Assembly: GCA_002733205.1 (NCBI GenBank)
Contig: NVUW01000002.1
Coordinates: forward strand, 496,001-560,000
DNA from: Thalassobium sp.
GTDB taxonomy: Bacteria; Pseudomonadota; Gammaproteobacteria; Pseudomonadales; Oceanobacteraceae
Direction: 5' to 3'
Length of the DNA stretch: 64,000 nucleotides
In this document: positions 1 through 64,000 of the stretch, piece by piece
Position numbering within the stretch: position 1 is the stretch's first letter
Layout of the letters: each line of letters starts with the position of its first letter
Position numbers and translations under genes: made by a program
The notes under the pieces: generated by a model
Databases searched by the model: none
Seen by the model: the letters and a program-made list of their open reading frames with translations, nothing else
What the model was told of the DNA's origin: nothing

Positions 1-314
<314 letters not shown>

Positions 315-362
315 TTATAACGTTATCCGGCGCGAACCTGCCAACGGGAATTGACGTCTTTC

Positions 363-2855
363 TCAGAACGGAACCTTAAGTTCCGGTGCGTAGCGGGTAA
401 GTGCCTGCTTCATCCGCTGCTGAATCCGGGTAATGGCTTCGGCGTTGTTTCCGGCAAAGCGCAGGGTCAGTTTGGGCGTGGTGTTGGACGGACGGATCAG
501 CCCCCAGCCATCGGCAAATTCGATGCGCAGGCCATCGGTGTTGAATACCCGGGCACCGGCGGTCAGTTCGCTGTCGGCGGAGAGCTCCTGCAGCAGGCTG
601 AATTTGCGCACATCATCGCTATCAATGGTGATTTCCGGTGTGCTGACATCTTCCGGCAGAGCAGCAAAAAGCTGGTCGGTGGGCTGATTTTTCTGGCTGA
701 TAATTTCCAGCAGACGGGCCGCGGTATACAGGCCATCGTCAAAACCATACCAGCGGTCCTGAATATAGAAGTGACCGCTGAACTCGCCACCGACCACAGC
801 ATTAAGTTCCAGCATTTTACGCTTCATCAGCGAATGGCCGGTCTTCCACATGGTCGGGCGGCCACCGTGGCGACTGATAAGAGGCGCCAGATGGCGCGAG
901 GATTTGACGTCATAGAGCACATCGCGGCCGGGATTGCGCGGCAGAATGTCTTCAATCAGCAGCATCAGCAAGCGGTCAGGCCAGATGATCTTACCGTTAT
1001 TGTCGACCAGTGCCACACGGTCGCCATCGCCGTCAAACGCCAGGCCAAGGTCGGCATTGTGGGCTTTCACCGCGTCCTGCAATGCCTGCAGGTTTTTCGG
1101 CTGACTTGGGTCCGGGTGATGGTTGGGGAAGCGGCCATCGACGTTGCAGAACAGGCATTCGGCTTCCAGCCCGAGCAGCGCCATCAGTTTTTCCGCCAAT
1201 GGTCCGGCGATGCCATTGCCGGCATCGATCACAATTTTCATGCTGCGCGCGAGCTGTACATCATCTTCAATGCGTTGCAGATAGGCTTCGGCCAGTTCAC
1301 GCTCTTCGGTTTGGCCGTGGCCGCGCGGCAGGTCGCGGCGCATGATGCGATGATACAGCGCCAGCAGTTCATCCTGCGCCAGCGTCTGCTGATCGATAAC
1401 GATTTTCAAGCCGTTGAATTCAGACGGGTTATGGCTGCCGGTCACGACAACCCCGCACGGGGTATCAAGCTCGTAGGTGGCAAAGTACAACAGGCCGGTC
1501 GGTTGCGCGCCGAGACGGATAACGTGGCAGCCACTGTCATTCAGTCCCTGCTGCAGCTGTCCGGCCAGCTGCGGGCTGGATTCGCGTCCGTCCCAGGCGA
1601 GGCTGATTTTGCTGAAACCACGCTCCTGCACTTCGGCACCCAGTGCGCGGCCAATCCAGTAGCAGGTGTCATCGGTCAGGTCCTGGCCGACGATGCCGCG
1701 GATATCGTAAGCGCGGAAAATCCCCTGCGCGATTTCAACCGGATGTTCCTGTTCAACTTCTTCGACCATCAGCTCCGGTAAGGTCTGGCGCTTGGCATGG
1801 CTGACTGTGGTGATCTTCTTCGGCTGCTCGAGAGGAATATCCTGACGCTCGCGGCCGTTGTTTTTATCCGGACTGGCAGCCGTGGTTTCTGCACCTGGCC
1901 GTATGGTATTGATCAGGTGTTGCATACTGCCCGCCAGCTCGTGGAACAAGGCCAGAGTAAAGACCGGTGGCTCGTCGATGCCTTTACGGCTGAGGTTGCG
2001 CACATAGGTCAGCAGTTTCAGCTGGTTACGCAGAATGTCGCGCTTTTGCATGCCGACCAGAATAAACAGGCCGATTAACGTGGCGACCAGAACGATGATC
2101 CAGGGCGTTGCCAGTGGCATCAGTTCCAGCTGCGGACGTTCATCGGATGGGATGTAGGTCAGATACCAGTAATCATTAATCGGCTTGGTCACGATGGTGC
2201 CCGCGCGTTTTACTTCCTGACCAATACGGAAAATTTCCAGCCCTTTTGAGCGGTCGTTATCGACAAACTGGCTAACCACAATCTGGCCCATTTTCTGGCT
2301 GGTGCCGGACTGGAACTGTGACAGCCAGCCGGAGCCATATTCGGCCAGCAGCACACCGGCAATCTGATTCCGTTCGTTGCGGATGGGTGATGCCCAGTAA
2401 AAATGCACGCCGCCATTGCGCTGTACGGCCTCCAGGCGCATATCCGCCCCACTCAGTGTGCGGCTGACCAGTTCCTGTACCGCATAGCCATGGCTGGTCT
2501 GCAGGCCCATAGCCTCTTCCCGGCGGATCAGTTGCAGCGAGGATACCCCCGGCAGGAACTGACGCAGCGTCGCTTTCCAGGCCGGATCATTCTCTTCCAG
2601 CGCACGTACGGTCAGCGGGTGACGGCTGGCAGCGGTTTGCAGGCGGCGGGTGTCCTGCAGGCGCGTGCTGAGAGAGTGCGCCATCTGCTCGGCCATGGCG
2701 TCAGCAAAGGCGCGGTCGACATCGGATTGGGTAAACAGGTTGACCTGAATGCTCTGAAAAGAAAGCCCGCCAGCAATAAACAACAGCGCCAGCCAGATAG
2801 TGAGGCGACTGTAAAAAACGATGGTACGTTCTGGTGTGCGGGTTTTCGTTCTCAT
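363..2855 (-). CDS. algC: Phosphomannomutase/phosphoglucomutase with N-terminal membrane sensor-like extension
   Basis: AlgC interconverts hexose 6- and 1-phosphates for alginate, LPS and related sugar nucleotides. The protein is 830 residues, far longer than the roughly 460-residue enzyme core. Residues 14-35 form a membrane segment, about 36-245 look like a periplasmic double-Cache-type domain, 250-268 form a second membrane segment, and 320-370 are a polar linker. The mutase begins near 375. It holds the phosphoserine loop TGSHNP (Ser474) and the metal loop DGDGDR near 608. I recall similar extended copies in pseudomonads, so the fusion is probably genuine rather than a missed start. It is followed by argB and preceded by dut on the same strand. 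Confidence 0.93.
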   Translation of the reverse strand: MRTKTRTPERTIVFYSRLTIWLALLFIAGGLSFQSIQVNLFTQSDVDRAFADAMAEQMAHSLSTRLQDTRRLQTAASRHPLTVRALEENDPAWKATLRQFLPGVSSLQLIRREEAMGLQTSHGYAVQELVSRTLSGADMRLEAVQRNGGVHFYWASPIRNERNQIAGVLLAEYGSGWLSQFQSGTSQKMGQIVVSQFVDNDRSKGLEIFRIGQEVKRAGTIVTKPINDYWYLTYIPSDERPQLELMPLATPWIIVLVATLIGLFILVGMQKRDILRNQLKLLTYVRNLSRKGIDEPPVFTLALFHELAGSMQHLINTIRPGAETTAASPDKNNGRERQDIPLEQPKKITTVSHAKRQTLPELMVEEVEQEHPVEIAQGIFRAYDIRGIVGQDLTDDTCYWIGRALGAEVQERGFSKISLAWDGRESSPQLAGQLQQGLNDSGCHVIRLGAQPTGLLYFATYELDTPCGVVVTGSHNPSEFNGLKIVIDQQTLAQDELLALYHRIMRRDLPRGHGQTEERELAEAYLQRIEDDVQLARSMKIVIDAGNGIAGPLAEKLMALLGLEAECLFCNVDGRFPNHHPDPSQPKNLQALQDAVKAHNADLGLAFDGDGDRVALVDNNGKIIWPDRLLMLLIEDILPRNPGRDVLYDVKSSRHLAPLISRHGGRPTMWKTGHSLMKRKMLELNAVVGGEFSGHFYIQDRWYGFDDGLYTAARLLEIISQKNQPTDQLFAALPEDVSTPEITIDSDDVRKFSLLQELSADSELTAGARVFNTDGLRIEFADGWGLIRPSNTTPKLTLRFAGNNAEAITRIQQRMKQALTRYAPELKVPF

Positions 2856-2941
2856 TTTGCTTCCTTTCGGCCGGGGCTTAGCGCAGCCCCTGGGTTATTG
2901 TTGTATGAGATCAGGTCGCGGTCATTGTCTGTTTGCGGTGC

Positions 2942-3397
2942 TTAGCTTCGTCCTGAGTGCCCGAAACCACCGGCGCCACGTTCCGTGGATTCGAATTGTT
3001 CAACAATTTCAAATTCCGCCTGGATGACCGGCACCAGAATAAGCTGCGCCAGGCGTTCACCAATATCAATGGTGAAGCTGTCTTTACCACGGTTCCAGCA
3101 GCTGACCATCAGCTCGCCCTGGTAGTCGGAATCGATCAGGCCAACCAGATTACCCAGCACAATACCGTGCTTATGGCCAAGGCCCGAGCGCGGCAGAATC
3201 ATGGCTGCCAGACCCGGATCTTCAATGTAGATCGCCAGGCCGGTGCGGATCAGCTGAGTTTCGCCCGGGTGCAGCGTCAGTGGCGTATCCAGACAGGCAC
3301 GCAGGTCCAGTCCGGCAGAGCCGGTTGTGGCGTATTCCGGCAGGGGAATGCTGTCGCCCAGACGTTCATCCAGTACTTTTACCTGTAACTTTTGCAT
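2942..3397 (-). CDS. dut: dUTP diphosphatase
   Basis: Dut hydrolyses dUTP to dUMP, keeping uracil out of DNA and feeding dTMP synthesis. The 151-residue length is normal for the homotrimeric enzyme. Visible motifs are GSAGLDLRA (motif I), [10 protein letters not shown] (motif II), [10 protein letters not shown] (motif III, with the catalytic Asp), [11 protein letters not shown] (motif IV) and the C-terminal GGFGHSGR arm that closes over the active site. It lies 18 bases downstream of coaBC and upstream of algC, the Pseudomonas order, so a coaBC-dut-algC-argB transcript is likely. Confidence 0.97.
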
Positions 3398-3415
3398 CGT
3401 GATTCTGTTCCACGG

Positions 3416-4642
3416 TTAAGATGATTGTTGTTCCTGCGTCTGCTGATACTGATGTGCAATCAGCTCGACCAGCTCGCGCGCCAGGGCCTGCTTGCTCATC
3501 TGCGCAAAGCTTTGCTGGTTTTCGGCCCAGAACACAGTGACGGCATTTTGATCACTGTTAAAGCCGATATCACTCATTGATACGTCATTGGCGACGATCA
3601 TATCGAGGTTTTTACGCACCAGCTTATCGCGGGCGTAAATATCCACATCCTGCGTTTCGGCGGCAAAGCCGACGGTGAAAGGACGTTGTTCATGGGCAGC
3701 AACGGTGGCCACCACATCCGGGTTTTTCACCAGCGTCAGTTCCATGCTGTCAGCCGACTTTTTGATTTTCTGATTGGCAGCGGTCATCGGACGATAGTCA
3801 GCAACTGCGGCGGCGGCGATAAAAATATCGCATTGGCCGAGTTGTGCCAGGGCACTGTCGAGCATATCGCGGGCGCTTTCAACACGCAGGCAGTGAACGC
3901 GCTCTGGGGCAGGAATCACCACCGGGCCGCTGATCAGGGTCACTCTGGCACCGGCATCACGGGCCGCAGCCGCAATGGCATACCCCATTTTGCCAGAGCT
4001 GTGGTTGGAGATATAACGCACCGGGTCAATGGCTTCACGGGTCGGACCGGCGGTAATAACGACGTTGAGACCGGCCAGCAGGCCGGTTTCAAACAAGTCG
4101 GCCGCTTGCACGGCAATCTCTTCCGGCTCCAGCATGCGGCCGGGGCCAACATCGCCGCAGGCCTGCATGCCTTCGGCCGGACCAAACAGATACAGTTTGC
4201 TGCCTTTAATGTCGATCAGGCGGGCAATATTGGCCTGGGTAATCGGCTCACGCCACATGGCCTGATTCATGGCCGGAGCCAGGGCAATCGGAGCCTCGGT
4301 GGCCAGGCAGACGGTGGTCAGCAGGTCATCCCCTGAGCCTTGTGTCAGGCGGGCGATAAAATTAGCAGACGCCGGGGCAACCAATAACAGGTCGGCCCAC
4401 TTGGCCAGCTCAATATGACCCATACCGGCTTCGGCTTCCGGATCAAGCAGGGCGTGATGCACCGGATTACCGGACAGCGCCTGCAGAGTCAGGGGGGTAA
4501 TGAATTCCATGGCGCCAGCGGTCATAACAACCCGCACTTCGGCCCCGGCTTTTTTCAGAATACGTACCAGTTCGGCGGCTTTATAGGCGGCAATGCCCCC
4601 GGTGATTCCGAGCAAAATACGCTTATTACAGAGTTGTTGCAT
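3416..4642 (-). CDS. coaBC: Bifunctional phosphopantothenoylcysteine decarboxylase / phosphopantothenate-cysteine ligase
   Basis: CoaBC (Dfp) joins cysteine to 4-phosphopantothenate and decarboxylates the product in CoA synthesis. The N-terminal FMN-binding half carries ITGGIAAYKA, the PASANF motif and PAMN. The C-terminal half carries GPTREAIDPVRYISN and KKSADSMELTLVKNPD, typical of the CTP-dependent ligase. I start at Met 4642, giving 408 residues and opening with the conserved KRILLGITGG strand. The frame stays open about 100 bases further upstream, but that stretch has no family similarity and overlaps the divergent promoter region shared with radC. Confidence 0.96.
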   Translation of the reverse strand: MQQLCNKRILLGITGGIAAYKAAELVRILKKAGAEVRVVMTAGAMEFITPLTLQALSGNPVHHALLDPEAEAGMGHIELAKWADLLLVAPASANFIARLTQGSGDDLLTTVCLATEAPIALAPAMNQAMWREPITQANIARLIDIKGSKLYLFGPAEGMQACGDVGPGRMLEPEEIAVQAADLFETGLLAGLNVVITAGPTREAIDPVRYISNHSSGKMGYAIAAAARDAGARVTLISGPVVIPAPERVHCLRVESARDMLDSALAQLGQCDIFIAAAAVADYRPMTAANQKIKKSADSMELTLVKNPDVVATVAAHEQRPFTVGFAAETQDVDIYARDKLVRKNLDMIVANDVSMSDIGFNSDQNAVTVFWAENQQSFAQMSKQALARELVELIAHQYQQTQEQQSS

Positions 4643-4769
4643 GGCTGGTTTCACGCTGACTAGAATGAACCGGAGTATATAAGGAAGCGTATGACAAGTC
4701 TGCAACAGGCCGGAGTGCCACTGCAGGCTCCGATCACTCAACGAATCACAGACCTGCAGGGAGGTGGGT

Positions 4770-5444
4770 ATGGCGATATGTGACTGGCCAAGCGCGGAGC
4801 GGCCAAGGGAAAAACTGTTAGCTCAGGGCGCGGGCAGTCTGTCAGATGCAGAGCTGTTGGCGATTTTTCTGCGCACCGGCGTTAAAGGCAAAAGCGCGGT
4901 CGATCTGGCGCGTGAGCTGCTGCAGGAATTTGGCAGTCTGCGTGCGTTACTGACCGCCGATCTGACCACCTTTTGCACCCCGCTGGGGTTGGGCAGTGCC
5001 AAATACGCCCAGTTGCAGGCGGTACTGGAAATGGCGCGGCGGCATCTGGCTGAGCAGCTGGCGCGCGGCGATGCCTTAACCAGCCCGGATCTGACCCGGC
5101 GCTATTTACTGGCGCAACTGCGTGATCGCGACCACGAAGTCTTCGCCTGTTTGCTGCTCGATAATCAGCATCGGGTGCTGAAATATCATGAGCTGTTCCA
5201 CGGCACCATTGATGGCGCAGCGGTGTACCCGCGCGAGGTGGTGAAGCTGGCGCTGACTCAGGGCGCAGCGGCGGTCATTCTGGTACACAATCACCCGTCC
5301 GGTATTGCCGAGCCCAGTCACGCTGACCGCGCACTGACCGATCGCCTGCAGCAGGCATTAGGGCTGGTCGATGTGCGTGTGCTGGATCACCTGGTGGTCG
5401 GTGATGGGCACTGCGTGTCCTTTGCGGAGCGCGGCTGGCTGTAA
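4770..5444 (+). CDS. radC: RadC family JAB-domain protein
   Basis: RadC proteins have an N-terminal helix-hairpin-helix-like part and a C-terminal JAB/MPN metalloprotease-like domain; the old DNA-repair assignment is not well supported, so the role is uncertain. The zinc-binding signature VHNHPSG followed by a downstream Asp is clear at about residues 173-184. The ATG at 4770 has GGAGG about 5 bases upstream; a GTG at 4764 lies within that Shine-Dalgarno. The protein is 224 residues, the usual length. It is divergent from coaBC across about 130 bases, as in Pseudomonas and Escherichia. Confidence 0.93.
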
Positions 5445-5545
5445 GAACAATGCCAGGCCAGGCCCACCCTGCATCCGCCAGGTACCGAACGATAAAAAGT
5501 CGTTCTGGCGCTGGCCTGTCATTCGTATAAAAAATAAGCTTTCGC

Positions 5546-5574
5546 TTGCGGCGGTCAGGGCGTTTTGGTATAAA
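5546..5574 (+). promoter_or_regulatory. Candidate sigma-70 promoter for rpmB-rpmG
   Basis: TTGCGG (5546-5551) and TATAAA (5569-5574) are separated by 17 bases, a near-consensus spacing. The position gives a leader of roughly 105 bases before rpmB. Inferred from sequence only. Confidence 0.6.
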
Positions 5575-5687
5575 GCGCAACTCTTTTCAGCCAGGGCCGT
5601 CACGAGTCAAGATTTTGATGACGAATGCCCACGGTTGGTAACGAATTTCCAATTTGTTCGATACAGTTAAAAATCGGGGCGAGATCA

Positions 5688-5924
5688 ATGTCTAAGGTTT
5701 GCCAAGTTACAGGTAAAGGTCCTGTAACCGGGAATAACGTTTCCCACTCAAACATTAAAACCAAGCGCCGTTTTCTGCCTAACCTGCAACAGCACCGTTT
5801 CTGGGTAGAAAGCGAAAACCGTTTTGTGCGTCTGCGTATTTCTACCAAGGGTATGCGCATCATCGATAAGAAAGGCATCGATGTTGTACTGGCAGAACTG
5901 CGCGCACGCGGTGAAAAAGTCTAA
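5688..5924 (+). CDS. rpmB: Ribosomal protein L28 (bL28)
   Basis: bL28 is a component of the 50S subunit. The 78-residue product opens [12 protein letters not shown] and contains [16 protein letters not shown] and [15 protein letters not shown], all diagnostic. The ATG at 5688 is the family start, although the frame is open further upstream. It is the first gene of the conserved rpmB-rpmG pair, with 11 bases between them. Confidence 0.98.
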
Positions 5925-5935
5925 GGAGACCTGTT

Positions 5936-6094
5936 ATGCCACGCGATAAGATCCGTTTAGTGTCAAGTGCCGGTACCGGTCACTTCTACACCACAGATAA
6001 AAACAAGCGCACCATGCCAGAGAAAATGGAGATCAAAAAATTTGATCCTGTTATCCGTCAGCATGTTATGTATAAAGAAGCCAAAATTAAGTAA
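5936..6094 (+). CDS. rpmG: Ribosomal protein L33 (bL33)
   Basis: The 52-residue product reads [18 protein letters not shown] and continues with TTDKNKR and [18 protein letters not shown], a standard bL33. It has no cysteine pairs, so it is the zinc-independent form. It follows rpmB by 11 bases, preceded by AAGGAG, and is closed by a strong terminator 20 bases after the stop. Confidence 0.98.
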
Positions 6095-6113
6095 GCTTCT
6101 TTTGCTTGAAAAG

Positions 6114-6138
6114 AACCCGGCTTGTGCCGGGTTTTTTT
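6114..6138 (+). terminator. Rho-independent terminator of rpmB-rpmG
   Basis: AACCCGGC pairs with GCCGGGTT around a TTGT loop, and the T tract continues to 6138. Confidence 0.93.
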
Positions 6139-6140
6139 AT

Positions 6141-6264
6141 GGCAGCCATCCATGGCTGCCACCCTGCGGGCCGTGCTGCGCACGTTAATCACTGCTCCTG
6201 CTGTGATTTGATGGCCGCCATCTGTCACTGACAACCAGACGGCCACTCTGCGGGCCGGGCTGCG
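6141..6264. repeat. Intergenic REP-like palindromic element with an internal imperfect duplication
   Basis: GGCAGCCAT (6141-6149) and ATGGCTGCC (6152-6160) form a perfect 9-base inverted repeat. Directly after it a 25-base motif containing CTGCGGGCCG and GCTGCG occurs (about 6155-6180) and is repeated with few changes at 6239-6264, about 84 bases later. No frame in the stretch looks coding. It lies between the rpmG terminator and mutM. Confidence 0.6.
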
Positions 6265-6334
6265 AATTCGCGTTTAACGCCTTCTTTCTCTCTTCTGGCA
6301 TAATCCCGGTTTTCTTCTGATGCCCGACATCCTT

Positions 6335-7144
6335 ATGCCTGAACTACCTGAAGTTGAAACCACCAAGCGCGGTATTGAACCCTGGCTGCTGAATCAGCGT
6401 ATTGAGCGTGTGGTGGTGCGCCAGCCGCAGTTGCGCTGGCCGGTGGTGGAGGAATTAAAACTTCTGCAAGGCCAGACCGTGCGTCGACTGAGTCGTCGGG
6501 CGAAGTACATTCTGGTGGAGACCGATATCGGTACTGCGATCTGGCACCTGGGAATGTCCGGCTCGTTGCGTCTGGTCGAGCCCTCTGCGCCGGCCGGTAA
6601 ACACGATCATGTCGACTGGCTTCTGAGTAACGGCAAAGTGCTGCGTTACCACGACCCGCGCCGTTTCGGTGCTTTGCTGTGGGTTGAGCCGGGTGCCGAC
6701 AGCGATCACCTGACTCATCTTGGGCCGGAACCGCTGTCGGATGACTTTACTGCTGAGTATCTGTTCCGCCGTTCCCGTGGCAAAAGTCAGGCGATCAAGA
6801 CCTTTGTGATGGATGGCAAGGTCGTGGTCGGGGTCGGCAATATTTACGCCAATGAGAGCCTGTTTCTGGCCGGTATTCGTCCGGCGACGGCGGCCGGAAA
6901 AATCAGTCTGGCGCGCTATGAGCGTCTGGTCAGTGAAATCAAACAGGTACTGGCGCGTGCCATTGAGCAGGGCGGTACAACATTACGTGATTTTGTCGGT
7001 GGTGATGGCAAACCGGGTTACTTTGCCCAGCAGCTTTTTGTTTACGGCCGCGGCGGTGAACAATGCAAGGTGTGCAGCAGCGTGCTGAAAGAAATCCGTC
7101 AGGGGCAGCGGGCGACCGTTTATTGCCCGGGTTGCCAGCGCTGA
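6335..7144 (+). CDS. mutM: Formamidopyrimidine-DNA glycosylase (Fpg)
   Basis: MutM excises 8-oxoguanine and formamidopyrimidines and nicks the abasic site. The start at 6335 places PELPEVETT directly after the initiator Met, which is required because processed Pro1 is the Schiff-base nucleophile and Glu2 the proton donor; an ATG at 6320 would bury it. Other landmarks are GNIYANE and the C-terminal zinc finger with Cys pairs CKVC and CPGC spaced by about 16 residues. The length of 269 residues is normal. It stands alone, 240 bases after rpmG. Confidence 0.97.
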
Positions 7145-7236
7145 AGCGCTTAAAGCCCCTGCCTCCAGTCGTGACGAGGCGTGCAGGTGCTGATATAGTC
7201 AGGCCTATTCGCATCTGCATCAAAAGAGGAAGAACA

Positions 7237-8064
7237 ATGCAACTGATGGCGACCTTACGGACTTCGGTAAATATTGCTGTGGCCACCGCATTGCTGGGCA
7301 TGAGTTCTCTTGCCAGCGCTGAACGGATTGAAGAAAGCCCAAGCGCTGGTGCCATGGTGGCAGATGCAGTGATTGCCCGTCCGTTGTATTTCGTATTATC
7401 CCAGGCCGGTGCATTGATCTACGGCGCCACCCTGCCGTTTACCCTGCTCGGCGGCAATGCTGATCAGGCGGCGGAAACGCTGGTGGTTACCCCTTTACAG
7501 GCGGCCTTCGTGCGCTGTCTGGGGTGTGGCAAGATTGAAAACGAAGTGGGCTCCCTGAACGAAGGTGACGGCAAACGTATCCGTCACTTCGTTATGCTCA
7601 GCGGTGGTGCTGCGCAGCTGGATACCGATGGCGAAACCGGTAACGGTGCCACTTATGGCTTGTATCTGGGTACTCATTTTGAGCTGACCGATAAGAGCCG
7701 CTTTGATGTGATGCTGGGGGCTAAGCGTCTGGCGGAAACAGAAATCAAAGCGTCGACCGGTACATTCAAAGATTCGGCAACCTCTTATCAGATCGTCAGC
7801 CGCTTTGGCCGTGAAGTCTTCGGCAATGTGGATCTGATGTTCAAATTGGGTGCCCATCACTGGTCGGCCGAACGTAAGCTGAACACCGGCTCGAAGGGCG
7901 ACACCTCTGGCAACGATTTCCTCTGGGGTGTGGGTCTGGATACCGGTCTGGGTGACAAGCTGCGTGTAGGTCTGGATTACACCAGTTACTCGATGGAAAA
8001 CAACGACGACGGTTATGACGCCGATATCGATACGCTGGATCTGAACGTCAGCTACCTGTTCTGA
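7237..8064 (+). CDS. Secreted beta-barrel-like protein of unknown function
   Basis: The 275-residue product begins with a signal peptide (MQLMATLRTS then a hydrophobic run ending SLASA, cleavage near residue 28). The mature part includes a short hydrophobic stretch (about 50-70), a lone pair of cysteines in RCLGCGK, and a C-terminal half with alternating strands such as YGLYLGTHFEL, DVMLGAKRL and LRVGLDYTSYSM. It ends LDLNVSYLF, with a terminal Phe as in outer-membrane barrels recognised by BamA. The ATG at 7237 follows AGAGGA; an in-frame ATG at 7246 is also possible. I do not recognise a named family. It is flanked by mutM and a strong terminator. Confidence 0.75.
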   Translation: MQLMATLRTSVNIAVATALLGMSSLASAERIEESPSAGAMVADAVIARPLYFVLSQAGALIYGATLPFTLLGGNADQAAETLVVTPLQAAFVRCLGCGKIENEVGSLNEGDGKRIRHFVMLSGGAAQLDTDGETGNGATYGLYLGTHFELTDKSRFDVMLGAKRLAETEIKASTGTFKDSATSYQIVSRFGREVFGNVDLMFKLGAHHWSAERKLNTGSKGDTSGNDFLWGVGLDTGLGDKLRVGLDYTSYSMENNDDGYDADIDTLDLNVSYLF

Positions 8065-8080
8065 TCAGCAGGTTGTGATC

Positions 8081-8113
8081 AAAAAAAACGCCGGGCACTG
8101 CCCGGCGTTTTTG
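8081..8113. terminator. Bidirectional Rho-independent terminator
   Basis: CGCCGGGC pairs with GCCCGGCG around ACT, flanked by A8 on the left and a T run on the right. It can serve both the 7237 gene and the convergent DUF218 gene. Confidence 0.9.
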
Positions 8114-8132
8114 TTTCTGCTTTTTGTGCCGG

Positions 8133-8870
8133 TCAGGCGCCTTTCAGCCACTGCCAGAGCTGGCCAATGCCTTCGTACATGGCACGTTCGCTTTTCAGCG
8201 CAGCCCGCGCTTCAATCCGCCAATCGCTGTTATCGGTACTCAGACGTACCGCTGGCGCAGGTATTGGCTGCAGTCCCTGACGCTGAAAAAACACCAGCGC
8301 CCGCGGCAGGTGCGAGGCTTCGCTGACCAGTGCAAAGCTTTGCCCGGTCAGCAGGGGCGTCATCAGCTGTGCTTCTTCTTCGGTATCTCTGGCTTGCGGG
8401 AATGTGCGGATGCGTTCTGCAGCGACCCCCATGCTCCGTGCGATGTCACGCATAACCTCGGCGTGAGGGCGGCTGTCGTTGCCGGCATAACCGGAGACAA
8501 ACAGCTGCGCCTGCGGATTCGCAGCCAGAATGCGCAACCCTTCAGTCAGACGGAACAGTGAGCTGGAACACAGCTGCGCGGCCGGTGGCATGCTCTCATC
8601 GCTGGCATGACATCCGCCCAGTACCACGACAATGCTGACTGGTTGCTTGAGATCGAAGGCAGGGAAGTTATCTTCAAACGGTGCCAGCCAGCGATCTGCA
8701 AACGGATGCCAGCTGGTCAGGGCAAGCCACAACGCGGCGACGCTGATCAGCCCTTTGCCCAGCACCGGACGGCGCTTAAGCAGTAACAGTCCGGCCAGCA
8801 GCGCGATCAGCGTCAGCGGAATGGGCATCAGCAACATGCCGATGATTTTTTTCAGGGTGAACGCGATCAT
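8133..8870 (-). CDS. DUF218 (YdcF/ElyC/SanA-type) membrane protein
   Basis: The 245-residue protein has two N-terminal membrane segments (about 10-31 and 38-54) and a periplasmic DUF218 domain. Within the domain are IVVVLGG (about 80-86), SGYAGNDSRPHAEVM and the acidic DTEEEA motif, then VSEASHLPRA near 190. ElyC and SanA relatives influence envelope and peptidoglycan biogenesis; this member's substrate is unknown. It follows ggt on the same strand after 18 bases, so the two are probably cotranscribed. Confidence 0.85.
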   Translation of the reverse strand: MIAFTLKKIIGMLLMPIPLTLIALLAGLLLLKRRPVLGKGLISVAALWLALTSWHPFADRWLAPFEDNFPAFDLKQPVSIVVVLGGCHASDESMPPAAQLCSSSLFRLTEGLRILAANPQAQLFVSGYAGNDSRPHAEVMRDIARSMGVAAERIRTFPQARDTEEEAQLMTPLLTGQSFALVSEASHLPRALVFFQRQGLQPIPAPAVRLSTDNSDWRIEARAALKSERAMYEGIGQLWQWLKGA

Positions 8871-8888
8871 TGTGCTGAGTGACCTTCT

Positions 8889-10640
8889 TCATGGCTTATG
8901 TTCCGGATTCACGACAGCGCTGCCGATACCACGCGGGTCGGAGGCGGCCGTCACCTGCTGTTTGCGCTTATCCCAGAGGATCGCCTGCATATTGCCGTAC
9001 TGGCGTCCTGCGGTCTGCAGGCGGTGTCCCATACGGGTCAGGGCAACCTCCTGCTGCGCGCTGAAAGCACCGGGTTCGTGTTGCAGGACATCCGGCAGAT
9101 ACTGATGATGAAAACGCGGGCGGCGGACCCAGTCGCTCACCGGCTTGCCCTGCAGATGTTCCAGCGCGCCCAGCAGCACCATGCTGATAATACGGCTGCC
9201 GCCGGGGGTGCCGATAATCGCGGTTTGCTGCGGACTGTTGATAATGGTCGGTGTCATGCTCGACAGCGGTCGCTTACCGGCGGCGATGGCATTGGCTTCG
9301 TTGCCGGTCAGACCATAGGCGTTGGGTGCGCTCGGTTTGGCGGAGAAGTCATCCATCTCGTTATTCAGCACAATCCCGGTACCGGCGGCGGTAAAGGCGG
9401 AGCCGAAGGGCAGGTTAATACTCAGCGTGGCCGAGACCATATTGCCGTCTTTATCCAGCACCGACAGATGGGTGGTGTGGAAGCCTTCGTGCAGGTTTTT
9501 TGGCCCGGCCAGCTCAAGGCTTGGCGTAGCCTGCACCGGATCGATACTTTCGGCCCAGTGTTGCGCCCGTGCTTCGGATAACAGCTCAGATACCGGTACG
9601 TCGACAAAATCCGGGTCGCCAAGAAACTCGGCGCGGTCACGGTAGGCGCGGCGCATCACTTCGGTTAACAGGTGGGTCTGATCGACCGGCGTCATGGTCT
9701 GCCAGCTGAAATGACTGAGCATATTCAGCATCTGCACAATGGCGATACCACCGGAGGATGGCGGCGGTGCGCTGATCACTTCCAGTGCGCCGTAACGCAC
9801 GTGTACGGGCTCGCGTTCGACCACGCGGTAATTGGCCAGGTCTGCGGCTGTCCACTCGCCGCCGTTGCTGTTCACTGCTGAAAGCAGACGCTGCGCAACC
9901 GGGCCTTTATAAAAACCATTGAAGCCATCATTGGCCAGCGCTTCCAGAGTCTGTGCCAGTTCGGGTTGTTGCAGCTCAAAGCCTGCAGCCGGAATGTCGT
10001 TATCATCGAGAAACAGGCGGGCACTTTCCTCATAGCGGCGCACCGCCTGCAGGCGGTAGCCCATCAGCATGCGGTAGTGTTCATCCACTGCGAAGCCGTC
10101 GCGGGCCTGTTGGATGGCTGCACGCAGCGTTTTCTTTAAGGACAGCTCGCCATAGTGTTCGCTGATATAGGCAAAGGCGGCGGCCTGGCCGGGAATGGCT
10201 GCTGCGGTCGCACCGTTGACTGCTTTATCGCGGTTTACGCTGCCGTCGGCATTCAGATAGTAATCGCGGTGGGCGGCGGCAGGAGCGGTCTCACGGGCGT
10301 CGATAAAGCGGTACTGCGCGGCACGGGCGTCGTACAGCAGCCAGAAGCCGCCACCTCCGATACCGGCGCTGTAGGGCTCCACGACGCCCAGGCTGGCGGC
10401 CACGGCAATGGCGGCATCAAAGGCGTTGCCGCCCTGCTCCAGTATCGCCATACCGGCGGCGGTGGCCAGCGGGTGGGCACTGGCAATGGCGGCCTGGCCG
10501 GGAGCGGTATTCTGGCTGCTGCCAGCAGTGATCTGCTTGCTGTGTTCGGCACCGGCAGTGTTCTGTGGGGTGCTGCAGCCGCTGAGTAACAGGGCAAACA
10601 GCAGGGACGTCAGCAGTGTCTTCAGGGCGAGCGGGCGCAT
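8889..10640 (-). CDS. ggt: Gamma-glutamyltransferase, lipoprotein form
   Basis: GGT cleaves the gamma-glutamyl bond of glutathione and related compounds outside the cytoplasm. The 583-residue proenzyme has a lipoprotein signal with lipobox LLSGC (Cys22), so it is probably anchored to a membrane. The large subunit carries GIGGGGFW near 94-100; the autoprocessing site is TTHLSVLDKDGN, with Thr389 the likely nucleophile at the start of the small subunit. RPLSSMTPTI and GTPGGSR, which shape the gamma-glutamyl site, follow. Its Shine-Dalgarno lies inside a terminator hairpin (see 10641-10668). DUF218 gene downstream on the same strand. Confidence 0.95.
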   Translation of the reverse strand: MRPLALKTLLTSLLFALLLSGCSTPQNTAGAEHSKQITAGSSQNTAPGQAAIASAHPLATAAGMAILEQGGNAFDAAIAVAASLGVVEPYSAGIGGGGFWLLYDARAAQYRFIDARETAPAAAHRDYYLNADGSVNRDKAVNGATAAAIPGQAAAFAYISEHYGELSLKKTLRAAIQQARDGFAVDEHYRMLMGYRLQAVRRYEESARLFLDDNDIPAAGFELQQPELAQTLEALANDGFNGFYKGPVAQRLLSAVNSNGGEWTAADLANYRVVEREPVHVRYGALEVISAPPPSSGGIAIVQMLNMLSHFSWQTMTPVDQTHLLTEVMRRAYRDRAEFLGDPDFVDVPVSELLSEARAQHWAESIDPVQATPSLELAGPKNLHEGFHTTHLSVLDKDGNMVSATLSINLPFGSAFTAAGTGIVLNNEMDDFSAKPSAPNAYGLTGNEANAIAAGKRPLSSMTPTIINSPQQTAIIGTPGGSRIISMVLLGALEHLQGKPVSDWVRRPRFHHQYLPDVLQHEPGAFSAQQEVALTRMGHRLQTAGRQYGNMQAILWDKRKQQVTAASDPRGIGSAVVNPEHKP

Positions 10641-10668
10641 AAAAAAAGGCCTCCTTGTGGGAGGCCTT
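10641..10668 (-). terminator. Terminator hairpin of coaD-fdx overlapping the ggt ribosome-binding site
   Basis: On the minus strand AAGGCCTCC pairs with GGAGGCCTT around CACAA, followed by a run of seven T and then directly by the ggt ATG (10640). The 3-prime stem arm supplies the only good Shine-Dalgarno for ggt (GGAGG). The hairpin is thus both an intrinsic terminator for the upstream pair and a potential block to ggt translation. Confidence 0.85.
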
Positions 10669-10736
10669 AGTGTGTGGGAGGTCAGTCAGCGGTGCAACCG
10701 TCAGTGGTGCTGGCTCCGCGTCTGATTCCGCACGGA

Positions 10737-10997
<261 letters not shown>

Positions 10998-11017
10998 TTA
11001 CCTCCGTCAGGGGCGGG

Positions 11018-11636
<619 letters not shown>

Positions 11637-11650
11637 TGACAGGCTGGACG

Positions 11651-13285
11651 TCAGGCGCTGGCTTTGATGGTTTCCAGCAGTTTGTTGGCTTGCTTGCAGG
11701 CCATGCCATAGATCGACAGCTGCGGGTTAGCGCCGATGCTGGTGGGGAAGGCCGAACCGTCAAACACATAGAGGTTATCGAGGTGATGGTACTTACCATG
11801 ACTGTCGACCAGACAACGGCTCTGATCTTCACCCATGGTCAGGCCACCCATGCAGTGCGCGGAGCCTGCGGTAAAGGCATTGGAGCGGAACTCCAGTTGG
11901 CTGATACCAGCTTTGGCTTCTTCCCAGCTGTGAAACCACGGAGAGTCAACATGGGAGGCACGTACCGCTTTGGCCCCGGCAGCAAACTGAATTTCAGCCA
12001 TGGTCAGCCAGGAGCGGATGACCCCATCCCACAGGTAGTCGTTGATTTCGTAGTCGATGATGGGCGTGCCATCGTCAGCCAGTTCAATGCTGCCGCCTTC
12101 GCTGTCCGGGTGGAAACCATCACGCAGCAGGGCAATCATGGCGTGCAGGTTCGGCAATTTGCTGATGTCGTCAAAGTGCTGAGCACCGTGACCCAACAGC
12201 AGTACCGAGGTCAGGCCGGGTTGCAGGGGTGGCACTTCCAGCTTGTAACCTACTTTGCCGCTGACTTCGAGCCACTGAAAGTGGTCGGAGTAAATCGACT
12301 GTGGTGCGCCGTAGTAAGGGTCGATCACCTGTTCGAATTCGGCGAAGCAGAAGGTCGTCGGATGGAAGAAAGTCCGCTTGCCGATGCGCTTATGCGGGTC
12401 CGGTGCTTTGGAGCGCAGCAGCAGTGCCGGGCCATTAATAGCACCACAGGCCATGATCACGTGCGGCGCTTTGGCGACGAAACTTTTACCACTGGGCTGA
12501 TAATCACGGCCGAGTGCGGTGACTTCCACCCCCAGCACCTTACGGCCTTCCATAATCAGACGTTCGGCGCGGGCGCTGTAAACCAGTTCTGAATGGTTAT
12601 CCAGCGCGGCCGGAATGGTGGTGACCAGCATCGATTGTTTGGCGTTGGTCGGGCAGCCGGTGCCGCAGTAACCGAGGTTCCAGCAGCCGGACACGTTACG
12701 TGGAATCACATGCCAGTCTACGCCCAGCTTGGTTGCGCCACGGGCCAGCACCGAGTTGTTTTCGTTCGGCTGAACCTGCCACGGAGCGACGTTCAGGCGC
12801 TGCTCCATTGTTTCGAACCAGGGAGCCATGTCGGCGCTGCTGAAGCCTTCGACACCAAACTCTTCGCTCCAGTAGTTCAGCGTTGGCTCCGGCGTACGGA
12901 AGCTGGAGGTCCAGTTGATTACCGTAGTACCGCCGACACAGCGACCCTGCAGGATCGACATGGCGCCGTCTTTGCTCATGCGGCCGGCGCTTTCCTGATA
13001 CAGGTCGCGGTAGGCTTCACGTTCGTCCATACGGAAATCGTTGGTGCTTTTCAGCGGACCTTCTTCCAGCATCAGCACTTTCAGACCGGCTTTGGCCAGA
13101 ATTTCGGCGGTCGTACCGCCACCGGCACCGGTACCGATAATGATGACATCGGCTTCGACGACGCTGCCATCGGCCACTTCGGTCGATTCGCGCACGTTCC
13201 AGCCGTTGGCGATACCGTCGAGAATGGGGTCGGAAATACCGGCAACCACCGGGATATCGGGCTGGCGTTGATTATTGTTCTGCAT
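11651..13285 (-). CDS. GMC-family FAD-dependent oxidoreductase (alcohol dehydrogenase/oxidase type)
   Basis: A 544-residue GMC flavoprotein. The ADP-binding fold is VIIIGTGAGGGTTAEIL near 48-64, followed by the acidic strand LMLEEGP. The GMC signature is around GRCVGGTTVINWTSSFR, and the C-terminal substrate domain includes AHCMGGLTMG and SIGANPQLSIYGMA. A short Cys-rich loop, GYCGTGCPT, may hold a metal or disulfide. I start at 13285, after AGAGAAC. It is the last gene of an operon with a Tat-signal small protein and an aldehyde dehydrogenase, the order seen at PA0364-PA0366. The likely task is oxidation of an alcohol to an aldehyde; substrate unproven. Confidence 0.9.
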   Translation of the reverse strand: MQNNNQRQPDIPVVAGISDPILDGIANGWNVRESTEVADGSVVEADVIIIGTGAGGGTTAEILAKAGLKVLMLEEGPLKSTNDFRMDEREAYRDLYQESAGRMSKDGAMSILQGRCVGGTTVINWTSSFRTPEPTLNYWSEEFGVEGFSSADMAPWFETMEQRLNVAPWQVQPNENNSVLARGATKLGVDWHVIPRNVSGCWNLGYCGTGCPTNAKQSMLVTTIPAALDNHSELVYSARAERLIMEGRKVLGVEVTALGRDYQPSGKSFVAKAPHVIMACGAINGPALLLRSKAPDPHKRIGKRTFFHPTTFCFAEFEQVIDPYYGAPQSIYSDHFQWLEVSGKVGYKLEVPPLQPGLTSVLLLGHGAQHFDDISKLPNLHAMIALLRDGFHPDSEGGSIELADDGTPIIDYEINDYLWDGVIRSWLTMAEIQFAAGAKAVRASHVDSPWFHSWEEAKAGISQLEFRSNAFTAGSAHCMGGLTMGEDQSRCLVDSHGKYHHLDNLYVFDGSAFPTSIGANPQLSIYGMACKQANKLLETIKASA

Positions 13286-13314
13286 TGTCAGTTCTCTTTT
13301 TATTCTGTTGTCGC

Positions 13315-13848
13315 TCAGGCCGGGATTTTCTTCGGCGCGCCGGGATAACCCGTGGAGACAAAGGTTTCCGGTTGCGAGTACCAGCACATGGTCAGCAGCT
13401 TGCACAGTGAGCCGTAACCCATGCGTTTGAGCTGGAGACTGCTGGTTTTCCAGTCCTGTAAAAAGCCTTCAATCTGCTCCGCGCTGGCATCGCTCCAGCT
13501 GCCCCATTGTGCGCCCATGACGGAGCGGATAGGAGCAACCTGCATCACATCAAACAGCTGCATCAGCTGGCCTCTGGAGTATTCCTGCAGGGTGCCGATC
13601 AGTGTATCGAGGGCTTTGGTCAGCCGCTCAGGTGCGGCATCGGCCAGGGTGCCCGGATAGCTTTTGTTCAGAATCACCGGTGCCAGTGCGCTGAGAAATT
13701 CGATATCACCGGCACGCAGCTGTTTATAGCCATTGGCCACCGGTACTTTGCTGCAGCCGCTCAGGCTGGCCAGCGAAGCACCGACAGTCAGTGCAGCAGC
13801 GGAGCTGGCACTGAGTTGTAAAAATCCACGACGGGAGGTGTTAAACAT
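13315..13848 (-). CDS. Tat-signal small protein, putative partner of the GMC dehydrogenase
   Basis: The 177-residue protein has a twin-arginine signal, SRRGFLQLS at residues 5-13, then a hydrophobic stretch and a lipobox-like LSGC near residue 32, so it is exported folded and may be a lipoprotein. The mature part is helical with AGDIEFLSALAPVILN. It resembles in arrangement the small third subunit of gluconate 2-dehydrogenase-type GMC complexes; that comparison is inference. It lies 29 bases upstream of the GMC gene and 11 bases downstream of the aldehyde dehydrogenase. If the GMC protein lacks its own signal (none seen), it may travel with this subunit. Confidence 0.8.
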   Translation of the reverse strand: MFNTSRRGFLQLSASSAAALTVGASLASLSGCSKVPVANGYKQLRAGDIEFLSALAPVILNKSYPGTLADAAPERLTKALDTLIGTLQEYSRGQLMQLFDVMQVAPIRSVMGAQWGSWSDASAEQIEGFLQDWKTSSLQLKRMGYGSLCKLLTMCWYSQPETFVSTGYPGAPKKIPA

Positions 13849-13859
13849 AAAACGCCTCC

Positions 13860-15302
13860 TCAGCGGATAAACAGCTTGCGGATCAGGCCCTGAATCGCGC
13901 CGCCGTAAGGTGGATAAATAAACTGCCCGCTGTTAAAGCGGCCTTTGCGGTGTACCGCTTTGGCTTTCGACAGGGAAACAAAGCCTTCTTTGCCGTGGTA
14001 ATGGCCCATACCGGACGGGCCAACGCCACCGAATGGCATATCATCCTGAGCGATGTGCATCAGCGTATCGTTGATGGTGACGCCACCGGCGTGGGTGCGT
14101 TCCAGCACTTTCTTCTGCTGTGCTTTGTCATAGCTGAAGAAATACAGCGCCAGCGGGCGGTCGCGGTCGTTAACGTAGTCGATGGCATCGTCCAGCGAAC
14201 GGTAAGGAACCACCGGCATCACCGGGCCGAACAGTTCTTCCTGCAGCACTTTCATTTCGGCGCTGCCGTTTTCGACAATGTGCAGTGGCATCTTGCGGGT
14301 GCCGGCAAAGTCTTCGTTAGCCGGATTGACCACGGTGATTTTCGCGCCTTTTTCTTTGGCATCGGCAACCCAGGCCTGCAGGCGCTGGTGCTGACGCTCG
14401 TTCACCACGGCGGTGTAATCGTTGTTGTCACGGATGGTTGGATACATGCGCGCAAACGTCGCCTGATAGGTGTCGATAAACTCCTGCTCTTTACCGGCGG
14501 GCAGCAGTACGTAATCCGGCGCGATACAGGTCTGACCGGCATTCAGCGACTTACCGAAACAGATACGTTCAACGGCGTCTTTCATGCTGGCGCCCGGTGC
14601 GATAATGGCCGGTGACTTACCGCCCAGCTCCAGCGTTACCGGCGTCAGATTTTTCGCGGCGGCGGACATGACGATGCGGCCCACGGCGGTAGAGCCGGTG
14701 AACACCAGGTGATCCCAGGGAATTTCGGCAAAGGCAGAAGAGACTTCGACTTCGCCTTCGATCATCGCGACCTGATGTTCGTTAAAGACTTCGGTCAGCA
14801 GTTTTTTCAGCACCTTGTTGGTGACGGGAGTGAACTCTGACATTTTGATCATGGCGCGGTTACCGGCGGCCAGGGCGGTCATCAGCGGCAGCAGTGCCAG
14901 CTGAATCGGGTAGTTCCATGGCACCATAATGCCGACTACGCCCAGCGGCTGGTACATCACATGGTTGTGTGACGGTGCAAACAGCATGCTGACGTGGCGT
15001 TTGGACGGTTTCATCCAGCCGCGCAGACGTTTACAGGCGTAGTTGATGCCTTCAACGCTGGTCATGATCTCGGCGATCATGGTTTCGTCGGTTGAACGGC
15101 AGCTGAAATCCTGGTTCACCGCAGCAGCCAGTTCATCCTGATACTTCAGAATGGCAGCCTTCAGGCGCTTCAGATCGGCAATGCGCTCGTCAGCAGACGG
15201 CATCGGGTTGTTACGGAACGCCTGTTGCTGTTGTTTGAACAGGCTGTGCATGCGCTCAAGCTCCTCATTGGGAGAATGGAGACTGGTAACCGTTGCGACC
15301 AT
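13860..15302 (-). CDS. Aldehyde dehydrogenase, coniferyl-aldehyde-dehydrogenase-like
   Basis: A 480-residue NAD(P)-dependent aldehyde dehydrogenase. Visible motifs are VPWNYPIQLA (cofactor strand), FTGSTAVGR, the general base in LELGGKSPAI, and the nucleophile in NAGQTCIAPDY. The short C-terminal hydrophobic tail (GLIRKLFIR) could touch the membrane, as in fatty-aldehyde dehydrogenases. I start at ATG 15302 because GGAG lies 8 bases upstream; an ATG at 15365 has no Shine-Dalgarno and would overlap the palindrome at 15356-15373. It heads the operon ending with the GMC gene, so alcohol to aldehyde to acid is the inferred flow. Confidence 0.93.
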   Translation of the reverse strand: MVATVTSLHSPNEELERMHSLFKQQQQAFRNNPMPSADERIADLKRLKAAILKYQDELAAAVNQDFSCRSTDETMIAEIMTSVEGINYACKRLRGWMKPSKRHVSMLFAPSHNHVMYQPLGVVGIMVPWNYPIQLALLPLMTALAAGNRAMIKMSEFTPVTNKVLKKLLTEVFNEHQVAMIEGEVEVSSAFAEIPWDHLVFTGSTAVGRIVMSAAAKNLTPVTLELGGKSPAIIAPGASMKDAVERICFGKSLNAGQTCIAPDYVLLPAGKEQEFIDTYQATFARMYPTIRDNNDYTAVVNERQHQRLQAWVADAKEKGAKITVVNPANEDFAGTRKMPLHIVENGSAEMKVLQEELFGPVMPVVPYRSLDDAIDYVNDRDRPLALYFFSYDKAQQKKVLERTHAGGVTINDTLMHIAQDDMPFGGVGPSGMGHYHGKEGFVSLSKAKAVHRKGRFNSGQFIYPPYGGAIQGLIRKLFIR

Positions 15303-15355
15303 ACTGGGCTCCTGCGGGATAGTTATTATTGGTTTGCTTTCGTCGGTTGGTATTA

Positions 15356-15373
15356 TTAGAGTCATTACTCTAA
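15356..15373. promoter_or_regulatory. Candidate TetR operator between aldehyde dehydrogenase and its regulator
   Basis: TTAGAGT (15356-15362) and ACTCTAA (15367-15373) form a perfect 7-base inverted repeat with a CATT spacer. It lies in the 210-base divergent intergenic region, 54 bases upstream of the dehydrogenase ATG and 140 bases upstream of the TetR gene. The size and symmetry fit a TetR dimer. Confidence 0.5.
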
Positions 15374-15512
15374 AAGGTCAACACTGTAAAAGAATGATGG
15401 CGAAGATCAACCTTCTGCGCATGGCATTTGCGGCCAATGTGTGTGAGCCTGCGCCTGACAACATGACGCCCGGCGTTTTATCAGCAATACGGGCAGCGAC
15501 AGCGGAAACGGC

Positions 15513-16211
15513 ATGAGTACTAAAGAACGAATTCTCGACGCCAGCCTGCAGCTCTTTAATGAGCAGGGTGAGCGCAAGGTAACGACCAATCATATTGCCG
15601 CCCATCTGGCGATTTCGCCGGGCAATCTGTATTACCACTTCAAGAATAAGCAGGCGATTATTTTTGCCCTGTTTGAGCGCTATGAAAGCCGGGTGCTGGA
15701 TATTCTGCAGGTGCCGGAAGAGCGTGCCCTGCAACCACTGGATAAACTGCGTTATCTGCAGGACATTTTTACCGGTCTGTGGGATTACCGCTTTATGCAC
15801 CGCGATATGGAGCATCTGCTGCTGGCCGATGCCGAATTGCATGCCCGCTACCGTGCGTTTTTCCGTCTGTGTCTGAATCAGGTGCAGCAGATTTTCCGCG
15901 GCCTGAATGCTGCCGGTATTATCCGCATCAGTGAAGACGATATCGCCAGTCTGGCGCTGAACACCTGGATTGTGGTGACGTCCTGGTTCTCTTTCCTGCG
16001 CTGCAACCTGTTGAGCGCCGATGTTGACGCCATTTCGCCGGAACTGTTACGTGGCGGCATTTATCAGGTCTTCACGCTGGAGCGGCCGTATCTGACCGAC
16101 GAGTACCGCGAAGCGATGAATCAGCTGCAACAGCAGTTTGTGCCGCGCCCGCAGTGGCTGGAAACGGAAGAAAGCGCAGAAGAAAGCGCAGAAAAGGAGC
16201 AAAGGGGATAA
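15513..16211 (+). CDS. TetR-family transcriptional regulator
   Basis: The 232-residue protein has an N-terminal TetR DNA-binding domain: KERILDASLQLFNEQG, then TTNHIAAHLAISPGNLYYHFKNK, the classic helix-turn-helix with Y-x-H-F-x-N-K. The C-terminal ligand domain (60-210) is helical and ends in an unusual acid tail (EESAEESAEKE). Divergent transcription from the aldehyde dehydrogenase operon and the palindrome between them suggest it represses that operon, with an alcohol, aldehyde or acyl ligand. The equivalent gene in Pseudomonas is PA0367. Confidence 0.9.
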   Translation: MSTKERILDASLQLFNEQGERKVTTNHIAAHLAISPGNLYYHFKNKQAIIFALFERYESRVLDILQVPEERALQPLDKLRYLQDIFTGLWDYRFMHRDMEHLLLADAELHARYRAFFRLCLNQVQQIFRGLNAAGIIRISEDDIASLALNTWIVVTSWFSFLRCNLLSADVDAISPELLRGGIYQVFTLERPYLTDEYREAMNQLQQQFVPRPQWLETEESAEESAEKEQRG

Positions 16212-16239
16212 GCCGCAGGGGCAAACAACAGGGATAAAC

Positions 16240-16277
16240 GATAACGGCCGGATTCGTTATCGATTCCGGCCGTTATC
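16240..16277. terminator. Perfect 13-base inverted repeat between convergent genes
   Basis: GATAACGGCCGGA pairs with TCCGGCCGTTATC around a 12-base loop. It sits between the ends of the TetR gene and the convergent 16306 gene. T runs are weak, so terminator function is inferred from position. Confidence 0.65.
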
Positions 16278-16305
16278 AAAGAGCAGACGCTGGTGTCAGC
16301 TTGCT

Positions 16306-17109
16306 TCAGAAATTACGCAGATAGGCGTTGATAAAATCAGCCTGATTCGGTGCGTCTTTTTCGGTCATAAAGGTCAGGTTGTTGCCCTTGCGGCGCAGTT
16401 TAAGCTTGTCGCTGAACTGACACTGCACGCCCTGCAGCGCGGCCAGGTCAGCTTTGAATTCTGAATGGCGTTCACAGATGCGCGCCATTTCGCCGGCAAC
16501 CTGTCCGCAGTATGCGCCAATGCTGATACCTTTCAGCAGGTCATCATTCACGCTGGCCCAGTCAATCGCGGTTTTAACCGTGCCGCCGCAGGCTTTGCTG
16601 GCTTCACTGTCTTTTTCGCTGAGCATGGCTTCGACGTTTTTAACGTGCTTATCACGGTTAAACAACGCCAGCTTTTTCTGGATGCCTTCGGTGGTCTGCT
16701 GGGTATAGCGTTGCACAATCCCTTCGCGTGTCGGGTCGGTTTCACCCTGCTCAATGGTGCCGACATTCAGGCCGTCACGGCCATTGTCTGGCAGGAATAC
16801 CTGAAAGTATTCATTGCCCCAGTTAACGCCTTTCAGGATCAGGGTTTTCATTTGGCCATCGTAGGCAATACGGTAGGCAACACCACCCTGACCACGGTTC
16901 TGCATTTCGGCCAGGAACACGACACGGTCGACGGCATGGTTAACGCCGGATACTTGTATCAGTGCTTTCTCTTCGTTTTTCAGTGGCAGGATGATGGCTT
17001 TCAGTGACTGAGCGCCGCCCAGATAAACCGGGTAATCAACCACTTCAACTGCCTGAGCGCGAAACGTGGCCAGCAGGAAGAGCGTGATAACAGAGAGAGT
17101 TTTCAGCAT
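16306..17109 (-). CDS. Secreted protein of unknown function
   Basis: A 267-residue protein with a signal peptide (MLKTLSVITLFLLATFRAQA, cleavage near residue 20). The mature N-terminal part is beta-rich (VVDYPVYLGG, ALIQVSG, VVFLAEM). The C-terminal half has Cys residues at SKACGGTV, GAYCGQV, ARICERH and VQCQFSD, four cysteines that could make two disulfides in the periplasm. I do not recognise a family. It is a single gene; 165 bases separate it from rsmD, including a small GCCTTCTG/CAGAAGGC hairpin at 17175-17193. Confidence 0.75.
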   Translation of the reverse strand: MLKTLSVITLFLLATFRAQAVEVVDYPVYLGGAQSLKAIILPLKNEEKALIQVSGVNHAVDRVVFLAEMQNRGQGGVAYRIAYDGQMKTLILKGVNWGNEYFQVFLPDNGRDGLNVGTIEQGETDPTREGIVQRYTQQTTEGIQKKLALFNRDKHVKNVEAMLSEKDSEASKACGGTVKTAIDWASVNDDLLKGISIGAYCGQVAGEMARICERHSEFKADLAALQGVQCQFSDKLKLRRKGNNLTFMTEKDAPNQADFINAYLRNF

Positions 17110-17274
17110 GGATATGTCCTTATTGATGAGCTGAATGGATGCGCCAAACAGATGCGTTGAGTCAGCGGAATTCAGCCTTCTGTTACAGAAGGCGGCGCTA
17201 CTTTAACATCGCTGGCGGGCGAATTCCTTAGCGCTTTTGATAACTCAATCAAAAAACAATAAAAATCAGGCGCC

Positions 17275-17829
17275 TTAATCCGCCACAATTTCAAACAGGC
17301 GGAAACAGAACTCTTTGGTTTCTTTGTGCTTAATCTCTTGCCAGTCAGCAGGAAATAACGGTTGCAGGCGCACTTCATGCTCGACGTACACCAGCGCACC
17401 GGGCAGCAGGCGCAGGGCGTCGATGGCAGGCTGTAGCAGGTCTTTGCCGAACGGCGGATCGAGAAACACCAGATCAAAAGGCTCCGGATTCTGTTGCAGC
17501 CACAGTAATGCATCACCGGCCCAGACCTGAGCATTGGCCGCCTGCAGAATTTCCAGATTTTCACGCAGCTGCAGTGCAGCGGTGGGGTGCTTTTCCAGGA
17601 AGACTACTTCTTTTGCCCCCCGGGACAGGGCTTCAAAGCCCAGCGCGCCGGAACCGGCGAAGGCATCCAGCGCACGGGCACCGGCAATATCATGTTGCAG
17701 CCAGTTGAAGACGGTTTCACGCACCCGGTCCATGGTCGGACGCAGGCCGTCGACGGCCGGGAAGCGCAGGCGGCGGGAGCGCCACTGACCACCAATAATA
17801 CGCAGTTGCTGGGATTGGATTTTACTCAT
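17275..17829 (-). CDS. rsmD: 16S rRNA (guanine(966)-N(2))-methyltransferase
   Basis: RsmD methylates G966 of 16S rRNA during 30S assembly. The 184-residue protein has RIIGGQWRSRRL near the N-terminus, the RPTMDRVRETVFNWL signature, the SAM-binding strand ALDAFAGSGALGFEALSRG and the catalytic DPPF motif in LVFLDPPFGK. The start at 17829 gives the standard length. It is divergent from ftsY, separated from it by the unknown 17837 gene, which ends 7 bases before rsmD starts. Confidence 0.95.
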   Translation of the reverse strand: MSKIQSQQLRIIGGQWRSRRLRFPAVDGLRPTMDRVRETVFNWLQHDIAGARALDAFAGSGALGFEALSRGAKEVVFLEKHPTAALQLRENLEILQAANAQVWAGDALLWLQQNPEPFDLVFLDPPFGKDLLQPAIDALRLLPGALVYVEHEVRLQPLFPADWQEIKHKETKEFCFRLFEIVAD

Positions 17830-17836
17830 GAGTTCT

Positions 17837-18655
17837 TCAGTGCTGGCTGGGTTCTCGCTGCGGCTGAGCGGCTGACAAACACTGCAGCAGTTCAGCGGGA
17901 GCGGTTTTCTGGCTCTGGCCGAGCTGATGGTACAGCTGGCGGTAGAGGTCTTCCGGCGGGCGATAGTAGGCAAGATCGGCCTGAATGTCGATCTGACTGA
18001 GGTCATTTTGCCAGTTCTGGCGCAGTATCCGGGTCTGTTCAAGCCGCCATTCGGCCCAGGCGCTGCGGGTTGGGCCGGTTGCGTCGGGGCGAGTGAGCAG
18101 GGCGAGGCTGTCTGGAAGGCTATAAAGAGCGGCCCAGGCATGTGCCGGTTGTAGCGCTGACGCAGGTAGCAACGCTTGAGTCAGCCACAATGCGCCCGCC
18201 AGATGTTCTGCGATACAGGTCGGCAGTGGCCCGCCAGCAGGTTTCAGCGGCTGCAGGTTCAGGGTACGAATAACATAGGCGGCCATGGTTTTCTGGCTGA
18301 GTTCATCCCATGGACCGGCAATCAGCAGCACAGCCTGGCTTCCTTTCAGGCTGCCGGGCAATTGTTGTTTCAGGTGGTCGGGCCAGTCAGTTGCAGGCAG
18401 TTTCAGTGTGTATAAAGCGCTCGCGCTGCGCAGCGCCAGATGACCGCCATTGATATCCCCCGCCCTACGCAGATACACCGCGATGCCTTCCAGGCTCTGC
18501 CAGTAACGCCAGCCAGCGTCAGCCAGTAATGGTTGTGTCAGAGCGGGCAGCGGTTGCTCCTCTTCATCTTTGAATCCCAGATGGATCCAGCTGATCAGCA
18601 GCAGGCAGACAATAATCAGAACGCTGAGAGTGGTACGGCTGAATCCGTGCAGCAT
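17837..18655 (-). CDS. Single-pass membrane protein of unknown function (possible degenerate M16-like)
   Basis: The 272-residue product has one N-terminal membrane segment (about 10-26, SVLIIVCLLLISW) and a large, probably periplasmic, remainder. It sits exactly where Pseudomonas has two M16-type peptidase genes between rsmD and ftsY. Two stretches are loosely M16-like: an N-terminal strand pair around GIAVYLRRAG, and AVLLIAGPWDELSQKTMAAY, which recalls the conserved strand-plus-helix of M16 domains. No HxxEH zinc motif is present. I treat that link as speculative. Start 18655 is chosen for its position before the membrane segment; 18697 is an alternative. It probably shares a transcript with rsmD. 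Confidence 0.65.
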   Translation of the reverse strand: MLHGFSRTTLSVLIIVCLLLISWIHLGFKDEEEQPLPALTQPLLADAGWRYWQSLEGIAVYLRRAGDINGGHLALRSASALYTLKLPATDWPDHLKQQLPGSLKGSQAVLLIAGPWDELSQKTMAAYVIRTLNLQPLKPAGGPLPTCIAEHLAGALWLTQALLPASALQPAHAWAALYSLPDSLALLTRPDATGPTRSAWAEWRLEQTRILRQNWQNDLSQIDIQADLAYYRPPEDLYRQLYHQLGQSQKTAPAELLQCLSAAQPQREPSQH

Positions 18656-18909
18656 AGGACGGTCATCTCTGTTTCGACGGGGTAATCCGGGACGCATGAC
18701 GGCGTGCCAACATGCCCTGAATGCGTGGTGAAATTTATCCACCAACGATAACATCCGGCGGAATGATGGTAGGATAGCGCCCTGACGCCGGGTGCGGAAA
18801 TAAAGCGATGGGCTTTGGCCCGATTGCACCGTTTCGCAAACCCCCGCAGCATTCTGCAACACGGCGCCTGACGAACATCCATTATTGTCCCTGATGTCTG
18901 AGTACCCCG

Positions 18910-20178
18910 ATGTTTGATTTTTTTAAGCGCAAAAAAAACACCCCTGACGCTGCCAAAGAAACCCCGGCGGCGGAATCCGAATCTCCAGAACAAACCCTGC
19001 CTGACAGTGGCGAAGCCGTTGCTGAAGACGGAGCGGTTAACGCAGACGCTGTTACTGCGGAGGCTGTCGTTGACGTTGAAGCCGTTGCTGAGGCTGACGT
19101 CATCGCTGAGCCCGAATCAGAGCCAGAACCCGAACAACCCGTCGCAGAAGACGTTGTTCCGCTGGCAGAGCAGAACCTGTCGGCCGCACCTGTTCAGGCC
19201 CAGACCCAGGACAAGCCGCTGGATAATCAGGGTACGAAAAAGCCCGGCTTCTTCAGCCGTATCCGTCAGGGCCTGAGCAAAACCCGCAGCGGTCTGAGCG
19301 ACGGCCTGGCGAATCTGCTGTTGGGCAAAAAAGAAATTGATGACGATCTGCTGGAAGAGCTGGAAACCCAGCTGATTATGGCCGACGTCGGTGTGGAGGC
19401 GACCCAGGACATCATGAGTCGCCTGACCACACGTGTCAGCCGTAAAGAACTGAAAGACTCAGATGCGCTCTATAACGCCTTAATCGGTGAGCTGCAGGAT
19501 ACGCTGGGCGGTGTGCAGGCTCCGCTGGTGATCGACAGCAGCAAGAAGCCCTATGTGATTCTGATGGTTGGCATCAATGGCGTGGGTAAAACCACCACCA
19601 TCGGCAAGCTGGCCAAACAATTCCAGAATGATGGTAAGAGCGTCATGTTGGCGGCGGGTGATACCTTCCGTGCCGCCGCTGTCGAGCAGTTGCAGGTCTG
19701 GGGTGAGCGCAATAATGTGCCGGTGATTGCCCAGCATACCGGCGCTGATTCAGCCTCCGTGCTGTACGATGCGCTGGAAGCGGCCAAAGCCCGTAAAGTC
19801 GATGTTCTTATCGCCGATACCGCCGGTCGTCTGCACACCAAAGACAATCTGATGCAGGAACTGGAAAAAGTCGTACGGGTGATGAAAAAACTCGATGACA
19901 GCGCCCCGCACGAAGTGATGCTGGTGCTGGATGCCGGTACCGGTCAGAACGCGATCAATCAGGCGCGTCAGTTCCAGCAGTCGGTCGGTGTTACCGGTCT
20001 GACGCTGACCAAGCTGGATGGCACGGCCAAAGGCGGTATTATCTTTGCGCTGGCGCGTCATTTTGGTCTGCCGGTGCGTTATATCGGTGTGGGCGAAGGC
20101 ATCGATGATTTGCGTCCGTTTAATGCCGAAGAGTTCACCCGTGCATTGTTTCAGCGTGAGCAGAACGACAACGGCTGA
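18910..20178 (+). CDS. ftsY: Signal recognition particle receptor FtsY
   Basis: FtsY is the SRP receptor GTPase that delivers ribosomes to the Sec translocon. The 422-residue protein has an acidic, Ala/Glu-rich A domain (about 12-105), then the N domain and the G domain. GTPase motifs are GINGVGKTTT (221-230), DTFRAAA, DTAGRLHT (303-310) and TKLDGTAKGG. The N-terminal FDFFKRKK is the membrane-targeting amphipath seen in many FtsY proteins. It starts the ftsY-ftsE-ftsX-rpoH block. Confidence 0.97.
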   Translation: MFDFFKRKKNTPDAAKETPAAESESPEQTLPDSGEAVAEDGAVNADAVTAEAVVDVEAVAEADVIAEPESEPEPEQPVAEDVVPLAEQNLSAAPVQAQTQDKPLDNQGTKKPGFFSRIRQGLSKTRSGLSDGLANLLLGKKEIDDDLLEELETQLIMADVGVEATQDIMSRLTTRVSRKELKDSDALYNALIGELQDTLGGVQAPLVIDSSKKPYVILMVGINGVGKTTTIGKLAKQFQNDGKSVMLAAGDTFRAAAVEQLQVWGERNNVPVIAQHTGADSASVLYDALEAAKARKVDVLIADTAGRLHTKDNLMQELEKVVRVMKKLDDSAPHEVMLVLDAGTGQNAINQARQFQQSVGVTGLTLTKLDGTAKGGIIFALARHFGLPVRYIGVGEGIDDLRPFNAEEFTRALFQREQNDNG

Positions 20179-20226
20179 TGGCCGCGAACAGGTCCAGCCG
20201 AACAAACATAAAAACAGGAGCCGGAT

Positions 20227-20919
20227 ATGACCATGGTGCAGTTTGACCGGGTCGGTAAACGTTACCCCGGAGGCAAAGAAGCGCTCAGCGGCATTAACTT
20301 CGAGTTGGCCCGTGGCGAGTTTGCCTTTCTTACCGGGCACAGTGGTGCCGGCAAAAGTACGTTGCTGAAGCTGATGATGCTGATGGAGCGGCCTTCCCGT
20401 GGTCAGGTGTTTGTCGATGGTCAGAATCTTGGCCGCCTGCGTCCGGGTCAGATCCCTTATCTGCGCCGCAAAGTCGGCGTGGTGTTCCAGAACCACCAAC
20501 TGCTGTTCGACCGCAGCGTCTACGACAACGTCGCTCTCCCTCTGCAGATTGCCGGTTATACCCCGGCCGAAGCCGGACGCCGTGTGCGCGCTGCCCTCGA
20601 CTCGGTTGGCTTACTGGGTATGGAAAAACGCAATCCGATTGAGCTGTCCGGCGGTGAGCAACAACGGGTCGGTATCGCCCGTGCGGTGGTGAATAAACCC
20701 GCCCTGCTGCTGGCGGATGAGCCAACCGGTAACCTTGACCCAGAATTGTCGGCCGAGATTATGAACCTGTTTCTGCGCTTCCAGCAGGTGGGGGTAACTG
20801 TGCTGATCGCCAGTCACGATATCGCCCTGATTGAACGTATGGGTCATCGTCGTCTGATCCTGGATCATGGCCATCTGCACGACGGCCAGGTCCCGGCAGC
20901 CGGAGGTATTTATGGCTGA
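20227..20919 (+). CDS. ftsE: Cell-division ABC-type ATPase FtsE
   Basis: FtsE is the ATPase of the FtsEX complex, which links the divisome to periplasmic peptidoglycan hydrolases. The 230-residue protein shows Walker A GHSGAGKST, signature LSGGEQQRVGIARA, Walker B LLLADEPTGNLD and the H-loop SHD. GGAG lies 7 bases upstream of ATG 20227; a second ATG is at 20233. It overlaps ftsX by 8 bases and follows ftsY by 48 bases. Confidence 0.97.
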   Translation: MTMVQFDRVGKRYPGGKEALSGINFELARGEFAFLTGHSGAGKSTLLKLMMLMERPSRGQVFVDGQNLGRLRPGQIPYLRRKVGVVFQNHQLLFDRSVYDNVALPLQIAGYTPAEAGRRVRAALDSVGLLGMEKRNPIELSGGEQQRVGIARAVVNKPALLLADEPTGNLDPELSAEIMNLFLRFQQVGVTVLIASHDIALIERMGHRRLILDHGHLHDGQVPAAGGIYG

Positions 20920-21892
20920 GCCGAAGCATACGGTTAAAACTCAGGCCGGAGCGTCGTTACAGGAAATTGGCGTACGCAAACGGCTGAATGCCTGGGCAGC
21001 TAACCATCAGCTGGTGGCGGTCGAGACGCTGATGCGATTGCTGAGCAAACCCCTCAGCAGTCTGCTGACCTGGATGGTGATCGCCATCGCCCTGACCATG
21101 CCCGGCGCATTGTGGATGGCGCTGGATAATATGGAGCAGCTCAGTGGCCGCTTTCAGGCGTCGGGCCGCATCACGTTGTATCTCACCCCGAAAGCGACCG
21201 AGGAGCAGGGCCAGCAGCTCAGCGACCGCATTGCCGCCCTCGACAGTGTGGCCAATACCGAATTTATTGATGCCGATACTGCGCTGAATGATTTCCGCGA
21301 CAACAGTGGTTTGCAGGCCGCGCTGGATTTTCTGCCAGAAAATCCGCTGCCGGCGGTGATTCTGGTCGAGCCACCGCTGGGCATCGAACAAGCCGCATTA
21401 TTGCGTCTGATTGAGCAACTAAAATCCTATCAGCTGGTCGATAGTGTGCAGCTGGATATGGCCTGGGTGGAACGGCTGCAGGCGATGCTGGCATTGGCGG
21501 AACGCCTGATTGGCGTGCTTGGCGTGTTATTGGCGCTGGCCATTCTGCTGGTGGTCGGCAACACCATCCGCCTGGCGATTGCCGCACGGGTGGATGAGAT
21601 CCGCGTGGTAAAACTGGTCGGCGGTACCAACGCTTATGTTCGGCGGCCGTTTCTGTATACCGGTTTATGGTACGGCATGGTGGGTGGTTTACTGGCCTGG
21701 TTGCTGCTGATTTTATGCTGGGCGCTGCTGAACGGCCCGGTGGCGGATCTGGCGGAACTGTATGGCTCAGGCTTTGAACTGAAGCCGTTGTCTGCCGCCG
21801 CCGCGATGGTGCTGCTGTTGGCGGCTATGCTGTTAGGCTGGTTAGGGGCCTGGTGGTCGGTCAGTCGGCATTTGGATCATATTGAACCCTGA
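20912..21892 (+). CDS. ftsX: Cell-division permease-like protein FtsX
   Basis: FtsX is the membrane partner of FtsE. The 326-residue protein has a long cytoplasmic N-terminus, a first membrane segment (about 54-74), a periplasmic domain that contacts an amidase activator (75-205), and three C-terminal membrane segments with the conserved loop RVDEIRVVKLVGGTN. ATG 20912 is preceded by GGAGG and overlaps the last codons of ftsE, indicating coupled translation. Confidence 0.96.
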   Translation: MAEPKHTVKTQAGASLQEIGVRKRLNAWAANHQLVAVETLMRLLSKPLSSLLTWMVIAIALTMPGALWMALDNMEQLSGRFQASGRITLYLTPKATEEQGQQLSDRIAALDSVANTEFIDADTALNDFRDNSGLQAALDFLPENPLPAVILVEPPLGIEQAALLRLIEQLKSYQLVDSVQLDMAWVERLQAMLALAERLIGVLGVLLALAILLVVGNTIRLAIAARVDEIRVVKLVGGTNAYVRRPFLYTGLWYGMVGGLLAWLLLILCWALLNGPVADLAELYGSGFELKPLSAAAAMVLLLAAMLLGWLGAWWSVSRHLDHIEP

Positions 21893-21924
21893 TCGGGTTG
21901 TAATTGAATGTATTGTTCCGTAAA

Positions 21925-21952
21925 GGAACTCAATGGCGTATTGGCTGTCAGA
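21925..21952 (+). promoter_or_regulatory. Candidate sigma-E (RpoE/AlgU)-type promoter of rpoH
   Basis: GGAACT (21925-21930) and TCAGA (21948-21952) are 17 bases apart, matching the extracytoplasmic-stress consensus (GGAACTT, 15-17 bases, TCTGA/TCAAA). rpoH has a sigma-E promoter in E. coli and an AlgU promoter in P. aeruginosa. A weak sigma-70-like pair, TTGGCT (21941) and TAAACT (21965), also overlaps it. Confidence 0.6.
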
Positions 21953-22036
21953 CTTTGCAAGTGCTAAACTCAGTCGCCAAGATACTTCGCAGAGGCTGCA
22001 AAAAGCACCTCACAGAGGCATAAAGAGGAAGGTTAA

Positions 22037-22906
22037 ATGAACAAAGGTATGCAAGCCGTTAACGCTTTGTCCCCTGGTGCAAACCTGGAATCGTACATTG
22101 CCACGGTTAATGCGATTCCTGTGCTCACTCCGGAAGAAGAGAAGCAACTGGCGGAACAACTTCATTATCACGCCGATCTCGAAGCCGCGCGCCGTCTGGT
22201 TATGGCGCACATGCGTTTTGTTGTACACATCGCCCGCAGCTATTCCGGCTACGGGCTGAATCAGTCTGACCTGATTCAGGAAGGTAACGTTGGCCTGATG
22301 AAAGCGGTTAAACGCTTTAATCCGGAAGTCGGCGTACGTCTGGTGTCCTTTGCCGTGCATTGGATCAAGGCCGAGATTCACGAATTTATTCTGCGCAACT
22401 GGCGCATTGTTAAAGTGGCCACCACCAAGGCCCAGCGTAAGCTGTTCTTTAACCTGCGCAGCCAGAAAAAACGTCTGGGCTGGCTGAGCTTGGCGGAGGC
22501 AAAATCGATTGCCGAAGATCTGGGTGTGGAAACCAAAACCGTGTTTGAGATGGAAGGTCGTCTGAATGCCTACGATGCGGCCTTTGATGCTGGTGTCGAT
22601 GACGATGATGAAACGGCCTATCAGGCGCCTGCACATTATCTGGAAGATCACAGCACCGATCCGGCGCTGGTGGCCGAGTCCGATAACTTTGAGCAGGATT
22701 CCAGCGATCGTCTGCACATGGCTCTGGATCAGCTCGACGAGCGCAGCCGTGCGATTCTGCAGCAACGCTGGTTGAGTGATGAGAAAGCGACCCTGCATGA
22801 TCTGGCTGCTATCTATCAGGTGTCTGCTGAACGTATCCGCCAGTTGGAAAAGAACGCAATGAAAAAGCTGAAAGAAGCGATGGGCGGAGCGTTACTGCCA
22901 GCCTGA
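22037..22906 (+). CDS. rpoH: Heat-shock RNA polymerase sigma factor RpoH (sigma-32)
   Basis: RpoH directs transcription of chaperone and protease genes. The 289-residue protein has region 2.1-2.4 ([34 protein letters not shown], the RpoH box region [15 protein letters not shown]) and region 4.2 ([27 protein letters not shown]). GAGGAAGG lies 8 bases upstream of the ATG. It closes the ftsYEX-rpoH block and has its own upstream region of 144 bases with a sigma-E-type promoter. Confidence 0.97.
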
Positions 22907-22926
22907 TCCTGCTTAAGCTTTGCATT

Positions 22927-22952
22927 AAAAACCGCCTTCGGGCGGTTTTTTT
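22927..22952 (+). terminator. Rho-independent terminator of rpoH
   Basis: ACCGCC and GGCGGT pair around a TTCG tetraloop, with A and T runs on the two sides. It lies 21 bases after the rpoH stop. Confidence 0.92.
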
Positions 22953-23001
22953 ATGCCCGCTGTCAGTGCCGGGTTCAGCGCAGTGTTTTTATTACGCGCA
23001 C

Positions 23002-23031
23002 AAAAAAGCCTCCGCAAGGGAGGCTTTTTAT
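23002..23031 (-). terminator. Rho-independent terminator of rho
   Basis: On the minus strand AAAAAGCCTCCC pairs with GGAGGCTTTTTT around TTGC, 17 bases after the rho stop codon. Confidence 0.9.
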
Positions 23032-23047
23032 TATGCCGTTGGCCGGT

Positions 23048-24316
23048 TTATTTACCCGGGCCACCACGCATAGAGTCGAAGAAGTCGTCATTGGTTTTCG
23101 TCTGACGCAGCTTATCGAGCAGGAACTCGATGGCCTGAACATCTTCCATTTCGGTCAGCAGGCGGCGCAGAATCCACAGACGCTGCAGCGACATTTCATC
23201 AAACATCATATCTTCACGGCGAGTGCCGGAACGACGGACATTGATGGCCGGATAGATACGCTTCTCGGCCACTTTACGGTCGAGGTGCAGTTCCTGGTTA
23301 CCGGTACCTTTAAATTCTTCGTAGATCACTTCGTCCATTTTCGAACCGGTATCAACCAGTGTCGTGGCGATAATGGTCAGCGAGCCACCTTCTTCGACAT
23401 TACGGGCAGCACCGAAGAAGCGCTTTGGTTTTTCCAGGGCGTTGGCGTCAACACCACCGGTCAGTACCTTGCCTGAGCTGGGTACCACGGTGTTGTATGC
23501 ACGCGCCAGACGGGTGATGGAGTCGAGCAGAATCACCACGTCGCGCTTGTGTTCAACCAGACGCTTGGCTTTTTCGATCACCATTTCGGCAACCTGAACG
23601 TGACGGGCCGGTGGTTCGTCGAAGGTGGATGCCACAACTTCGCCGCGTACCGAACGCTTCATTTCGGTTACTTCTTCCGGACGTTCGTCGATCAGCAGAA
23701 CAATCAGGTCGCATTCCGGATTATTACGGGTAATGGACTGAGCGATGGTCTGCAGCAACATGGTTTTACCGGCTTTCGGCGGTGCAACGATGAGGCCACG
23801 CTGGCCTTTGCCGATGGGGGCAACCAGGTCGAGTACGCGGGAGGATAAATCTTCGGTAGAGCCATTGCCCTGTTCGAGAACAAAGCGCTCTTGCGGGAAT
23901 AACGGGGTAAGGTTTTCGAACAGAACTTTGGATTTGGTGTTTTCCGGCTTGTCGCCGTTAATCTGGTTAACCTTCAGCAACGCGAAGTAGCGTTCGCCTT
24001 CCTTGGGTGGTCGGATTTTACCGGCAACCTCATCACCTTTACGCAGGTTGAAGCGACGAATCTGACTCGGTGATACATAGATATCGTCGGGGCCTGCAAG
24101 GTAGGAGCTGTTGGCGCTGCGCAGGAAGCCAAAACCATCCTGCAGAATTTCCAGTACACCATCACCGTAAATGTCTTCACCGCTTTTCGCGTGGTGTTTC
24201 AGGATGGAAAAGATAATGTCCTGTTTGCGGGTGCGGCTGACGTTCTCAAGATTCATCTCCTTGGCTAATTCGAGGAGCTGAGGAACGGACTTCAGTTTCA
24301 GATCAGAAAGATTCAT
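23048..24316 (-). CDS. rho: Transcription termination factor Rho
   Basis: Rho is the hexameric RNA helicase for factor-dependent termination. The 422-residue product starts [20 protein letters not shown] (N-terminal helical domain), then the RNA-binding cold-shock-like fold with [16 protein letters not shown], Walker A in [13 protein letters not shown]-loop RGGVDANAL-like segment [16 protein letters not shown] and the R-loop. The length is close to the 419 residues of E. coli Rho. The start at 24316 is the family start; the frame is open upstream. Its 180-base leader contains two inverted repeats (24376-24435), which may bear on autoregulation. Confidence 0.97.
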
Positions 24317-24375
24317 AAAGGGCTGGTGTTTATTGCAGTTATTGAAGGTTTTTTGATGATTCATCAAGAGAGGAA

Positions 24376-24435
24376 TGCATGGGGGAGCCCCGTGCATCAA
24401 CAGACTATAGACACATTGTTTTTGGGTGTCTATAG
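24376..24435. promoter_or_regulatory. Two inverted repeats in the rho leader region
   Basis: TGCATGGGG (24376-24384) and CCCCGTGCA (24388-24396) form a stem with one wobble pair. CTATAGACAC (24405-24414) and GTGTCTATAG (24426-24435) form a perfect 10-base stem around an 11-base T-rich loop. Both lie between the trxA terminator and the rho start. Rho is autoregulated in other bacteria through its leader; a role here is inference. Confidence 0.55.
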
Positions 24436-24459
24436 AAAAAGGCGCCGTAGCGCCTTTTT
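24436..24459 (-). terminator. Rho-independent terminator of trxA (palindromic)
   Basis: AAAAAGGCGC and GCGCCTTTTT pair around CGTA, 36 bases past the trxA stop on the minus strand. It separates trxA from the rho leader. Confidence 0.9.
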
Positions 24460-24494
24460 ATAAACAAGCCGTTGTCAGGGTCGACAGCGGCTTA

Positions 24495-24821
24495 TTAAAG
24501 AGCTTGTTCAATAAAGGCAGCCAGTTCAGATTTGCTCATGGCGCCAATCTTGGTTGCTTCCGCCTGACCGTTTTTGAACAGGATCAGGGTTGGGATAGAG
24601 CGGATACCAAACTTAGGCGCAGTGGCTTCGTTCTGGTCGATGTTCAGTTTGGCGATTTTCAGTTTGCCGGCATATTCCTCGGCAATCTCTTCCAGCACCG
24701 GCGCAATCATTTTGCACGGACCACACCATTCAGCCCAGAAATCAACCAGTACAGGTACGTCAGAGCCCAGTACATCGGCATCAAAGGAGTCGTCGGTTAC
24801 GGTCAGGATGTTGTCGCTCAT
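24495..24821 (-). CDS. trxA: Thioredoxin 1
   Basis: TrxA is the general cytoplasmic protein-disulfide reductase. The 108-residue protein carries the active site WAEWCGPCK (Cys33-type pair), the conserved cis-Pro in RSIPTLILF, and KLNIDQN. It lies upstream of rho on the same strand, as in Pseudomonas and E. coli, but the hairpin between them suggests separate control. Divergent from ppx. Confidence 0.98.
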
Positions 24822-25048
24822 GTGTTTCCCCTGTGGAATTTAAGTTTCGCAGCTCCGCATTGTACGCCGGCTTTGTCTGGAATCAATTACCGATTCTCTG
24901 CTGGACGTAGGATGTTGCTGACTGCATATTCAATCTTATTCTCTAAATGGGGTCGGCAAGCGCGCTTTTAAAGTGCCTGTCCGGCAGAGCAGAAAGCCCA
25001 TCCGGCGTTATGCGCCGTGATCGGGAATCAGCATTCAGGAAAGTAGTT

Positions 25049-26551
25049 ATGACGGAAAACACTGGCGCGATGACCGATCTGATCGCTGCGGTGGACCTGG
25101 GTTCCAACAGTTTTCATATGGTAATTGCGCAGGAATTTCAGGGCGAAATCCGCACCCTTGAGCGTCGTGGTCAGAAGGTTCAGCTGGCGGCAGGTCTTGA
25201 TGAACGTGGCATTCTGTCAGAAGAAGCACAACAACGCGGACTCGAGTGTCTGCGAGAGTTTGCGCAGTTTATGCAGGGTATGGAACCTAAGCGTGTCAGC
25301 GTATTGGCCACCAATGCTCTGCGTGCGGCGCGTAACCGTCAGCAGTTTATTGAGCGCGCTGAAGAGATTCTCGGTTATCCGATTGAAGTCATCGCCGGGC
25401 GCGAAGAAGCCCGTCTTATTTATCTCGGTGTAGCACACACGCTGGCCGACGATGCTGGTCGCCGTTTGGTGGTGGATATCGGTGGTGGCAGCACCGAATT
25501 TATTATTGGTGAACGCTTTGAACCCAAGGCGCTGGAAAGCCTGCATATGGGCTGCGTTTCCTATACGAAACAGTTTTTCCCGGATGGCGTGATAACCGAA
25601 GCGCGTTTTAACGATGCCGTTGATGCCGCGCGTCAGGAACTGCTGAACATCGAAACTCACTACAAACAGCTGGGCTGGCACAGCGCGGTGGGCTCTTCCG
25701 GTACCATCCGTGCGGCGGAGCAGGCGCTGGTGGAAAATGGCTGGGAGGCCGAAGGCATTACCCTCAGCGGACTAAAAAAACTGCGCAAACATATGTTGCA
25801 GTTTGCCACCACCGACGATGTCAGCCTGCCCGGTGTGAAGCCGGAACGGCGTCAGGTATTTATTGGTGGTTTGGCCATTTTGCAGGCGGTGTTCGATACC
25901 TTTGGTCTGGAACGCATGATGTATTCCGACGGCGCGTTGCGTGAAGGAGCGCTGTGGGATCTTGTCGGCCGTTCGACCCACGAGAATGTGCGTGAACGTA
26001 CCGTGCAAGCCATGGCGGAGCGCTTTTATGTGGATGCTGCCCAGGCACAGCGGGTTAAAGACATGGCGCGGGCGCTGTTTGCTCAGGTTCAGCAAGACTG
26101 GAAACTGGATAACGGCTGGGGTTACTGGCTCGACTGGGCGTCGCAGCTGCACGAAATCGGTCTGAGTATTGCCCACAGTGGTTTTCATAAACACGGCGCT
26201 TACTTATTACAGCATGCTGATTTATTAGGGTTCACCCGTCAGGGACAGGCTAAGCTGGCGGCCATGGTACGCAGCCACCGGCGTAAATTTCTGCCGGAGT
26301 ATTTCTCTGACATTACGCCCGGCAGCCGTACAGCGATGATTCAGATCACGCGCTTATTACGTTTGGCGGTGGTGCTCAATCACAGTCGGGGTGCTCATCC
26401 GGTGCCTTGTCCGCAACTGAGCAGCGATGGTGAGCGTCTGCAATTAACCTTGCCGGAAGGATGGCTGACCGAGCATCCGCTGACCGCCCGCGATCTGGCG
26501 GCCGAAGTCAGTCAGCAGAAAGGTGCAGGTTTCAGCCTCGAAATAGCCTGA
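25049..26551 (+). CDS. ppx: Exopolyphosphatase
   Basis: Ppx releases phosphate from the ends of polyphosphate chains; GppA-type relatives act on pppGpp. The 500-residue protein has the actin-like ATPase fold: AAVDLGSNSFHMV (phosphate 1), VVDIGGGSTEFIIG (phosphate 2), SVLATNALRAARN and GSSGTIRA. The C-terminal third is the HD-like domain (LHEIGLSIAHSGFHKHGAYLL). The ATG at 25049 follows AGGAAAG. In Pseudomonas ppx and ppk are convergent neighbours; here about 10 kb separates them. Confidence 0.96.
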   Translation: MTENTGAMTDLIAAVDLGSNSFHMVIAQEFQGEIRTLERRGQKVQLAAGLDERGILSEEAQQRGLECLREFAQFMQGMEPKRVSVLATNALRAARNRQQFIERAEEILGYPIEVIAGREEARLIYLGVAHTLADDAGRRLVVDIGGGSTEFIIGERFEPKALESLHMGCVSYTKQFFPDGVITEARFNDAVDAARQELLNIETHYKQLGWHSAVGSSGTIRAAEQALVENGWEAEGITLSGLKKLRKHMLQFATTDDVSLPGVKPERRQVFIGGLAILQAVFDTFGLERMMYSDGALREGALWDLVGRSTHENVRERTVQAMAERFYVDAAQAQRVKDMARALFAQVQQDWKLDNGWGYWLDWASQLHEIGLSIAHSGFHKHGAYLLQHADLLGFTRQGQAKLAAMVRSHRRKFLPEYFSDITPGSRTAMIQITRLLRLAVVLNHSRGAHPVPCPQLSSDGERLQLTLPEGWLTEHPLTARDLAAEVSQQKGAGFSLEIA

Positions 26552-26627
26552 GACTTGCGTCACCCGCCATGGTCATTCATCATCGCGGCCATTGTCATTC
26601 GGCGACAAGATCACGGAGGATGAGCCA

Positions 26628-27515
26628 ATGCGCGCTGCAGATCTGATTCACCTGCTGAGCCAGTACGATCCTGATATGGAAGTACCGGTGTCTTTCTCGC
26701 ACAGTGCCGTGGACGAAACGCCACTGCCTAAAATCACCACCTGCACCAGCAATGAACGCAGCCGCTGCTACGAGACTCTTGTCGAGTTGGCGGAAGACGG
26801 CATGCTGGTGGTTAATGCCGGTGGTCATATCACCTATATGAATCCGTATCTGGTTCGTCTCTGCGGCTATGCTCCGGCAGAGCTGGCCGGGCGACCATTA
26901 ACCGAACTGATGCCGCGCGACGATGCAGAAATATTACGTCAGCGTTTATTCAGCATGCACGGCAGCAGCCGTTTTACTATCCGTCTCATCAGCCGCAGCC
27001 GCGATATGCATTGGGTGCAGATATCTGCCACCGCAATCCCCAGCAGCGATGGCTGTTTTCGTGGCTGCATGATGACCGTTACCGATTTATCACGGCAGCA
27101 AATTCATCTGCAGGGTATGGGCGATCAGCAATTATTAGGCGATAAAGTTGAACGTATTCACGATCAGCTGGAACGGCTGAAAGTATTACGCACACATTTG
27201 CTCAGTGAGCTGGATGATATGCGGCAGTTACCGCGAGTCGATGCCACACCGTTCTGGCATCAGGGGCGTTATCTGTATCTGATCGAACCGCAGAAAAATG
27301 GTAAACGCAAACGCCAGTATGTCGGTTCCGATCCGGAGAAGGTTAAACAGGCACTGTCATCCATGCGTCGCCAGCAACGTTTTTTACAGGTGCAGCAGGA
27401 ACTGGCGCAGATCGATCATCAAATACGCAATGCAACGTTCAAACTGGACAGTTTCCTTTGGGACCTCGCTCAGGTGCCGCCCGATCTCCACCGTTTATTA
27501 CCTGCCTCTGCCTGA
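26628..27515 (+). CDS. PAS-domain protein with a C-terminal DUF6788-like segment
   Basis: The 295-residue soluble protein has a short N-terminal part (DLIHLLSQYDPDMEVPVSF), a PAS domain at about 47-155 (LAEDGMLVVNAGGHITYMN, YAPAELAGRPLTELM, MTVTDLSRQQ), a helical coiled-coil stretch (165-200), and a basic C-terminal module at 209-275 with FWHQGRYLYLIE, GKRKRQYVGS and a helix. That last module recalls the small DUF6788 domains, often thought to bind nucleic acid; this is memory-based. No kinase, cyclase or HTH output domain is present. GGAGG stands 8 bases before the ATG. It lies 76 bases after ppx, same strand, and is followed by a terminator. Confidence 0.8.
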   Translation: MRAADLIHLLSQYDPDMEVPVSFSHSAVDETPLPKITTCTSNERSRCYETLVELAEDGMLVVNAGGHITYMNPYLVRLCGYAPAELAGRPLTELMPRDDAEILRQRLFSMHGSSRFTIRLISRSRDMHWVQISATAIPSSDGCFRGCMMTVTDLSRQQIHLQGMGDQQLLGDKVERIHDQLERLKVLRTHLLSELDDMRQLPRVDATPFWHQGRYLYLIEPQKNGKRKRQYVGSDPEKVKQALSSMRRQQRFLQVQQELAQIDHQIRNATFKLDSFLWDLAQVPPDLHRLLPASA

Positions 27516-27530
27516 AAAAAATACAGGATA

Positions 27531-27561
27531 AAAAAAACAGCGCTCATGGCGCTGTTTTTTT
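27531..27561. terminator. Rho-independent terminator after the PAS gene
   Basis: ACAGCGC and GCGCTGT pair around TCATG, flanked by A7 and T8 runs. It isolates the downstream operon from ppx and the PAS gene. Confidence 0.92.
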
Positions 27562-27667
27562 ATCTTTGTTTTCCTGTTGCTTAAAAATCAACCACTTCTG
27601 AACGTTTATTCCAATGTTCTGTTGCGTTTTCCGCCGCCTATTGGACGGCACGATCGTGTCACTTTTA

Positions 27668-27755
27668 TTGCATTTTTTTCACGCTTTTTATTATCAGAAA
27701 ACTCAGTGGTTTTTTCATGACAGCAATTAAGAATCGGTGGTTGTGCTGTCATGAA
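27668..27755 (+). promoter_or_regulatory. Control region of the adenylyltransferase-exporter operon, with a 12-base inverted repeat
   Basis: The 347-base stretch 27562-27908 holds no convincing gene. TTCATGACAGCA (27714-27725) and TGCTGTCATGAA (27744-27755) are a perfect 12-base inverted repeat; arm centres are 30 bases apart, about three helical turns, so two dimers or a looped dimer could bind one DNA face. A weak promoter, TTGCAT (27668-27673) and TATTAT (27689-27694) with a 15-base spacer, lies just upstream, so a bound protein would cover the start region. A 10-base palindrome CACGATCGTG is at 27649-27658. AGGAGGGG at 27898-27905 is the strong Shine-Dalgarno of the first gene. Confidence 0.55.
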
Positions 27756-27908
27756 TGCCCTCCCTAGCATCCGGGCTCCGCAGGCTTGAGAAGAACGGCG
27801 CTTCGGAAATTAAAGCGGAAAACATTGGTTTTTACGCATCCGGACCGAAACCGGCAGTTCTGCGGAATTAATTTTCAGGATGATATGGCAGCTTGTCAGG
27901 AGGGGATT

Positions 27909-29672
27909 ATGGCAGAGCAAAATCCGGGATGGTCGGGAGACGCCCAAAGTTTTTATCACGAATTTACGCTGCGTAATGCAGGTTTTATCAGCGACAAAGA
28001 ACAGCAGCGTTTACGACAGGCACACATCCTCATCGCCGGCTGTGGTTCAACCGGTGGAAGCGTTATTGAAGTACTGGTGCGCAGTGGCGCAGAACAGCTG
28101 GCATTGGCAGATAACGGCAGTTATGAACTGAATAACGCTAACCGCCAGAATATGGTGCTGACCGATGTTGGCCGCTCAAAGGTTGATGTATTCCACGAGC
28201 GCATGAGTCAGATCAATCCGTTTGTGCAGATCGACGGCTATGCCAACGGCATTACACCGGACAATGTGGATGCATTGGTTGAATGGGCTGATGTGATTAT
28301 TGATGCCGTCGATGTTACCGGACGTTCGGGTCTGGAAATGAAATTCCTGCTGCACGAAGTGGCGCACCGCAATCAAAAAGCGGTTATCTGCGGTTATGAC
28401 ATGGCGGCGGCGCAGTATGTGCCGGTGTTCGATTACCGCGATGGCACATTGCCATTAATGGCCGGCCTGCTGAATGCCGAAGACGTGGCAACACTGGATC
28501 CGCTGCAGGCTTGCGCACGATTAATTCCGGATGAATTTATTCCGCTGGAAATGTTCGACGAACTGGCCCGCCATCAGCAGGGTAAGGATTACACCTCGCA
28601 GCTGTGTCTGGCGGCGAATTTATTTGGTGTGCTGGGTTCGACACTGGTGCTCGACATTCTGAATGAGCGGGCGGTGGAAACCGACAACTACGTTGATCTG
28701 TGGAGCCTGATGCGCAAACCTCAGGCCAGTGATGACCAGGCGCGTGACGAAGCCGCCGTGAGCGAATTACGCAGCGGCCTGCGTGCCTGGGCTAACGGCC
28801 CGGGCGGTGACAGTGATCCGTTCTTCCTTGAACGGTCATTGCGCCATTACCAACTGCCGCTGATGCCGGAGTTGCACAACTACCGCGATCAGCTGCTGAC
28901 CGAACGTGCCGGCATCTCGGCCTTTGCCATTCCCCATGAGCAACTGGCCGGGCCGCTGGCACGCCAACTGTTACGTTTTGCCTTTGTGCATTACGCCCGC
29001 GTTGGCTTTATTAACCCCGATCAGGCGGCACGTCGCCTGCTGCATCATGAACCACTGAGCAATCTCAGCCCGCAGGATGTGCATCTGGTGCTGATTGATA
29101 CTCAAAGTAGCCAGTTGCTGGGTTACTCGACGCTGAAAGCGCCGCTGTCCGATAACCTGCCGTTCTCCAGCACCGAGCGTCCGCACTATGGTGTTGAGCA
29201 GGCTTTTGGCCGTGATCTGTTCGCTGGGGTTGATGAGTTACAGGGAATTCCGGTTGCCGCGGTGCGCGAAATTGGCCGGGTAACCAAAGCCGAGCTGGAT
29301 GATCCGGTACTGAATGCGCGGGTCGGTATTATGCTGCTGAGCGCTTATCGCCAGGTGGTATCCGATAGCCGCTATGGCATCAGCGCCTTTGTCGGCGATG
29401 GCGAGAAAAACGTGACTCTGCGCAACCTCACCTTCTTTGGTTTTAACCCGCAATTACTGCCGGCGCGTGAATCCTGCCTGCCGGCCGACCACCTCTATCA
29501 CCACCGTTATGTTGGCCGCGATGTGCGTCCGTTCTGGCTGTTGCTGGCGGATATCAATCAGGCGCGCGCCGATGAAGTAGAAGCATTGCTTGATCTGGAT
29601 GACAACGCACTGCTGGCTGCCTTAAACGCAAGCCGCAGTAACGCAGCAAAGGAATTGGAGGCTCAGTTATGA
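27909..29672 (+). CDS. ThiF/E1-like adenylyltransferase fused to a GNAT/autoinducer-synthase-like domain
   Basis: The 587-residue protein has two parts. Residues about 15-265 are a ThiF/MoeB/E1-type adenylation domain: IAGCGSTGGSVIEVL (41-55, nucleotide loop), LADNGSYELNNANRQN (66-81, with the Asn/Arg that bind ATP), DVGRSK, and IIDAVDVTG (130-138). No CxxC zinc pairs are seen. Residues about 300-580 look like a GNAT-fold acyltransferase: LVLIDTQSSQLLGYSTLK (393-410), VREIGRVTK (452-460), which matches the E-x-x-R strand of acyl-homoserine-lactone-synthase/FeeM-type enzymes, and VTLRNLTFFGFNP (502-514). The C-terminal call is by eye. Known E1-like enzymes activate a carboxylate as an adenylate, and FeeM-type enzymes move an acyl chain to an amine. 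The last four bases overlap the acyl-CoA dehydrogenase start. Confidence 0.8.
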   Translation: MAEQNPGWSGDAQSFYHEFTLRNAGFISDKEQQRLRQAHILIAGCGSTGGSVIEVLVRSGAEQLALADNGSYELNNANRQNMVLTDVGRSKVDVFHERMSQINPFVQIDGYANGITPDNVDALVEWADVIIDAVDVTGRSGLEMKFLLHEVAHRNQKAVICGYDMAAAQYVPVFDYRDGTLPLMAGLLNAEDVATLDPLQACARLIPDEFIPLEMFDELARHQQGKDYTSQLCLAANLFGVLGSTLVLDILNERAVETDNYVDLWSLMRKPQASDDQARDEAAVSELRSGLRAWANGPGGDSDPFFLERSLRHYQLPLMPELHNYRDQLLTERAGISAFAIPHEQLAGPLARQLLRFAFVHYARVGFINPDQAARRLLHHEPLSNLSPQDVHLVLIDTQSSQLLGYSTLKAPLSDNLPFSSTERPHYGVEQAFGRDLFAGVDELQGIPVAAVREIGRVTKAELDDPVLNARVGIMLLSAYRQVVSDSRYGISAFVGDGEKNVTLRNLTFFGFNPQLLPARESCLPADHLYHHRYVGRDVRPFWLLLADINQARADEVEALLDLDDNALLAALNASRSNAAKELEAQL

Positions 29673-30919
29673 AATCGGTATGGAACGAACAACAGCAGGA
29701 AATCCGGGATTTTTACGAACAGGTCGCCCGTGAGCGGGTACGTCCGAGTGCCGCCTCGCGTGATGTCACGCTGACCTTTGACCGTCAGATCTGGCGCGAC
29801 CTGGGTGCCAGCGGGCTGTTTGGCCTGCATATGCCCGAAGAGTTTGGTGGCCGTGGTCTGGGCCTGCGCGAGTTTACTGCCGCGCTGGAGGGTTTTTCCC
29901 GTGGTAGTCAGGACATGGGCGTACTGGTGTCCTTTGTCGCTCAGGTGGGCCTGGTGCAGGCCGGATTGCTCAGCTACGGCACGGAAGAGCAAAAGCAGCG
30001 CTGGTTGCCGGGCCTGATCCGCGGTGAATTACTGGGCTCATTTGCCATTACCGAACAGGGCTGTGGCTCCGATGTCCGTGCCATGAAATTAAGCGCGACA
30101 CAGGAGCTGAACGGCTTCCGCATTAATGGTCAGAAGTGGAACATCACCAATGCGCCGCAGGCGGACGTGGTAATGACCTTTGCCCATGTCGAAGGTGCCG
30201 GTGATAAATCGGTGACCTGTTTTATTACCGGTACCGATGTTCCGGGTCTGGAGCGCAGTGAGCCATTTGAGCTGTTGGGCAACCGTGGCACGCCAATTGG
30301 TGCGTTTAATTTTAACGATGTGCTGGTGCCGGAATCCGCGGTGGTGGGTGGCGTGGGTGGTGGTCTGAATGTGCTGTATTTCGCCTTCCTGGTCGAGCGT
30401 GTACTGACCGGCCTGGTGATTACCGGCTGCATGGAACCGCTGGTGGAAGACTGCCTGCGTTACAGTCAGGAGCGTCTGGCATTTGGCCGTCCGATTGGTG
30501 AGAACCAGTACATTCAGGGGCAGATCGTCGATATGTATTGCCAGGTGGAAGTGCTGCGCAGCGTTCTGCTGCGGGCGATGGACAGTATGGAGCAGGGTGT
30601 CGATTGCTCCAGTCTGGCGTCAATGGTGAAGATGATCGCCACCGAAAGTCTGCACGAAGCCTGCCTGAACGCCATTCGTATTCACGGTAATTCCGGTTAT
30701 CGCCGCGACAAGTATTTTGAGCGTTTGCTGCGCGATTCCATCGGTGTGTTCTTTGCCGGAGGCACCATCGAAATTCACCGCCATGTGATCTGGACCAATC
30801 TGGTTGAAGGCTTCCGTAAGGGCGAGCGCATGCGCGATGGCCTGAATCTCGGCGTCTATCAGAACCAGAATCCGGCCACCACCGCCTTCAGCCAGCCAGC
30901 TGAGGAGGCCATTGCATGA
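29669..30919 (+). CDS. Acyl-CoA dehydrogenase-family flavoprotein
   Basis: The 416-residue protein has the ACAD fold: an N-terminal helical domain with GLFGLHMPEEFGGRGLG, the FAD/substrate beta domain with AITEQGCGSDV and KWNITNAP, and the C-terminal helical domain with QERLAFGRPIGENQYIQ. The usual medium-chain catalytic Glu before GT is replaced (AGGTIEIHR), but Glu243 in LVERVL sits where isovaleryl- and long-chain enzymes keep theirs. So a 2,3-dehydrogenation of an acyl thioester remains plausible. ATGA overlaps couple it to both neighbours, tying it to the export genes rather than to ordinary beta-oxidation. Confidence 0.9.
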   Translation: MKSVWNEQQQEIRDFYEQVARERVRPSAASRDVTLTFDRQIWRDLGASGLFGLHMPEEFGGRGLGLREFTAALEGFSRGSQDMGVLVSFVAQVGLVQAGLLSYGTEEQKQRWLPGLIRGELLGSFAITEQGCGSDVRAMKLSATQELNGFRINGQKWNITNAPQADVVMTFAHVEGAGDKSVTCFITGTDVPGLERSEPFELLGNRGTPIGAFNFNDVLVPESAVVGGVGGGLNVLYFAFLVERVLTGLVITGCMEPLVEDCLRYSQERLAFGRPIGENQYIQGQIVDMYCQVEVLRSVLLRAMDSMEQGVDCSSLASMVKMIATESLHEACLNAIRIHGNSGYRRDKYFERLLRDSIGVFFAGGTIEIHRHVIWTNLVEGFRKGERMRDGLNLGVYQNQNPATTAFSQPAEEAIA

Positions 30920-33477
30920 ATGCCGTAATGCAATTATTTACCGGGGTGCAGCGTCACCCCTGGCTGATGATGTTGGGTCTGTTGCTGGTTACGGTGCTGG
31001 CGTTAGGCGCTGCCGGCCAGCTGCAGATTAACAGCACGCCGTACATGATCGATAACAGCCACCCCAGCCGGGTGGCCGATCACGATACCAAGCGCCTGTT
31101 CTCCAACACCGGTGAGCAGGCCTTTGTCGCCATCGATAATCCGCAAGGCAATGTGTTCAACGCCCGCAGTCTGGCGACGGTGCAGGAGTTAAGCCGCACC
31201 TTTGAACGCATGTTGCTGATCAGTGAAGCCGACAGTCAGCGTCTAACCGCGCTGGCGGAAGACGGCGTGCTGACCATGCCGCAGGCCAATGCGCTGCTGC
31301 AGGATGGGCTGACACCGCAGGATATTCCGGCGCTCAAACGTCTGGCGCAGCAGGAAAGCATCAGTACGCTGGATAAAGCCTGGCTGGAGAATCTGGCGGT
31401 GCGCCTGCGTCCGGTTAAACGGGTGCGCAGTCTGGCGCGCATGGAGCACATCGAAGCCTTTACCGGCGGTCTGGATGTACGCCCGCTGATGAAAACCCTG
31501 CCGCAGAACGACGCCGAACGGCAGGCGCTGCGTGAGGCCGTGCTGGCCAATCCGATGTTTATTAACGGCCTGGTATCGCCCAAAGGTAACGCCACCACCA
31601 TTCAGGTGGAGTTTAATATCGACGAAGATGATTCGCCGTCCATGTTGCTGGCTTACGGTGAAATCAGCCGCATCATCAACGATGTGAGCGCGCGCGAAGG
31701 CTTCAGCGACCGCGTTTACCTGAGCGGCCCACCAATGATCGCGGCGCAGACCGCCACCAGTATGGAGCAGGATAACCAGACGCTGCTGCCGGGTGTGTTG
31801 CTGGTGATTATCGTCGTGCTGCTGCTCAGCTTTGGCCGTTTGCAGGGCGTGGTTGCGCCGCTGATGATCGCCGTGATTGCGCTGTTCTGGACCTTGGGCA
31901 CGATGGCGGCGTTCGGCGTGAAGCAGAACATCGTTACCTCCATGCTGCCGGTGTTCATTATTGCCATCGCGGTCTGTGACGCCATTCACTTCCTCGCTAC
32001 TTACTACCGTCTGCTACCGGCTAATCCCGACCGTGCGGCCCGCACTCAGGCGGCGTCGGATGCGTTGCGCAAACTGTTCTGGCCGATGCTGGTGACGACC
32101 ATCACCACCATGGCAGGCTTCTTCGCTCTGAGCTGGACCGAAGTGATCTTTATCCGCGAGTTCGGCATCTTCGTCGGTCTGGGGGTTATGTTCGCCTGGA
32201 TCGTTACCATGCTGTTTTTACCGGCGCTGGTGATTCTGTGGAAAGCACCACCACCGCGTTTCGGCTTATTGGTCAGCACTCTGGTCAGCCGTTTTATGGG
32301 CCTGCTCGGACGCGTGGCTGGTCATGGTAAAGCGGTGGTCATGGCGGTTGTGGTACTGATGGCCGGTGGTCTGCTTTACACCCAGCAGAACCTGACGGTG
32401 GATAACCAGGTGATCGGTTACTTCGAAGCTGACAGCCGTATCCGTCAGGATGACGCCGCCATTAACGCCAACTTCGGCGGCTCGACCGTGGTCAGCTTTC
32501 TGCTGGAAAGCAAAGAGGTGGATGCCTTCAAACAGCCGCAGGTGATGCTGGCGGTGGAAAAACTGCAACAGCAGCTGAACAACGATCCATTGGTGGGCTT
32601 TACCATTTCGCCGGTGAACTTTATTGAGCGCATGCATCAGGTACTGAGCGCTGGTAAAGGTGAGACCAGCGGCAGTGCCGCCGATTACCGTCTGCCGTCA
32701 GATCTGACCCAGCCGATGCTGGCGCAGTATTACCTGCTGTACGAAAACGCCAACGGTCAGGATTTGTTTGATGTGGTTGACCGCCGCTTCTCCAATGGCC
32801 GCATTCTCACCGTGCTACACAGTGACCGCTCATCCGAAGTGGGCGGCGTGATCGAGCGCGTGATGAACGAAGCACGCAACGTGCTGCCGGCCGGGGTCAG
32901 TATCCGCGCCGCCGGTTATGGTGAAATTCTGGTGTCTACCACCGATGCTGTGGTCGGCGGTCAGATCCAGAGTCTGCTGCTGGCGGTGGTACTGATTGCG
33001 CTGCTGGTGGTCGCCATTCTGCGTTCGCTGCGCCTCGGTTTGCTGGCGTTGCTACCGCTGCTGTTTACGCTGGTGGGTGTGTTTACCCTGATGGCGCTGA
33101 CCGGCACCGCACTGGATATCGGCACCTCCATTATTGCGGCCATCTCCTTTGGTATCGGTATCGACTACGCCATTCATACCATTGCCGCGCTGCGTCTCAG
33201 TAAAGGTCAGGATCATGCCGAGCTGGTGGCCAATGCGCTGCAGTACTGCGGTAAACCGATTCTGATTAACACTCTGGCGCTGGGCTTTGGCTTCCTGGTG
33301 CTGACGCTGTCGGGTTATCAGGCACTGGTGAACCTGGGCTACTTTATCTCGCTCACCATGCTGTTCAGTGCGCTGTTTGCGTTGCTGGTGTTGCCGGCCT
33401 TCCATCGCCCTGATGCACCACAGGCGACGGTTGCTGAACGTGCCGACGAGCCGCAGGCGGAGCCGGCCAATGCCTAG
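30916..33477 (+). CDS. MMPL/RND-family lipid exporter-like membrane protein
   Basis: The 853-residue protein has the RND arrangement: membrane segment 1 (about 15-34), first periplasmic domain (35-288), five segments (290-445), second periplasmic domain (about 490-685), and six more segments. TM-region acidic residues typical of proton-coupled MMPL proteins occur in AVCDAIHFLATYY (353-365) and GIGIDYAIHT near 755. Relatives such as HpnN move hopanoids and MmpL proteins move lipids, with no TolC partner. No AcrA-like adaptor is present. It starts in an ATGA overlap with the acyl-CoA dehydrogenase and ends overlapping the next gene by 8 bases. Confidence 0.92.
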   Translation: MNAVMQLFTGVQRHPWLMMLGLLLVTVLALGAAGQLQINSTPYMIDNSHPSRVADHDTKRLFSNTGEQAFVAIDNPQGNVFNARSLATVQELSRTFERMLLISEADSQRLTALAEDGVLTMPQANALLQDGLTPQDIPALKRLAQQESISTLDKAWLENLAVRLRPVKRVRSLARMEHIEAFTGGLDVRPLMKTLPQNDAERQALREAVLANPMFINGLVSPKGNATTIQVEFNIDEDDSPSMLLAYGEISRIINDVSAREGFSDRVYLSGPPMIAAQTATSMEQDNQTLLPGVLLVIIVVLLLSFGRLQGVVAPLMIAVIALFWTLGTMAAFGVKQNIVTSMLPVFIIAIAVCDAIHFLATYYRLLPANPDRAARTQAASDALRKLFWPMLVTTITTMAGFFALSWTEVIFIREFGIFVGLGVMFAWIVTMLFLPALVILWKAPPPRFGLLVSTLVSRFMGLLGRVAGHGKAVVMAVVVLMAGGLLYTQQNLTVDNQVIGYFEADSRIRQDDAAINANFGGSTVVSFLLESKEVDAFKQPQVMLAVEKLQQQLNNDPLVGFTISPVNFIERMHQVLSAGKGETSGSAADYRLPSDLTQPMLAQYYLLYENANGQDLFDVVDRRFSNGRILTVLHSDRSSEVGGVIERVMNEARNVLPAGVSIRAAGYGEILVSTTDAVVGGQIQSLLLAVVLIALLVVAILRSLRLGLLALLPLLFTLVGVFTLMALTGTALDIGTSIIAAISFGIGIDYAIHTIAALRLSKGQDHAELVANALQYCGKPILINTLALGFGFLVLTLSGYQALVNLGYFISLTMLFSALFALLVLPAFHRPDAPQATVAERADEPQAEPANA

Positions 33478-34450
33478 GGTGCTGAACACGCTGCTGTTGG
33501 CGTGTGTGCTGTCGGCAACGACAGCACAGGCGGCCCAACCGCTGACCGAACACGACGAATGGCAGGTGATCAGTTTATACCCGCCGCACGGCGTGTATCA
33601 GGCGGAGTTGTTGCCGCAACTGGTGACGGCGGTTGAAGGCTTATGGCAGGTGCAGGGCAGTGACGGTGAGCCGTTGCTGCGCAGCGTCGACAGCCTGGCC
33701 AGCATGAACGTGATCGTCGCCCAGCAGGACGAAGTGCGCTTCCGCCGCATTATCGAAAAAGGCGAACTGAACGCCGCCGGTATGCAGCGCCTGCAGGCGC
33801 TGGTGGAAGAGCATCCTCTGGTGCAGCGGCGGCTGGTGTCGGCCGATGCTCAGGCCACGCACCTGTGGCTGCGGCTGAAAAAACCGGCCACTGCGGAGGG
33901 TTTGCAGCAGCTGAGTGATCATCTGGCGGCCAGTCTGAATGCCGCCGGTCATCAGTGTGTGGTCGCGGCAAACGCGCGTGGTCCATTGGCTGGCCGCTAT
34001 ATGACGCAATGGCAGTACGATACGCCGCAACGCGCCGATGGCGTGGCCGCGTTGCAGGCGCTGGCGACGGCACAGCAGCAACTGAGTAACGCACCGGGGG
34101 CGCCGGACAGCGAACACGGGCGTAATTATTCGGCGCTGAATCTGCTGTCGTATCTGGGCGGCATTCTGGGTGGCGAGCTGCTCGATGCCAATGGCCTGCC
34201 GCAAAGCAACGCGGCACTGGCGCAGATGTACATGATGGCCGAGAGCCTGCGCAGCCGCGATCTGCAGGCGCTGGCGCGTCCGGATTTCCGCCAGTTACAG
34301 CTGGTGGTGCTGGGCCATAAAGCACCGCTGAATGCGCCGCCTGTTTCCAACTATCAACTTACCCATACCAGCATCTGGCAGGCGTCGGCGCGCGATTATC
34401 GCGTGCTCGATTGTCGTGCGCAGGGGCTGGTGACGTCGGAGAACGAATAA
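33470..34450 (+). CDS. Stand-alone periplasmic protein resembling an MMPL periplasmic domain
   Basis: The 326-residue product has a signal peptide (cleavage near residue 22, TAQAAQ) and no further membrane segment. Residues 72-176 can be aligned by eye with the first periplasmic domain of the preceding exporter: SVDSLASMNVI against VRSLARMEHI, RRLVSADAQATHLWLRL against NGLVSPKGNATTIQVEF, and ARGPLAGRYM against SGPPMIAAQT. It therefore looks like a detached porter-domain module, perhaps pairing with or gating the exporter. Residues 200-310 are Ala/Leu-rich and unassigned. It overlaps the exporter by 8 bases and the next gene by one base (TAATG). Confidence 0.8.
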   Translation: MPRVLNTLLLACVLSATTAQAAQPLTEHDEWQVISLYPPHGVYQAELLPQLVTAVEGLWQVQGSDGEPLLRSVDSLASMNVIVAQQDEVRFRRIIEKGELNAAGMQRLQALVEEHPLVQRRLVSADAQATHLWLRLKKPATAEGLQQLSDHLAASLNAAGHQCVVAANARGPLAGRYMTQWQYDTPQRADGVAALQALATAQQQLSNAPGAPDSEHGRNYSALNLLSYLGGILGGELLDANGLPQSNAALAQMYMMAESLRSRDLQALARPDFRQLQLVVLGHKAPLNAPPVSNYQLTHTSIWQASARDYRVLDCRAQGLVTSENE

Positions 34451-35253
34451 TGAAATTACTGCTGAAAAGTGCAGCGCTTACGCTGTTGAGCCTGACCATG
34501 CTGCCGGCCTTTGCCGTCAGTGAAAAAAGCATTAAACCGGAAGTGCTGCTGGAACAGGTACGTGATCGTGACGACGGCGATGACCGTCGTTCACGCATGA
34601 TTCTGGAACAGACCATGAGTGATGGTTTTGTGCGTGAGCGCGAATTGTTAATGCTGGAAAAAAAATTCGGTGCCGAGCGTAAAGCCGTGCTGTATTTCAC
34701 CGCCCCGGCGGATACTGCCGGTACCGGCATTCTGATGTTCAGCTACGAAGAAGCCAGCGGCAAAGACGATGATCAGTGGCTGTATCTGCCCGCGCTGCGT
34801 CAGTCACGCCGTATTGCGACTAACTCGAAAGAAGGCCCGTTTCTCGGTACCGATTTTTCCTTCGCCGATATCGAACGCCTGCGTGTGGATGATTATCTCT
34901 ATGAAGATCAGGGCACGGTAGAAATAAACGGTCGCACGCTGCACAAAATTGCCGCACATACGGCCAATGGTCTGGAAAATCCGCGTACCGGATACAGCCA
35001 ACGCGAAATTTTTGTTGATGCTGAGCGGCAGCTGATTATGCGCGATGAGTTTTATCGTGAAGGCCGTCATATCAAAACCTTTGAAGTCACCGGCCTGAAA
35101 GAAATTGATGGCTACTGGACCGTGACCGAAGCGGTGATGACCAATCATGTGGAAGGGGGCTTTACCCGCTTATTGCGCAAAGAAACAACCTACAACGTTG
35201 GCATTGCCGAACGGCTGTTTAATGAGCGTACGTTGCGCAGCGGGATTCAGTAA
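34450..35253 (+). CDS. LolA-like outer-membrane lipoprotein-sorting family protein
   Basis: The 267-residue periplasmic protein has a signal peptide (cleavage near residue 20, AFAVS). The body is a LolA-like half-barrel of the type annotated as outer membrane lipoprotein-sorting protein (PF17131-like): strands ERELLMLEKKFG, RKAVLYFTAPADTAGTGILMFSYEE, DDQWLYLPALRQSRRI, TDFSFADIERL and TVTEAVMTNH. That DQWLYLPAL...R-I-x-x-x-x-K-x-G-x-F-x-G-T-D-F-S pattern is the family hallmark. Such proteins often accompany MMPL exporters and barrels and are thought to carry lipids across the periplasm. TAATG overlaps join it to both neighbours. Confidence 0.9.
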   Translation: MKLLLKSAALTLLSLTMLPAFAVSEKSIKPEVLLEQVRDRDDGDDRRSRMILEQTMSDGFVRERELLMLEKKFGAERKAVLYFTAPADTAGTGILMFSYEEASGKDDDQWLYLPALRQSRRIATNSKEGPFLGTDFSFADIERLRVDDYLYEDQGTVEINGRTLHKIAAHTANGLENPRTGYSQREIFVDAERQLIMRDEFYREGRHIKTFEVTGLKEIDGYWTVTEAVMTNHVEGGFTRLLRKETTYNVGIAERLFNERTLRSGIQ

Positions 35254-36464
35254 TGGTTCGGATTCAGCTTTTGTTGGCGCTGTTGTTGGTTAATGGTGCA
35301 GCGCTTGCTGCACCGTCCTTCAGCGGTAAAGGTCATGCAGAAATACGTCAACAGGAACGCGCCGGTAACGAAGCCGGCGACGATCTTGGGCAGCGATATG
35401 AAGGTTTGCTGGAAGGGCAGATAAACAACGGCCGGTTAAAAACCAACGCTATTTTAATGGGGCGTTACCGCAGCCAGTATGACGATGCCGAAGACAAGGT
35501 ACGGGATGAAATGCGCAGTGATGCGGAACTGCGTGAACTCTACCTGACCTGGTCGGCCGATCGTTTTGAAATCCGTGCCGGTAAGCAGCAACAGGCCTGG
35601 GGGCGGGCAGATTATTTTCGCATTGTGGATGTCTGGAACCCACTCGACCTGCGCGAATTTCTTTTACCTTATTTCGATAATTATTCACTTGGACGGCAGC
35701 CGCGCGGCATGTTGATTACCGATTACTTCGGTGACACCTGGGAGCAGCAATTAATTATTGCTGCGCAGCGTAAAACGACCCGCCTGGCACCGGCCGGCAG
35801 TGACTTTGCGGCCAATGGTATGCCCGCGACTTTACCCGCAGTCAACGAAGAAGGCAGTGGGGTGGATATCGGCTGGCGCGGAAAAATATTCTGGTCGGGC
35901 AACGATATCGAATTGTACGCTTTTCATGGCTATCATGCGGATGAAATGCTGACCTTTGAAAATGCGCAGCTGGTACGCGAACAGCCAGAGCGCGACATGG
36001 TTGGCACATCACTGGCACGCCCCATGGGAGACTGGGTTTTACGCACCGACGCCGCACATTATTGGCGTGAAGGGCGCCAGACAGCCAGCGGTATTGAAGA
36101 CAGCAGCCGCACCTCGGCACTGCTTGGCTTTGACCGGGTGGAAAATGAATGGACCTGGAACCTGCAGCTGGCGACGACCCACTGGTACGACGAAGAAAGT
36201 AATCATGATGATGTTTGGGAATCGTCAGTGTCAGTGGAAAAAAACTGGAGCCGATACCGCTTAACCACCGGACTGTTATGGCTGGTTAACTGGGTCGACG
36301 ACAGCAGCCAGTTATGGCGCGCAACCGTAAACTATGAATTTTTACCGCAGTGGAAAGTCGGCTTCGCGGCTGTTGCCTTTGATGGTAAAGACGATACGCA
36401 GTTTGGTCAGTTTGATAATCAGGATCGTTTGATGCTGACTTTAAGGCGGGATTTTTCGCTGTAA
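35253..36464 (+). CDS. Outer-membrane beta-barrel protein, DUF1302/Wzi-like
   Basis: The 403-residue protein has a signal peptide (cleavage near residue 19, ALAAP) and alternating strands throughout. RELYLTWSADRFEIRAGKQ then WGRADYFRIVDVWNPLDLRE (residues about 90-130) is the signature of DUF1302-type barrels, which occur next to LolA-like and MMPL genes in several marine and soil bacteria. The last strand reads RLMLTLRRDFSL, ending in Leu rather than Phe. It is the final gene of the six-gene operon, followed after 46 bases by a strong terminator. Its inferred role is to receive or release the exported product at the outer membrane. Confidence 0.88.
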   Translation: MVRIQLLLALLLVNGAALAAPSFSGKGHAEIRQQERAGNEAGDDLGQRYEGLLEGQINNGRLKTNAILMGRYRSQYDDAEDKVRDEMRSDAELRELYLTWSADRFEIRAGKQQQAWGRADYFRIVDVWNPLDLREFLLPYFDNYSLGRQPRGMLITDYFGDTWEQQLIIAAQRKTTRLAPAGSDFAANGMPATLPAVNEEGSGVDIGWRGKIFWSGNDIELYAFHGYHADEMLTFENAQLVREQPERDMVGTSLARPMGDWVLRTDAAHYWREGRQTASGIEDSSRTSALLGFDRVENEWTWNLQLATTHWYDEESNHDDVWESSVSVEKNWSRYRLTTGLLWLVNWVDDSSQLWRATVNYEFLPQWKVGFAAVAFDGKDDTQFGQFDNQDRLMLTLRRDFSL

Positions 36465-36510
36465 CTTTTACGGTAATTTCCTCTGTAACAGCTTCTGTAA
36501 ACCAGGGCAT

Positions 36511-36543
36511 AAAAAAAGAGCTTCAACAGAAGCTCTTTTTTTA
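36511..36543. terminator. Bidirectional terminator between the export operon and ppk
   Basis: GAGCTTC and GAAGCTC pair around AACA, with A7 on the left and T8 on the right. It serves both convergent transcripts. Confidence 0.93.
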
Positions 36544-36563
36544 TCAATGCCAAACGGAATTGC

Positions 36564-38660
36564 TTACGATGAGCTTGCCGCCAGTGTTTCCAGCAGAATC
36601 GCCTGTGCTTTCACCATATCTTCACCTTCTGCAGGTTGCGCGCGTATATAACTGCCATCGGGTTGTAAATCCCAGGCCTGGCAGTTATCCAGCATGTACA
36701 CTTCCAGTTCGCTTTTCATGCGCTCTTTCAGTTTGCTGGTTTCAATCGGGAAAGCCGTTTCTACCCGGCGTAATAAGTTACGCTCCATCAGGTCGGCGCT
36801 GCCGGCGTAGATTTCATCTTTGCCGTTATTCAGAAAATAATAAACGCGCGAGTGTTCAAGAAAGCGACCAATAATAGAACGTACACGGATATTCTCCGAC
36901 ACACCTTCTACGCCCGGACGTAAACAACACATACCACGGATAATCAGCTCTACTTTTACTCCGGCCTGCGAGGCTTTATACAGCGCGCGGATTAACTTCG
37001 GCTCGGTCAGTCCGTTGGCTTTCATGCGGATTAAGGAAGGTTTTCCGGCTTCGGCATGGGAACGTTCACGGTCAACCAGTTCAATCAGTTTTTTATGCAG
37101 GGTAAACGGCGCATGGAATAATTTTTTAATGCGCAGCGCTTCGCCCATTCCGGTTAATTGCTGAAAAACTTTGTGTACGTCTTCACCGATAGAATCATCG
37201 CCGGTGAGGAAGCTGTAATCGGTATAGGCACGGGCATTCCCGGCATGATAATTACCGGTACCCAAATGCACATAGCGTTTATATTTGTCACCTTCTTTGC
37301 GCACAATCAGCATCATTTTGGCGTGGGTTTTATAACCCACCACACCGTAGACCACCACCGCACCGGCTTCCTGTAAGCGGTTGGCGAGATAGAGGTTTTC
37401 TTCTTCGTCAAAGCGTGCGCGCAGTTCAATAACCACGGTCACTTCTTTGCCGTTACGCGCGGCATCCACCAGAGCGTTTACAATCTCTGATTTTGCCCCG
37501 GTGCGATACAGGGTCTGTTTAATCGCACGTACGTTAGGATCTTTGGCTGCTTCACGCAGCAGATCGACCACCGGCGTAAAAGACTCAAACGGATGCAGCA
37601 GCAGCGTATCTTTATCGCGGATGCTTTCGAAAATACTTTTGTTGAAGTTAATGTTCTTCGGCAGACCCGGAGTAAACGGAGTGTATTGCAGGTCTGGTCG
37701 TGAAATCTGGCTGATCACTTCAATCAGGCGGCCCAGATTAACCGGCCCGTTAACGCGGTACAGGTCGGTGGTATCCAGAGTGAATTGCTTCAGCAAAAAA
37801 TTCGCCAGCTCTTCCGGGCAATTATCGGCCACTTCCAAACGCATCTCTTCGCCAAAGTTACGCGAATGCAATTCGTCTTCTAATGCCGATGCCAGGTCGG
37901 CGGTATCGTCGTGGTCAATTTCAAGGTCGGCGTTCCGGGTTACGCGGAACTGGTAACAGCCTTTTACCGTCATGCCGGGGAACAGTTCGTCGGCGTATTC
38001 ATGAATCATGGACGACAGGAAAATAAAATTATCGCCGCCTTTGGTTATGTCATCCGGTACGCGGATAATCCGTGGCAGAGAACGCGGTGCCGGAATCAGC
38101 GCCAGACCGGTTTCGCGGCCAAACGCGTCTTTGCCTTCGAGGGCGACAATAAAATTCAGGCTTTTATTTACCAGTCGTGGAAACGGATGCGAAGGATCAA
38201 GACCAATCGGGCTGATTAACGGCTGAATGCTGTCTTCAAAATACGCCCGCACCCAACTGCGCTGATCTTCACTCCAGTCGGCACGACGTAAGAAATGAAT
38301 ATTTTCTTTTTCCAGTGCCGGCAACAAGGTGTCATTCAGGATTTCATACTGGCGCTCAACAGTTGCGCTGCACAATGCATGAATGCTGCTTAAAACCTGT
38401 TGCGGGTGCATGCCATCGGCACCGGTTTGCTCGCGGGCGAAGGTTAACTGTTGAGTCAGGTTGGCGACGCGAACCTCATAAAATTCATCGAGGTTTTTAC
38501 TGAAAATGCACAGAAAAAACAGCCGTTCCAGTAATGGGTAGCTATCGTCCAGTGCTTGTTCCAGTACACGAATATTAAACTGCAAATGGCTTAATTCGCG
38601 GTTTATATAATATTCGCTGCTGCTTAAATCGATGGCTTTTTCTGCGGCTGCGTCACTCAT
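36564..38660 (-). CDS. ppk1: Polyphosphate kinase 1
   Basis: Ppk1 makes polyphosphate from ATP. The 698-residue length is typical. Visible parts are the N-terminal helical domain (YYINRELSHLQFNIRVLEQA), the head domain, and the PLD-like catalytic halves with GVVGYKTHAKMML (phosphorylated His) and IGRFLEHSRVYYF (second His). The C-terminus DLQPDGSYIRAQP is typical. It is convergent with the export operon; hemB lies upstream on the same strand after 33 bases. In Pseudomonas it directly faces ppx. Confidence 0.97.
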   Translation of the reverse strand: MSDAAAEKAIDLSSSEYYINRELSHLQFNIRVLEQALDDSYPLLERLFFLCIFSKNLDEFYEVRVANLTQQLTFAREQTGADGMHPQQVLSSIHALCSATVERQYEILNDTLLPALEKENIHFLRRADWSEDQRSWVRAYFEDSIQPLISPIGLDPSHPFPRLVNKSLNFIVALEGKDAFGRETGLALIPAPRSLPRIIRVPDDITKGGDNFIFLSSMIHEYADELFPGMTVKGCYQFRVTRNADLEIDHDDTADLASALEDELHSRNFGEEMRLEVADNCPEELANFLLKQFTLDTTDLYRVNGPVNLGRLIEVISQISRPDLQYTPFTPGLPKNINFNKSIFESIRDKDTLLLHPFESFTPVVDLLREAAKDPNVRAIKQTLYRTGAKSEIVNALVDAARNGKEVTVVIELRARFDEEENLYLANRLQEAGAVVVYGVVGYKTHAKMMLIVRKEGDKYKRYVHLGTGNYHAGNARAYTDYSFLTGDDSIGEDVHKVFQQLTGMGEALRIKKLFHAPFTLHKKLIELVDRERSHAEAGKPSLIRMKANGLTEPKLIRALYKASQAGVKVELIIRGMCCLRPGVEGVSENIRVRSIIGRFLEHSRVYYFLNNGKDEIYAGSADLMERNLLRRVETAFPIETSKLKERMKSELEVYMLDNCQAWDLQPDGSYIRAQPAEGEDMVKAQAILLETLAASSS

Positions 38661-38693
38661 TGCTTCATCCTGTCTGCTTTAATTAAGCCTGTC

Positions 38694-40110
<1,417 letters not shown>

Positions 40111-41079
40111 ATGACAGTGACAACACACATTATTCAGTCGGGCCCTGTGCGCCTGCACGCCCTGACCCGTGGCGAACCGGCCAATCCGGCGCTGGTGCTG
40201 GTGCATGGCTATCCCGATAACCACAGCGTCTGGGATGCGGTGGCCGAGCGTCTGGCGCAGCAGTTTTATGTGATTGCTTATGACGTACGCGGTGCCGGTC
40301 AGTCTGACAAACCGCAGAAAACCACCGATTACCGCATGCCACTGCTGGCGCAGGATCTTCAGGCGGTGGTGGATACGCTGATTCCCGGCCGCAGGTTTCA
40401 TCTGGCGGCGCATGACTGGGGCTCGATTCAGAGCTGGGAATCGGTTACCACGGATGCTTTAAAAGGCCGGATTGCTTCATTTTCCAGCGTGTCGGGGCCT
40501 TGTCTCGACCACATGGGATTCTGGATGCGTAAGCACCTGTTCTCCACGTCATTCAGCAATATCAGCAAGGCCGTCCGTCAGCTGTTCAGCTCCTGGTACA
40601 TCGTTTTTTTCCAGTTGCCGCTGCTGGCGCCGCTGATGTGGCGTACGGGGCTTGCCAAAGTCTGGCCGGCTTATCTGCGCCTGCGTGAAGGGGTTAAAGA
40701 GCCGGAAGCCAACCCAACCCAGCGTGATGACGGTGCCATTGGTGTGCGTCTGTACCGCGCTAACTTTATGAACAAAATGTTCCGCCCCGAACAGCGTGTG
40801 GCACATTGCCCGGTGCAGCTGATTGTACCGACCGGTGACAACTATGTTGGCACGCAGTTGTTCAGCGAATTAACCGATTGGGTTGAACATTTATACCGCC
40901 GCGATATCGACGCCACCCATTGGGTGCTGCTTACCCATGCGCCACAGGTGGCGCAATGGATTGCTGATTTTGCCCACACCATCGACAGCAATCAGGAAGA
41001 CAGCGCACTGCGTGCCGTGCGGGTATCTGCGGTTTCTTCCTCGCCATTTTCTGCCGCGCAGCAGCCCGAACAAGCGTGA
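40111..41079 (+). CDS. Alpha/beta hydrolase, epoxide-hydrolase/dehalogenase-like
   Basis: The 322-residue protein has the oxyanion segment VHGYPDNHSVWD and the nucleophile elbow LAAHDWGSIQSW, where the nucleophile is Asp, as in epoxide hydrolases and haloalkane dehalogenases rather than Ser esterases. YDVRGAGQSDKP is the typical second-strand motif. The cap region (about 135-225) is hydrophobic, and THWVLLTH near the end provides the His. AGGA lies 6 bases before the ATG. It precedes two other acyl/lipid-type genes on the same strand. Confidence 0.87.
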   Translation: MTVTTHIIQSGPVRLHALTRGEPANPALVLVHGYPDNHSVWDAVAERLAQQFYVIAYDVRGAGQSDKPQKTTDYRMPLLAQDLQAVVDTLIPGRRFHLAAHDWGSIQSWESVTTDALKGRIASFSSVSGPCLDHMGFWMRKHLFSTSFSNISKAVRQLFSSWYIVFFQLPLLAPLMWRTGLAKVWPAYLRLREGVKEPEANPTQRDDGAIGVRLYRANFMNKMFRPEQRVAHCPVQLIVPTGDNYVGTQLFSELTDWVEHLYRRDIDATHWVLLTHAPQVAQWIADFAHTIDSNQEDSALRAVRVSAVSSSPFSAAQQPEQA

Positions 41080-41096
41080 ATATACAGGAGCCTGAT

Positions 41097-42032
41097 ATGA
41101 ACAATGCCACGTCCAATAACACCGGGCGCCACGAACTGAAAGCGCGCAAAGTGCGCTTTGATCTGGAACAGACCCCGCTGCACTGGATTCCCGGTGACGC
41201 GCTGGCTTCGTATATGACCAACGCCATCCACCTGCTGCTGCCGGAAGGCGAGCTGTGGTTCTGCCGTGTCTATAACAAAGCGCTGCCACTGGTAAACGAC
41301 GCTGAACTGCGTGCCGATGTTGAAGGTTTTATCCGTCAGGAAGCGGTGCACTCGCGCGTACACAGCGCGGCGCAAAAATATCTGAACCGGCACGAGATAG
41401 ACTGCGAACCTTTTTTGCAGCGCGTGCGCTTTCTGTTTAAAACCCTGCTGGGTGATGAGCCGCTGGGACAGAAGTTTCTGCAGCTGAAAATGTTCGAGCG
41501 CTCCTGGCTGATAACCCGCGTGGGTATTATCGGGGCGGTGGAGCACTTCACCGGTATTCTTGGCCAATGGGCGATGGATAACACCAGCTGGAATAAAGCC
41601 GACCCGGTGATGGCTGACCTGTTTAAATGGCACCTGGCCGAAGAGGTTGAACACCGCACCGTGGCCTACGACCTGCACCGCCATCTGTGCAAAACCCGCA
41701 TCGGTTTTTACCTCAGCCGCCAGTTGCTGATGGCCTTTGTATTTCCGTTGTTCGTGTATTTTGTCTTTACCGGTACGCGCTTTCTCGCAGCTCAGGATAA
41801 AGATGCAGAAGTGCGGAAAATCGGTCGCTGGGGCTGGCTGAAAATGACCCGGAAAATGGAGCGCTGTGGCCGCAACACCGACCACGTACCGAGCTTCAGC
41901 TTTCTGGTAAAGGCCACGCTGCGCTGGCTGTCACCGCGTTTTCACCCGATTACCGAAGGTGATACCGCCCAGGCACTGGCTTATATCGCCCGTTCTCCGG
42001 CGGCACAGCGTGCCGAAGCAGAAGCCGGCTGA
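41097..42032 (+). CDS. Predicted metal-dependent hydrolase (PF10118-like)
   Basis: The 311-residue protein resembles the COG3687/PF10118 family of diiron-like predicted hydrolases. Candidate metal ligands are in FIRQEAVHSRVH (Glu, His), VEHFTGILGQW, and WHLAEEVEHRTVAYD (Glu, His), the repeated ExxH pattern of ferritin-like four-helix proteins. A hydrophobic stretch near 205-225 (LMAFVFPLFVYFVFTG) may anchor it in the membrane. The ATG at 41097 follows CAGGAG. It lies 17 bases after the hydrolase gene, so they are likely cotranscribed. The substrate is unknown. Confidence 0.85.
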   Translation: MNNATSNNTGRHELKARKVRFDLEQTPLHWIPGDALASYMTNAIHLLLPEGELWFCRVYNKALPLVNDAELRADVEGFIRQEAVHSRVHSAAQKYLNRHEIDCEPFLQRVRFLFKTLLGDEPLGQKFLQLKMFERSWLITRVGIIGAVEHFTGILGQWAMDNTSWNKADPVMADLFKWHLAEEVEHRTVAYDLHRHLCKTRIGFYLSRQLLMAFVFPLFVYFVFTGTRFLAAQDKDAEVRKIGRWGWLKMTRKMERCGRNTDHVPSFSFLVKATLRWLSPRFHPITEGDTAQALAYIARSPAAQRAEAEAG

Positions 42033-42146
42033 ACACGTTATTTTGCACCGAATACTTTGACTCCCCTCTGTCCTCTGTGAACAATGCCCTGCCCGCCAAG
42101 CTGTTCTGGCGGGCGAGTCATAACAATAAAGACAAAGGGGCACTTC

Positions 42147-42638
42147 ATGACCGCAGAGGGCATGACCACACAAGCTGAAGGCTTCAGCAAAACCGAGCTG
42201 ACACTGGCGATGAATTTTCTCGACCAGATTCCGTTTAACAAACTGCTTGGCCTTAAACCCAAACTGCTCAGCGATACCCGCTGTGAATTCAGCATGAATA
42301 TGCGCGACGACCTGGTTGGTAACTGGCTGCAGGGTATTCTGCATGGCGGCGCGATTTCTACCGCGCTTGATGTAACCGGCGGGGCGATGGCGTTAATCGC
42401 GACCTGGCAGCGCATGCACAAAAATGAAATCCCGAAAGAAGACCGGCCGAAACAACTGGCCAAACTCGGCACCATTGATATGCGTGTGGATTTTCTCCAT
42501 CCCGGCAAAGGCAAAGAATTTATTGCCAGTGCAACCCTGCTGCGTATCGGCAATAAAGTGGCCGTAACGCGCATGGAATTTCATAACGAAGAAGGGCTGT
42601 TAATCGCGGTGGGTACCGGCACCTATCTGTGCGGCTGA
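42147..42638 (+). CDS. Hotdog-fold thioesterase, PaaI/YiiD-like
   Basis: The 163-residue protein has the hotdog signature LQGILHGGAISTALDVTGGAMA (long helix preceded by HGG) and the strand pairs GTIDMRVDFLHPG and KVAVTRMEFHNEEG. Such proteins hydrolyse acyl-CoA thioesters. The ATG at 42147 follows AAAGGGG. It is 114 bases downstream of the metal-dependent hydrolase, same strand, in a small group of acyl-handling genes. Confidence 0.88.
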   Translation: MTAEGMTTQAEGFSKTELTLAMNFLDQIPFNKLLGLKPKLLSDTRCEFSMNMRDDLVGNWLQGILHGGAISTALDVTGGAMALIATWQRMHKNEIPKEDRPKQLAKLGTIDMRVDFLHPGKGKEFIASATLLRIGNKVAVTRMEFHNEEGLLIAVGTGTYLCG

Positions 42639-42726
42639 TATCGTTGATATTCGGCTGACAGTGTGCTGATTCCGGCCTTACTGCCTGATTAATATCAGGC
42701 AGTATTCAACCCTCAGGATATAACTC

Positions 42727-43053
42727 ATGGATGAACTGCTCAGAATTATTTTCCTCACCGCCGGTGCCTTACCCTTGCTGGCGTATCCTTTTATGGCGGT
42801 GGCGAGCCTGATGGGCCTGGCCAGCAAGCCCGGCATAAAAATTCCCCTGTTTAACCGCCTGATGAACACGTTCTTTCTGTGGGGAACGCTGCTGTATCCG
42901 CTGGTTTTTTTTAGTTGTTATAAATTGAGTGAAGCGGATGGTGGAATCGGCGATGAATATTCGCTGATAGTAGAGGTTTTGCCGGTGATCTTTTTGTGCT
43001 TATTGTGGGTGAGTTTTAAGTTTATGGATGTTCCGGGAAAGGGCAGAGAGTAG
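42727..43053 (+). CDS. Small membrane protein of unknown function
   Basis: A 108-residue protein with three hydrophobic segments (about 6-31, 47-64 and 80-97) and charged ends. I see no family motif. GGATATAACTC precedes the ATG. It lies downstream of the thioesterase on the same strand and ends at the edge of the repeat-bearing accessory patch. Confidence 0.6.
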   Translation: MDELLRIIFLTAGALPLLAYPFMAVASLMGLASKPGIKIPLFNRLMNTFFLWGTLLYPLVFFSCYKLSEADGGIGDEYSLIVEVLPVIFLCLLWVSFKFMDVPGKGRE

Positions 43054-43179
43054 CCGCTGAACGGGTCAGATCAGAAAAATCATCGCTCGCTACCGCGGCC
43101 TGCAAGCGCATAATTCGGGCGCATAAATTCAGGCGCATAATTGAGACGCAAAACTGCATAGTAAATCAGATGCTGTATT

Positions 43180-43404
43180 GTAGGAGTGGATCTTATCCAC
43201 GACAGGCCAGAGCACTTCATTCACACGGAAATGTAGGGTGGGCACTGCCCACCAGATCAGTGCGGTTATTGCTTAAAAGAATGACGAAGTAATCTCCCGT
43301 ACCTGTCCGCCGTCATATCAACAACATGGTCGCGTCGTTCGGGCTCCTCACAATGATGATATTCATAACCAACACCGCACCGTAGGAGCGGGCCATGCCC
43401 GCGA
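43180..43404. repeat. Three dispersed palindromic (REP-like) elements
   Basis: The 388 bases between 43053 and 43442 hold no gene. Three related units occur: GTAGGAGTGGAT with ATCCAC (43180-43200), GTAGGGTGGGC with GCCCACC (43233-43253), and GTAGGAGCGGGC with GCCCGC (43382-43402). Each is GTAGG(A)G plus a short stem with a 3-base loop. The third form is widespread between genes in Pseudomonas and relatives. They are palindromic, irregularly spaced and divergent, so not CRISPR. Confidence 0.75.
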
Positions 43405-43441
43405 GACTTCAGAGACAGTTTTCTGCTGTGTGAGCGGCGTA

Positions 43442-43810
43442 TTAATTCGGTGAGTTCAGCGCCAGCTTGTTGCCTTCTGAATCCAGAAACAAAGCAAAGA
43501 ACCCACTGTTATCGGCGTGAGCCGTCTTTTGCAGAATGATCTGACCACCACTCCCGGTGACCCTATCCAGCATTGGCTGTAAATCATCGCCGGCATTGAG
43601 ATAGACAGTGACGCCATCTGAAGAAGGGATATAGCCCTCACCCTTTACAATCACCGCAGGAACCAGCTGGCCTTCGTAAGGCAGGATACCCATCTCCATT
43701 CCCGGCATCTCCATACATTCGATGTTTACACCCAGTACCGCCTGATAAAACGCCACGGCTCTTGCAAGGTCGGTGGCGGGGATTTCAAACATTGCGATAT
43801 AACTGTTCAT
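43442..43810 (-). CDS. VOC (glyoxalase/bleomycin-resistance) superfamily protein
   Basis: A 122-residue VOC-fold protein: YIAMFEIPATDLARAVAFYQAVLG opens the first beta-alpha-beta-beta-beta unit and GSGGQIILQKTAHADNSGFFALFLDSEGNKLAL is the typical second unit. Members range from metal-dependent lyases to binding proteins; the substrate here cannot be told. It lies about 100 bases downstream of an AraC-type regulator on the same strand. Confidence 0.88.
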   Translation of the reverse strand: MNSYIAMFEIPATDLARAVAFYQAVLGVNIECMEMPGMEMGILPYEGQLVPAVIVKGEGYIPSSDGVTVYLNAGDDLQPMLDRVTGSGGQIILQKTAHADNSGFFALFLDSEGNKLALNSPN

Positions 43811-43912
43811 ACTGTCGGCCTTTGATAATTAGCAGAATGGCGGTTCGTTGATAAACCGTATTCAGAGACTACATCAACAGCCTGACAACTCATTGTACAA
43901 ATACGACAGCGC

Positions 43913-44728
43913 TTATTGGTAAAACAGCGATGACAGCTCCATATGCTTATGCCCAAGAAACTCCTTTGGACTGACCCCGGTAAGCTCTTTAAAATCCCGG
44001 ATAAAATGCGCCTGATCGTAGTATTTGCTGGCGTAGGCGATGTCCATCAGTTTGTCGTCTTTATTGTTAAGCAGCATTGTCAAAGCCCGTTGCAAACGAA
44101 TTACCTTCCCGAGTTGCTTTGGACTGAGCCCCACCTGTTGCTGAAACTTTCTTTCTAAGCGACGTCTCTGGGCCAGATCCTGTTTGGTTATCGCAGCAAT
44201 CGGTGTATTCCCGGATGAGGCTATCAGGGCATCGATCGTTGTTTGTATGATGTTGTCGACAACCTGTTGCTCATTCAGCTTTGACTTCAGGAACGCTTCA
44301 GTAACAGCAATTCTGGACGGTGTATCCTTCGCCTGAACAATTGCCTGGGTTAAATCGTCAGCTGTCTTTTCGCCAAACAATTCAGCCAGTGGGGTTTCGG
44401 TATTCACCAGATTTTTAATTGGCGTGGAGGTAAGGCTGGCAAAGCTGTGCGGATAGAAGCGAATGGCAAAGGTATTAACATACCCCAGAGGTTCAATAAA
44501 AAACGGGGTAGTGATCTGACCCAGAACCATCGCTCTTGGCTGGATAATAAACTCGTCATCCGAGACATAGCGTTTTATATCGTCACCCAGAATAAATGCC
44601 ATCTCAATGGTGCCATCGGGAACAATACGCTGCTTCTGGTGATCATCAGAAGCCGGTACTTCCAGGGTCCAGTAACAACTGATAATGGCATCCAGTTCCG
44701 CATCGGGTTGAAAGGTCTGATAGTCCAT
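43913..44728 (-). CDS. AraC-family regulator with DUF6597-like N-terminal domain
   Basis: The 271-residue protein has an N-terminal sensor-like domain (FQPDAELDAIISCYWTLEVP, VLGQITTPFFIEPLG) and a C-terminal AraC DNA-binding domain (about 190-262): LSPKQLGKVIRLQRAL, then LMDIAYASKYYDQAHFIRDFKELTGVSPKEFL, the double helix-turn-helix. The effector is unknown. The VOC gene lies downstream on the same strand and may be its target. Confidence 0.9.
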   Translation of the reverse strand: MDYQTFQPDAELDAIISCYWTLEVPASDDHQKQRIVPDGTIEMAFILGDDIKRYVSDDEFIIQPRAMVLGQITTPFFIEPLGYVNTFAIRFYPHSFASLTSTPIKNLVNTETPLAELFGEKTADDLTQAIVQAKDTPSRIAVTEAFLKSKLNEQQVVDNIIQTTIDALIASSGNTPIAAITKQDLAQRRRLERKFQQQVGLSPKQLGKVIRLQRALTMLLNNKDDKLMDIAYASKYYDQAHFIRDFKELTGVSPKEFLGHKHMELSSLFYQ

Positions 44729-44908
44729 TTTTATGCTCCTTTGTCAGGCACCGGTCACCGCCAGTGAGTGCACCAGTATGAGGTGAGCATGCCCAAATCA
44801 CCAGCAGAGGCTTTAACGCGGGTTGTGATGAGCGGCGCTTTCCGGCTCAGACATGATTTACATTCGTGCTTGCCCGCTTTGCCGGATGATAGTAACGTAA
44901 ATTTCAAA

Positions 44909-44920
44909 TGCATTAATGCA
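44909..44920. promoter_or_regulatory. 12-base perfect palindrome upstream of the 44944 gene
   Basis: TGCATTAATGCA, 24 bases before the ATG at 44944. Possibly an operator; no further support. Confidence 0.35.
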
Positions 44921-44943
44921 CACTAATAACCTGTTAAATTCCT

Positions 44944-45198
44944 ATGATCATATTTGCAGTTACAAAAGAAGGATTTCAAGAGCTGGAACCAGTGATTAAA
45001 ACAGGTAAGTATCCTGTTTGGATCGGTGGAAATGTCTTGAGTGAATCTGAGTTAGATCGCTACAGAGAAATGGATATAAATATTACAAGCTTCCGCTATG
45101 TGATAGACCCTGCAAATGACGAAGAGCTAGATGATGCTCTGGTTACGATTGAAGAGCATCACCCGAAAGAACGGGTTTGGTTAGAATGCAGACTTTAA
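44944..45198 (+). CDS. Small hypothetical protein, cassette-like
   Basis: An 84-residue acidic soluble protein (KYPVWIGGNVLSESELDRY; ends KERVWLECRL) with no recognised family. It is AT-rich relative to its surroundings. Its stop codon is followed at once by an attC-like sequence, as is usual for integron cassettes. No Shine-Dalgarno of note. Function unknown. Confidence 0.6.
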   Translation: MIIFAVTKEGFQELEPVIKTGKYPVWIGGNVLSESELDRYREMDINITSFRYVIDPANDEELDDALVTIEEHHPKERVWLECRL

Positions 45199-45276
45199 AT
45201 TTAACAAACGCAGTCTGTCGAAGCGCCTTTCTTTTCCTGCGTCGCTACAATTCGCCCGCAGCTGTCGATGTTATAT
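45199..45276. repeat. attC-like remnant (integron cassette recombination site), weak
   Basis: ATTTAAC (45199-45205) fits the left core RYYYAAC, and GTTATAT (45270-45276) pairs with it at 6 of 7 positions. ACGCAG (45208) and CTGCGT (45238) pair inside. It starts one base after the stop of the 44944 gene. The right core departs from GTTRRRY, so it is degenerate or a false match. Confidence 0.4.
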
Positions 45277-45451
45277 GCCCGGAAAGAAAATAGGAAATAT
45301 ACAGGCGCTCTGATAATTCAGATTGTGTTGGGTTGCTCACAGATCCGATAAATGGCCGCTTACCTGTCATCAGAATAATGCTAAAGTCCGGCATGCCTGT
45401 ATCAGGTCATTTTTCTATCAATAACTTCCTCAGGGAATCAAGAGGCTATTT

Positions 45452-45982
45452 ATGTCTGAAAAGGTTAACAAAGAATTCTGGTTGGGCCAGTTATTTACTT
45501 TATTGGCAACGGTGGTTGGTGTTTATCTGGCAGCCAACTCCGGTTTTGAAAAAGCCATCGAATTTGAAAATCTGCAACACCAGCGGGATGTTTACCATGT
45601 ACAGCAGTCGTTGCTGGGAGAAATGCAGGTGAATACCGAACGTTTACAAAGTTGGGTGGATGAGTTCGATCAGGCACCACAGAATAACAATATGAGTATG
45701 CAGCCGGATAAATATCAGTTGGATACGTTTTTCTGGAATGCCGCCCAGGAAGGAGATGCAATTTTTGAAATGCCACATCAGTACGTCAGCGGTATTTCGG
45801 CTTTTTACCAGCGTGCAGAATATCTGCGCAGCCAGCTGTTATCCGGTAACCCGTTTGAAGCGCCGAAAGCTTCGGAGAAGCTGCGCCAGCTAACCACTGA
45901 AACCCGCATTCAGTTATTAAAAAATATTCAGCAACATATAACAGAACAAAAGCAACAGTTACAGAAAACCGGGTTAATCTGA
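45452..45982 (+). CDS. Membrane-anchored hypothetical protein
   Basis: A 176-residue protein with one N-terminal membrane segment (about 12-30, LFTLLATVVGVYLAAN) and a helical, coiled-coil-prone remainder (FENLQHQRDVYHVQQSLLGEM; the C-terminus is Gln-rich). No family recognised. GAGG precedes the ATG. It stands alone in the accessory patch between the two attC-like sequences. Confidence 0.65.
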   Translation: MSEKVNKEFWLGQLFTLLATVVGVYLAANSGFEKAIEFENLQHQRDVYHVQQSLLGEMQVNTERLQSWVDEFDQAPQNNNMSMQPDKYQLDTFFWNAAQEGDAIFEMPHQYVSGISAFYQRAEYLRSQLLSGNPFEAPKASEKLRQLTTETRIQLLKNIQQHITEQKQQLQKTGLI

Positions 45983-46059
45983 TGCTATTGGGAGTGACCC
46001 CGCCAGTTAAAATTTACCGGACTTTTTAAGTCCGGCTGAAATTTCAAGGAAAATAATAA

Positions 46060-46305
46060 ATGCCAGAGCTATCAGTGCTTAAAGCTACACATGTTACGGG
46101 TCATATTCTGGAAATTGAGTTTAGTGATAATCATGTTTCGGTAGTTGATTTTGCTCCATTTATCTTTAGTGATGGCCATCCTGATTACGATGTATATAAA
46201 GACATCTCTCGCTTTGTGCAGTTTGATTTGCTTGATGGAAACTTAAACTGGGACGACTACACAATGATCTTTCCAGTTGAACATCTATACGAGAATAAGC
46301 TGTAG
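46060..46305 (+). CDS. DUF2442 domain protein
   Basis: The 81-residue protein matches the DUF2442 pattern: LKATHVTGHILEIEFSDN, VVDFAPFI near the middle, and LDGNLNWDDYTMIFPVEHLY near the end. These proteins often stand next to DUF4160 proteins in toxin-antitoxin-like pairs and are common integron cassettes; no DUF4160 gene is beside it. AAGGA lies 9 bases upstream. The attC-like sequence at 46313 follows 7 bases after its stop. Confidence 0.8.
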   Translation: MPELSVLKATHVTGHILEIEFSDNHVSVVDFAPFIFSDGHPDYDVYKDISRFVQFDLLDGNLNWDDYTMIFPVEHLYENKL

Positions 46306-46312
46306 AGCGTGT

Positions 46313-46439
46313 TTATAACGGACTGTTTAAGAGTGATTCGCAACGAGTGACATTTTTAGTATGCGTCGGGTTAAGTGATTAAGGCTCTGTGCGGTAACTT
46401 TTGTAACGCCTGCATGCACCCGTTAACGCGGTGTTAGGC
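46313..46439. repeat. attC-like site, VCR type
   Basis: The stretch begins TTATAAC and ends GTTAGGC (46433-46439, a full GTTRRRY core). Between them CTGTTTAAGAGTGATTCGCA and CATTTTTAGTATGCGTCGG resemble the long attC repeats of Vibrio and other marine integrons as I remember them. It directly follows the DUF2442 gene. Confidence 0.55.
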
Positions 46440-46567
46440 CTTTCCAGGTTTACCAAACATTACACCTTCAGTCCTGTTGTTTATTGCCTCCTCCTCCGGG
46501 CCTTGCTACCTTCGCCGGCCAATGTGGTGCTATACCGCCTTACTGTCCATATCTGAGTGAATATTTC

Positions 46568-46879
46568 ATGTTAAAGCTGTTCAGGATTTCAAGCCTGCTG
46601 GAAGGCATCTCATATCTGGTTATTCTGTGTGTCACGCTGGGCGTTATCAGCCGGGATTTCGTTTACATGCTTGGTATGACGCACGGTGTGCTGTTTATGC
46701 TGTACTTTGTTCTTTCGCTGGCGGCCTCCCATAAGCAGGGCTGGTCGGTGATGACCTGGCTACTGGTGTTGCTGGCGTCGCTGGTTCCTTTCGCCTTTAT
46801 TCCGGTTGAGCTGTTTGTCCGCAAAGAGCTGTTAAAGAATGAGCAGGTTGCCGCTACCAATCTGGCGCAGGGCTCCTGA
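46568..46879 (+). CDS. DUF3817 membrane protein
   Basis: A 103-residue protein with three membrane segments (about 10-30, 38-56 and 65-85). FRISSLLEGISYLVILC and MTHGVLFMLYFVL are typical of DUF3817, the small integral-membrane family. Function unknown. The start is the Met at 46568, though the frame is open upstream. Confidence 0.8.
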   Translation: MLKLFRISSLLEGISYLVILCVTLGVISRDFVYMLGMTHGVLFMLYFVLSLAASHKQGWSVMTWLLVLLASLVPFAFIPVELFVRKELLKNEQVAATNLAQGS

Positions 46880-47074
46880 TATTCTTACTGTCCGGGGTTG
46901 TGTCCGGCTCATAGTAAGAGTCTGGGAGGGGTGTTGGAAGAGGTGTTGGCTGGGTTGCTGGCAGAGGTGCTGGCTGGAAGGTCTGTGTGCCGATGAAAAT
47001 AGCGCGCAGGCCGATTGAGTCGCTCACCCGCCTTGTCTACAATGGGGCACTTTTTCTGATATCAGGTTATAAAC

Positions 47075-47323
47075 ATGAGCGACACTAACGCCAAGCCGGC
47101 TTTGCCAGATCATCTCTCCGGTAATCCACGCAGCCCACAGCACGTTGCTGAGTGTTTTGAACACGATATTGGTATCCGCCTGAATGGTAAGGAACGTACG
47201 GACGTAGAGGAATACTGCATCAGCGAAGGCTGGGTAAAAATCCCTTCGCCTAAGGCAAAAGACCGTTTTGGCCGTCCTATTCTTATTAAACTGAAAGGCG
47301 AAGTAGAAGCTTTTTATAAGTAA
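47075..47323 (+). CDS. DUF3297 family protein
   Basis: An 82-residue soluble protein. LPDHLSGNPRSPQH near the N-terminus and DIGIRLNGKERTDVEEYCISEGWVK in the middle are typical of DUF3297; it ends with IKLKGEVEAFYK. It has no known function. It stands alone after about 195 bases without a gene. Confidence 0.88.
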   Translation: MSDTNAKPALPDHLSGNPRSPQHVAECFEHDIGIRLNGKERTDVEEYCISEGWVKIPSPKAKDRFGRPILIKLKGEVEAFYK

Positions 47324-47437
47324 AAATTTCTGCTGCCCAAGGCAATGCACAGATGAATGTTTCTGTGCGTTGTATCCTGCCTTAAAAATCACGCTGAGTT
47401 TATCTGTAAAAAATTCCTCTGAACAAATAGCGGATTT

Positions 47438-50239
47438 TTACTGGTATTTATTTTCCAGTCGACTGATTACATCCTGTGTTACACGCAGGCTTTCGAGTAA
47501 ATCCAGTAAGTTATATTCCAGATTCACATTCAGATGGGTTGCCTGACCACCAAAGAAGTCCGGATTTTTGCCCTGAAACTGCAGACCTAAATTCAGTGCG
47601 CCGTCGGGTTGGTACTGAATATTGGATTGCAGCTGGTCGTAGTTAAAATTCTGCAGTAATTGCATGGCCAGCCCAACGGTCTGATCGGATTGCTGCAGCG
47701 CTTCTGAGGTAGCGTTCTGGTAGCGGATAACGCCACCCGGATCGCGGGCAAATAAAGTGCCGCCGGGAATCTGTGCCCCTTCTTTGGTTAGCACAATAGG
47801 TAATACGCCATCGAGAGTACCGCTTGCCTGAACCTCGGCCTTGGCTTCCAGCGCGGCGATCTGTGTCAGCTGAATATGCTCAAGTTCAATACCAAAGGCG
47901 TTTATGTCTTTACGTGTATCAAAGCGGATTAATGGCGTATGGATGCGGCCGCCGAGTACGTCGGTGTGCATTTCATAAATTTCGGCCAGTGCATAAGAAA
48001 AGTCAGCCGGTATACGTGTCTGACTGCGCGCCAGTATGTCTTTTAATTCGATACCCGGATTCAGGCTTTTGCCGCTGATTTGTGCGTCGAGTAAATAATC
48101 GCCGCTGAATGGGCGGCGCAGGGCAATTAACGCATTCCATTGTTCAAAGCCGATGCTGTTATCGTAAATCGCGCTGATATTGTCGCTGCGCAGCATCAGG
48201 TCGGGTTTTATTTGCCAGACATTATTAACCTGTTGCCAGTCGACCCAGCCTTGTCCGGCCAGAGCACCGTTTAAAAACTCGAGTTTGGTTAAGGCCGTCA
48301 TTTCCGGCAGATTGAGTTTGTCCCAGTGAAGCAGCAGATCATCGAGGTGCCATTGCATACTGCCACGCTGTTGCAGCAGGTCGTGCTGTAATTGCATCCG
48401 CAGGTGCAGTTGCTTACCGGCACCACTGAGCTGCAGCTCGCCGTTAAGCTGTTGCTGCGGCTCACTGTTCTGCTGATCATCCTGCAGTGAATACAGCAGT
48501 TTCAGCGGACCGCTGGCGCTGATTTCGGGAACCGGCCAGCCCTGCCAGCGCGATTTGGCCAGTTGCAGGCTGATATCACACTGGCCGCTGAATACCGTTT
48601 GCAGGGCAACCAGCAACGAGCTGCCGGGCGCTGGCTGGCAGCTGAACTCGCTGGTCTGTAATTGCAGGAAGCTGTCTGCCCCGTGTTGTATATGCCAGGG
48701 CTTAATGGTCAGCCGCAGCGGTTCGCTGTGCAGGCTGCCGCTGTTGTTTGTACTGTTCAGGTTGCCATTGATATACAACGTGGGCAGCAGCTGAAATTCC
48801 AGTGGCGGTAATTGCCAGCCCTCAGGCGAGGTTAATTGCAGGCTGTTGCTGATGCCGGGAATGCTGCTCAGTTGCCAGTCGCCGCTGGCGTCGAGCAGGG
48901 CGATCAGCTCGCCCTTGCTGTGCAGGCTTTGCAGCGGCAGATCCGGATTCTGCGCACTGACATTAATATCCAGCGGCAACACCAGACTGAGGGCGCTGCC
49001 CTGTTGCCAGTTCAGCGCCGGGGTCAGATTAAACTGTGCCAGCAGTTGTTTGCCGTCTGCGCTTTGCAGCTGGTTCTGCAGCTGGCCTTCGGCTTCGCAG
49101 GTGGTGAGTGCTGCGTTGCAGTGGCCGCTCAGTTGCTGCCCGCTGCTGAGCGTGAGTGGCTGTTTGCTGCTGGGCAGAACATTACTCAGCTGCAGCTTTT
49201 GTTGTTCGCTGCGCAGCTGCCATTGCCAGTCGGCAGCTGCGTCTTCTTTATTCAGGGCAAAATGCCAGCGGCCGCTGTGCCAGAGCATAGTGTCAGCCAG
49301 TTGTTGCTGGCGGGTGTCGAGTTCGGCACTGATACTGAGGCTCAGATCCTGCGGTAAATACGCGCAGTTAGGCAGTTGCAGCTGGGCGTTGAGTTGCAAT
49401 TGGCTGAGCGGCAGAGGCAGGCCAGCCAGCTGAGGTAAGCGTTCACTCAGCGCGGCAAAATCCAGGCGCTGGCTGAGGGTCAGACGGGTGTTATCGGCGT
49501 CCTGTTCAATATGGCCATACTGCTGTAATAACAGCTGGCTTTGTTCGGCGACCAATAACAGCCAGTCGCCAGTGTGTTGCAGTTGCAGTTCGATCTGCCA
49601 CGGCAGTGGCAGGTTATCGAGCTGGGCGCTGCCGTGAATACGCCATTGTTGCGGGGTCAGGCTGGCACTGAGTTCGGCCATTGCGGCGGGGTGTTGCAGC
49701 ACAATATGGTCAATGCTGACCTGTTCCAGCGGCAGTTGTAACCATTGGCTGAATTGCGGCAATTCGAGTAATTGATTGAGCTGTTCACGGGCGGCATTAC
49801 CGGCATTGTGCGCGGCGACAACGGCCACTTTGCGCGCACTTTCGTCCGGCAAGCTGATCTGCAGTCCGGCAATATTGAGGGTTTTTAACTGCCCCTGCAG
49901 TAATTGTGATGGCTTATAACGCAGGTCGAGGTCGGTAAGCTGAATCAGGCTGCCATCGACCAGTGGCAGTTGCAGTGTGCTCAGGCGGAACCGGGTCCAG
50001 CTGAATGTTTCAATCTGCACCACCACATTGCTGCCGGGGGCGGCGACATCGGCCAGCAGGTCGGGCAGCCAGCGGTTCAGCGCTGGTTTGAGCAGGGCAG
50101 GCAGAACGCTCAGCAGCAGCACAATCAGCACAACCGCCGACAGCATAATACTCAACAGACGCAACAGCAGCTTCGGCAGGCGCACAGGCGTCAGCCGTGC
50201 CTGAACTGCGTGCAGCAATCCTTTGCCCGGCACGTGCAT
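47438..50239 (-). CDS. ydbH: YdbH-like AsmA-superfamily protein (intermembrane lipid transport)
   Basis: A 933-residue protein with one N-terminal membrane segment (about 27-50) and a very long, beta-rich, Gln/Leu-rich periplasmic body, as in the bridge-like AsmA proteins. The C-terminal about 250 residues match the YdbH-type domain (SGTLDGVLPIVLTKEGAQIPGG; ARDPGGVIRYQN; LQFQGKNPDFFGGQATHLNVN). YdbH acts with TamB and YhdP in moving phospholipid to the outer membrane in E. coli. There the genes ynbE and ydbL accompany it; neither is recognisable here. Its start lies 5 bases after the rpiA stop, so the two share a transcript. Confidence 0.88.
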   Translation of the reverse strand: MHVPGKGLLHAVQARLTPVRLPKLLLRLLSIMLSAVVLIVLLLSVLPALLKPALNRWLPDLLADVAAPGSNVVVQIETFSWTRFRLSTLQLPLVDGSLIQLTDLDLRYKPSQLLQGQLKTLNIAGLQISLPDESARKVAVVAAHNAGNAAREQLNQLLELPQFSQWLQLPLEQVSIDHIVLQHPAAMAELSASLTPQQWRIHGSAQLDNLPLPWQIELQLQHTGDWLLLVAEQSQLLLQQYGHIEQDADNTRLTLSQRLDFAALSERLPQLAGLPLPLSQLQLNAQLQLPNCAYLPQDLSLSISAELDTRQQQLADTMLWHSGRWHFALNKEDAAADWQWQLRSEQQKLQLSNVLPSSKQPLTLSSGQQLSGHCNAALTTCEAEGQLQNQLQSADGKQLLAQFNLTPALNWQQGSALSLVLPLDINVSAQNPDLPLQSLHSKGELIALLDASGDWQLSSIPGISNSLQLTSPEGWQLPPLEFQLLPTLYINGNLNSTNNSGSLHSEPLRLTIKPWHIQHGADSFLQLQTSEFSCQPAPGSSLLVALQTVFSGQCDISLQLAKSRWQGWPVPEISASGPLKLLYSLQDDQQNSEPQQQLNGELQLSGAGKQLHLRMQLQHDLLQQRGSMQWHLDDLLLHWDKLNLPEMTALTKLEFLNGALAGQGWVDWQQVNNVWQIKPDLMLRSDNISAIYDNSIGFEQWNALIALRRPFSGDYLLDAQISGKSLNPGIELKDILARSQTRIPADFSYALAEIYEMHTDVLGGRIHTPLIRFDTRKDINAFGIELEHIQLTQIAALEAKAEVQASGTLDGVLPIVLTKEGAQIPGGTLFARDPGGVIRYQNATSEALQQSDQTVGLAMQLLQNFNYDQLQSNIQYQPDGALNLGLQFQGKNPDFFGGQATHLNVNLEYNLLDLLESLRVTQDVISRLENKYQ

Positions 50240-50244
50240 GATGG

Positions 50245-50919
50245 TTATTTAGCCTTAATGGTCTGGACGCCATTCTGAGTGCCAAGCAGCAGCACGTCAG
50301 CCGGACGCAGGGCAAACAGACCGTTGGTGACTACGCCAGTAATCTGGTTAATTTTGCTTTCCAGTTCGATGGCGGAGGCGATGCTGAGGTTGTGTACATC
50401 GAGAATGTAGTTGCCGTTATCGGTGACAACGCCTTCACGGTAGACCGGGTCGCCACCCAGTTTGACCAGTTCACGCGCAACATAAGAACGCGCCATCGGG
50501 ATCACTTCCACTGGCAGCGGGAAGGCACCTAAGCGGCGGAGCAGCTTGCTTTCATCGGCGATGCAGATAAATTCTCTGGCCACGGCGGCAACGATTTTTT
50601 CGCGGGTTAACGCCGCGCCACCGCCTTTGATCATTTCCAGGTGTTCGTTAATTTCGTCGGCACCGTCGATATAAAAATCGAGATTGCTGACACTGTTCAG
50701 GTCGTACACCGGAATACCGTGGTCACGCAGACGCTGGGCCGAGGCCTCGGAGCTGGCAACGGCGCCGTCAAACAGGTGTTTGTGTTCGGCCAGAGCATCA
50801 ATAAAGCAGTTGGCGGTAGAACCTGTGCCGACACCGACAATGCTGTCGTCGTCGAGATGAGGGCGGATATAGTCGGCGGCGGCGATGCCTGTGGCGCGTT
50901 TCAGTTCGTCTTGTGTCAT
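50245..50919 (-). CDS. rpiA: Ribose-5-phosphate isomerase A
   Basis: RpiA interconverts ribose 5-phosphate and ribulose 5-phosphate. The 224-residue protein has [16 protein letters not shown], the [11 protein letters not shown] motif with catalytic acids, [16 protein letters not shown] and [16 protein letters not shown]. It is divergent from ilvA (as PA0330/PA0331) and translationally close to ydbH. Confidence 0.97.
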
Positions 50920-51037
50920 GATGGCAGCTCGGGTTTTGATGTGTCAGATGCAGCGAATTATATGCGCTGATGCGTTACAATGCTCACCTCTGAGTGCTTC
51001 CCGCACCGATTTTTTCAGTCTGTTTGGAATCCCCGGC

Positions 51038-52555
51038 ATGCTTAACGATTACCTGAAGAAAATTCTCGCCGCCCGCGTTTACGATGTTGCTATCGAATCG
51101 CCGCTGCATATTGCCCCCTTTCTGAGTGAACGGCTGGGCAACCGAATTTGGGTAAAACGTGAAGACCAGCAGACGGTGTACTCGTTTAAATTGCGCGGCG
51201 CCTACAACAAAGTGGTGCAGCTGACCGAAGAAGAAAAAGCCAAAGGTGTGGTGGCGGCATCGGCCGGTAACCACGCGCAGGGGCTGGCACTGGCAGCACA
51301 GAAACTGGGCATTAAAGCCACTATTGTGATGCCGCGCACCACGCCCGATATTAAAGTGAAATCGGTTAAAGCCCGTGGTGCCAAAGTGGTGCTGCAGGGT
51401 GATGCCTTTGATGATGCCTTTGCCTATTCGCAAAAGCTGGTTGAAGAAAAAGGCATGACCTATATCCATCCCTACGATGACCCGGAAGTGATTGCCGGGC
51501 AGGGCACCATCGGTATGGAAATTCTGCGTCAGCTCAGTGGCCCGGTGGATGCGATTTTTATCCCGGTCGGTGGCGGCGGTCTGGCTGCCGGTGTGGCGGC
51601 GTATATCAAAGCGCTGCGCCCGGAAATTAAAGTGATTGGCGTTGAGAGTACCGAGTCGGCTTGTCTGGCGGCGGCCCTGGCGGCGAAAAAGCGCGTTATT
51701 CTGCCTCAGGTCGGCATTTTTGCCGACGGCGTGGCGGTGGCCCAGATCGGTAAAAACACCTGGGAAATCTGCAAAGATCATATTGACGAGGTTATCACCT
51801 GTACGCCGGATGAAATCTGCGCCGCCATTAAAGATGTGTTCGACGATACCCGTGCCGTGTGTGAGCCGGCCGGTGCATTAAGCATTGCCGGAGTGAAAAA
51901 ATACGTTGAGCGCGAAGGCTGTGAAAATCAGAACCTGGTGGCGATTTTAAGCGGTGCCAACGTTAACTTTGATCGTCTGCGTTATATTTCAGAAGTAGCT
52001 GAGATAGGCGAAGGCCGTGAAATTATTCTGGCGGTAACCATTCCGGAGGAGCCGGGGAGCTTTCAGAAATTCTGCAGCTTAATCGGCAAGCGTCCGATTA
52101 CTGAGTTTAATTACCGCTACGGCGATGACAGCCAGGCGCAGATTTATGTCGGTGTTAAAGTGAGTGCCGAGCCGGGGGCGCGCCAGGCATTGCTGGATGA
52201 ATTACACAGCGACAATTACCCGGTACTGGATATTACTGATAATGAAATAGCCAAATATCACATCCGCCATATGGTGGGTGGTCATGCACCGGCGACGGTG
52301 AATGACGAGCGGGTTTATCGGTTTGAATTTCCTGAGCGTCCGGGCGCGCTGCTTAATTTTTTGCGCAAGCTGGGTAAGCATTTTAATATTTCGTTGTTTC
52401 ACTACCGTAATCACGGTGCGGCTTATGGTCGAGTGTTGGTGGGGCTGCAGGTCGCCGATGATAAACAGCAGCAGTTACACAGTTTTCTGGATGAGCTGGG
52501 TTATGGCTACTGGGACGAAACAGACAACACCGCCTACCAACTGTTTCTGCGTTAA
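51038..52555 (+). CDS. ilvA: Threonine ammonia-lyase, biosynthetic
   Basis: IlvA deaminates threonine to 2-oxobutanoate, the first step to isoleucine. The 505-residue protein has the PLP lysine in YSFKLRGAYNK (about 51-61), SAGNHAQG, and the glycine loop VGGGGLAAGVA. Two regulatory ACT-like domains follow (REIILAVTIPEEPGSFQKFC and YRFEFPERPGALLNFLRKLG), which carry isoleucine/valine control in the long form. Start 51038 (MLNDYLKKILAARVYD) is the family start; the frame is open upstream. Confidence 0.97.
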   Translation: MLNDYLKKILAARVYDVAIESPLHIAPFLSERLGNRIWVKREDQQTVYSFKLRGAYNKVVQLTEEEKAKGVVAASAGNHAQGLALAAQKLGIKATIVMPRTTPDIKVKSVKARGAKVVLQGDAFDDAFAYSQKLVEEKGMTYIHPYDDPEVIAGQGTIGMEILRQLSGPVDAIFIPVGGGGLAAGVAAYIKALRPEIKVIGVESTESACLAAALAAKKRVILPQVGIFADGVAVAQIGKNTWEICKDHIDEVITCTPDEICAAIKDVFDDTRAVCEPAGALSIAGVKKYVEREGCENQNLVAILSGANVNFDRLRYISEVAEIGEGREIILAVTIPEEPGSFQKFCSLIGKRPITEFNYRYGDDSQAQIYVGVKVSAEPGARQALLDELHSDNYPVLDITDNEIAKYHIRHMVGGHAPATVNDERVYRFEFPERPGALLNFLRKLGKHFNISLFHYRNHGAAYGRVLVGLQVADDKQQQLHSFLDELGYGYWDETDNTAYQLFLR

Positions 52556-52727
52556 TTTTTTCTGTGTAAACAAGCGGGCATTTATGCCTGCTGTTCACAG
52601 GATAATGGCAGGCCGGCACCTTGCTGCCGGCTTACTCTGAAATAACAATAGCGTTTTGCATCTGCTGTATGTGTCGCCCGGAGATGGAGCTCAGTGGCAC
52701 CTATAAACAATAATAAGAGACTTCATC

Positions 52728-53444
52728 ATGTTGTTTGCTTTCCGTGCTGTTGTGTTAACCGTCTATTTTTTATTGGGCTGTATGCTTGGCCTGCTTCTGT
52801 GCATTGTCCGTCCCTTTCATCGTAATAATACCCGCGACTGCGCCAAAATATTTTCCTTCGGCCGCTGGCTGCTGAATATTGATATGAAAGCCATTAATGA
52901 ATCTCCGGTGGGTGATGGTCAGGCGATTTATGTCACCAATCATCAGGATATTCTGGATGTGTTTATTTACCCTGGTATGTTGCCGGGTAATATCACTATT
53001 TTGGGTAAGAGCAGCCTGCGTTTTATTCCGGTTTTTGGTTTGCTGTTCTGGCTGGCTGGTAACATTTTTATTAACAGGGGCAATAAAACCAAAGCCTGGG
53101 AAACTATGGCGGCGGTTGCCCGTACGGTCAAAAAACGTGGCTGTGCGGTTTATATTTTCCCTGAAGGTACACGCTCTCGCGGCAAAGGCTTGTTGCCGTT
53201 TAAAAGCGGAGCTTTTGCTTTGGCGATCGAGGCCGGTTTACCCATCGTACCTCTGGTCTACAGCAGCACGCATAAAAATATTGATCTGCACCGCTTCCAT
53301 AGTGGTAAAGTATTGGCGCGTTATCTGCCACCCATCAGTACCGAGGGACTGGGTGAGGATGATGTAAAGCGTCTGGCAGAGATAACCCGCGAACGGATGC
53401 AGGAAGCTATCAACGCGCTGGATGCAGAATTGGCAGTAAAGTAG
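52728..53444 (+). CDS. plsC: 1-acylglycerol-3-phosphate O-acyltransferase
   Basis: PlsC makes phosphatidic acid from lysophosphatidic acid. The 238-residue protein has an N-terminal membrane segment (about 4-26), the catalytic HxxxxD in NHQDILDVF, and the glycerol-phosphate motif FPEGTRSRG. GLLPFKSGAFALAIEAGLPIVPLVY completes the family pattern. It stands 172 bases after ilvA with its own upstream region. Confidence 0.94.
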   Translation: MLFAFRAVVLTVYFLLGCMLGLLLCIVRPFHRNNTRDCAKIFSFGRWLLNIDMKAINESPVGDGQAIYVTNHQDILDVFIYPGMLPGNITILGKSSLRFIPVFGLLFWLAGNIFINRGNKTKAWETMAAVARTVKKRGCAVYIFPEGTRSRGKGLLPFKSGAFALAIEAGLPIVPLVYSSTHKNIDLHRFHSGKVLARYLPPISTEGLGEDDVKRLAEITRERMQEAINALDAELAVK

Positions 53445-53527
53445 CTGGCCGTAAAGTAGCAAGCAATTGATGGCAGGCCGCCTATACTGAATCCGATCCC
53501 GGAGGTCTGCGTTAGGGTGTTGTGCTC

Positions 53528-54346
53528 ATGAAAATGATTGTGATGTTCTGGCTGGTAATGATTACCAGCATTTCCGCCAGTGCAGAACAGGATGCCTGCC
53601 GTTTCTTTACCGCCAGTGGTAATGCGGAATACCCGCCTTACTTATGGAGGCAGCCGCAAAATCCCGAAGTGTTAACCGGTGCAATTTCGGCCTTCTTACA
53701 AAAAGTTTCAAAAAGTCTGGATGTTAAAATTGATCTGCAATACAGCGGTCCATGGGGCAGAACCCAGGAAGAAGTTGCCGCCGGACGGATTGATTTCATA
53801 GCCGGCGCTTTTTATACCGACGCCCGTTCTGAACGAATGGATTATCTGCGTCCGTCCTTCCAGTTAACCCGTACCGTGGTGTGGGTGAATAATGAAAAAC
53901 CGTTTGAATATAATCGCTGGGAAGATTTAATCGGCCGTCAGGGCGTTACTGTTATTCATAACAGTTTCGGTCAGGAGTTTGATGATTTTGCCCGTGAAAA
54001 TCTCACCGTGCATCAGGTTGGCAGTCTGGAACAAGGATTGAAAATGCTGAACGGTCAGCGCGTTGATTACGTGCTGTATGAGGAAAATCCGGCGCGAGCT
54101 TATGCGGCGCGTAATGGTTATCGCAATATTCATCCATTAGCGCAGGAAATCAGCAGCGAGCCGCTGTACCTTACTTTATCGAAAAAGTCGGCCTGTAATA
54201 CGCCAGCGTTTCGCGCCCGTCTGCAGCAGGTGCTGGAACAGGCAAAAGCCGAAAACTGGATGCAGACCTTATTGCAACAGGCGCAGTATCTGTGGGCCGA
54301 GCAGCATCTGGAGCAACAGCCTCAGGAGCAACAACCGGCGCAATAA
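53528..54346 (+). CDS. Orphan extracellular solute-binding protein, family 3
   Basis: The 272-residue protein has a signal peptide (cleavage near 20, ISASA) and a bilobed periplasmic-binding fold: YPPYLWRQ near the start, VAAGRIDFIAGAFYTDAR, DLIGRQGVTVIHNSFG, LNGQRVDYVLYEENPARAY. The C-terminus is a Gln-rich tail. No permease or ATPase gene is nearby, so it may serve a distant transporter or a sensor. The ATG at 53528 is preceded by weak signals; a GTG at 53522 is an alternative. Confidence 0.85.
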   Translation: MKMIVMFWLVMITSISASAEQDACRFFTASGNAEYPPYLWRQPQNPEVLTGAISAFLQKVSKSLDVKIDLQYSGPWGRTQEEVAAGRIDFIAGAFYTDARSERMDYLRPSFQLTRTVVWVNNEKPFEYNRWEDLIGRQGVTVIHNSFGQEFDDFARENLTVHQVGSLEQGLKMLNGQRVDYVLYEENPARAYAARNGYRNIHPLAQEISSEPLYLTLSKKSACNTPAFRARLQQVLEQAKAENWMQTLLQQAQYLWAEQHLEQQPQEQQPAQ

Positions 54347-54393
54347 CACGGCAGGTTGAGTGTGGTTAATAAAGAGGATTACCGCCGACAGCT

Positions 54394-54762
54394 TCAGGAC
54401 ACTTTGCGTTCCGGTTCCTGATGATCGTTGATGGTATCGTCATAAGAGCTGCTGGTCAGCGTCAGGCGCTGGCCCTGATTCAGATGGGTGGTGCAGGCGA
54501 CGCGCAGCAACGATGTAAAATTGCCGGTTTCGCCACGACGCTCCAGCACTTCACGATAAATGCGGGTAATAAACGTACCCAGTGTCAGTTCGGCATCCGC
54601 CGCAATCTGTTCCAGCAACTGCCAGAAAATTGCTTCCAGACGAATACTGGTGACCACGCCATCAATGCGGATGGAGCGGGTTTTCAGCGCAAACAGCTCT
54701 GGTTCGGTACCTGAATAAATCTCACACACGGCAAACTCCGTCGCAATTTTGTCTGCCGACAT
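54394..54762 (-). CDS. Ribbon-helix-helix domain protein (RHH_4-like)
   Basis: A 122-residue protein whose core (about 27-92) is RSIRIDGVVTSIRLEAIFWQ then LTLGTFITRIYREVLERRG and FTSLLRVACTTHL, the pattern of the RHH_4 family of small DNA-binding-like proteins. The N- and C-terminal tails are variable. It lies on the minus strand 49 bases after a DJ-1/PfpI gene. A regulatory role is likely, but the target is unknown. Confidence 0.8.
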   Translation of the reverse strand: MSADKIATEFAVCEIYSGTEPELFALKTRSIRIDGVVTSIRLEAIFWQLLEQIAADAELTLGTFITRIYREVLERRGETGNFTSLLRVACTTHLNQGQRLTLTSSSYDDTINDHQEPERKVS

Positions 54763-54811
54763 TATGCCGCGCCAGAGAGTGTGATTGCATCCTCTCTGAC
54801 GCGACAGTCAG

Positions 54812-55372
54812 TTATTTCAGCAACGCATTAAACTGTGCCAGCCATTGCGGATGGGCCGGCCAGGCCGGTGCGGTAACGATATTGCCATCGGTAACGGCCT
54901 GATCAACGGCGATATCGGCATAAATACCGCCTGCCATGGTCACTTCCGGGGCGCAGGCCGGGTAGGCAGAAATTTTACGTTCACGGATCACATCGGCAGC
55001 GGTCAGCAGCTGTGCGCCATGGCAAACGGCAGCAATGGGTTTGCTGGCCGCAGCGAAGTGTTTGACCAGTTCCAGCACACGGCTGTTCAGGCGCAGATAT
55101 TCCGGCGCACGGCCACCGGGCAGCAGCAGAGCATCGAATTCCTGCTCGTTGATGCTGGCAAAATCTGCATTCAGTACAAAATTATGCCCTGGCTTTTCGC
55201 TGTAGGTCTGATCGCCTTCAAAGTCGTGAATCGCGGTACGGACACTGTCGCCGGAGGCTTTATCCGGGCATACCACGCTGACGCTGTGACCGACCATCTG
55301 CAATGCCTGAAACGGCACCATCAGTTCGTAATCTTCGACGTAATCGCCGGCAATAATGAGGATATTCGCCAT
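54812..55372 (-). CDS. DJ-1/PfpI family protein
   Basis: A 186-residue class-I glutamine-amidotransferase-like protein. The nucleophile elbow is AVCHGAQLL (Cys about 110) and the acidic partner is in [28 protein letters not shown] is also typical. Members act as deglycases, chaperones or proteases; the activity here is not determinable. It is not obviously linked to its neighbours except the RHH gene downstream. Confidence 0.92.
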
Positions 55373-55467
55373 GAGTGCTGCTCCGTATTGTTGTTGTGGA
55401 ACAGCGAGTCTGGCGGATTGTGAAGCATGATTGGTAACAGCGGATTACTACAGCAGCCAGTGCGCTA

Positions 55468-56067
55468 TCAGAGGCGCCCTTTACTGAACTGCTCGCGCGC
55501 CGCCTGCTTTTTGCGCTCGCTTTTACGCAGCAGAACATAAAACGCACCGCTGCCGCCGTGGTGAGGCTGGGCGGTATGGTAAGCCTGTACTTCGTCGAGT
55601 TCCTCCAGCCAGTGCACCAGATAACTTTTTAACACCGCCGGATCATTGATGTTGCGATCGCCTTTCCCTGGCAGTACCAGAACGCTGCGGATATCGTGGC
55701 TCATGCACTCCTGAATAAAGCGGTACAGCTCGCGCCGCGCTTCGTCGATGGTGCGCCGGTGCAGATCGAGGCGTGCTTCGGTTTCGTATTTACCCAGCCG
55801 TAGCTTGCGATACACACCATCCTGAATGCCGGGGCGCTTGTAGCCGATGACATCGTGCGGGCCAACGCGTTTAACCTCGCTGGTTTGCAGGCGGTTGCCA
55901 TCCTGTTCTTCGGGTTGCTTCTGCGCCGCCAGACGGCGTGCGGCAGCGCTGGCCTGTGAGATGTCACCCTTACGCAGTTCCACCCGCTCTTTCGCCTGCA
56001 GGGGCTTAACGCCCTGCATTTCCTGCAGGAACAGCTGCTCTTCGGGATCGTTAGTGGTATCGCTCAT
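55468..56067 (-). CDS. Smr-domain protein (YdaL/SmrA-like)
   Basis: A 199-residue protein with a charged N-terminal part (EEQLFLQEMQGVKPLQAKER) and a C-terminal Smr domain (about 105-190): LDLHRRTIDEARREL, VLVLPGKGDRN and AQPHHGGSGAFYVLLRK. Smr domains are nucleases or nucleic-acid binders. Start 56067 (MSDTTNDPEEQ) is chosen because it gives the family layout; the frame runs further upstream into a non-coding stretch. Confidence 0.93.
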   Translation of the reverse strand: MSDTTNDPEEQLFLQEMQGVKPLQAKERVELRKGDISQASAAARRLAAQKQPEEQDGNRLQTSEVKRVGPHDVIGYKRPGIQDGVYRKLRLGKYETEARLDLHRRTIDEARRELYRFIQECMSHDIRSVLVLPGKGDRNINDPAVLKSYLVHWLEELDEVQAYHTAQPHHGGSGAFYVLLRKSERKKQAAREQFSKGRL

Positions 56068-56250
56068 GGTCTTCGTCGTACAGAGGAAACGTCCTATGAT
56101 AACGAACATTCGCGCCGCCCGTCTCGCAGGTAATAGAGGAATATACCCATGGTTTTCCTGTGACAATTCTTTGCAATGGCGGACACAACTTTGTGTGGTA
56201 ATCCGTACACTGATAAGCGTACACACTGCCTGGTATAGCCAGAGGACCGA

Positions 56251-56877
56251 ATGATGAAACAGACAATATTTAAAGCCATTGGCGCCGCCTGTACTGTGTT
56301 GCTGGCCAGTCAGGCGCTGGCGTTTGGCGGTAAGCACCGCGAAATAGACTGGGACGACGAGCTGGAGCTGACCGATGCCCAGGAAGAACGCATTGATGAA
56401 ATTGAAGGCAACTACGAAAGTCAATTCCGCGAATTGCGCAAGGCCGATACGCCACGCAGTGAAAGCCGCGCCAAAGCCCACGAATTAATGCAGACCATGC
56501 GCGCGGAAATTCAGCAGGTGCTGACCCCCGAGCAGCGTGAGCAGGCGCAGACACTGATGCGCGAACAACACACCAAAATGCAGAAAAAGCACGCCAAAGA
56601 ACTGGCCCGTAAGCTGGACCTGAGTGACGAGCAGAAAAGCGCGTTACTGAAAGGCGTGAAAGAACAGAAAGACAATTACCAGTGGCCGCTGGATCAGGCA
56701 CAACGCGAAGCCGCGCGTCAGCAGTTTGAGCAATTAGTACAAGGGGTACTGACCGCCGAACAGCAGGAAAAGTGGACAGCGATGAAAGAAAAGCAGATGC
56801 GTAAATGGCATCACCCGGACGAAGACGGTCTGGATGGTCATCACGGTCATCGTAAAGATAAAGACTGCGATCAATAA
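56251..56877 (+). CDS. Spy/CpxP-like periplasmic protein with His-rich tail
   Basis: A 208-residue protein with a signal peptide (cleavage near 25, ALAFG) and two copies of the LTxxQ-type pattern: LTDAQEERIDEIE near 41 and LTPEQREQAQ near 91, plus LSDEQKSALL near 126 and LTAEQQEKW near 168. The repeats form the cradle-like helical fold of Spy and CpxP, ATP-independent periplasmic chaperones. The C-terminal tail is rich in His and Asp (HHPDEDGLDGHHGH), which might bind metal. It is a single gene with a terminator. Confidence 0.85.
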   Translation: MMKQTIFKAIGAACTVLLASQALAFGGKHREIDWDDELELTDAQEERIDEIEGNYESQFRELRKADTPRSESRAKAHELMQTMRAEIQQVLTPEQREQAQTLMREQHTKMQKKHAKELARKLDLSDEQKSALLKGVKEQKDNYQWPLDQAQREAARQQFEQLVQGVLTAEQQEKWTAMKEKQMRKWHHPDEDGLDGHHGHRKDKDCDQ

Positions 56878-56895
56878 TCCGGTTTTACCGGAGAC

Positions 56896-56925
56896 AAAAA
56901 GCCCGCGTAATAACGCGGGCTTTTT
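56896..56925. terminator. Bidirectional terminator between the Spy-like gene and the DUF481 gene
   Basis: AAAAAGCCCGCG and CGCGGGCTTTTT pair around TAATAA between two convergent genes. Confidence 0.93.
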
Positions 56926-56955
56926 GTTATCTGCAACAGCGGCTAAGCCGTCAGA

Positions 56956-57720
56956 TCAGAAGCTGTATACCAGCGTTACACCAAACTCGGTATCGGTGTT
57001 TTCGCTGTCCGCCGGTACTTTATCAACGTACTTCACTTTGTAGGTCAGCTTGGTCGCGAGGCTGCCGTTGATCTGACTTTTCAGGCCGGTTTCAGATTTA
57101 TAAATACTGTTGCTTTCGCCCAGTTCGGCACTGAATTCTTCAATAAACTCGACGCCTTTCTGGATGGTCCAGTGGTATCTGGCCACCAGACGGGCGATGG
57201 CTTCTTCGTCGATGTCACCGCTTTCTTTCAGTTTGTCGCGACGGTAACCGGGGCCGGCTTCGAAGTCGAGTTCCATGTTTTTTTCATGGATAGCGCGGTA
57301 ACCGTAACCGGCGGATAACGTCGCCTGGTATTCAAAGCCGCTGAAGCGGGCGCGCTCTTCGTCGCCGACAATGGCGAGGTAGGAATGCTCACTGAAGTTA
57401 CGATCAAACTGAATGGTACCGCGATATTTTTCTTTCGAGGTCACACCGTCTTCTTTACTGGTCAGGGCATCCAGTTTGAAGCTGGAATCCCAGGTTTCAC
57501 CATCACGCTTAACGGCAAATTTACCGTTAATGCTGGAGGTATCGGTATTACCGGAAGTACGGATTGTTCCCAGTTCGGCAGAGCCGCCCCAGATGGGAAA
57601 TTCCGGTGCTGCTTCAGCACTTTCTGCATTGGCAGCTTCTTCCGCATTGACGAAGGTCGCGGCGGATAACAACAGTGGTAAAACAGCGAATGATGAAACA
57701 ATCAGGGCTTGGCGACGCAT
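56956..57720 (-). CDS. DUF481 outer-membrane beta-barrel protein
   Basis: The 254-residue protein has a signal peptide (cleavage near 26, FVNAE) and a DUF481 barrel: GSAELGTIRTSGNTDTSSI, KEKYRGTIQFDRN, GYGYRAIHEKNMELDFEAGPGYR, and the last strand DTEFGVTLVYSF, ending in Phe as required for barrel assembly. The ATG at 57720 follows GAGAGG; an upstream TTG at 57738 is less likely. Function unknown; DUF481 proteins often respond to salt or stress. Confidence 0.92.
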   Translation of the reverse strand: MRRQALIVSSFAVLPLLLSAATFVNAEEAANAESAEAAPEFPIWGGSAELGTIRTSGNTDTSSINGKFAVKRDGETWDSSFKLDALTSKEDGVTSKEKYRGTIQFDRNFSEHSYLAIVGDEERARFSGFEYQATLSAGYGYRAIHEKNMELDFEAGPGYRRDKLKESGDIDEEAIARLVARYHWTIQKGVEFIEEFSAELGESNSIYKSETGLKSQINGSLATKLTYKVKYVDKVPADSENTDTEFGVTLVYSF

Positions 57721-57796
57721 AGCATCCTCTCTGCGCAAAAATCTTGAGCGGCAGGGTAGCGAGAGGGGTTGTTCAGTGCAAGGGTGGCCGTTGTTG

Positions 57797-58567
57797 TTAT
57801 TGCCAGTCGTGCAGCCCGTAACGGTTGAGGATGGCCTCTAAGCGCCCGTCGTTGCGCAGTCGCTTCAGGCCGGCATCCAGTTGCTGAAGATATTCACTGA
57901 CCGCCGGTATGACCGGTGAGCAGGCGATGTACAGTGGGGTTTGTTTTCCAATCATACCGGCGCTGATTACTGATTCACTGAGTTCCATTTGCTTCAGCTG
58001 CGCCTGCATCACAGCGGGTGATTCAACCAATGCATCGATTCTTTGTGTCAGCAATTTGCGGATATTCTGCTGCAGCGCTTTACCACTGCGGACAATCTGC
58101 AGGCGCGCGCCATTGTGCTGGTTTTGTTCGATATAGGCGTCCAGTTCGCCGTTATCGTAGGCGTAACCGCCAATCACGCCGAGGCGGACGGTAGTAAGGT
58201 CGGCGATTGCGCGGAAGCGCCATGGATTGGCGGCCAGCACATAAAAGTGATTGTCATCCAGGCCCAGTGTCAGCTGCGGGAAGACAAAATCGGGGGCATC
58301 TTCGTGGTAGGCACCGACAATGCATTCAGCACGGCCCTGGCGGGTTTCATCAATGGCTCTTTCCCACGGCATCAACCGGTACTCAACCTGATGACCGGCT
58401 TCTTCCCAGATGGTGCGGGCAATTTCAATCATATAGCCGGGCTGTTCAGAGCCGGGCTTTCCGTTCATGGGAAACCACTCATCGGCGCGCAGGCGGATAA
58501 CATCGGATTGCACGCTGGCAGAAAGCAGACTCAGTAATGCGGCTCGGATAACAAAGGTGCGGATCAT
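57797..58567 (-). CDS. Orphan periplasmic amino-acid-type solute-binding protein
   Basis: The 256-residue protein has a signal peptide (cleavage near 21) and a family-3 binding fold: RADEWFPMNGKPGS, GYMIEIARTIWEEAGHQVEY, VGAYHEDAPDFVFPQ, LGVIGGYAYDNGELD and a C-terminal LKRLRNDGRLEAILNRYGL. It lacks neighbouring permease genes. It lies 76 bases beyond the DUF481 start, same strand, but a joint transcript is doubtful. Confidence 0.85.
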   Translation of the reverse strand: MIRTFVIRAALLSLLSASVQSDVIRLRADEWFPMNGKPGSEQPGYMIEIARTIWEEAGHQVEYRLMPWERAIDETRQGRAECIVGAYHEDAPDFVFPQLTLGLDDNHFYVLAANPWRFRAIADLTTVRLGVIGGYAYDNGELDAYIEQNQHNGARLQIVRSGKALQQNIRKLLTQRIDALVESPAVMQAQLKQMELSESVISAGMIGKQTPLYIACSPVIPAVSEYLQQLDAGLKRLRNDGRLEAILNRYGLHDWQ

Positions 58568-58735
58568 GACATGTCCATACGGTCTGGCGTTCTTTCAACG
58601 ATAGAACAAAGGACAAGGCGGAGCGGCAAAACGATGAATCGGAGTGTTGCACAATAAGTGTCATTCCAGACACCGGTTGACTCCGGCTTTTGGTGTAGAG
58701 TGAGCGCAGCAATAAATACAATTAAGGATGCCTCA

Positions 58736-60073
58736 GTGCGCCAAGCCATTCTCAACGGCCCCGTTAACCGGACACTCTACAGCCTGACTCAGCCGATGGT
58801 GCTGGGCATTATGGCCGTCTTCTTTTTCAATATGGTGGATACCTGGTTTATCAGCCTGCTCGGCACCGAAAGTCTGGCGGCCGTGGGCTTTGCCATGCCG
58901 GTCACCATGCTGGTGATGAATCTGGCCATTGGCCTGGGCATTGCCATGTCTGCGTTAATTGCACGCGCGGTGGGCGCCGATGACAACCTGCAGGCCCAGC
59001 GTGCCGCGATGGCGGGTTTGCTGCTCAGTTTATTGCTGGGCGTGGTGATTGCCGTGGCGGGCTGGCTGAGCAATGACGCGCTGTTCCGTCTGCTCGGTGC
59101 CGGTGATGAGCTGTTACCGGAGATTCGCAGTTTTATGCTGTTCTGGTGGCCGGGCGCCATTGTGTTGTTGCTGATGATGATGCAGAACAGTGCGATGCGC
59201 GCGACCGGTAATACCAGGCTGCCCTCGCAGATGATGATGGTCGCGGCGGTGTTGAATGCATTGCTTGATCCGCTGCTGATTTTTGGCTGGGGCCCTTTGC
59301 CGGGAATGGGTATCGGTGGTGCGGCTCTGGCCAGCGCGCTGTGCTGGATTCTGGTGCTGCTGGTGATTATGACCCGTCAGCGACGCGAAGGTTATCTCAG
59401 CCGTCATGGTATGAACTGGCATGACGTACGGGTGTTGTGGAAGCGAATGTTACAGCTCGGTGTTCCGGCGATGGTGACCAATATGCTGGTGCCGGTGGCC
59501 GGTGCCATTCTGCTGGTAATGGTTGCTCCGCTGGGGCCGGAAGCGGTGGCCGGTTTTGGTGTCGGTATGCGTCTGGAGCCATTCGCGATTGTGGTGATTC
59601 TGGCGCTGACATCAACCCTGCCGGTGTTTGTCGCGCAGAATCATGCGGCGGCACAGTACGACCGCATCTGGCAGGCGCTGTACAGCAGCTTCCGTTTTCT
59701 GGCGTTGTGGCAAGGCGCGGTGTGTTTAATTTTCTGGGCTTCGGGTCATTGGCTGGCACAGCTGTTTTCCGCTGATCCGGCGGTGCAGCAGAGTATTGTC
59801 GAATACGTGCGCTGGCTGCCTCTGGGCTATGCTGGCATGGGCATTGTGCTTTGTGTGAACTCGGCGCTGAATTCGTTACAGCGCACGCAGGCGTCCATGG
59901 TGATTAATTTTATCCGCCTGTTTGCCTTCTATGTCCCCGGTGCCTTTATTGGTGGCGAGCTGGGTGGCTATCCCGGATTACTGATGGGGGCGGCGGCGGG
60001 CAATCTGCTGATGGGCGCATTGTTGCTGTGGCGGGTGCGGCGTTATCAGTTACGGCAGCAGCTGGTTCCGTAA
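58736..60073 (+). CDS. MATE-family efflux transporter
   Basis: The 445-residue protein has twelve predicted membrane segments. MVDTWFISLLGTESLAAVGFAMP in the first segments and FGWGPLPGMGIGGAALAS in the middle are typical of MATE cation or drug antiporters. I favour the GTG at 58736: AAGGA lies 9 bases upstream and RQAILNGPVNRTL is the usual N-terminus. An ATG at 58658 would add a peptide not seen in the family. The substrate cannot be told. Confidence 0.92.
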   Translation: MRQAILNGPVNRTLYSLTQPMVLGIMAVFFFNMVDTWFISLLGTESLAAVGFAMPVTMLVMNLAIGLGIAMSALIARAVGADDNLQAQRAAMAGLLLSLLLGVVIAVAGWLSNDALFRLLGAGDELLPEIRSFMLFWWPGAIVLLLMMMQNSAMRATGNTRLPSQMMMVAAVLNALLDPLLIFGWGPLPGMGIGGAALASALCWILVLLVIMTRQRREGYLSRHGMNWHDVRVLWKRMLQLGVPAMVTNMLVPVAGAILLVMVAPLGPEAVAGFGVGMRLEPFAIVVILALTSTLPVFVAQNHAAAQYDRIWQALYSSFRFLALWQGAVCLIFWASGHWLAQLFSADPAVQQSIVEYVRWLPLGYAGMGIVLCVNSALNSLQRTQASMVINFIRLFAFYVPGAFIGGELGGYPGLLMGAAAGNLLMGALLLWRVRRYQLRQQLVP

Positions 60074-60199
60074 AACCGTGATGCACAGGGTTTGCCCTGC
60101 CATTGCTCTGATGCGGGCTAAGCTGTCGTATTTGGTCTAAGTGATGGAGCGGTCTGCTGCTAACCTGAAGGGAACATTCATATCCTTCAGGAGTGCACC

Positions 60200-62110
60200 A
60201 TGACCATCCGCCAGAAATTGCTGCTCAGTATGGGCGGCGCCCTGCTGTTGAGTGTGGCGCTGGTCGTCAGTGTGGGTATCTGGCAAAGCCGCCAGCAACT
60301 CGAAACCTACTGGCTGGGCTCGGCCTTACCGGCCAATATCCGCGCCATTGCGCAGGAAATCGAGAAAGATCTCACCGGCGGTATTACCGCCTCCGAACTG
60401 ATCGCCGATAACTCTCTGATGCAGAACTGGATTGAGCGCGGTGAGCCGGAAGCCGAATGGCCGCTGAACCGCGAATATCTTGAAACCGTTGCCCGCCGGC
60501 AGAAAGCCGACAGCGCACATTTTGTCTCAGCTCTGAGCCGAAATTATTACACCCAGAAAGGCATCACCCGTAAGGTTACTGCGGAAAACGACGGCTGGTT
60601 TTTTGGCTTTCTCGATAAAGGCCTGAAACGAGCCCTGCAGCTGGATGTGGATAAAAGCAGCGGCAAGCCCACCTTATTTATCAATGTGCGTATTGAGCAC
60701 AACGGCAAAGCGCTGGGCATCAGTGGTTTGGGTATTGGTCTGCAAGAAATGGCCGAACGTATCCGCAAGTTCCGCTTCGCCGAAACCGGCATTGTTTATT
60801 TGATTGATCATAATGGCAAAATTCTGATTCATCCGGATCTTAAAATGTCCGGCGTCGATCTGGCGCAGCATCTGCCTGCCGCCGAAGCACAGAAACTGCT
60901 GGCCGCTAATGCCGGTGATCTGGTTGAGTTTGAGCGTGATGGCCAGCCCATCATCGCCTCGGGCATGCAGTTAGACGCGGTTGATTGGCATCTGGTGGTG
61001 GAAGTACCACGCAGTGAAATTTATGGCGCGTTGCACAAAGCCACGCTGTTATCGCTGACCGTAGGCATCGTAACGGCACTGGTCTTTCTCGGTTTGATTG
61101 CCCTGCTCGCAGATCGCATGACGCAGCCATTGCGCCGTATTACCCAGGCGTTGATCAGTATTGGCCAGGGCGGCGGCGATCTGACCCAAACCCTTAAAAT
61201 AGAAAGCAACGATGAGCTGGGGCAACTGGCGCGCGGATTTAACGATTTTATGGAATCGCAGCGGCAGATGATCCGCGGCATTCTGGAGACCGCCGAGCAG
61301 GTAAAAACCTATACCGAACAAATCGAAGAAGTGGTCACCACCAATCACAGCTGGGCGTCTGAACAGAGCAAGCTGACCGATTCGGTTGCGACCGCGATTT
61401 ACGAAATGGAAGCAACGGTGCAGGAAGTGGCACGTAACGCCACCGAAACGGCGACCAAGCTGGAAAATGTCGGCAGCGACGCCGGTCGTATTCGTGGCGA
61501 TATGGAGCGCTCGGTTACCCAGGTAAACAGCATGTCGTCGGATATCCGTGAATCGGCCGATGCCATTGGCCAGCTGGCACAGCAGGTGAATGATATTGGC
61601 CAGGTGATTCAGGTGATCAGTGCCATTTCCGAACAGACCAACCTGCTGGCACTGAACGCCGCTATTGAGGCGGCGCGTGCCGGTGAGCATGGCCGTGGCT
61701 TTGCGGTGGTTGCGGATGAAGTCCGTAATCTGGCCCGCCGCACGCAGGAATCGACCAGCGAAATCGAAGCCATTATTGAACGTCTGCAACAAGGCTCACA
61801 ACGTGCTGTAAAAGCGATGGAGGCCGGTGAAGGTGCGACCGGCGAAACCGTCTCGGCGGCTAAACGTATGGGCGAGGCGCTGACCAGCATCAGCGACAAC
61901 GTCAGCGACGTGGTGGGTTTAAGTCATCAGGTGGCGACCGCCACCGAAGAGCAAAGCTCGGTAACGGAAGACATCAGCCGCAACGTGCAGAATATTTCCG
62001 AGCTGAGCAGCCGCTCCAGTGATGGCCTGACCGTATGTCGTCAGGAAGTGCAGGAGTTGGCCAAGCTGGCACAGCAACTGGCGAAACAGATGATGCAATT
62101 TCGCTTGTAG
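60200..62110 (+). CDS. Methyl-accepting chemotaxis protein with dCache-like sensor
   Basis: The 636-residue receptor has membrane segments at about 9-29 and 285-306. Between them is a double-Cache-type domain with the [10 protein letters not shown] and [18 protein letters not shown] motifs, the latter typical of the sensory Cache fold. A HAMP linker (306-360, [21 protein letters not shown]) follows, then the signalling domain with the conserved tip [19 protein letters not shown]. No C-terminal NWETF-like pentapeptide. GGAG precedes the ATG by 9 bases. The ligand is unknown. Confidence 0.95.
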
Positions 62111-62216
62111 TCGGGGTTAGTCCGGGGTTCGTCCGGATTGTTATCATTCGCGGCAGATCCCGTCTTATGGCTGACGTTTCAGTTGCCGCTGTCCGGGTAG
62201 AATAGTGGTTAAAGTG

Positions 62217-62281
62217 CCTTTGAATAACCCCGCACGAGTCTTCCGGGCTAAATCCAGAACGGGCTATGGGTTATTCAGAGG
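62217..62281. repeat. Long imperfect inverted repeat, possible structured RNA or small palindromic element
   Basis: CCTTTGAATAACCC and GGGTTATTCAGAGG pair over 14 positions with one mismatch, enclosing 37 bases that include two GGGCT motifs. It lies between the chemoreceptor and patatin genes. There is no T run, so it is not a standard terminator. Confidence 0.5.
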
Positions 62282-62358
62282 TTTCTTAGCATCTTTGCCC
62301 CTTAAGTCTGTCATATGAACAGGGTACAAAGAGCCCTTTCATTATGATGGAGCGGGGC

Positions 62359-63432
62359 ATGAAGCCTGCCTTAAAAATTTTTGCCGGTCACGAAGCCCTG
62401 GCGCATATCCGCGCTAATGGTCTGCACTCGTCCGATATCGACATGATGCTGGGCGCTTCCGGCGGCCCGAAGTGGCTGTCGCTGGCGGCGATGGATCGTT
62501 ATCTGCTGAGTGAATGGGTGCGTGGGCGTGAACAGCCGCTGCATGTGCTGGGCACTTCCGCCGGAGCCTGGCGCATGGCTTGTTATGCACAGAACGATCC
62601 GCTGGCGGCCCATGCCCGTTTGCAGGAAGCCTACATCAGTCAGCAATATGCCTCAGCCAAACCCACCGCCCACGAAGTGGCGACCGTCTGCCGCCATATT
62701 CTGGATGTGATCCTTGGCGAAAGCGGCACGCAGGAAATTATTAACAACCCGGTGGTGCGTTATCACACGCTGGTGGCGCGCTGTCGTGGTCTGGCAGGAG
62801 CGGATCATAAGGTGCCGCAAACGTTGGGGCTGGCGGGAGCAATGACGGCCAATCTGTTCGCCCGCAGCGCTATGCGCCCGTGGATTGAACGGGTGGTGTT
62901 TCATCATCCGCAGCGCGCACCGATTGATCATTACCCGCATCTGCCGGCGCGCCATGTGACCTTAACCGAAGATAATCTGCAGCCGGCCATTCTGGCCAGT
63001 GGTGCTATACCGCTGGTGATTGCCGGGGTGCGTAATATTCCTGGTGCGCCGCGCGGCACCTATCGTGATGGCGGTATCACCGACTACCAGTTTGATTTAC
63101 CGGTACTGCCAGAGAAGGGCTTTGTGCTTTACCCGCACTATTTTGCCAAGGCCCCGAAAGGCGGCTGGTTTGATAAAAAACTGCGCTGGCGCACGGCCTC
63201 ACGCGAGAACTATCGCCGCACCATTATCATTGCGCCGTCGTGGGCGTTTGCGGCAACGCTGCCCGGTGGACGCATTCCTGATCTGGATGATTTTTACGAT
63301 TATCCGGAGTACAGCGAGCGCCGGCGGCGTTGGGATATCGCGCTGGCCGCCTGTGAACGGTTGGGTGATGAGCTGGCCAATATTGATCAGCAGCAGCGCT
63401 GGGCGGAAGTGGCTGAGCCACTGCCGTGGTGA
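62359..63432 (+). CDS. Patatin-like phospholipase
   Basis: The 357-residue protein has the patatin dyad: the oxyanion loop ASGGPKW near 33-39, the nucleophile in GTSAGAW (Ser about 64), and the acidic partner in YRDGGITDYQ. No signal peptide is visible, so it may act in the cytoplasm or be secreted by a non-Sec route. ATG 62359 is chosen since GGAG lies 6 bases upstream; 62344 is possible. Substrates are usually phospholipids or acyl lipids. Confidence 0.9.
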   Translation: MKPALKIFAGHEALAHIRANGLHSSDIDMMLGASGGPKWLSLAAMDRYLLSEWVRGREQPLHVLGTSAGAWRMACYAQNDPLAAHARLQEAYISQQYASAKPTAHEVATVCRHILDVILGESGTQEIINNPVVRYHTLVARCRGLAGADHKVPQTLGLAGAMTANLFARSAMRPWIERVVFHHPQRAPIDHYPHLPARHVTLTEDNLQPAILASGAIPLVIAGVRNIPGAPRGTYRDGGITDYQFDLPVLPEKGFVLYPHYFAKAPKGGWFDKKLRWRTASRENYRRTIIIAPSWAFAATLPGGRIPDLDDFYDYPEYSERRRRWDIALAACERLGDELANIDQQQRWAEVAEPLPW

Positions 63433-63443
63433 GGTAGCTGGTG

Positions 63444-63475
63444 CCATGCCAGTCTGAACTGGCAGACTGGCATGG
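63444..63475. terminator. Perfect 12-base inverted repeat between convergent genes
   Basis: CCATGCCAGTCT and AGACTGGCATGG are separated by 8 bases between the patatin gene and the TonB-domain gene. The T run is lacking; terminator role inferred from position. Confidence 0.6.
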
Positions 63476-63485
63476 TAGGCATGTA

Positions 63486-64000
63486 TCAGAGTTTAAAGTC
63501 GTGGCTGACCTTCAGCTGCAGGTTGCTGTCGCTGAGCTCTGCCGGCAGTGGCGGGAAGGGAGCATTCTGCTTCACGGCGTTGATTAACGCCTGAGTCAGT
63601 TCGCGGTGACGGTTGTTGCTGAGCTCTTTAATCTCGCCCAGTTTACCGTCACGCAGGATTTCGACCTGCAACTCCACCAGACCTTTCTTCTTCAGAATCT
63701 GCGCCGCTTTCGGATACTCCACCGTATTCAGAATGCGTTCACGCTGTACGTCTTCATAGCTCTGGCGCAGCTGCCCTTGCTGGGCTTTCGGTGCTTTCTT
63801 CACCTGCAACGATTTGGGTGGCTGTGGCATCGCCATCGTTGGCTGCTCTGCGCCCTGCAATGAGAAGCGGTAACGCACACTGAGCGGCCACTGCTGGCCT
63901 TCGAGGTCTGCGTTAATACCGATCTTCGTCGCAGCGCTTTGTACTGCGCGTTGTACTTCGGTAATTAACAGCTTGGCGACGCTGTCATCACGCGCGCGCA
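63486..64000 (-). CDS. TonB C-terminal-domain protein, partial (runs off the window)
   Basis: The C-terminal 171 or so residues are present. VEYPKAAQILKKKGLVELQV, ILRDGKLGEIKELSNN and NAPFPPLPAEL form the TonB_C fold, the part that touches the TonB box of outer-membrane receptors or acts in TonB-like proteins. Upstream is a Gln/Pro/Lys-rich stretch (QPTMAMPQPPKSLQVKK). The N-terminal membrane part, if any, lies outside the window, so whether this is a true energy transducer is not decided. Confidence 0.82.
   Translation of the reverse strand, partial: RARDDSVAKLLITEVQRAVQSAATKIGINADLEGQQWPLSVRYRFSLQGAEQPTMAMPQPPKSLQVKKAPKAQQGQLRQSYEDVQRERILNTVEYPKAAQILKKKGLVELQVEILRDGKLGEIKELSNNRHRELTQALINAVKQNAPFPPLPAELSDSNLQLKVSHDFKL

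Follow-up and report, generated by a model that had tools for sequence, protein, structure and literature searches.

The acyl-oxazolone pathways OxzAB, TyzACB and TrzAS combine an NAS-type N-acyltransferase of the AHL-synthase fold, a ThiF-family cyclase and an adjacent or fused flavin desaturase of the nitroreductase superfamily, all encoded together (PMC10404671, PMC12856293). The tyz genes lie beside the MMPL gene mmpL9, a location that the authors call intriguing while leaving open whether the acyl-oxazolone is moved or exported (PMC10404671). Putative thalassotalic and kyonggic acid clusters of Pseudomonadota show a similar operon-like arrangement of NAS, ThiF and nitroreductase genes, and the word transporter does not occur in the main text of that study (PMC12479983). 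N-acyl-cyclolysines (ACL) of Bacteroidota are listed among quorum-sensing signals (PMC13419125), and AclA (PDB 9egb) is inferred, from its name and organism, to belong to that system. On the export side, the AmeABCD cassette of Castellaniella defragrans joins an HAE3 RND pump to a DUF1302 outer membrane protein, a LolA/DUF1329-type periplasmic protein and the COG4447-type protein AmeC (PMC6394551). Here, we analysed a six-gene operon in a 64,000-nt stretch of a Thalassobium sp. genome (the window; contig NVUW01000002.1, positions 496,001 to 560,000) that places enzymes of a logic similar to that of acyl-oxazolone synthesis and a putative export path in one unit.

Organization and conservation of the operon

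The initial annotation described six co-directional genes with overlaps of 4, 4, 8, 1 and 1 bases, framed by terminators and preceded by an inverted repeat and a strong Shine-Dalgarno sequence, and this description was confirmed (Table 1). It had missed the C-terminal domain of gene 1, the nature of gene 4 and the upstream PAS-protein gene. The downstream hairpin was not listed by a consensus terminator scan, but was found as a perfect inverted repeat. No Rfam family matched the window at gathering scores.

Table 1. Coordinates within the window of the operon and its flanking features, with the main supporting matches
Position	Strand	Feature	Support
26628-27515	+	PAS-domain protein with an unassigned C-terminal region (295 aa); probable dedicated regulator	Pfam PAS 2.9e-14
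27531-27561	+	Intrinsic terminator between the PAS gene and the operon	13-14 bp stem with T run
27714-27755		Conserved palindromic operator-like site, TTCATGACAGCA-N18-TGCTGTCATGAA	ATGnC ... G[TC]CAT, span exactly 36 bp, within longer arms
27898-27905	+	Shine-Dalgarno AGGAGGGG of gene 1	Conserved in the three Thalassolituus-type upstream regions aligned
27909-29672	+	Gene 1: E1/ThiF domain (about residues 15-280) fused to a GNAT-like domain (about 301-550), perhaps of the AHL-synthase/N-acyl-amino-acid-synthase kind	ThiF, PF00899 5.4e-31
29669-30919	+	Gene 2: acyl-CoA dehydrogenase-family flavoenzyme, isovaleryl-CoA/prolyl-carrier dehydrogenase type	Pfam acyl-CoA dehydrogenase; NCBIfam matches all below curated cut-offs
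30916-33477	+	Gene 3: MMPL/HAE3-type RND pump	PF03176 1.4e-31, above cut-off; TIGR00921 5.3e-47, below its curated cut-off
33470-34450	+	Gene 4: protein without a transmembrane segment that resembles both periplasmic domains of an MMPL pump; periplasmic location inferred	No Pfam family above cut-off
34450-35253	+	Gene 5: periplasmic LolA-like lipid-carrier-type protein	PF17131 7e-47; DUF1329 7.6e-8; hydrophobic leader 3-21
35253-36464	+	Gene 6: DUF1302 outer-membrane-barrel-type protein	PF06980 2.9e-14; hydrophobic leader 1-25
36509-36544	+	Terminator hairpin after gene 6	16-nt perfect arms with T run

All six genes occurred in order in 12 of 12 relatives from a genome scan (Thalassolituus, Pseudomonas) and in further genomes; order and overlaps are kept across two bacterial families. 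The 8-base overlap of genes 3 and 4 was kept in 9 of 9 loci measured (the window and loci L059, L060, L062, L063, L064, L065, L039 and L125), with start codons chosen as the nearest upstream of the match. The family is nevertheless rare, being found in 3 of 398 genomes of the phylum sample, the source genome included, and no relative of gene 1 was detected on plasmids at E 1e-30. There were exceptions to the standard arrangement. In one relative, G104, gene 1 is split into two separate genes, gene 4 is absent, so it is not always needed, and a LuxR-family gene follows gene 6. Another genome, G576, keeps the PAS gene, the palindrome and the export half without genes 1 and 2, beside FadL-, PLD- and strictosidine-synthase-like genes, so the two halves are modular. 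In genome G211, a ThiF gene is next to a LolA_like gene, with an MMPL gene about 1.4 kb further on.

The PAS-protein gene was adjacent to the operon in 12 of 12 loci from named genomes and in 7 of 7 further loci, co-directional in some and divergent in four, and the C-terminal region of its product co-occurs with the operon. Together, the PAS gene and the palindrome accompany the unit in 18 of 19 loci seen, and the nineteenth lacks both. Although pattern and span were chosen after reading the regions, 300 dinucleotide shuffles gave a mean of 0.04 and a maximum of 1 region with the palindrome, compared with 18 of 19 upstream regions observed. It is the only exact copy in the source genome assembly (86.9% complete), where hits with 2 mismatches were at background; a looser form of the site also matched once inside locus L043, at 6348, away from the operon start.

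Features of the encoded proteins

The ThiF domain of gene 1 retains R22, the GCGSTGG glycine loop, D68, R79, K91, D132 and D135, whereas the second Asp of the usual DxD ATP motif is Gly (G70). AclA headed the Foldseek list (E 3e-9) and was tied first with SUMO E1 in a second structural alignment (Z 19.9 and 19.3, respectively), with 20-29% identity in the alignments seen. The yeast and bacterial tRNA threonylcarbamoyladenosine dehydratases, which act on a small N-acyl-type amino acid group, were among the best sequence matches. In a tree of ThiF domains, the family formed its own deep clade (100/98), while the Oxz-type rows, one of them beside NAS and nitroreductase genes, lay in another clade of 12 rows (100/99); OxzB, TyzB and TrzS themselves were not in this tree, its deep forks, including the placement of a partial AclA row, were weak (55/54), and long branches were flagged.

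The GNAT-like nature of the second half of gene 1 is supported but not proved. This half shows the GNAT order of elements, as in AHL synthases, in a structural model of middling quality (pLDDT 65), and it is a separate gene in G104. Pfam and NCBIfam searches gave nothing meaningful, with only scattered matches at E 0.1 or worse in single members and no Pfam hit for the domain of the window; a profile search of the PDB found no solved chain at E up to 10, and the solved-fold rows for gene 1 covered only the ThiF half. Profile comparisons with separate sets gave 14.2 for FeeM (maximum of 40 shuffles, 19.9), 12.8 for the PEP-CTERM type (20.0) and 17.1 for NAS (50 shuffles, 19.5), none better than shuffles, while OlsB was barely above (25.6 against 24.4). 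Only a pooled NAS/FeeM/OlsB set, built after these, stood out, with a weak match of 27.6 against a maximum of 21.2 in 50 shuffles.

Gene 2 is closest to isovaleryl-CoA dehydrogenases, with prolyl-carrier dehydrogenases near. In 8 of 8 sequences, the isovaleryl-type glutamate (E243) is invariant and AGGT occupies the site of the MCAD-type glutamate. For gene 4, the N-half matched MMPL periplasmic domain 1 (E 2.9e-5, probability 74%) and the C-half matched domain 2 (E 4.4e-5, 69%), whereas the cross-pairs gave 0.06 and 0.41, and 5 of 7 weak distant profile hits were confirmed as MMPL. In structural searches, Foldseek gave no match better than E 1.3 and a second aligner put MmpL5 first at Z 8.2, with ribosomal proteins within 1 Z, in a range (Z 7-8) that is common for models without a clear match. 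No hydrophobic segment of gene 4, its leader included, exceeded the threshold; its periplasmic location is inferred from a leader-like N-terminus read by eye.

Putative product and export route

The initial annotation proposed that the operon makes an acylated or lipid-like molecule in the cytoplasm and carries it through every envelope layer, without a TolC or AcrA partner, and named no described system of this composition; this interpretation is partly supported. A conserved unit combining probable biosynthesis with an inner-membrane pump, a periplasmic LolA-like protein and an outer-membrane-type protein is supported, with no AcrA- or TolC-family match among the six genes, but the absence of any similar described system is not. 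Two conditions set beforehand as refuting this reading were examined. Homologues were not mostly unlinked where gene 1 is present, despite the modularity seen in G576, and ordinary beta-oxidation or cofactor genes next to unrelated export genes were rejected given the conserved order and overlaps, the active-site residues of gene 2 and the separate clade of the E1 domain.

Our preferred, still tentative, explanation is that the unit makes and exports a cyclised N-acyl amino acid, related in kind to recently found mycobacterial lipids. In this view, the GNAT-like half of gene 1 would join a fatty acyl group to an amino acid, the E1/ThiF half would spend ATP on the carboxylate and close a ring, most likely an acyl-oxazolone, and gene 2 would remove two hydrogens at the carbon made acidic by activation or cyclisation. 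The MMPL pump would lift the product out of the inner membrane, the LolA-like protein and the free-standing double of the pump's periplasmic domains (gene 4) would relay it to the DUF1302 barrel, and the PAS protein would sense something and act at the palindrome in front of gene 1. Our data show the conserved linkage, the ThiF, dehydrogenase, MMPL, LolA-like and DUF1302 family identities, and the co-occurrence of PAS gene, palindrome and operon; the kinship of gene 4 to pump domains, like the GNAT assignment, is supported without being proved, whereas every chemical step, cyclase activity included, the amino acid, the ring type, the transport path and the binding of the site by the PAS protein are inferred. 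In favour of this explanation are the linkage, the residues kept in the ThiF domain, its matches to AclA and the tRNA threonylcarbamoyladenosine dehydratases, the GNAT order of elements and pooled-profile match of the second half of gene 1, the isovaleryl-type gene 2, the acyl-oxazolone and AmeABCD precedents, the ThiF, LolA_like and MMPL genes of G211 and the operator-like site. Against it are the lack of a nitroreductase-type desaturase among the six genes, the separate ThiF clade, G70 in the DxD motif, the lack of family or solved-structure matches for the GNAT-like domain, the middling gene 1 model and the absence of gene 4 from G104. In the oxazolone papers the compounds were found mainly in cells rather than medium, which weakens the export analogy (PMC10404671, PMC12856293), and the arrangement in G576 means that the exported molecule may not be the product of genes 1 and 2.

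A less likely possibility is an N-acyl lactam or lactone signal like the N-acyl-cyclolysines, with gene 1 acylating and cyclising an amino acid with a reactive side chain, gene 2 tailoring the acyl or ring part, and the PAS protein (a LuxR-type protein in G104) forming part of a cell-cell signalling circuit. The AclA match, the GNAT order of elements, the LuxR-family gene of G104 and the dedicated palindrome and PAS gene are in line with this, but the tie of AclA with SUMO E1 rows indicates that the fold does not fix the product, and a diffusible signal would not obviously need a four-protein envelope path. Somewhat more doubtful still, genes 1 and 2 may modify a lipid already in the envelope, or detoxify or degrade an acyl amino acid or hydrocarbon-derived acid, with genes 3-6 as a tolerance pump for hydrophobic compounds, as proposed for AmeABCD, whose deletion lowered monoterpene tolerance (PMC6394551). 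Some carriers, such as Thalassolituus alkanivorans, are hydrocarbon-type bacteria by name, and the neighbours of the export half in G576 could fit this view, although tight linkage with an E1-GNAT-type fusion in 12 of 12 loci fits synthesis better than breakdown. ThiF-like enzymes also act on peptides or small proteins (PMC12250964), but a RiPP-type or ubiquitin-like role is very unlikely, because by eye no small ORF of 20 aa or more is shared by the upstream regions of all 9 loci listed (one of 28-38 aa shares its first residues in the three Thalassolituus-type loci only) and no ubiquitin-like family matched among the six genes.

In the most far-reaching view, which is unlikely but cannot be ruled out, the locus would be a dedicated trans-envelope route for a cyclised, desaturated N-acyl amino acid signal or lipid, in which the soluble double of the pump's own periplasmic domains acts as a relay, an acyl-CoA dehydrogenase has convergently replaced the nitroreductase desaturase, and a PAS protein with its own single-site 36-bp operator switches the unit on. 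A free-standing double of RND periplasmic domains encoded beside its pump would be a new part for lipid transport; we know of none, although our literature searches did not target it. The PAS gene and the conserved site give a handle on what induces the unit.

Comparison with known systems

The acyltransferase, ThiF cyclase and flavin desaturase logic of the operon matches the acyl-oxazolone pathways, with the acyltransferase only inferred here, but the operon is not a member of them. ThiF is fused to the acyltransferase-like domain rather than to the desaturase, it lies in a different clade from the Oxz-type rows of the tree, and the desaturase candidate is of the acyl-CoA dehydrogenase superfamily, with no nitroreductase match among the six genes; this last difference also separates the operon from the putative thalassotalic and kyonggic acid clusters. 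In addition, the pump and its periplasmic and outer-membrane-type partners lie in the same operon. Given that the question raised by tyz and mmpL9 concerns movement or export of the product, this overlapping unit of marine and environmental bacteria makes it testable with simple deletions whether and how such molecules leave the cell. The comparison with AclA rests on the structural match of the E1 domain, which came first in Foldseek but was tied with SUMO E1 in the second alignment, and the tree placed the partial AclA row only weakly. Neither the membrane fusion protein nor the TolC-type channel of HAE1 tripartite efflux pumps was matched among the six genes. The export half resembles AmeABCD in its HAE3/MMPL pump, DUF1302 protein and LolA/DUF1329-type periplasmic protein, but gene 4 has no Pfam match to the COG4447-type AmeC and resembles MMPL periplasmic domains instead, and the biosynthetic genes are in the same operon.

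Conservation of the six-gene unit

The six genes lie where the initial annotation placed them, all on the + strand and with overlaps of 4, 4, 8, 1 and 1 bases, and its observation therefore held; AGGAGGGG precedes the first ATG. Its interpretation, that the operon makes an acylated or lipid-like molecule and carries it through the envelope, is partly supported. The sequence belongs to a Thalassolituus-type genome, as gene 1 is 94% identical to that of T. alkanivorans. A scan of genomes with gene 1 returned 12 relatives, 2 Thalassolituus-type and 10 Pseudomonas, and all six genes follow in order in 12 of 12. Further genomes added the same unit in two other genera of the family (loci L059, L060 and L062, which are complete, and L061, which is cut by the contig end within gene 3) and in another genome of the Pseudomonas family (L065). 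Loci L044, L063 and L064 appear to repeat L036, L032 and L031 and are not further loci, and four other hits in the Pseudomonas family (genomes G747, G779, G814 and G832) are outside these counts of gene order.

The C-terminal domain of gene 1 is rare, being found in 3 of 398 genomes in the phylum sample (the source genome included), 8 of 44 in the family and 6 of 298 in the family of genome G061, and no relative of gene 1 was found on plasmids at E 1e-30. This patchy presence in two families suggests horizontal spread. The 8-base overlap of genes 3 and 4 is kept in 9 of 9 loci measured, which points to translational coupling; both are inferences from sequence.

Coordinates of features in the window and at the compared loci
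Feature	Location	Strand	Description
PAS gene	window 26628-27515		next to the operon
Terminator hairpin	window 27531-27561		
Inverted repeat	window 27714-27755		TTCATGACAGCA-N18-TGCTGTCATGAA
Short stretch after the palindrome	window 27755-27785		ATGCCC(GCC)TC(C/T)CTA; also seen in L031, L032, L033, L036 and L039
Hairpin with a T run	window 36509-36544		16-nt perfect hairpin
L125 (G576:C52:70000-89900)	9020-19764		PAS gene, 36-bp palindrome and genes 3-6 without genes 1-2
L120 (G211)	1963-10774		ThiF gene of the Oxz-type clade, LolA_like gene, MMPL gene and N-acyl amino acid synthase-type gene
L043 (G104)	6861-7589	-	LuxR-family regulator gene at the end of the operon
L101 (G000)	C22:632005-632568		LolA_like match inside a 1088-aa open frame
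L091 (G000:C4)	2-3369		pump-type gene, LolA_like gene and 430-aa ORF without a Pfam match

Sequence and predicted-structure analysis of genes 1, 2 and 4

Residues 15-280 of gene 1 are an E1/ThiF domain, while the rest has no named family in the Pfam and NCBIfam searches. In one relative, G104, the two parts are separate adjacent genes, which suggests two functional units. The predicted model (pLDDT 65) has the GNAT order of elements in the second half, with a conserved R-E-I-G-R segment where AHL synthases and N-acyl amino acid synthases (NAS) have their E-x-R segment. A profile of the domain scored 27.6 against a pooled profile of FeeM-, OlsB- and NAS-type proteins, compared with a maximum of 21.2 in 50 column shuffles; however, this pool was built after four separate sets had given 14.2, 25.6, 12.8 and 17.1, of which only the OlsB set passed its shuffle maximum, and narrowly. 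We therefore consider an acyltransferase of the AHL-synthase/NAS kind likely rather than shown. For the ThiF half, AclA heads the Foldseek list (E 3e-9) and is tied first with SUMO E1 chains in a second structural comparison (Z 19.9 and 19.3; AclA rmsd 5.3 over 204 residues), whereas the best sequence match is yeast Tcd1, followed by AclA-type and TcdA chains. In a tree of 38 rows the family forms one clade (100/98), Oxz-type rows lie in another, and the remaining rows fall in clades that we call MoeB- and TcdA-like from their motifs only; the deep forks are weak (55/54), the AclA row is partial and long branches meet.

Gene 2 is an acyl-CoA dehydrogenase closest, among solved chains, to isovaleryl-CoA dehydrogenases, with prolyl-carrier dehydrogenases further down. 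Its best NCBIfam matches are the PigA and RedW prolyl-type models, all below their curated cut-offs. In 8 of 8 aligned sequences the position of the MCAD catalytic glutamate is glycine, and E243, at the isovaleryl-type position, is kept. It is likely that gene 2 encodes an active dehydrogenase on an unusual acyl substrate, as inferred from sequence alone.

Gene 4 has no Pfam match above cut-off and no transmembrane-like segment, its leader being judged by eye. Compared with the operon's own pump, its N-half matches the first periplasmic domain (E 2.9e-5, probability 74%) and not the second (0.06), and its C-half matches the second (4.4e-5, 69%) and not the first (0.41); the whole proteins compared together gave 40%, and these E-values are for single comparisons. 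Its model is poor (pLDDT 54), and although the structural aligner ranks MmpL5 first (Z 8.2, rmsd 2.9 over 110) with other MmpL and AcrB-type chains below, ribosomal proteins are tied (Z 7.7), so the fold result alone would not carry the claim. Independently, the gene 4 profile run over 194 and 219 genomes found, besides gene 4 itself, 7 weak places. The open frames of 5 were scanned and all 5 are MMPL proteins; the sixth (L130) looks like a near-copy of one of these, and the seventh (L134, 384 aa), outside that scan, does not look like a pump. Gene 4 is therefore most likely a membrane-free double of the pump's periplasmic domains. G104 has no gene 4.

A PAS gene and a conserved palindrome beside the operon

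The PAS gene is next to the operon in 12 of 12 loci of the initial scan (in L032 it reads in two frames), and in L059-L062 it is present in divergent orientation. Its C-terminal region was found in 7 of the 8 genomes of the family that have the gene 1 C-terminal domain and in 1 of 36 others, G576; in the Pseudomonas family, it was found in 6 of 6 such genomes and, weakly (27% identity), in one other genome of 296 searched. Between the PAS gene and the operon lies a palindrome, ATGnC...G[TC]CAT, with a span of exactly 36 bp in 18 of 19 upstream regions, whereas 300 shuffles gave a mean of 0.04 and a maximum of 1. The pattern was chosen after reading the regions, and ten of the 18 are related Pseudomonas, so the sites are not independent. 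The one region without it is that of G104, which lacks the PAS gene and carries a LuxR-family gene after gene 6, a possible regulator swap. In the window's own genome (86.9% complete) the exact site occurs once. A dedicated regulator-operator pair is the plain reading, with binding being inferred. A short stretch follows the palindrome in the Thalassolituus and Pseudomonas regions read; in L033 and L039 it reads by eye as an 11-residue leader ending over the gene 1 start codon, and it may be a leader peptide or a promoter element.

Comparison with acyl-oxazolone pathways and AmeABCD

In acyl-oxazolone pathways, an N-acyl amino acid synthase, a ThiF-family cyclase and a flavin desaturase act together (PMC12856293; PMC10404671; PMC12479983), and the same three roles can be assigned to genes 1 and 2. 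The authors of PMC10404671 note that tyz lies beside mmpL9 and leave export open. In genome G211, a ThiF gene of the Oxz-type clade is next to a LolA_like gene, with an MMPL gene about 1.4 kb further on and an NAS-type gene in the same stretch. These ThiF-MMPL neighbourhoods are in line with export of such products by MMPL pumps. We do not claim membership in the oxazolone family, given that the desaturase and the ThiF clade differ. The conserved linkage and the ThiF and acyl-CoA dehydrogenase assignments rest directly on the analysis, while the enzymatic roles, the export of a product and the binding of the palindrome are inferred.

Two observations speak against the full pathway of synthesis and export. 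In G576 the PAS gene, the palindrome and genes 3-6 are present (genes 3, 5 and 6 at 60-79% identity, gene 4 at 51%), while genes 1 and 2 are absent from the 19.9 kb examined and the gene 1 C-terminal domain is absent from the whole genome; FadL-, PLD- and strictosidine-synthase-like genes stand there instead, between the PAS gene and the pump. Either G576 lost the biosynthetic genes, or the export unit serves another lipid. In addition, C12:0-tyrazolone was found in cell pellets rather than supernatants, and tryptazolones were more abundant inside cells while acyl-tryptophans were mainly in the medium (PMC12856293; PMC10404671). This slightly lowered our confidence in the full pathway, which remains tentative, a little short of even. 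As for AclA, what we say of the ACL system (Nature 2025) rests on a review (PMC13419125), and that AclA of PDB 9egb belongs to it is our inference. Literature searches returned no description of this six-gene unit, although only a minority of them combined terms that could find its composition.

The window's own genome (G000) also contains a LolA_like match inside a 1088-aa open frame (L101; also about 1090 aa in genomes G596, G598, G602 and G603), possibly an MMPL-LolA fusion. The export half of the unit resembles AmeABCD (PMC6394551), and the window's own genome has a pump-type gene and a LolA_like gene followed by an unassigned ORF in a 3.5-kb stretch (L091) without genes like 1 or 2, so this export type is not new in itself.
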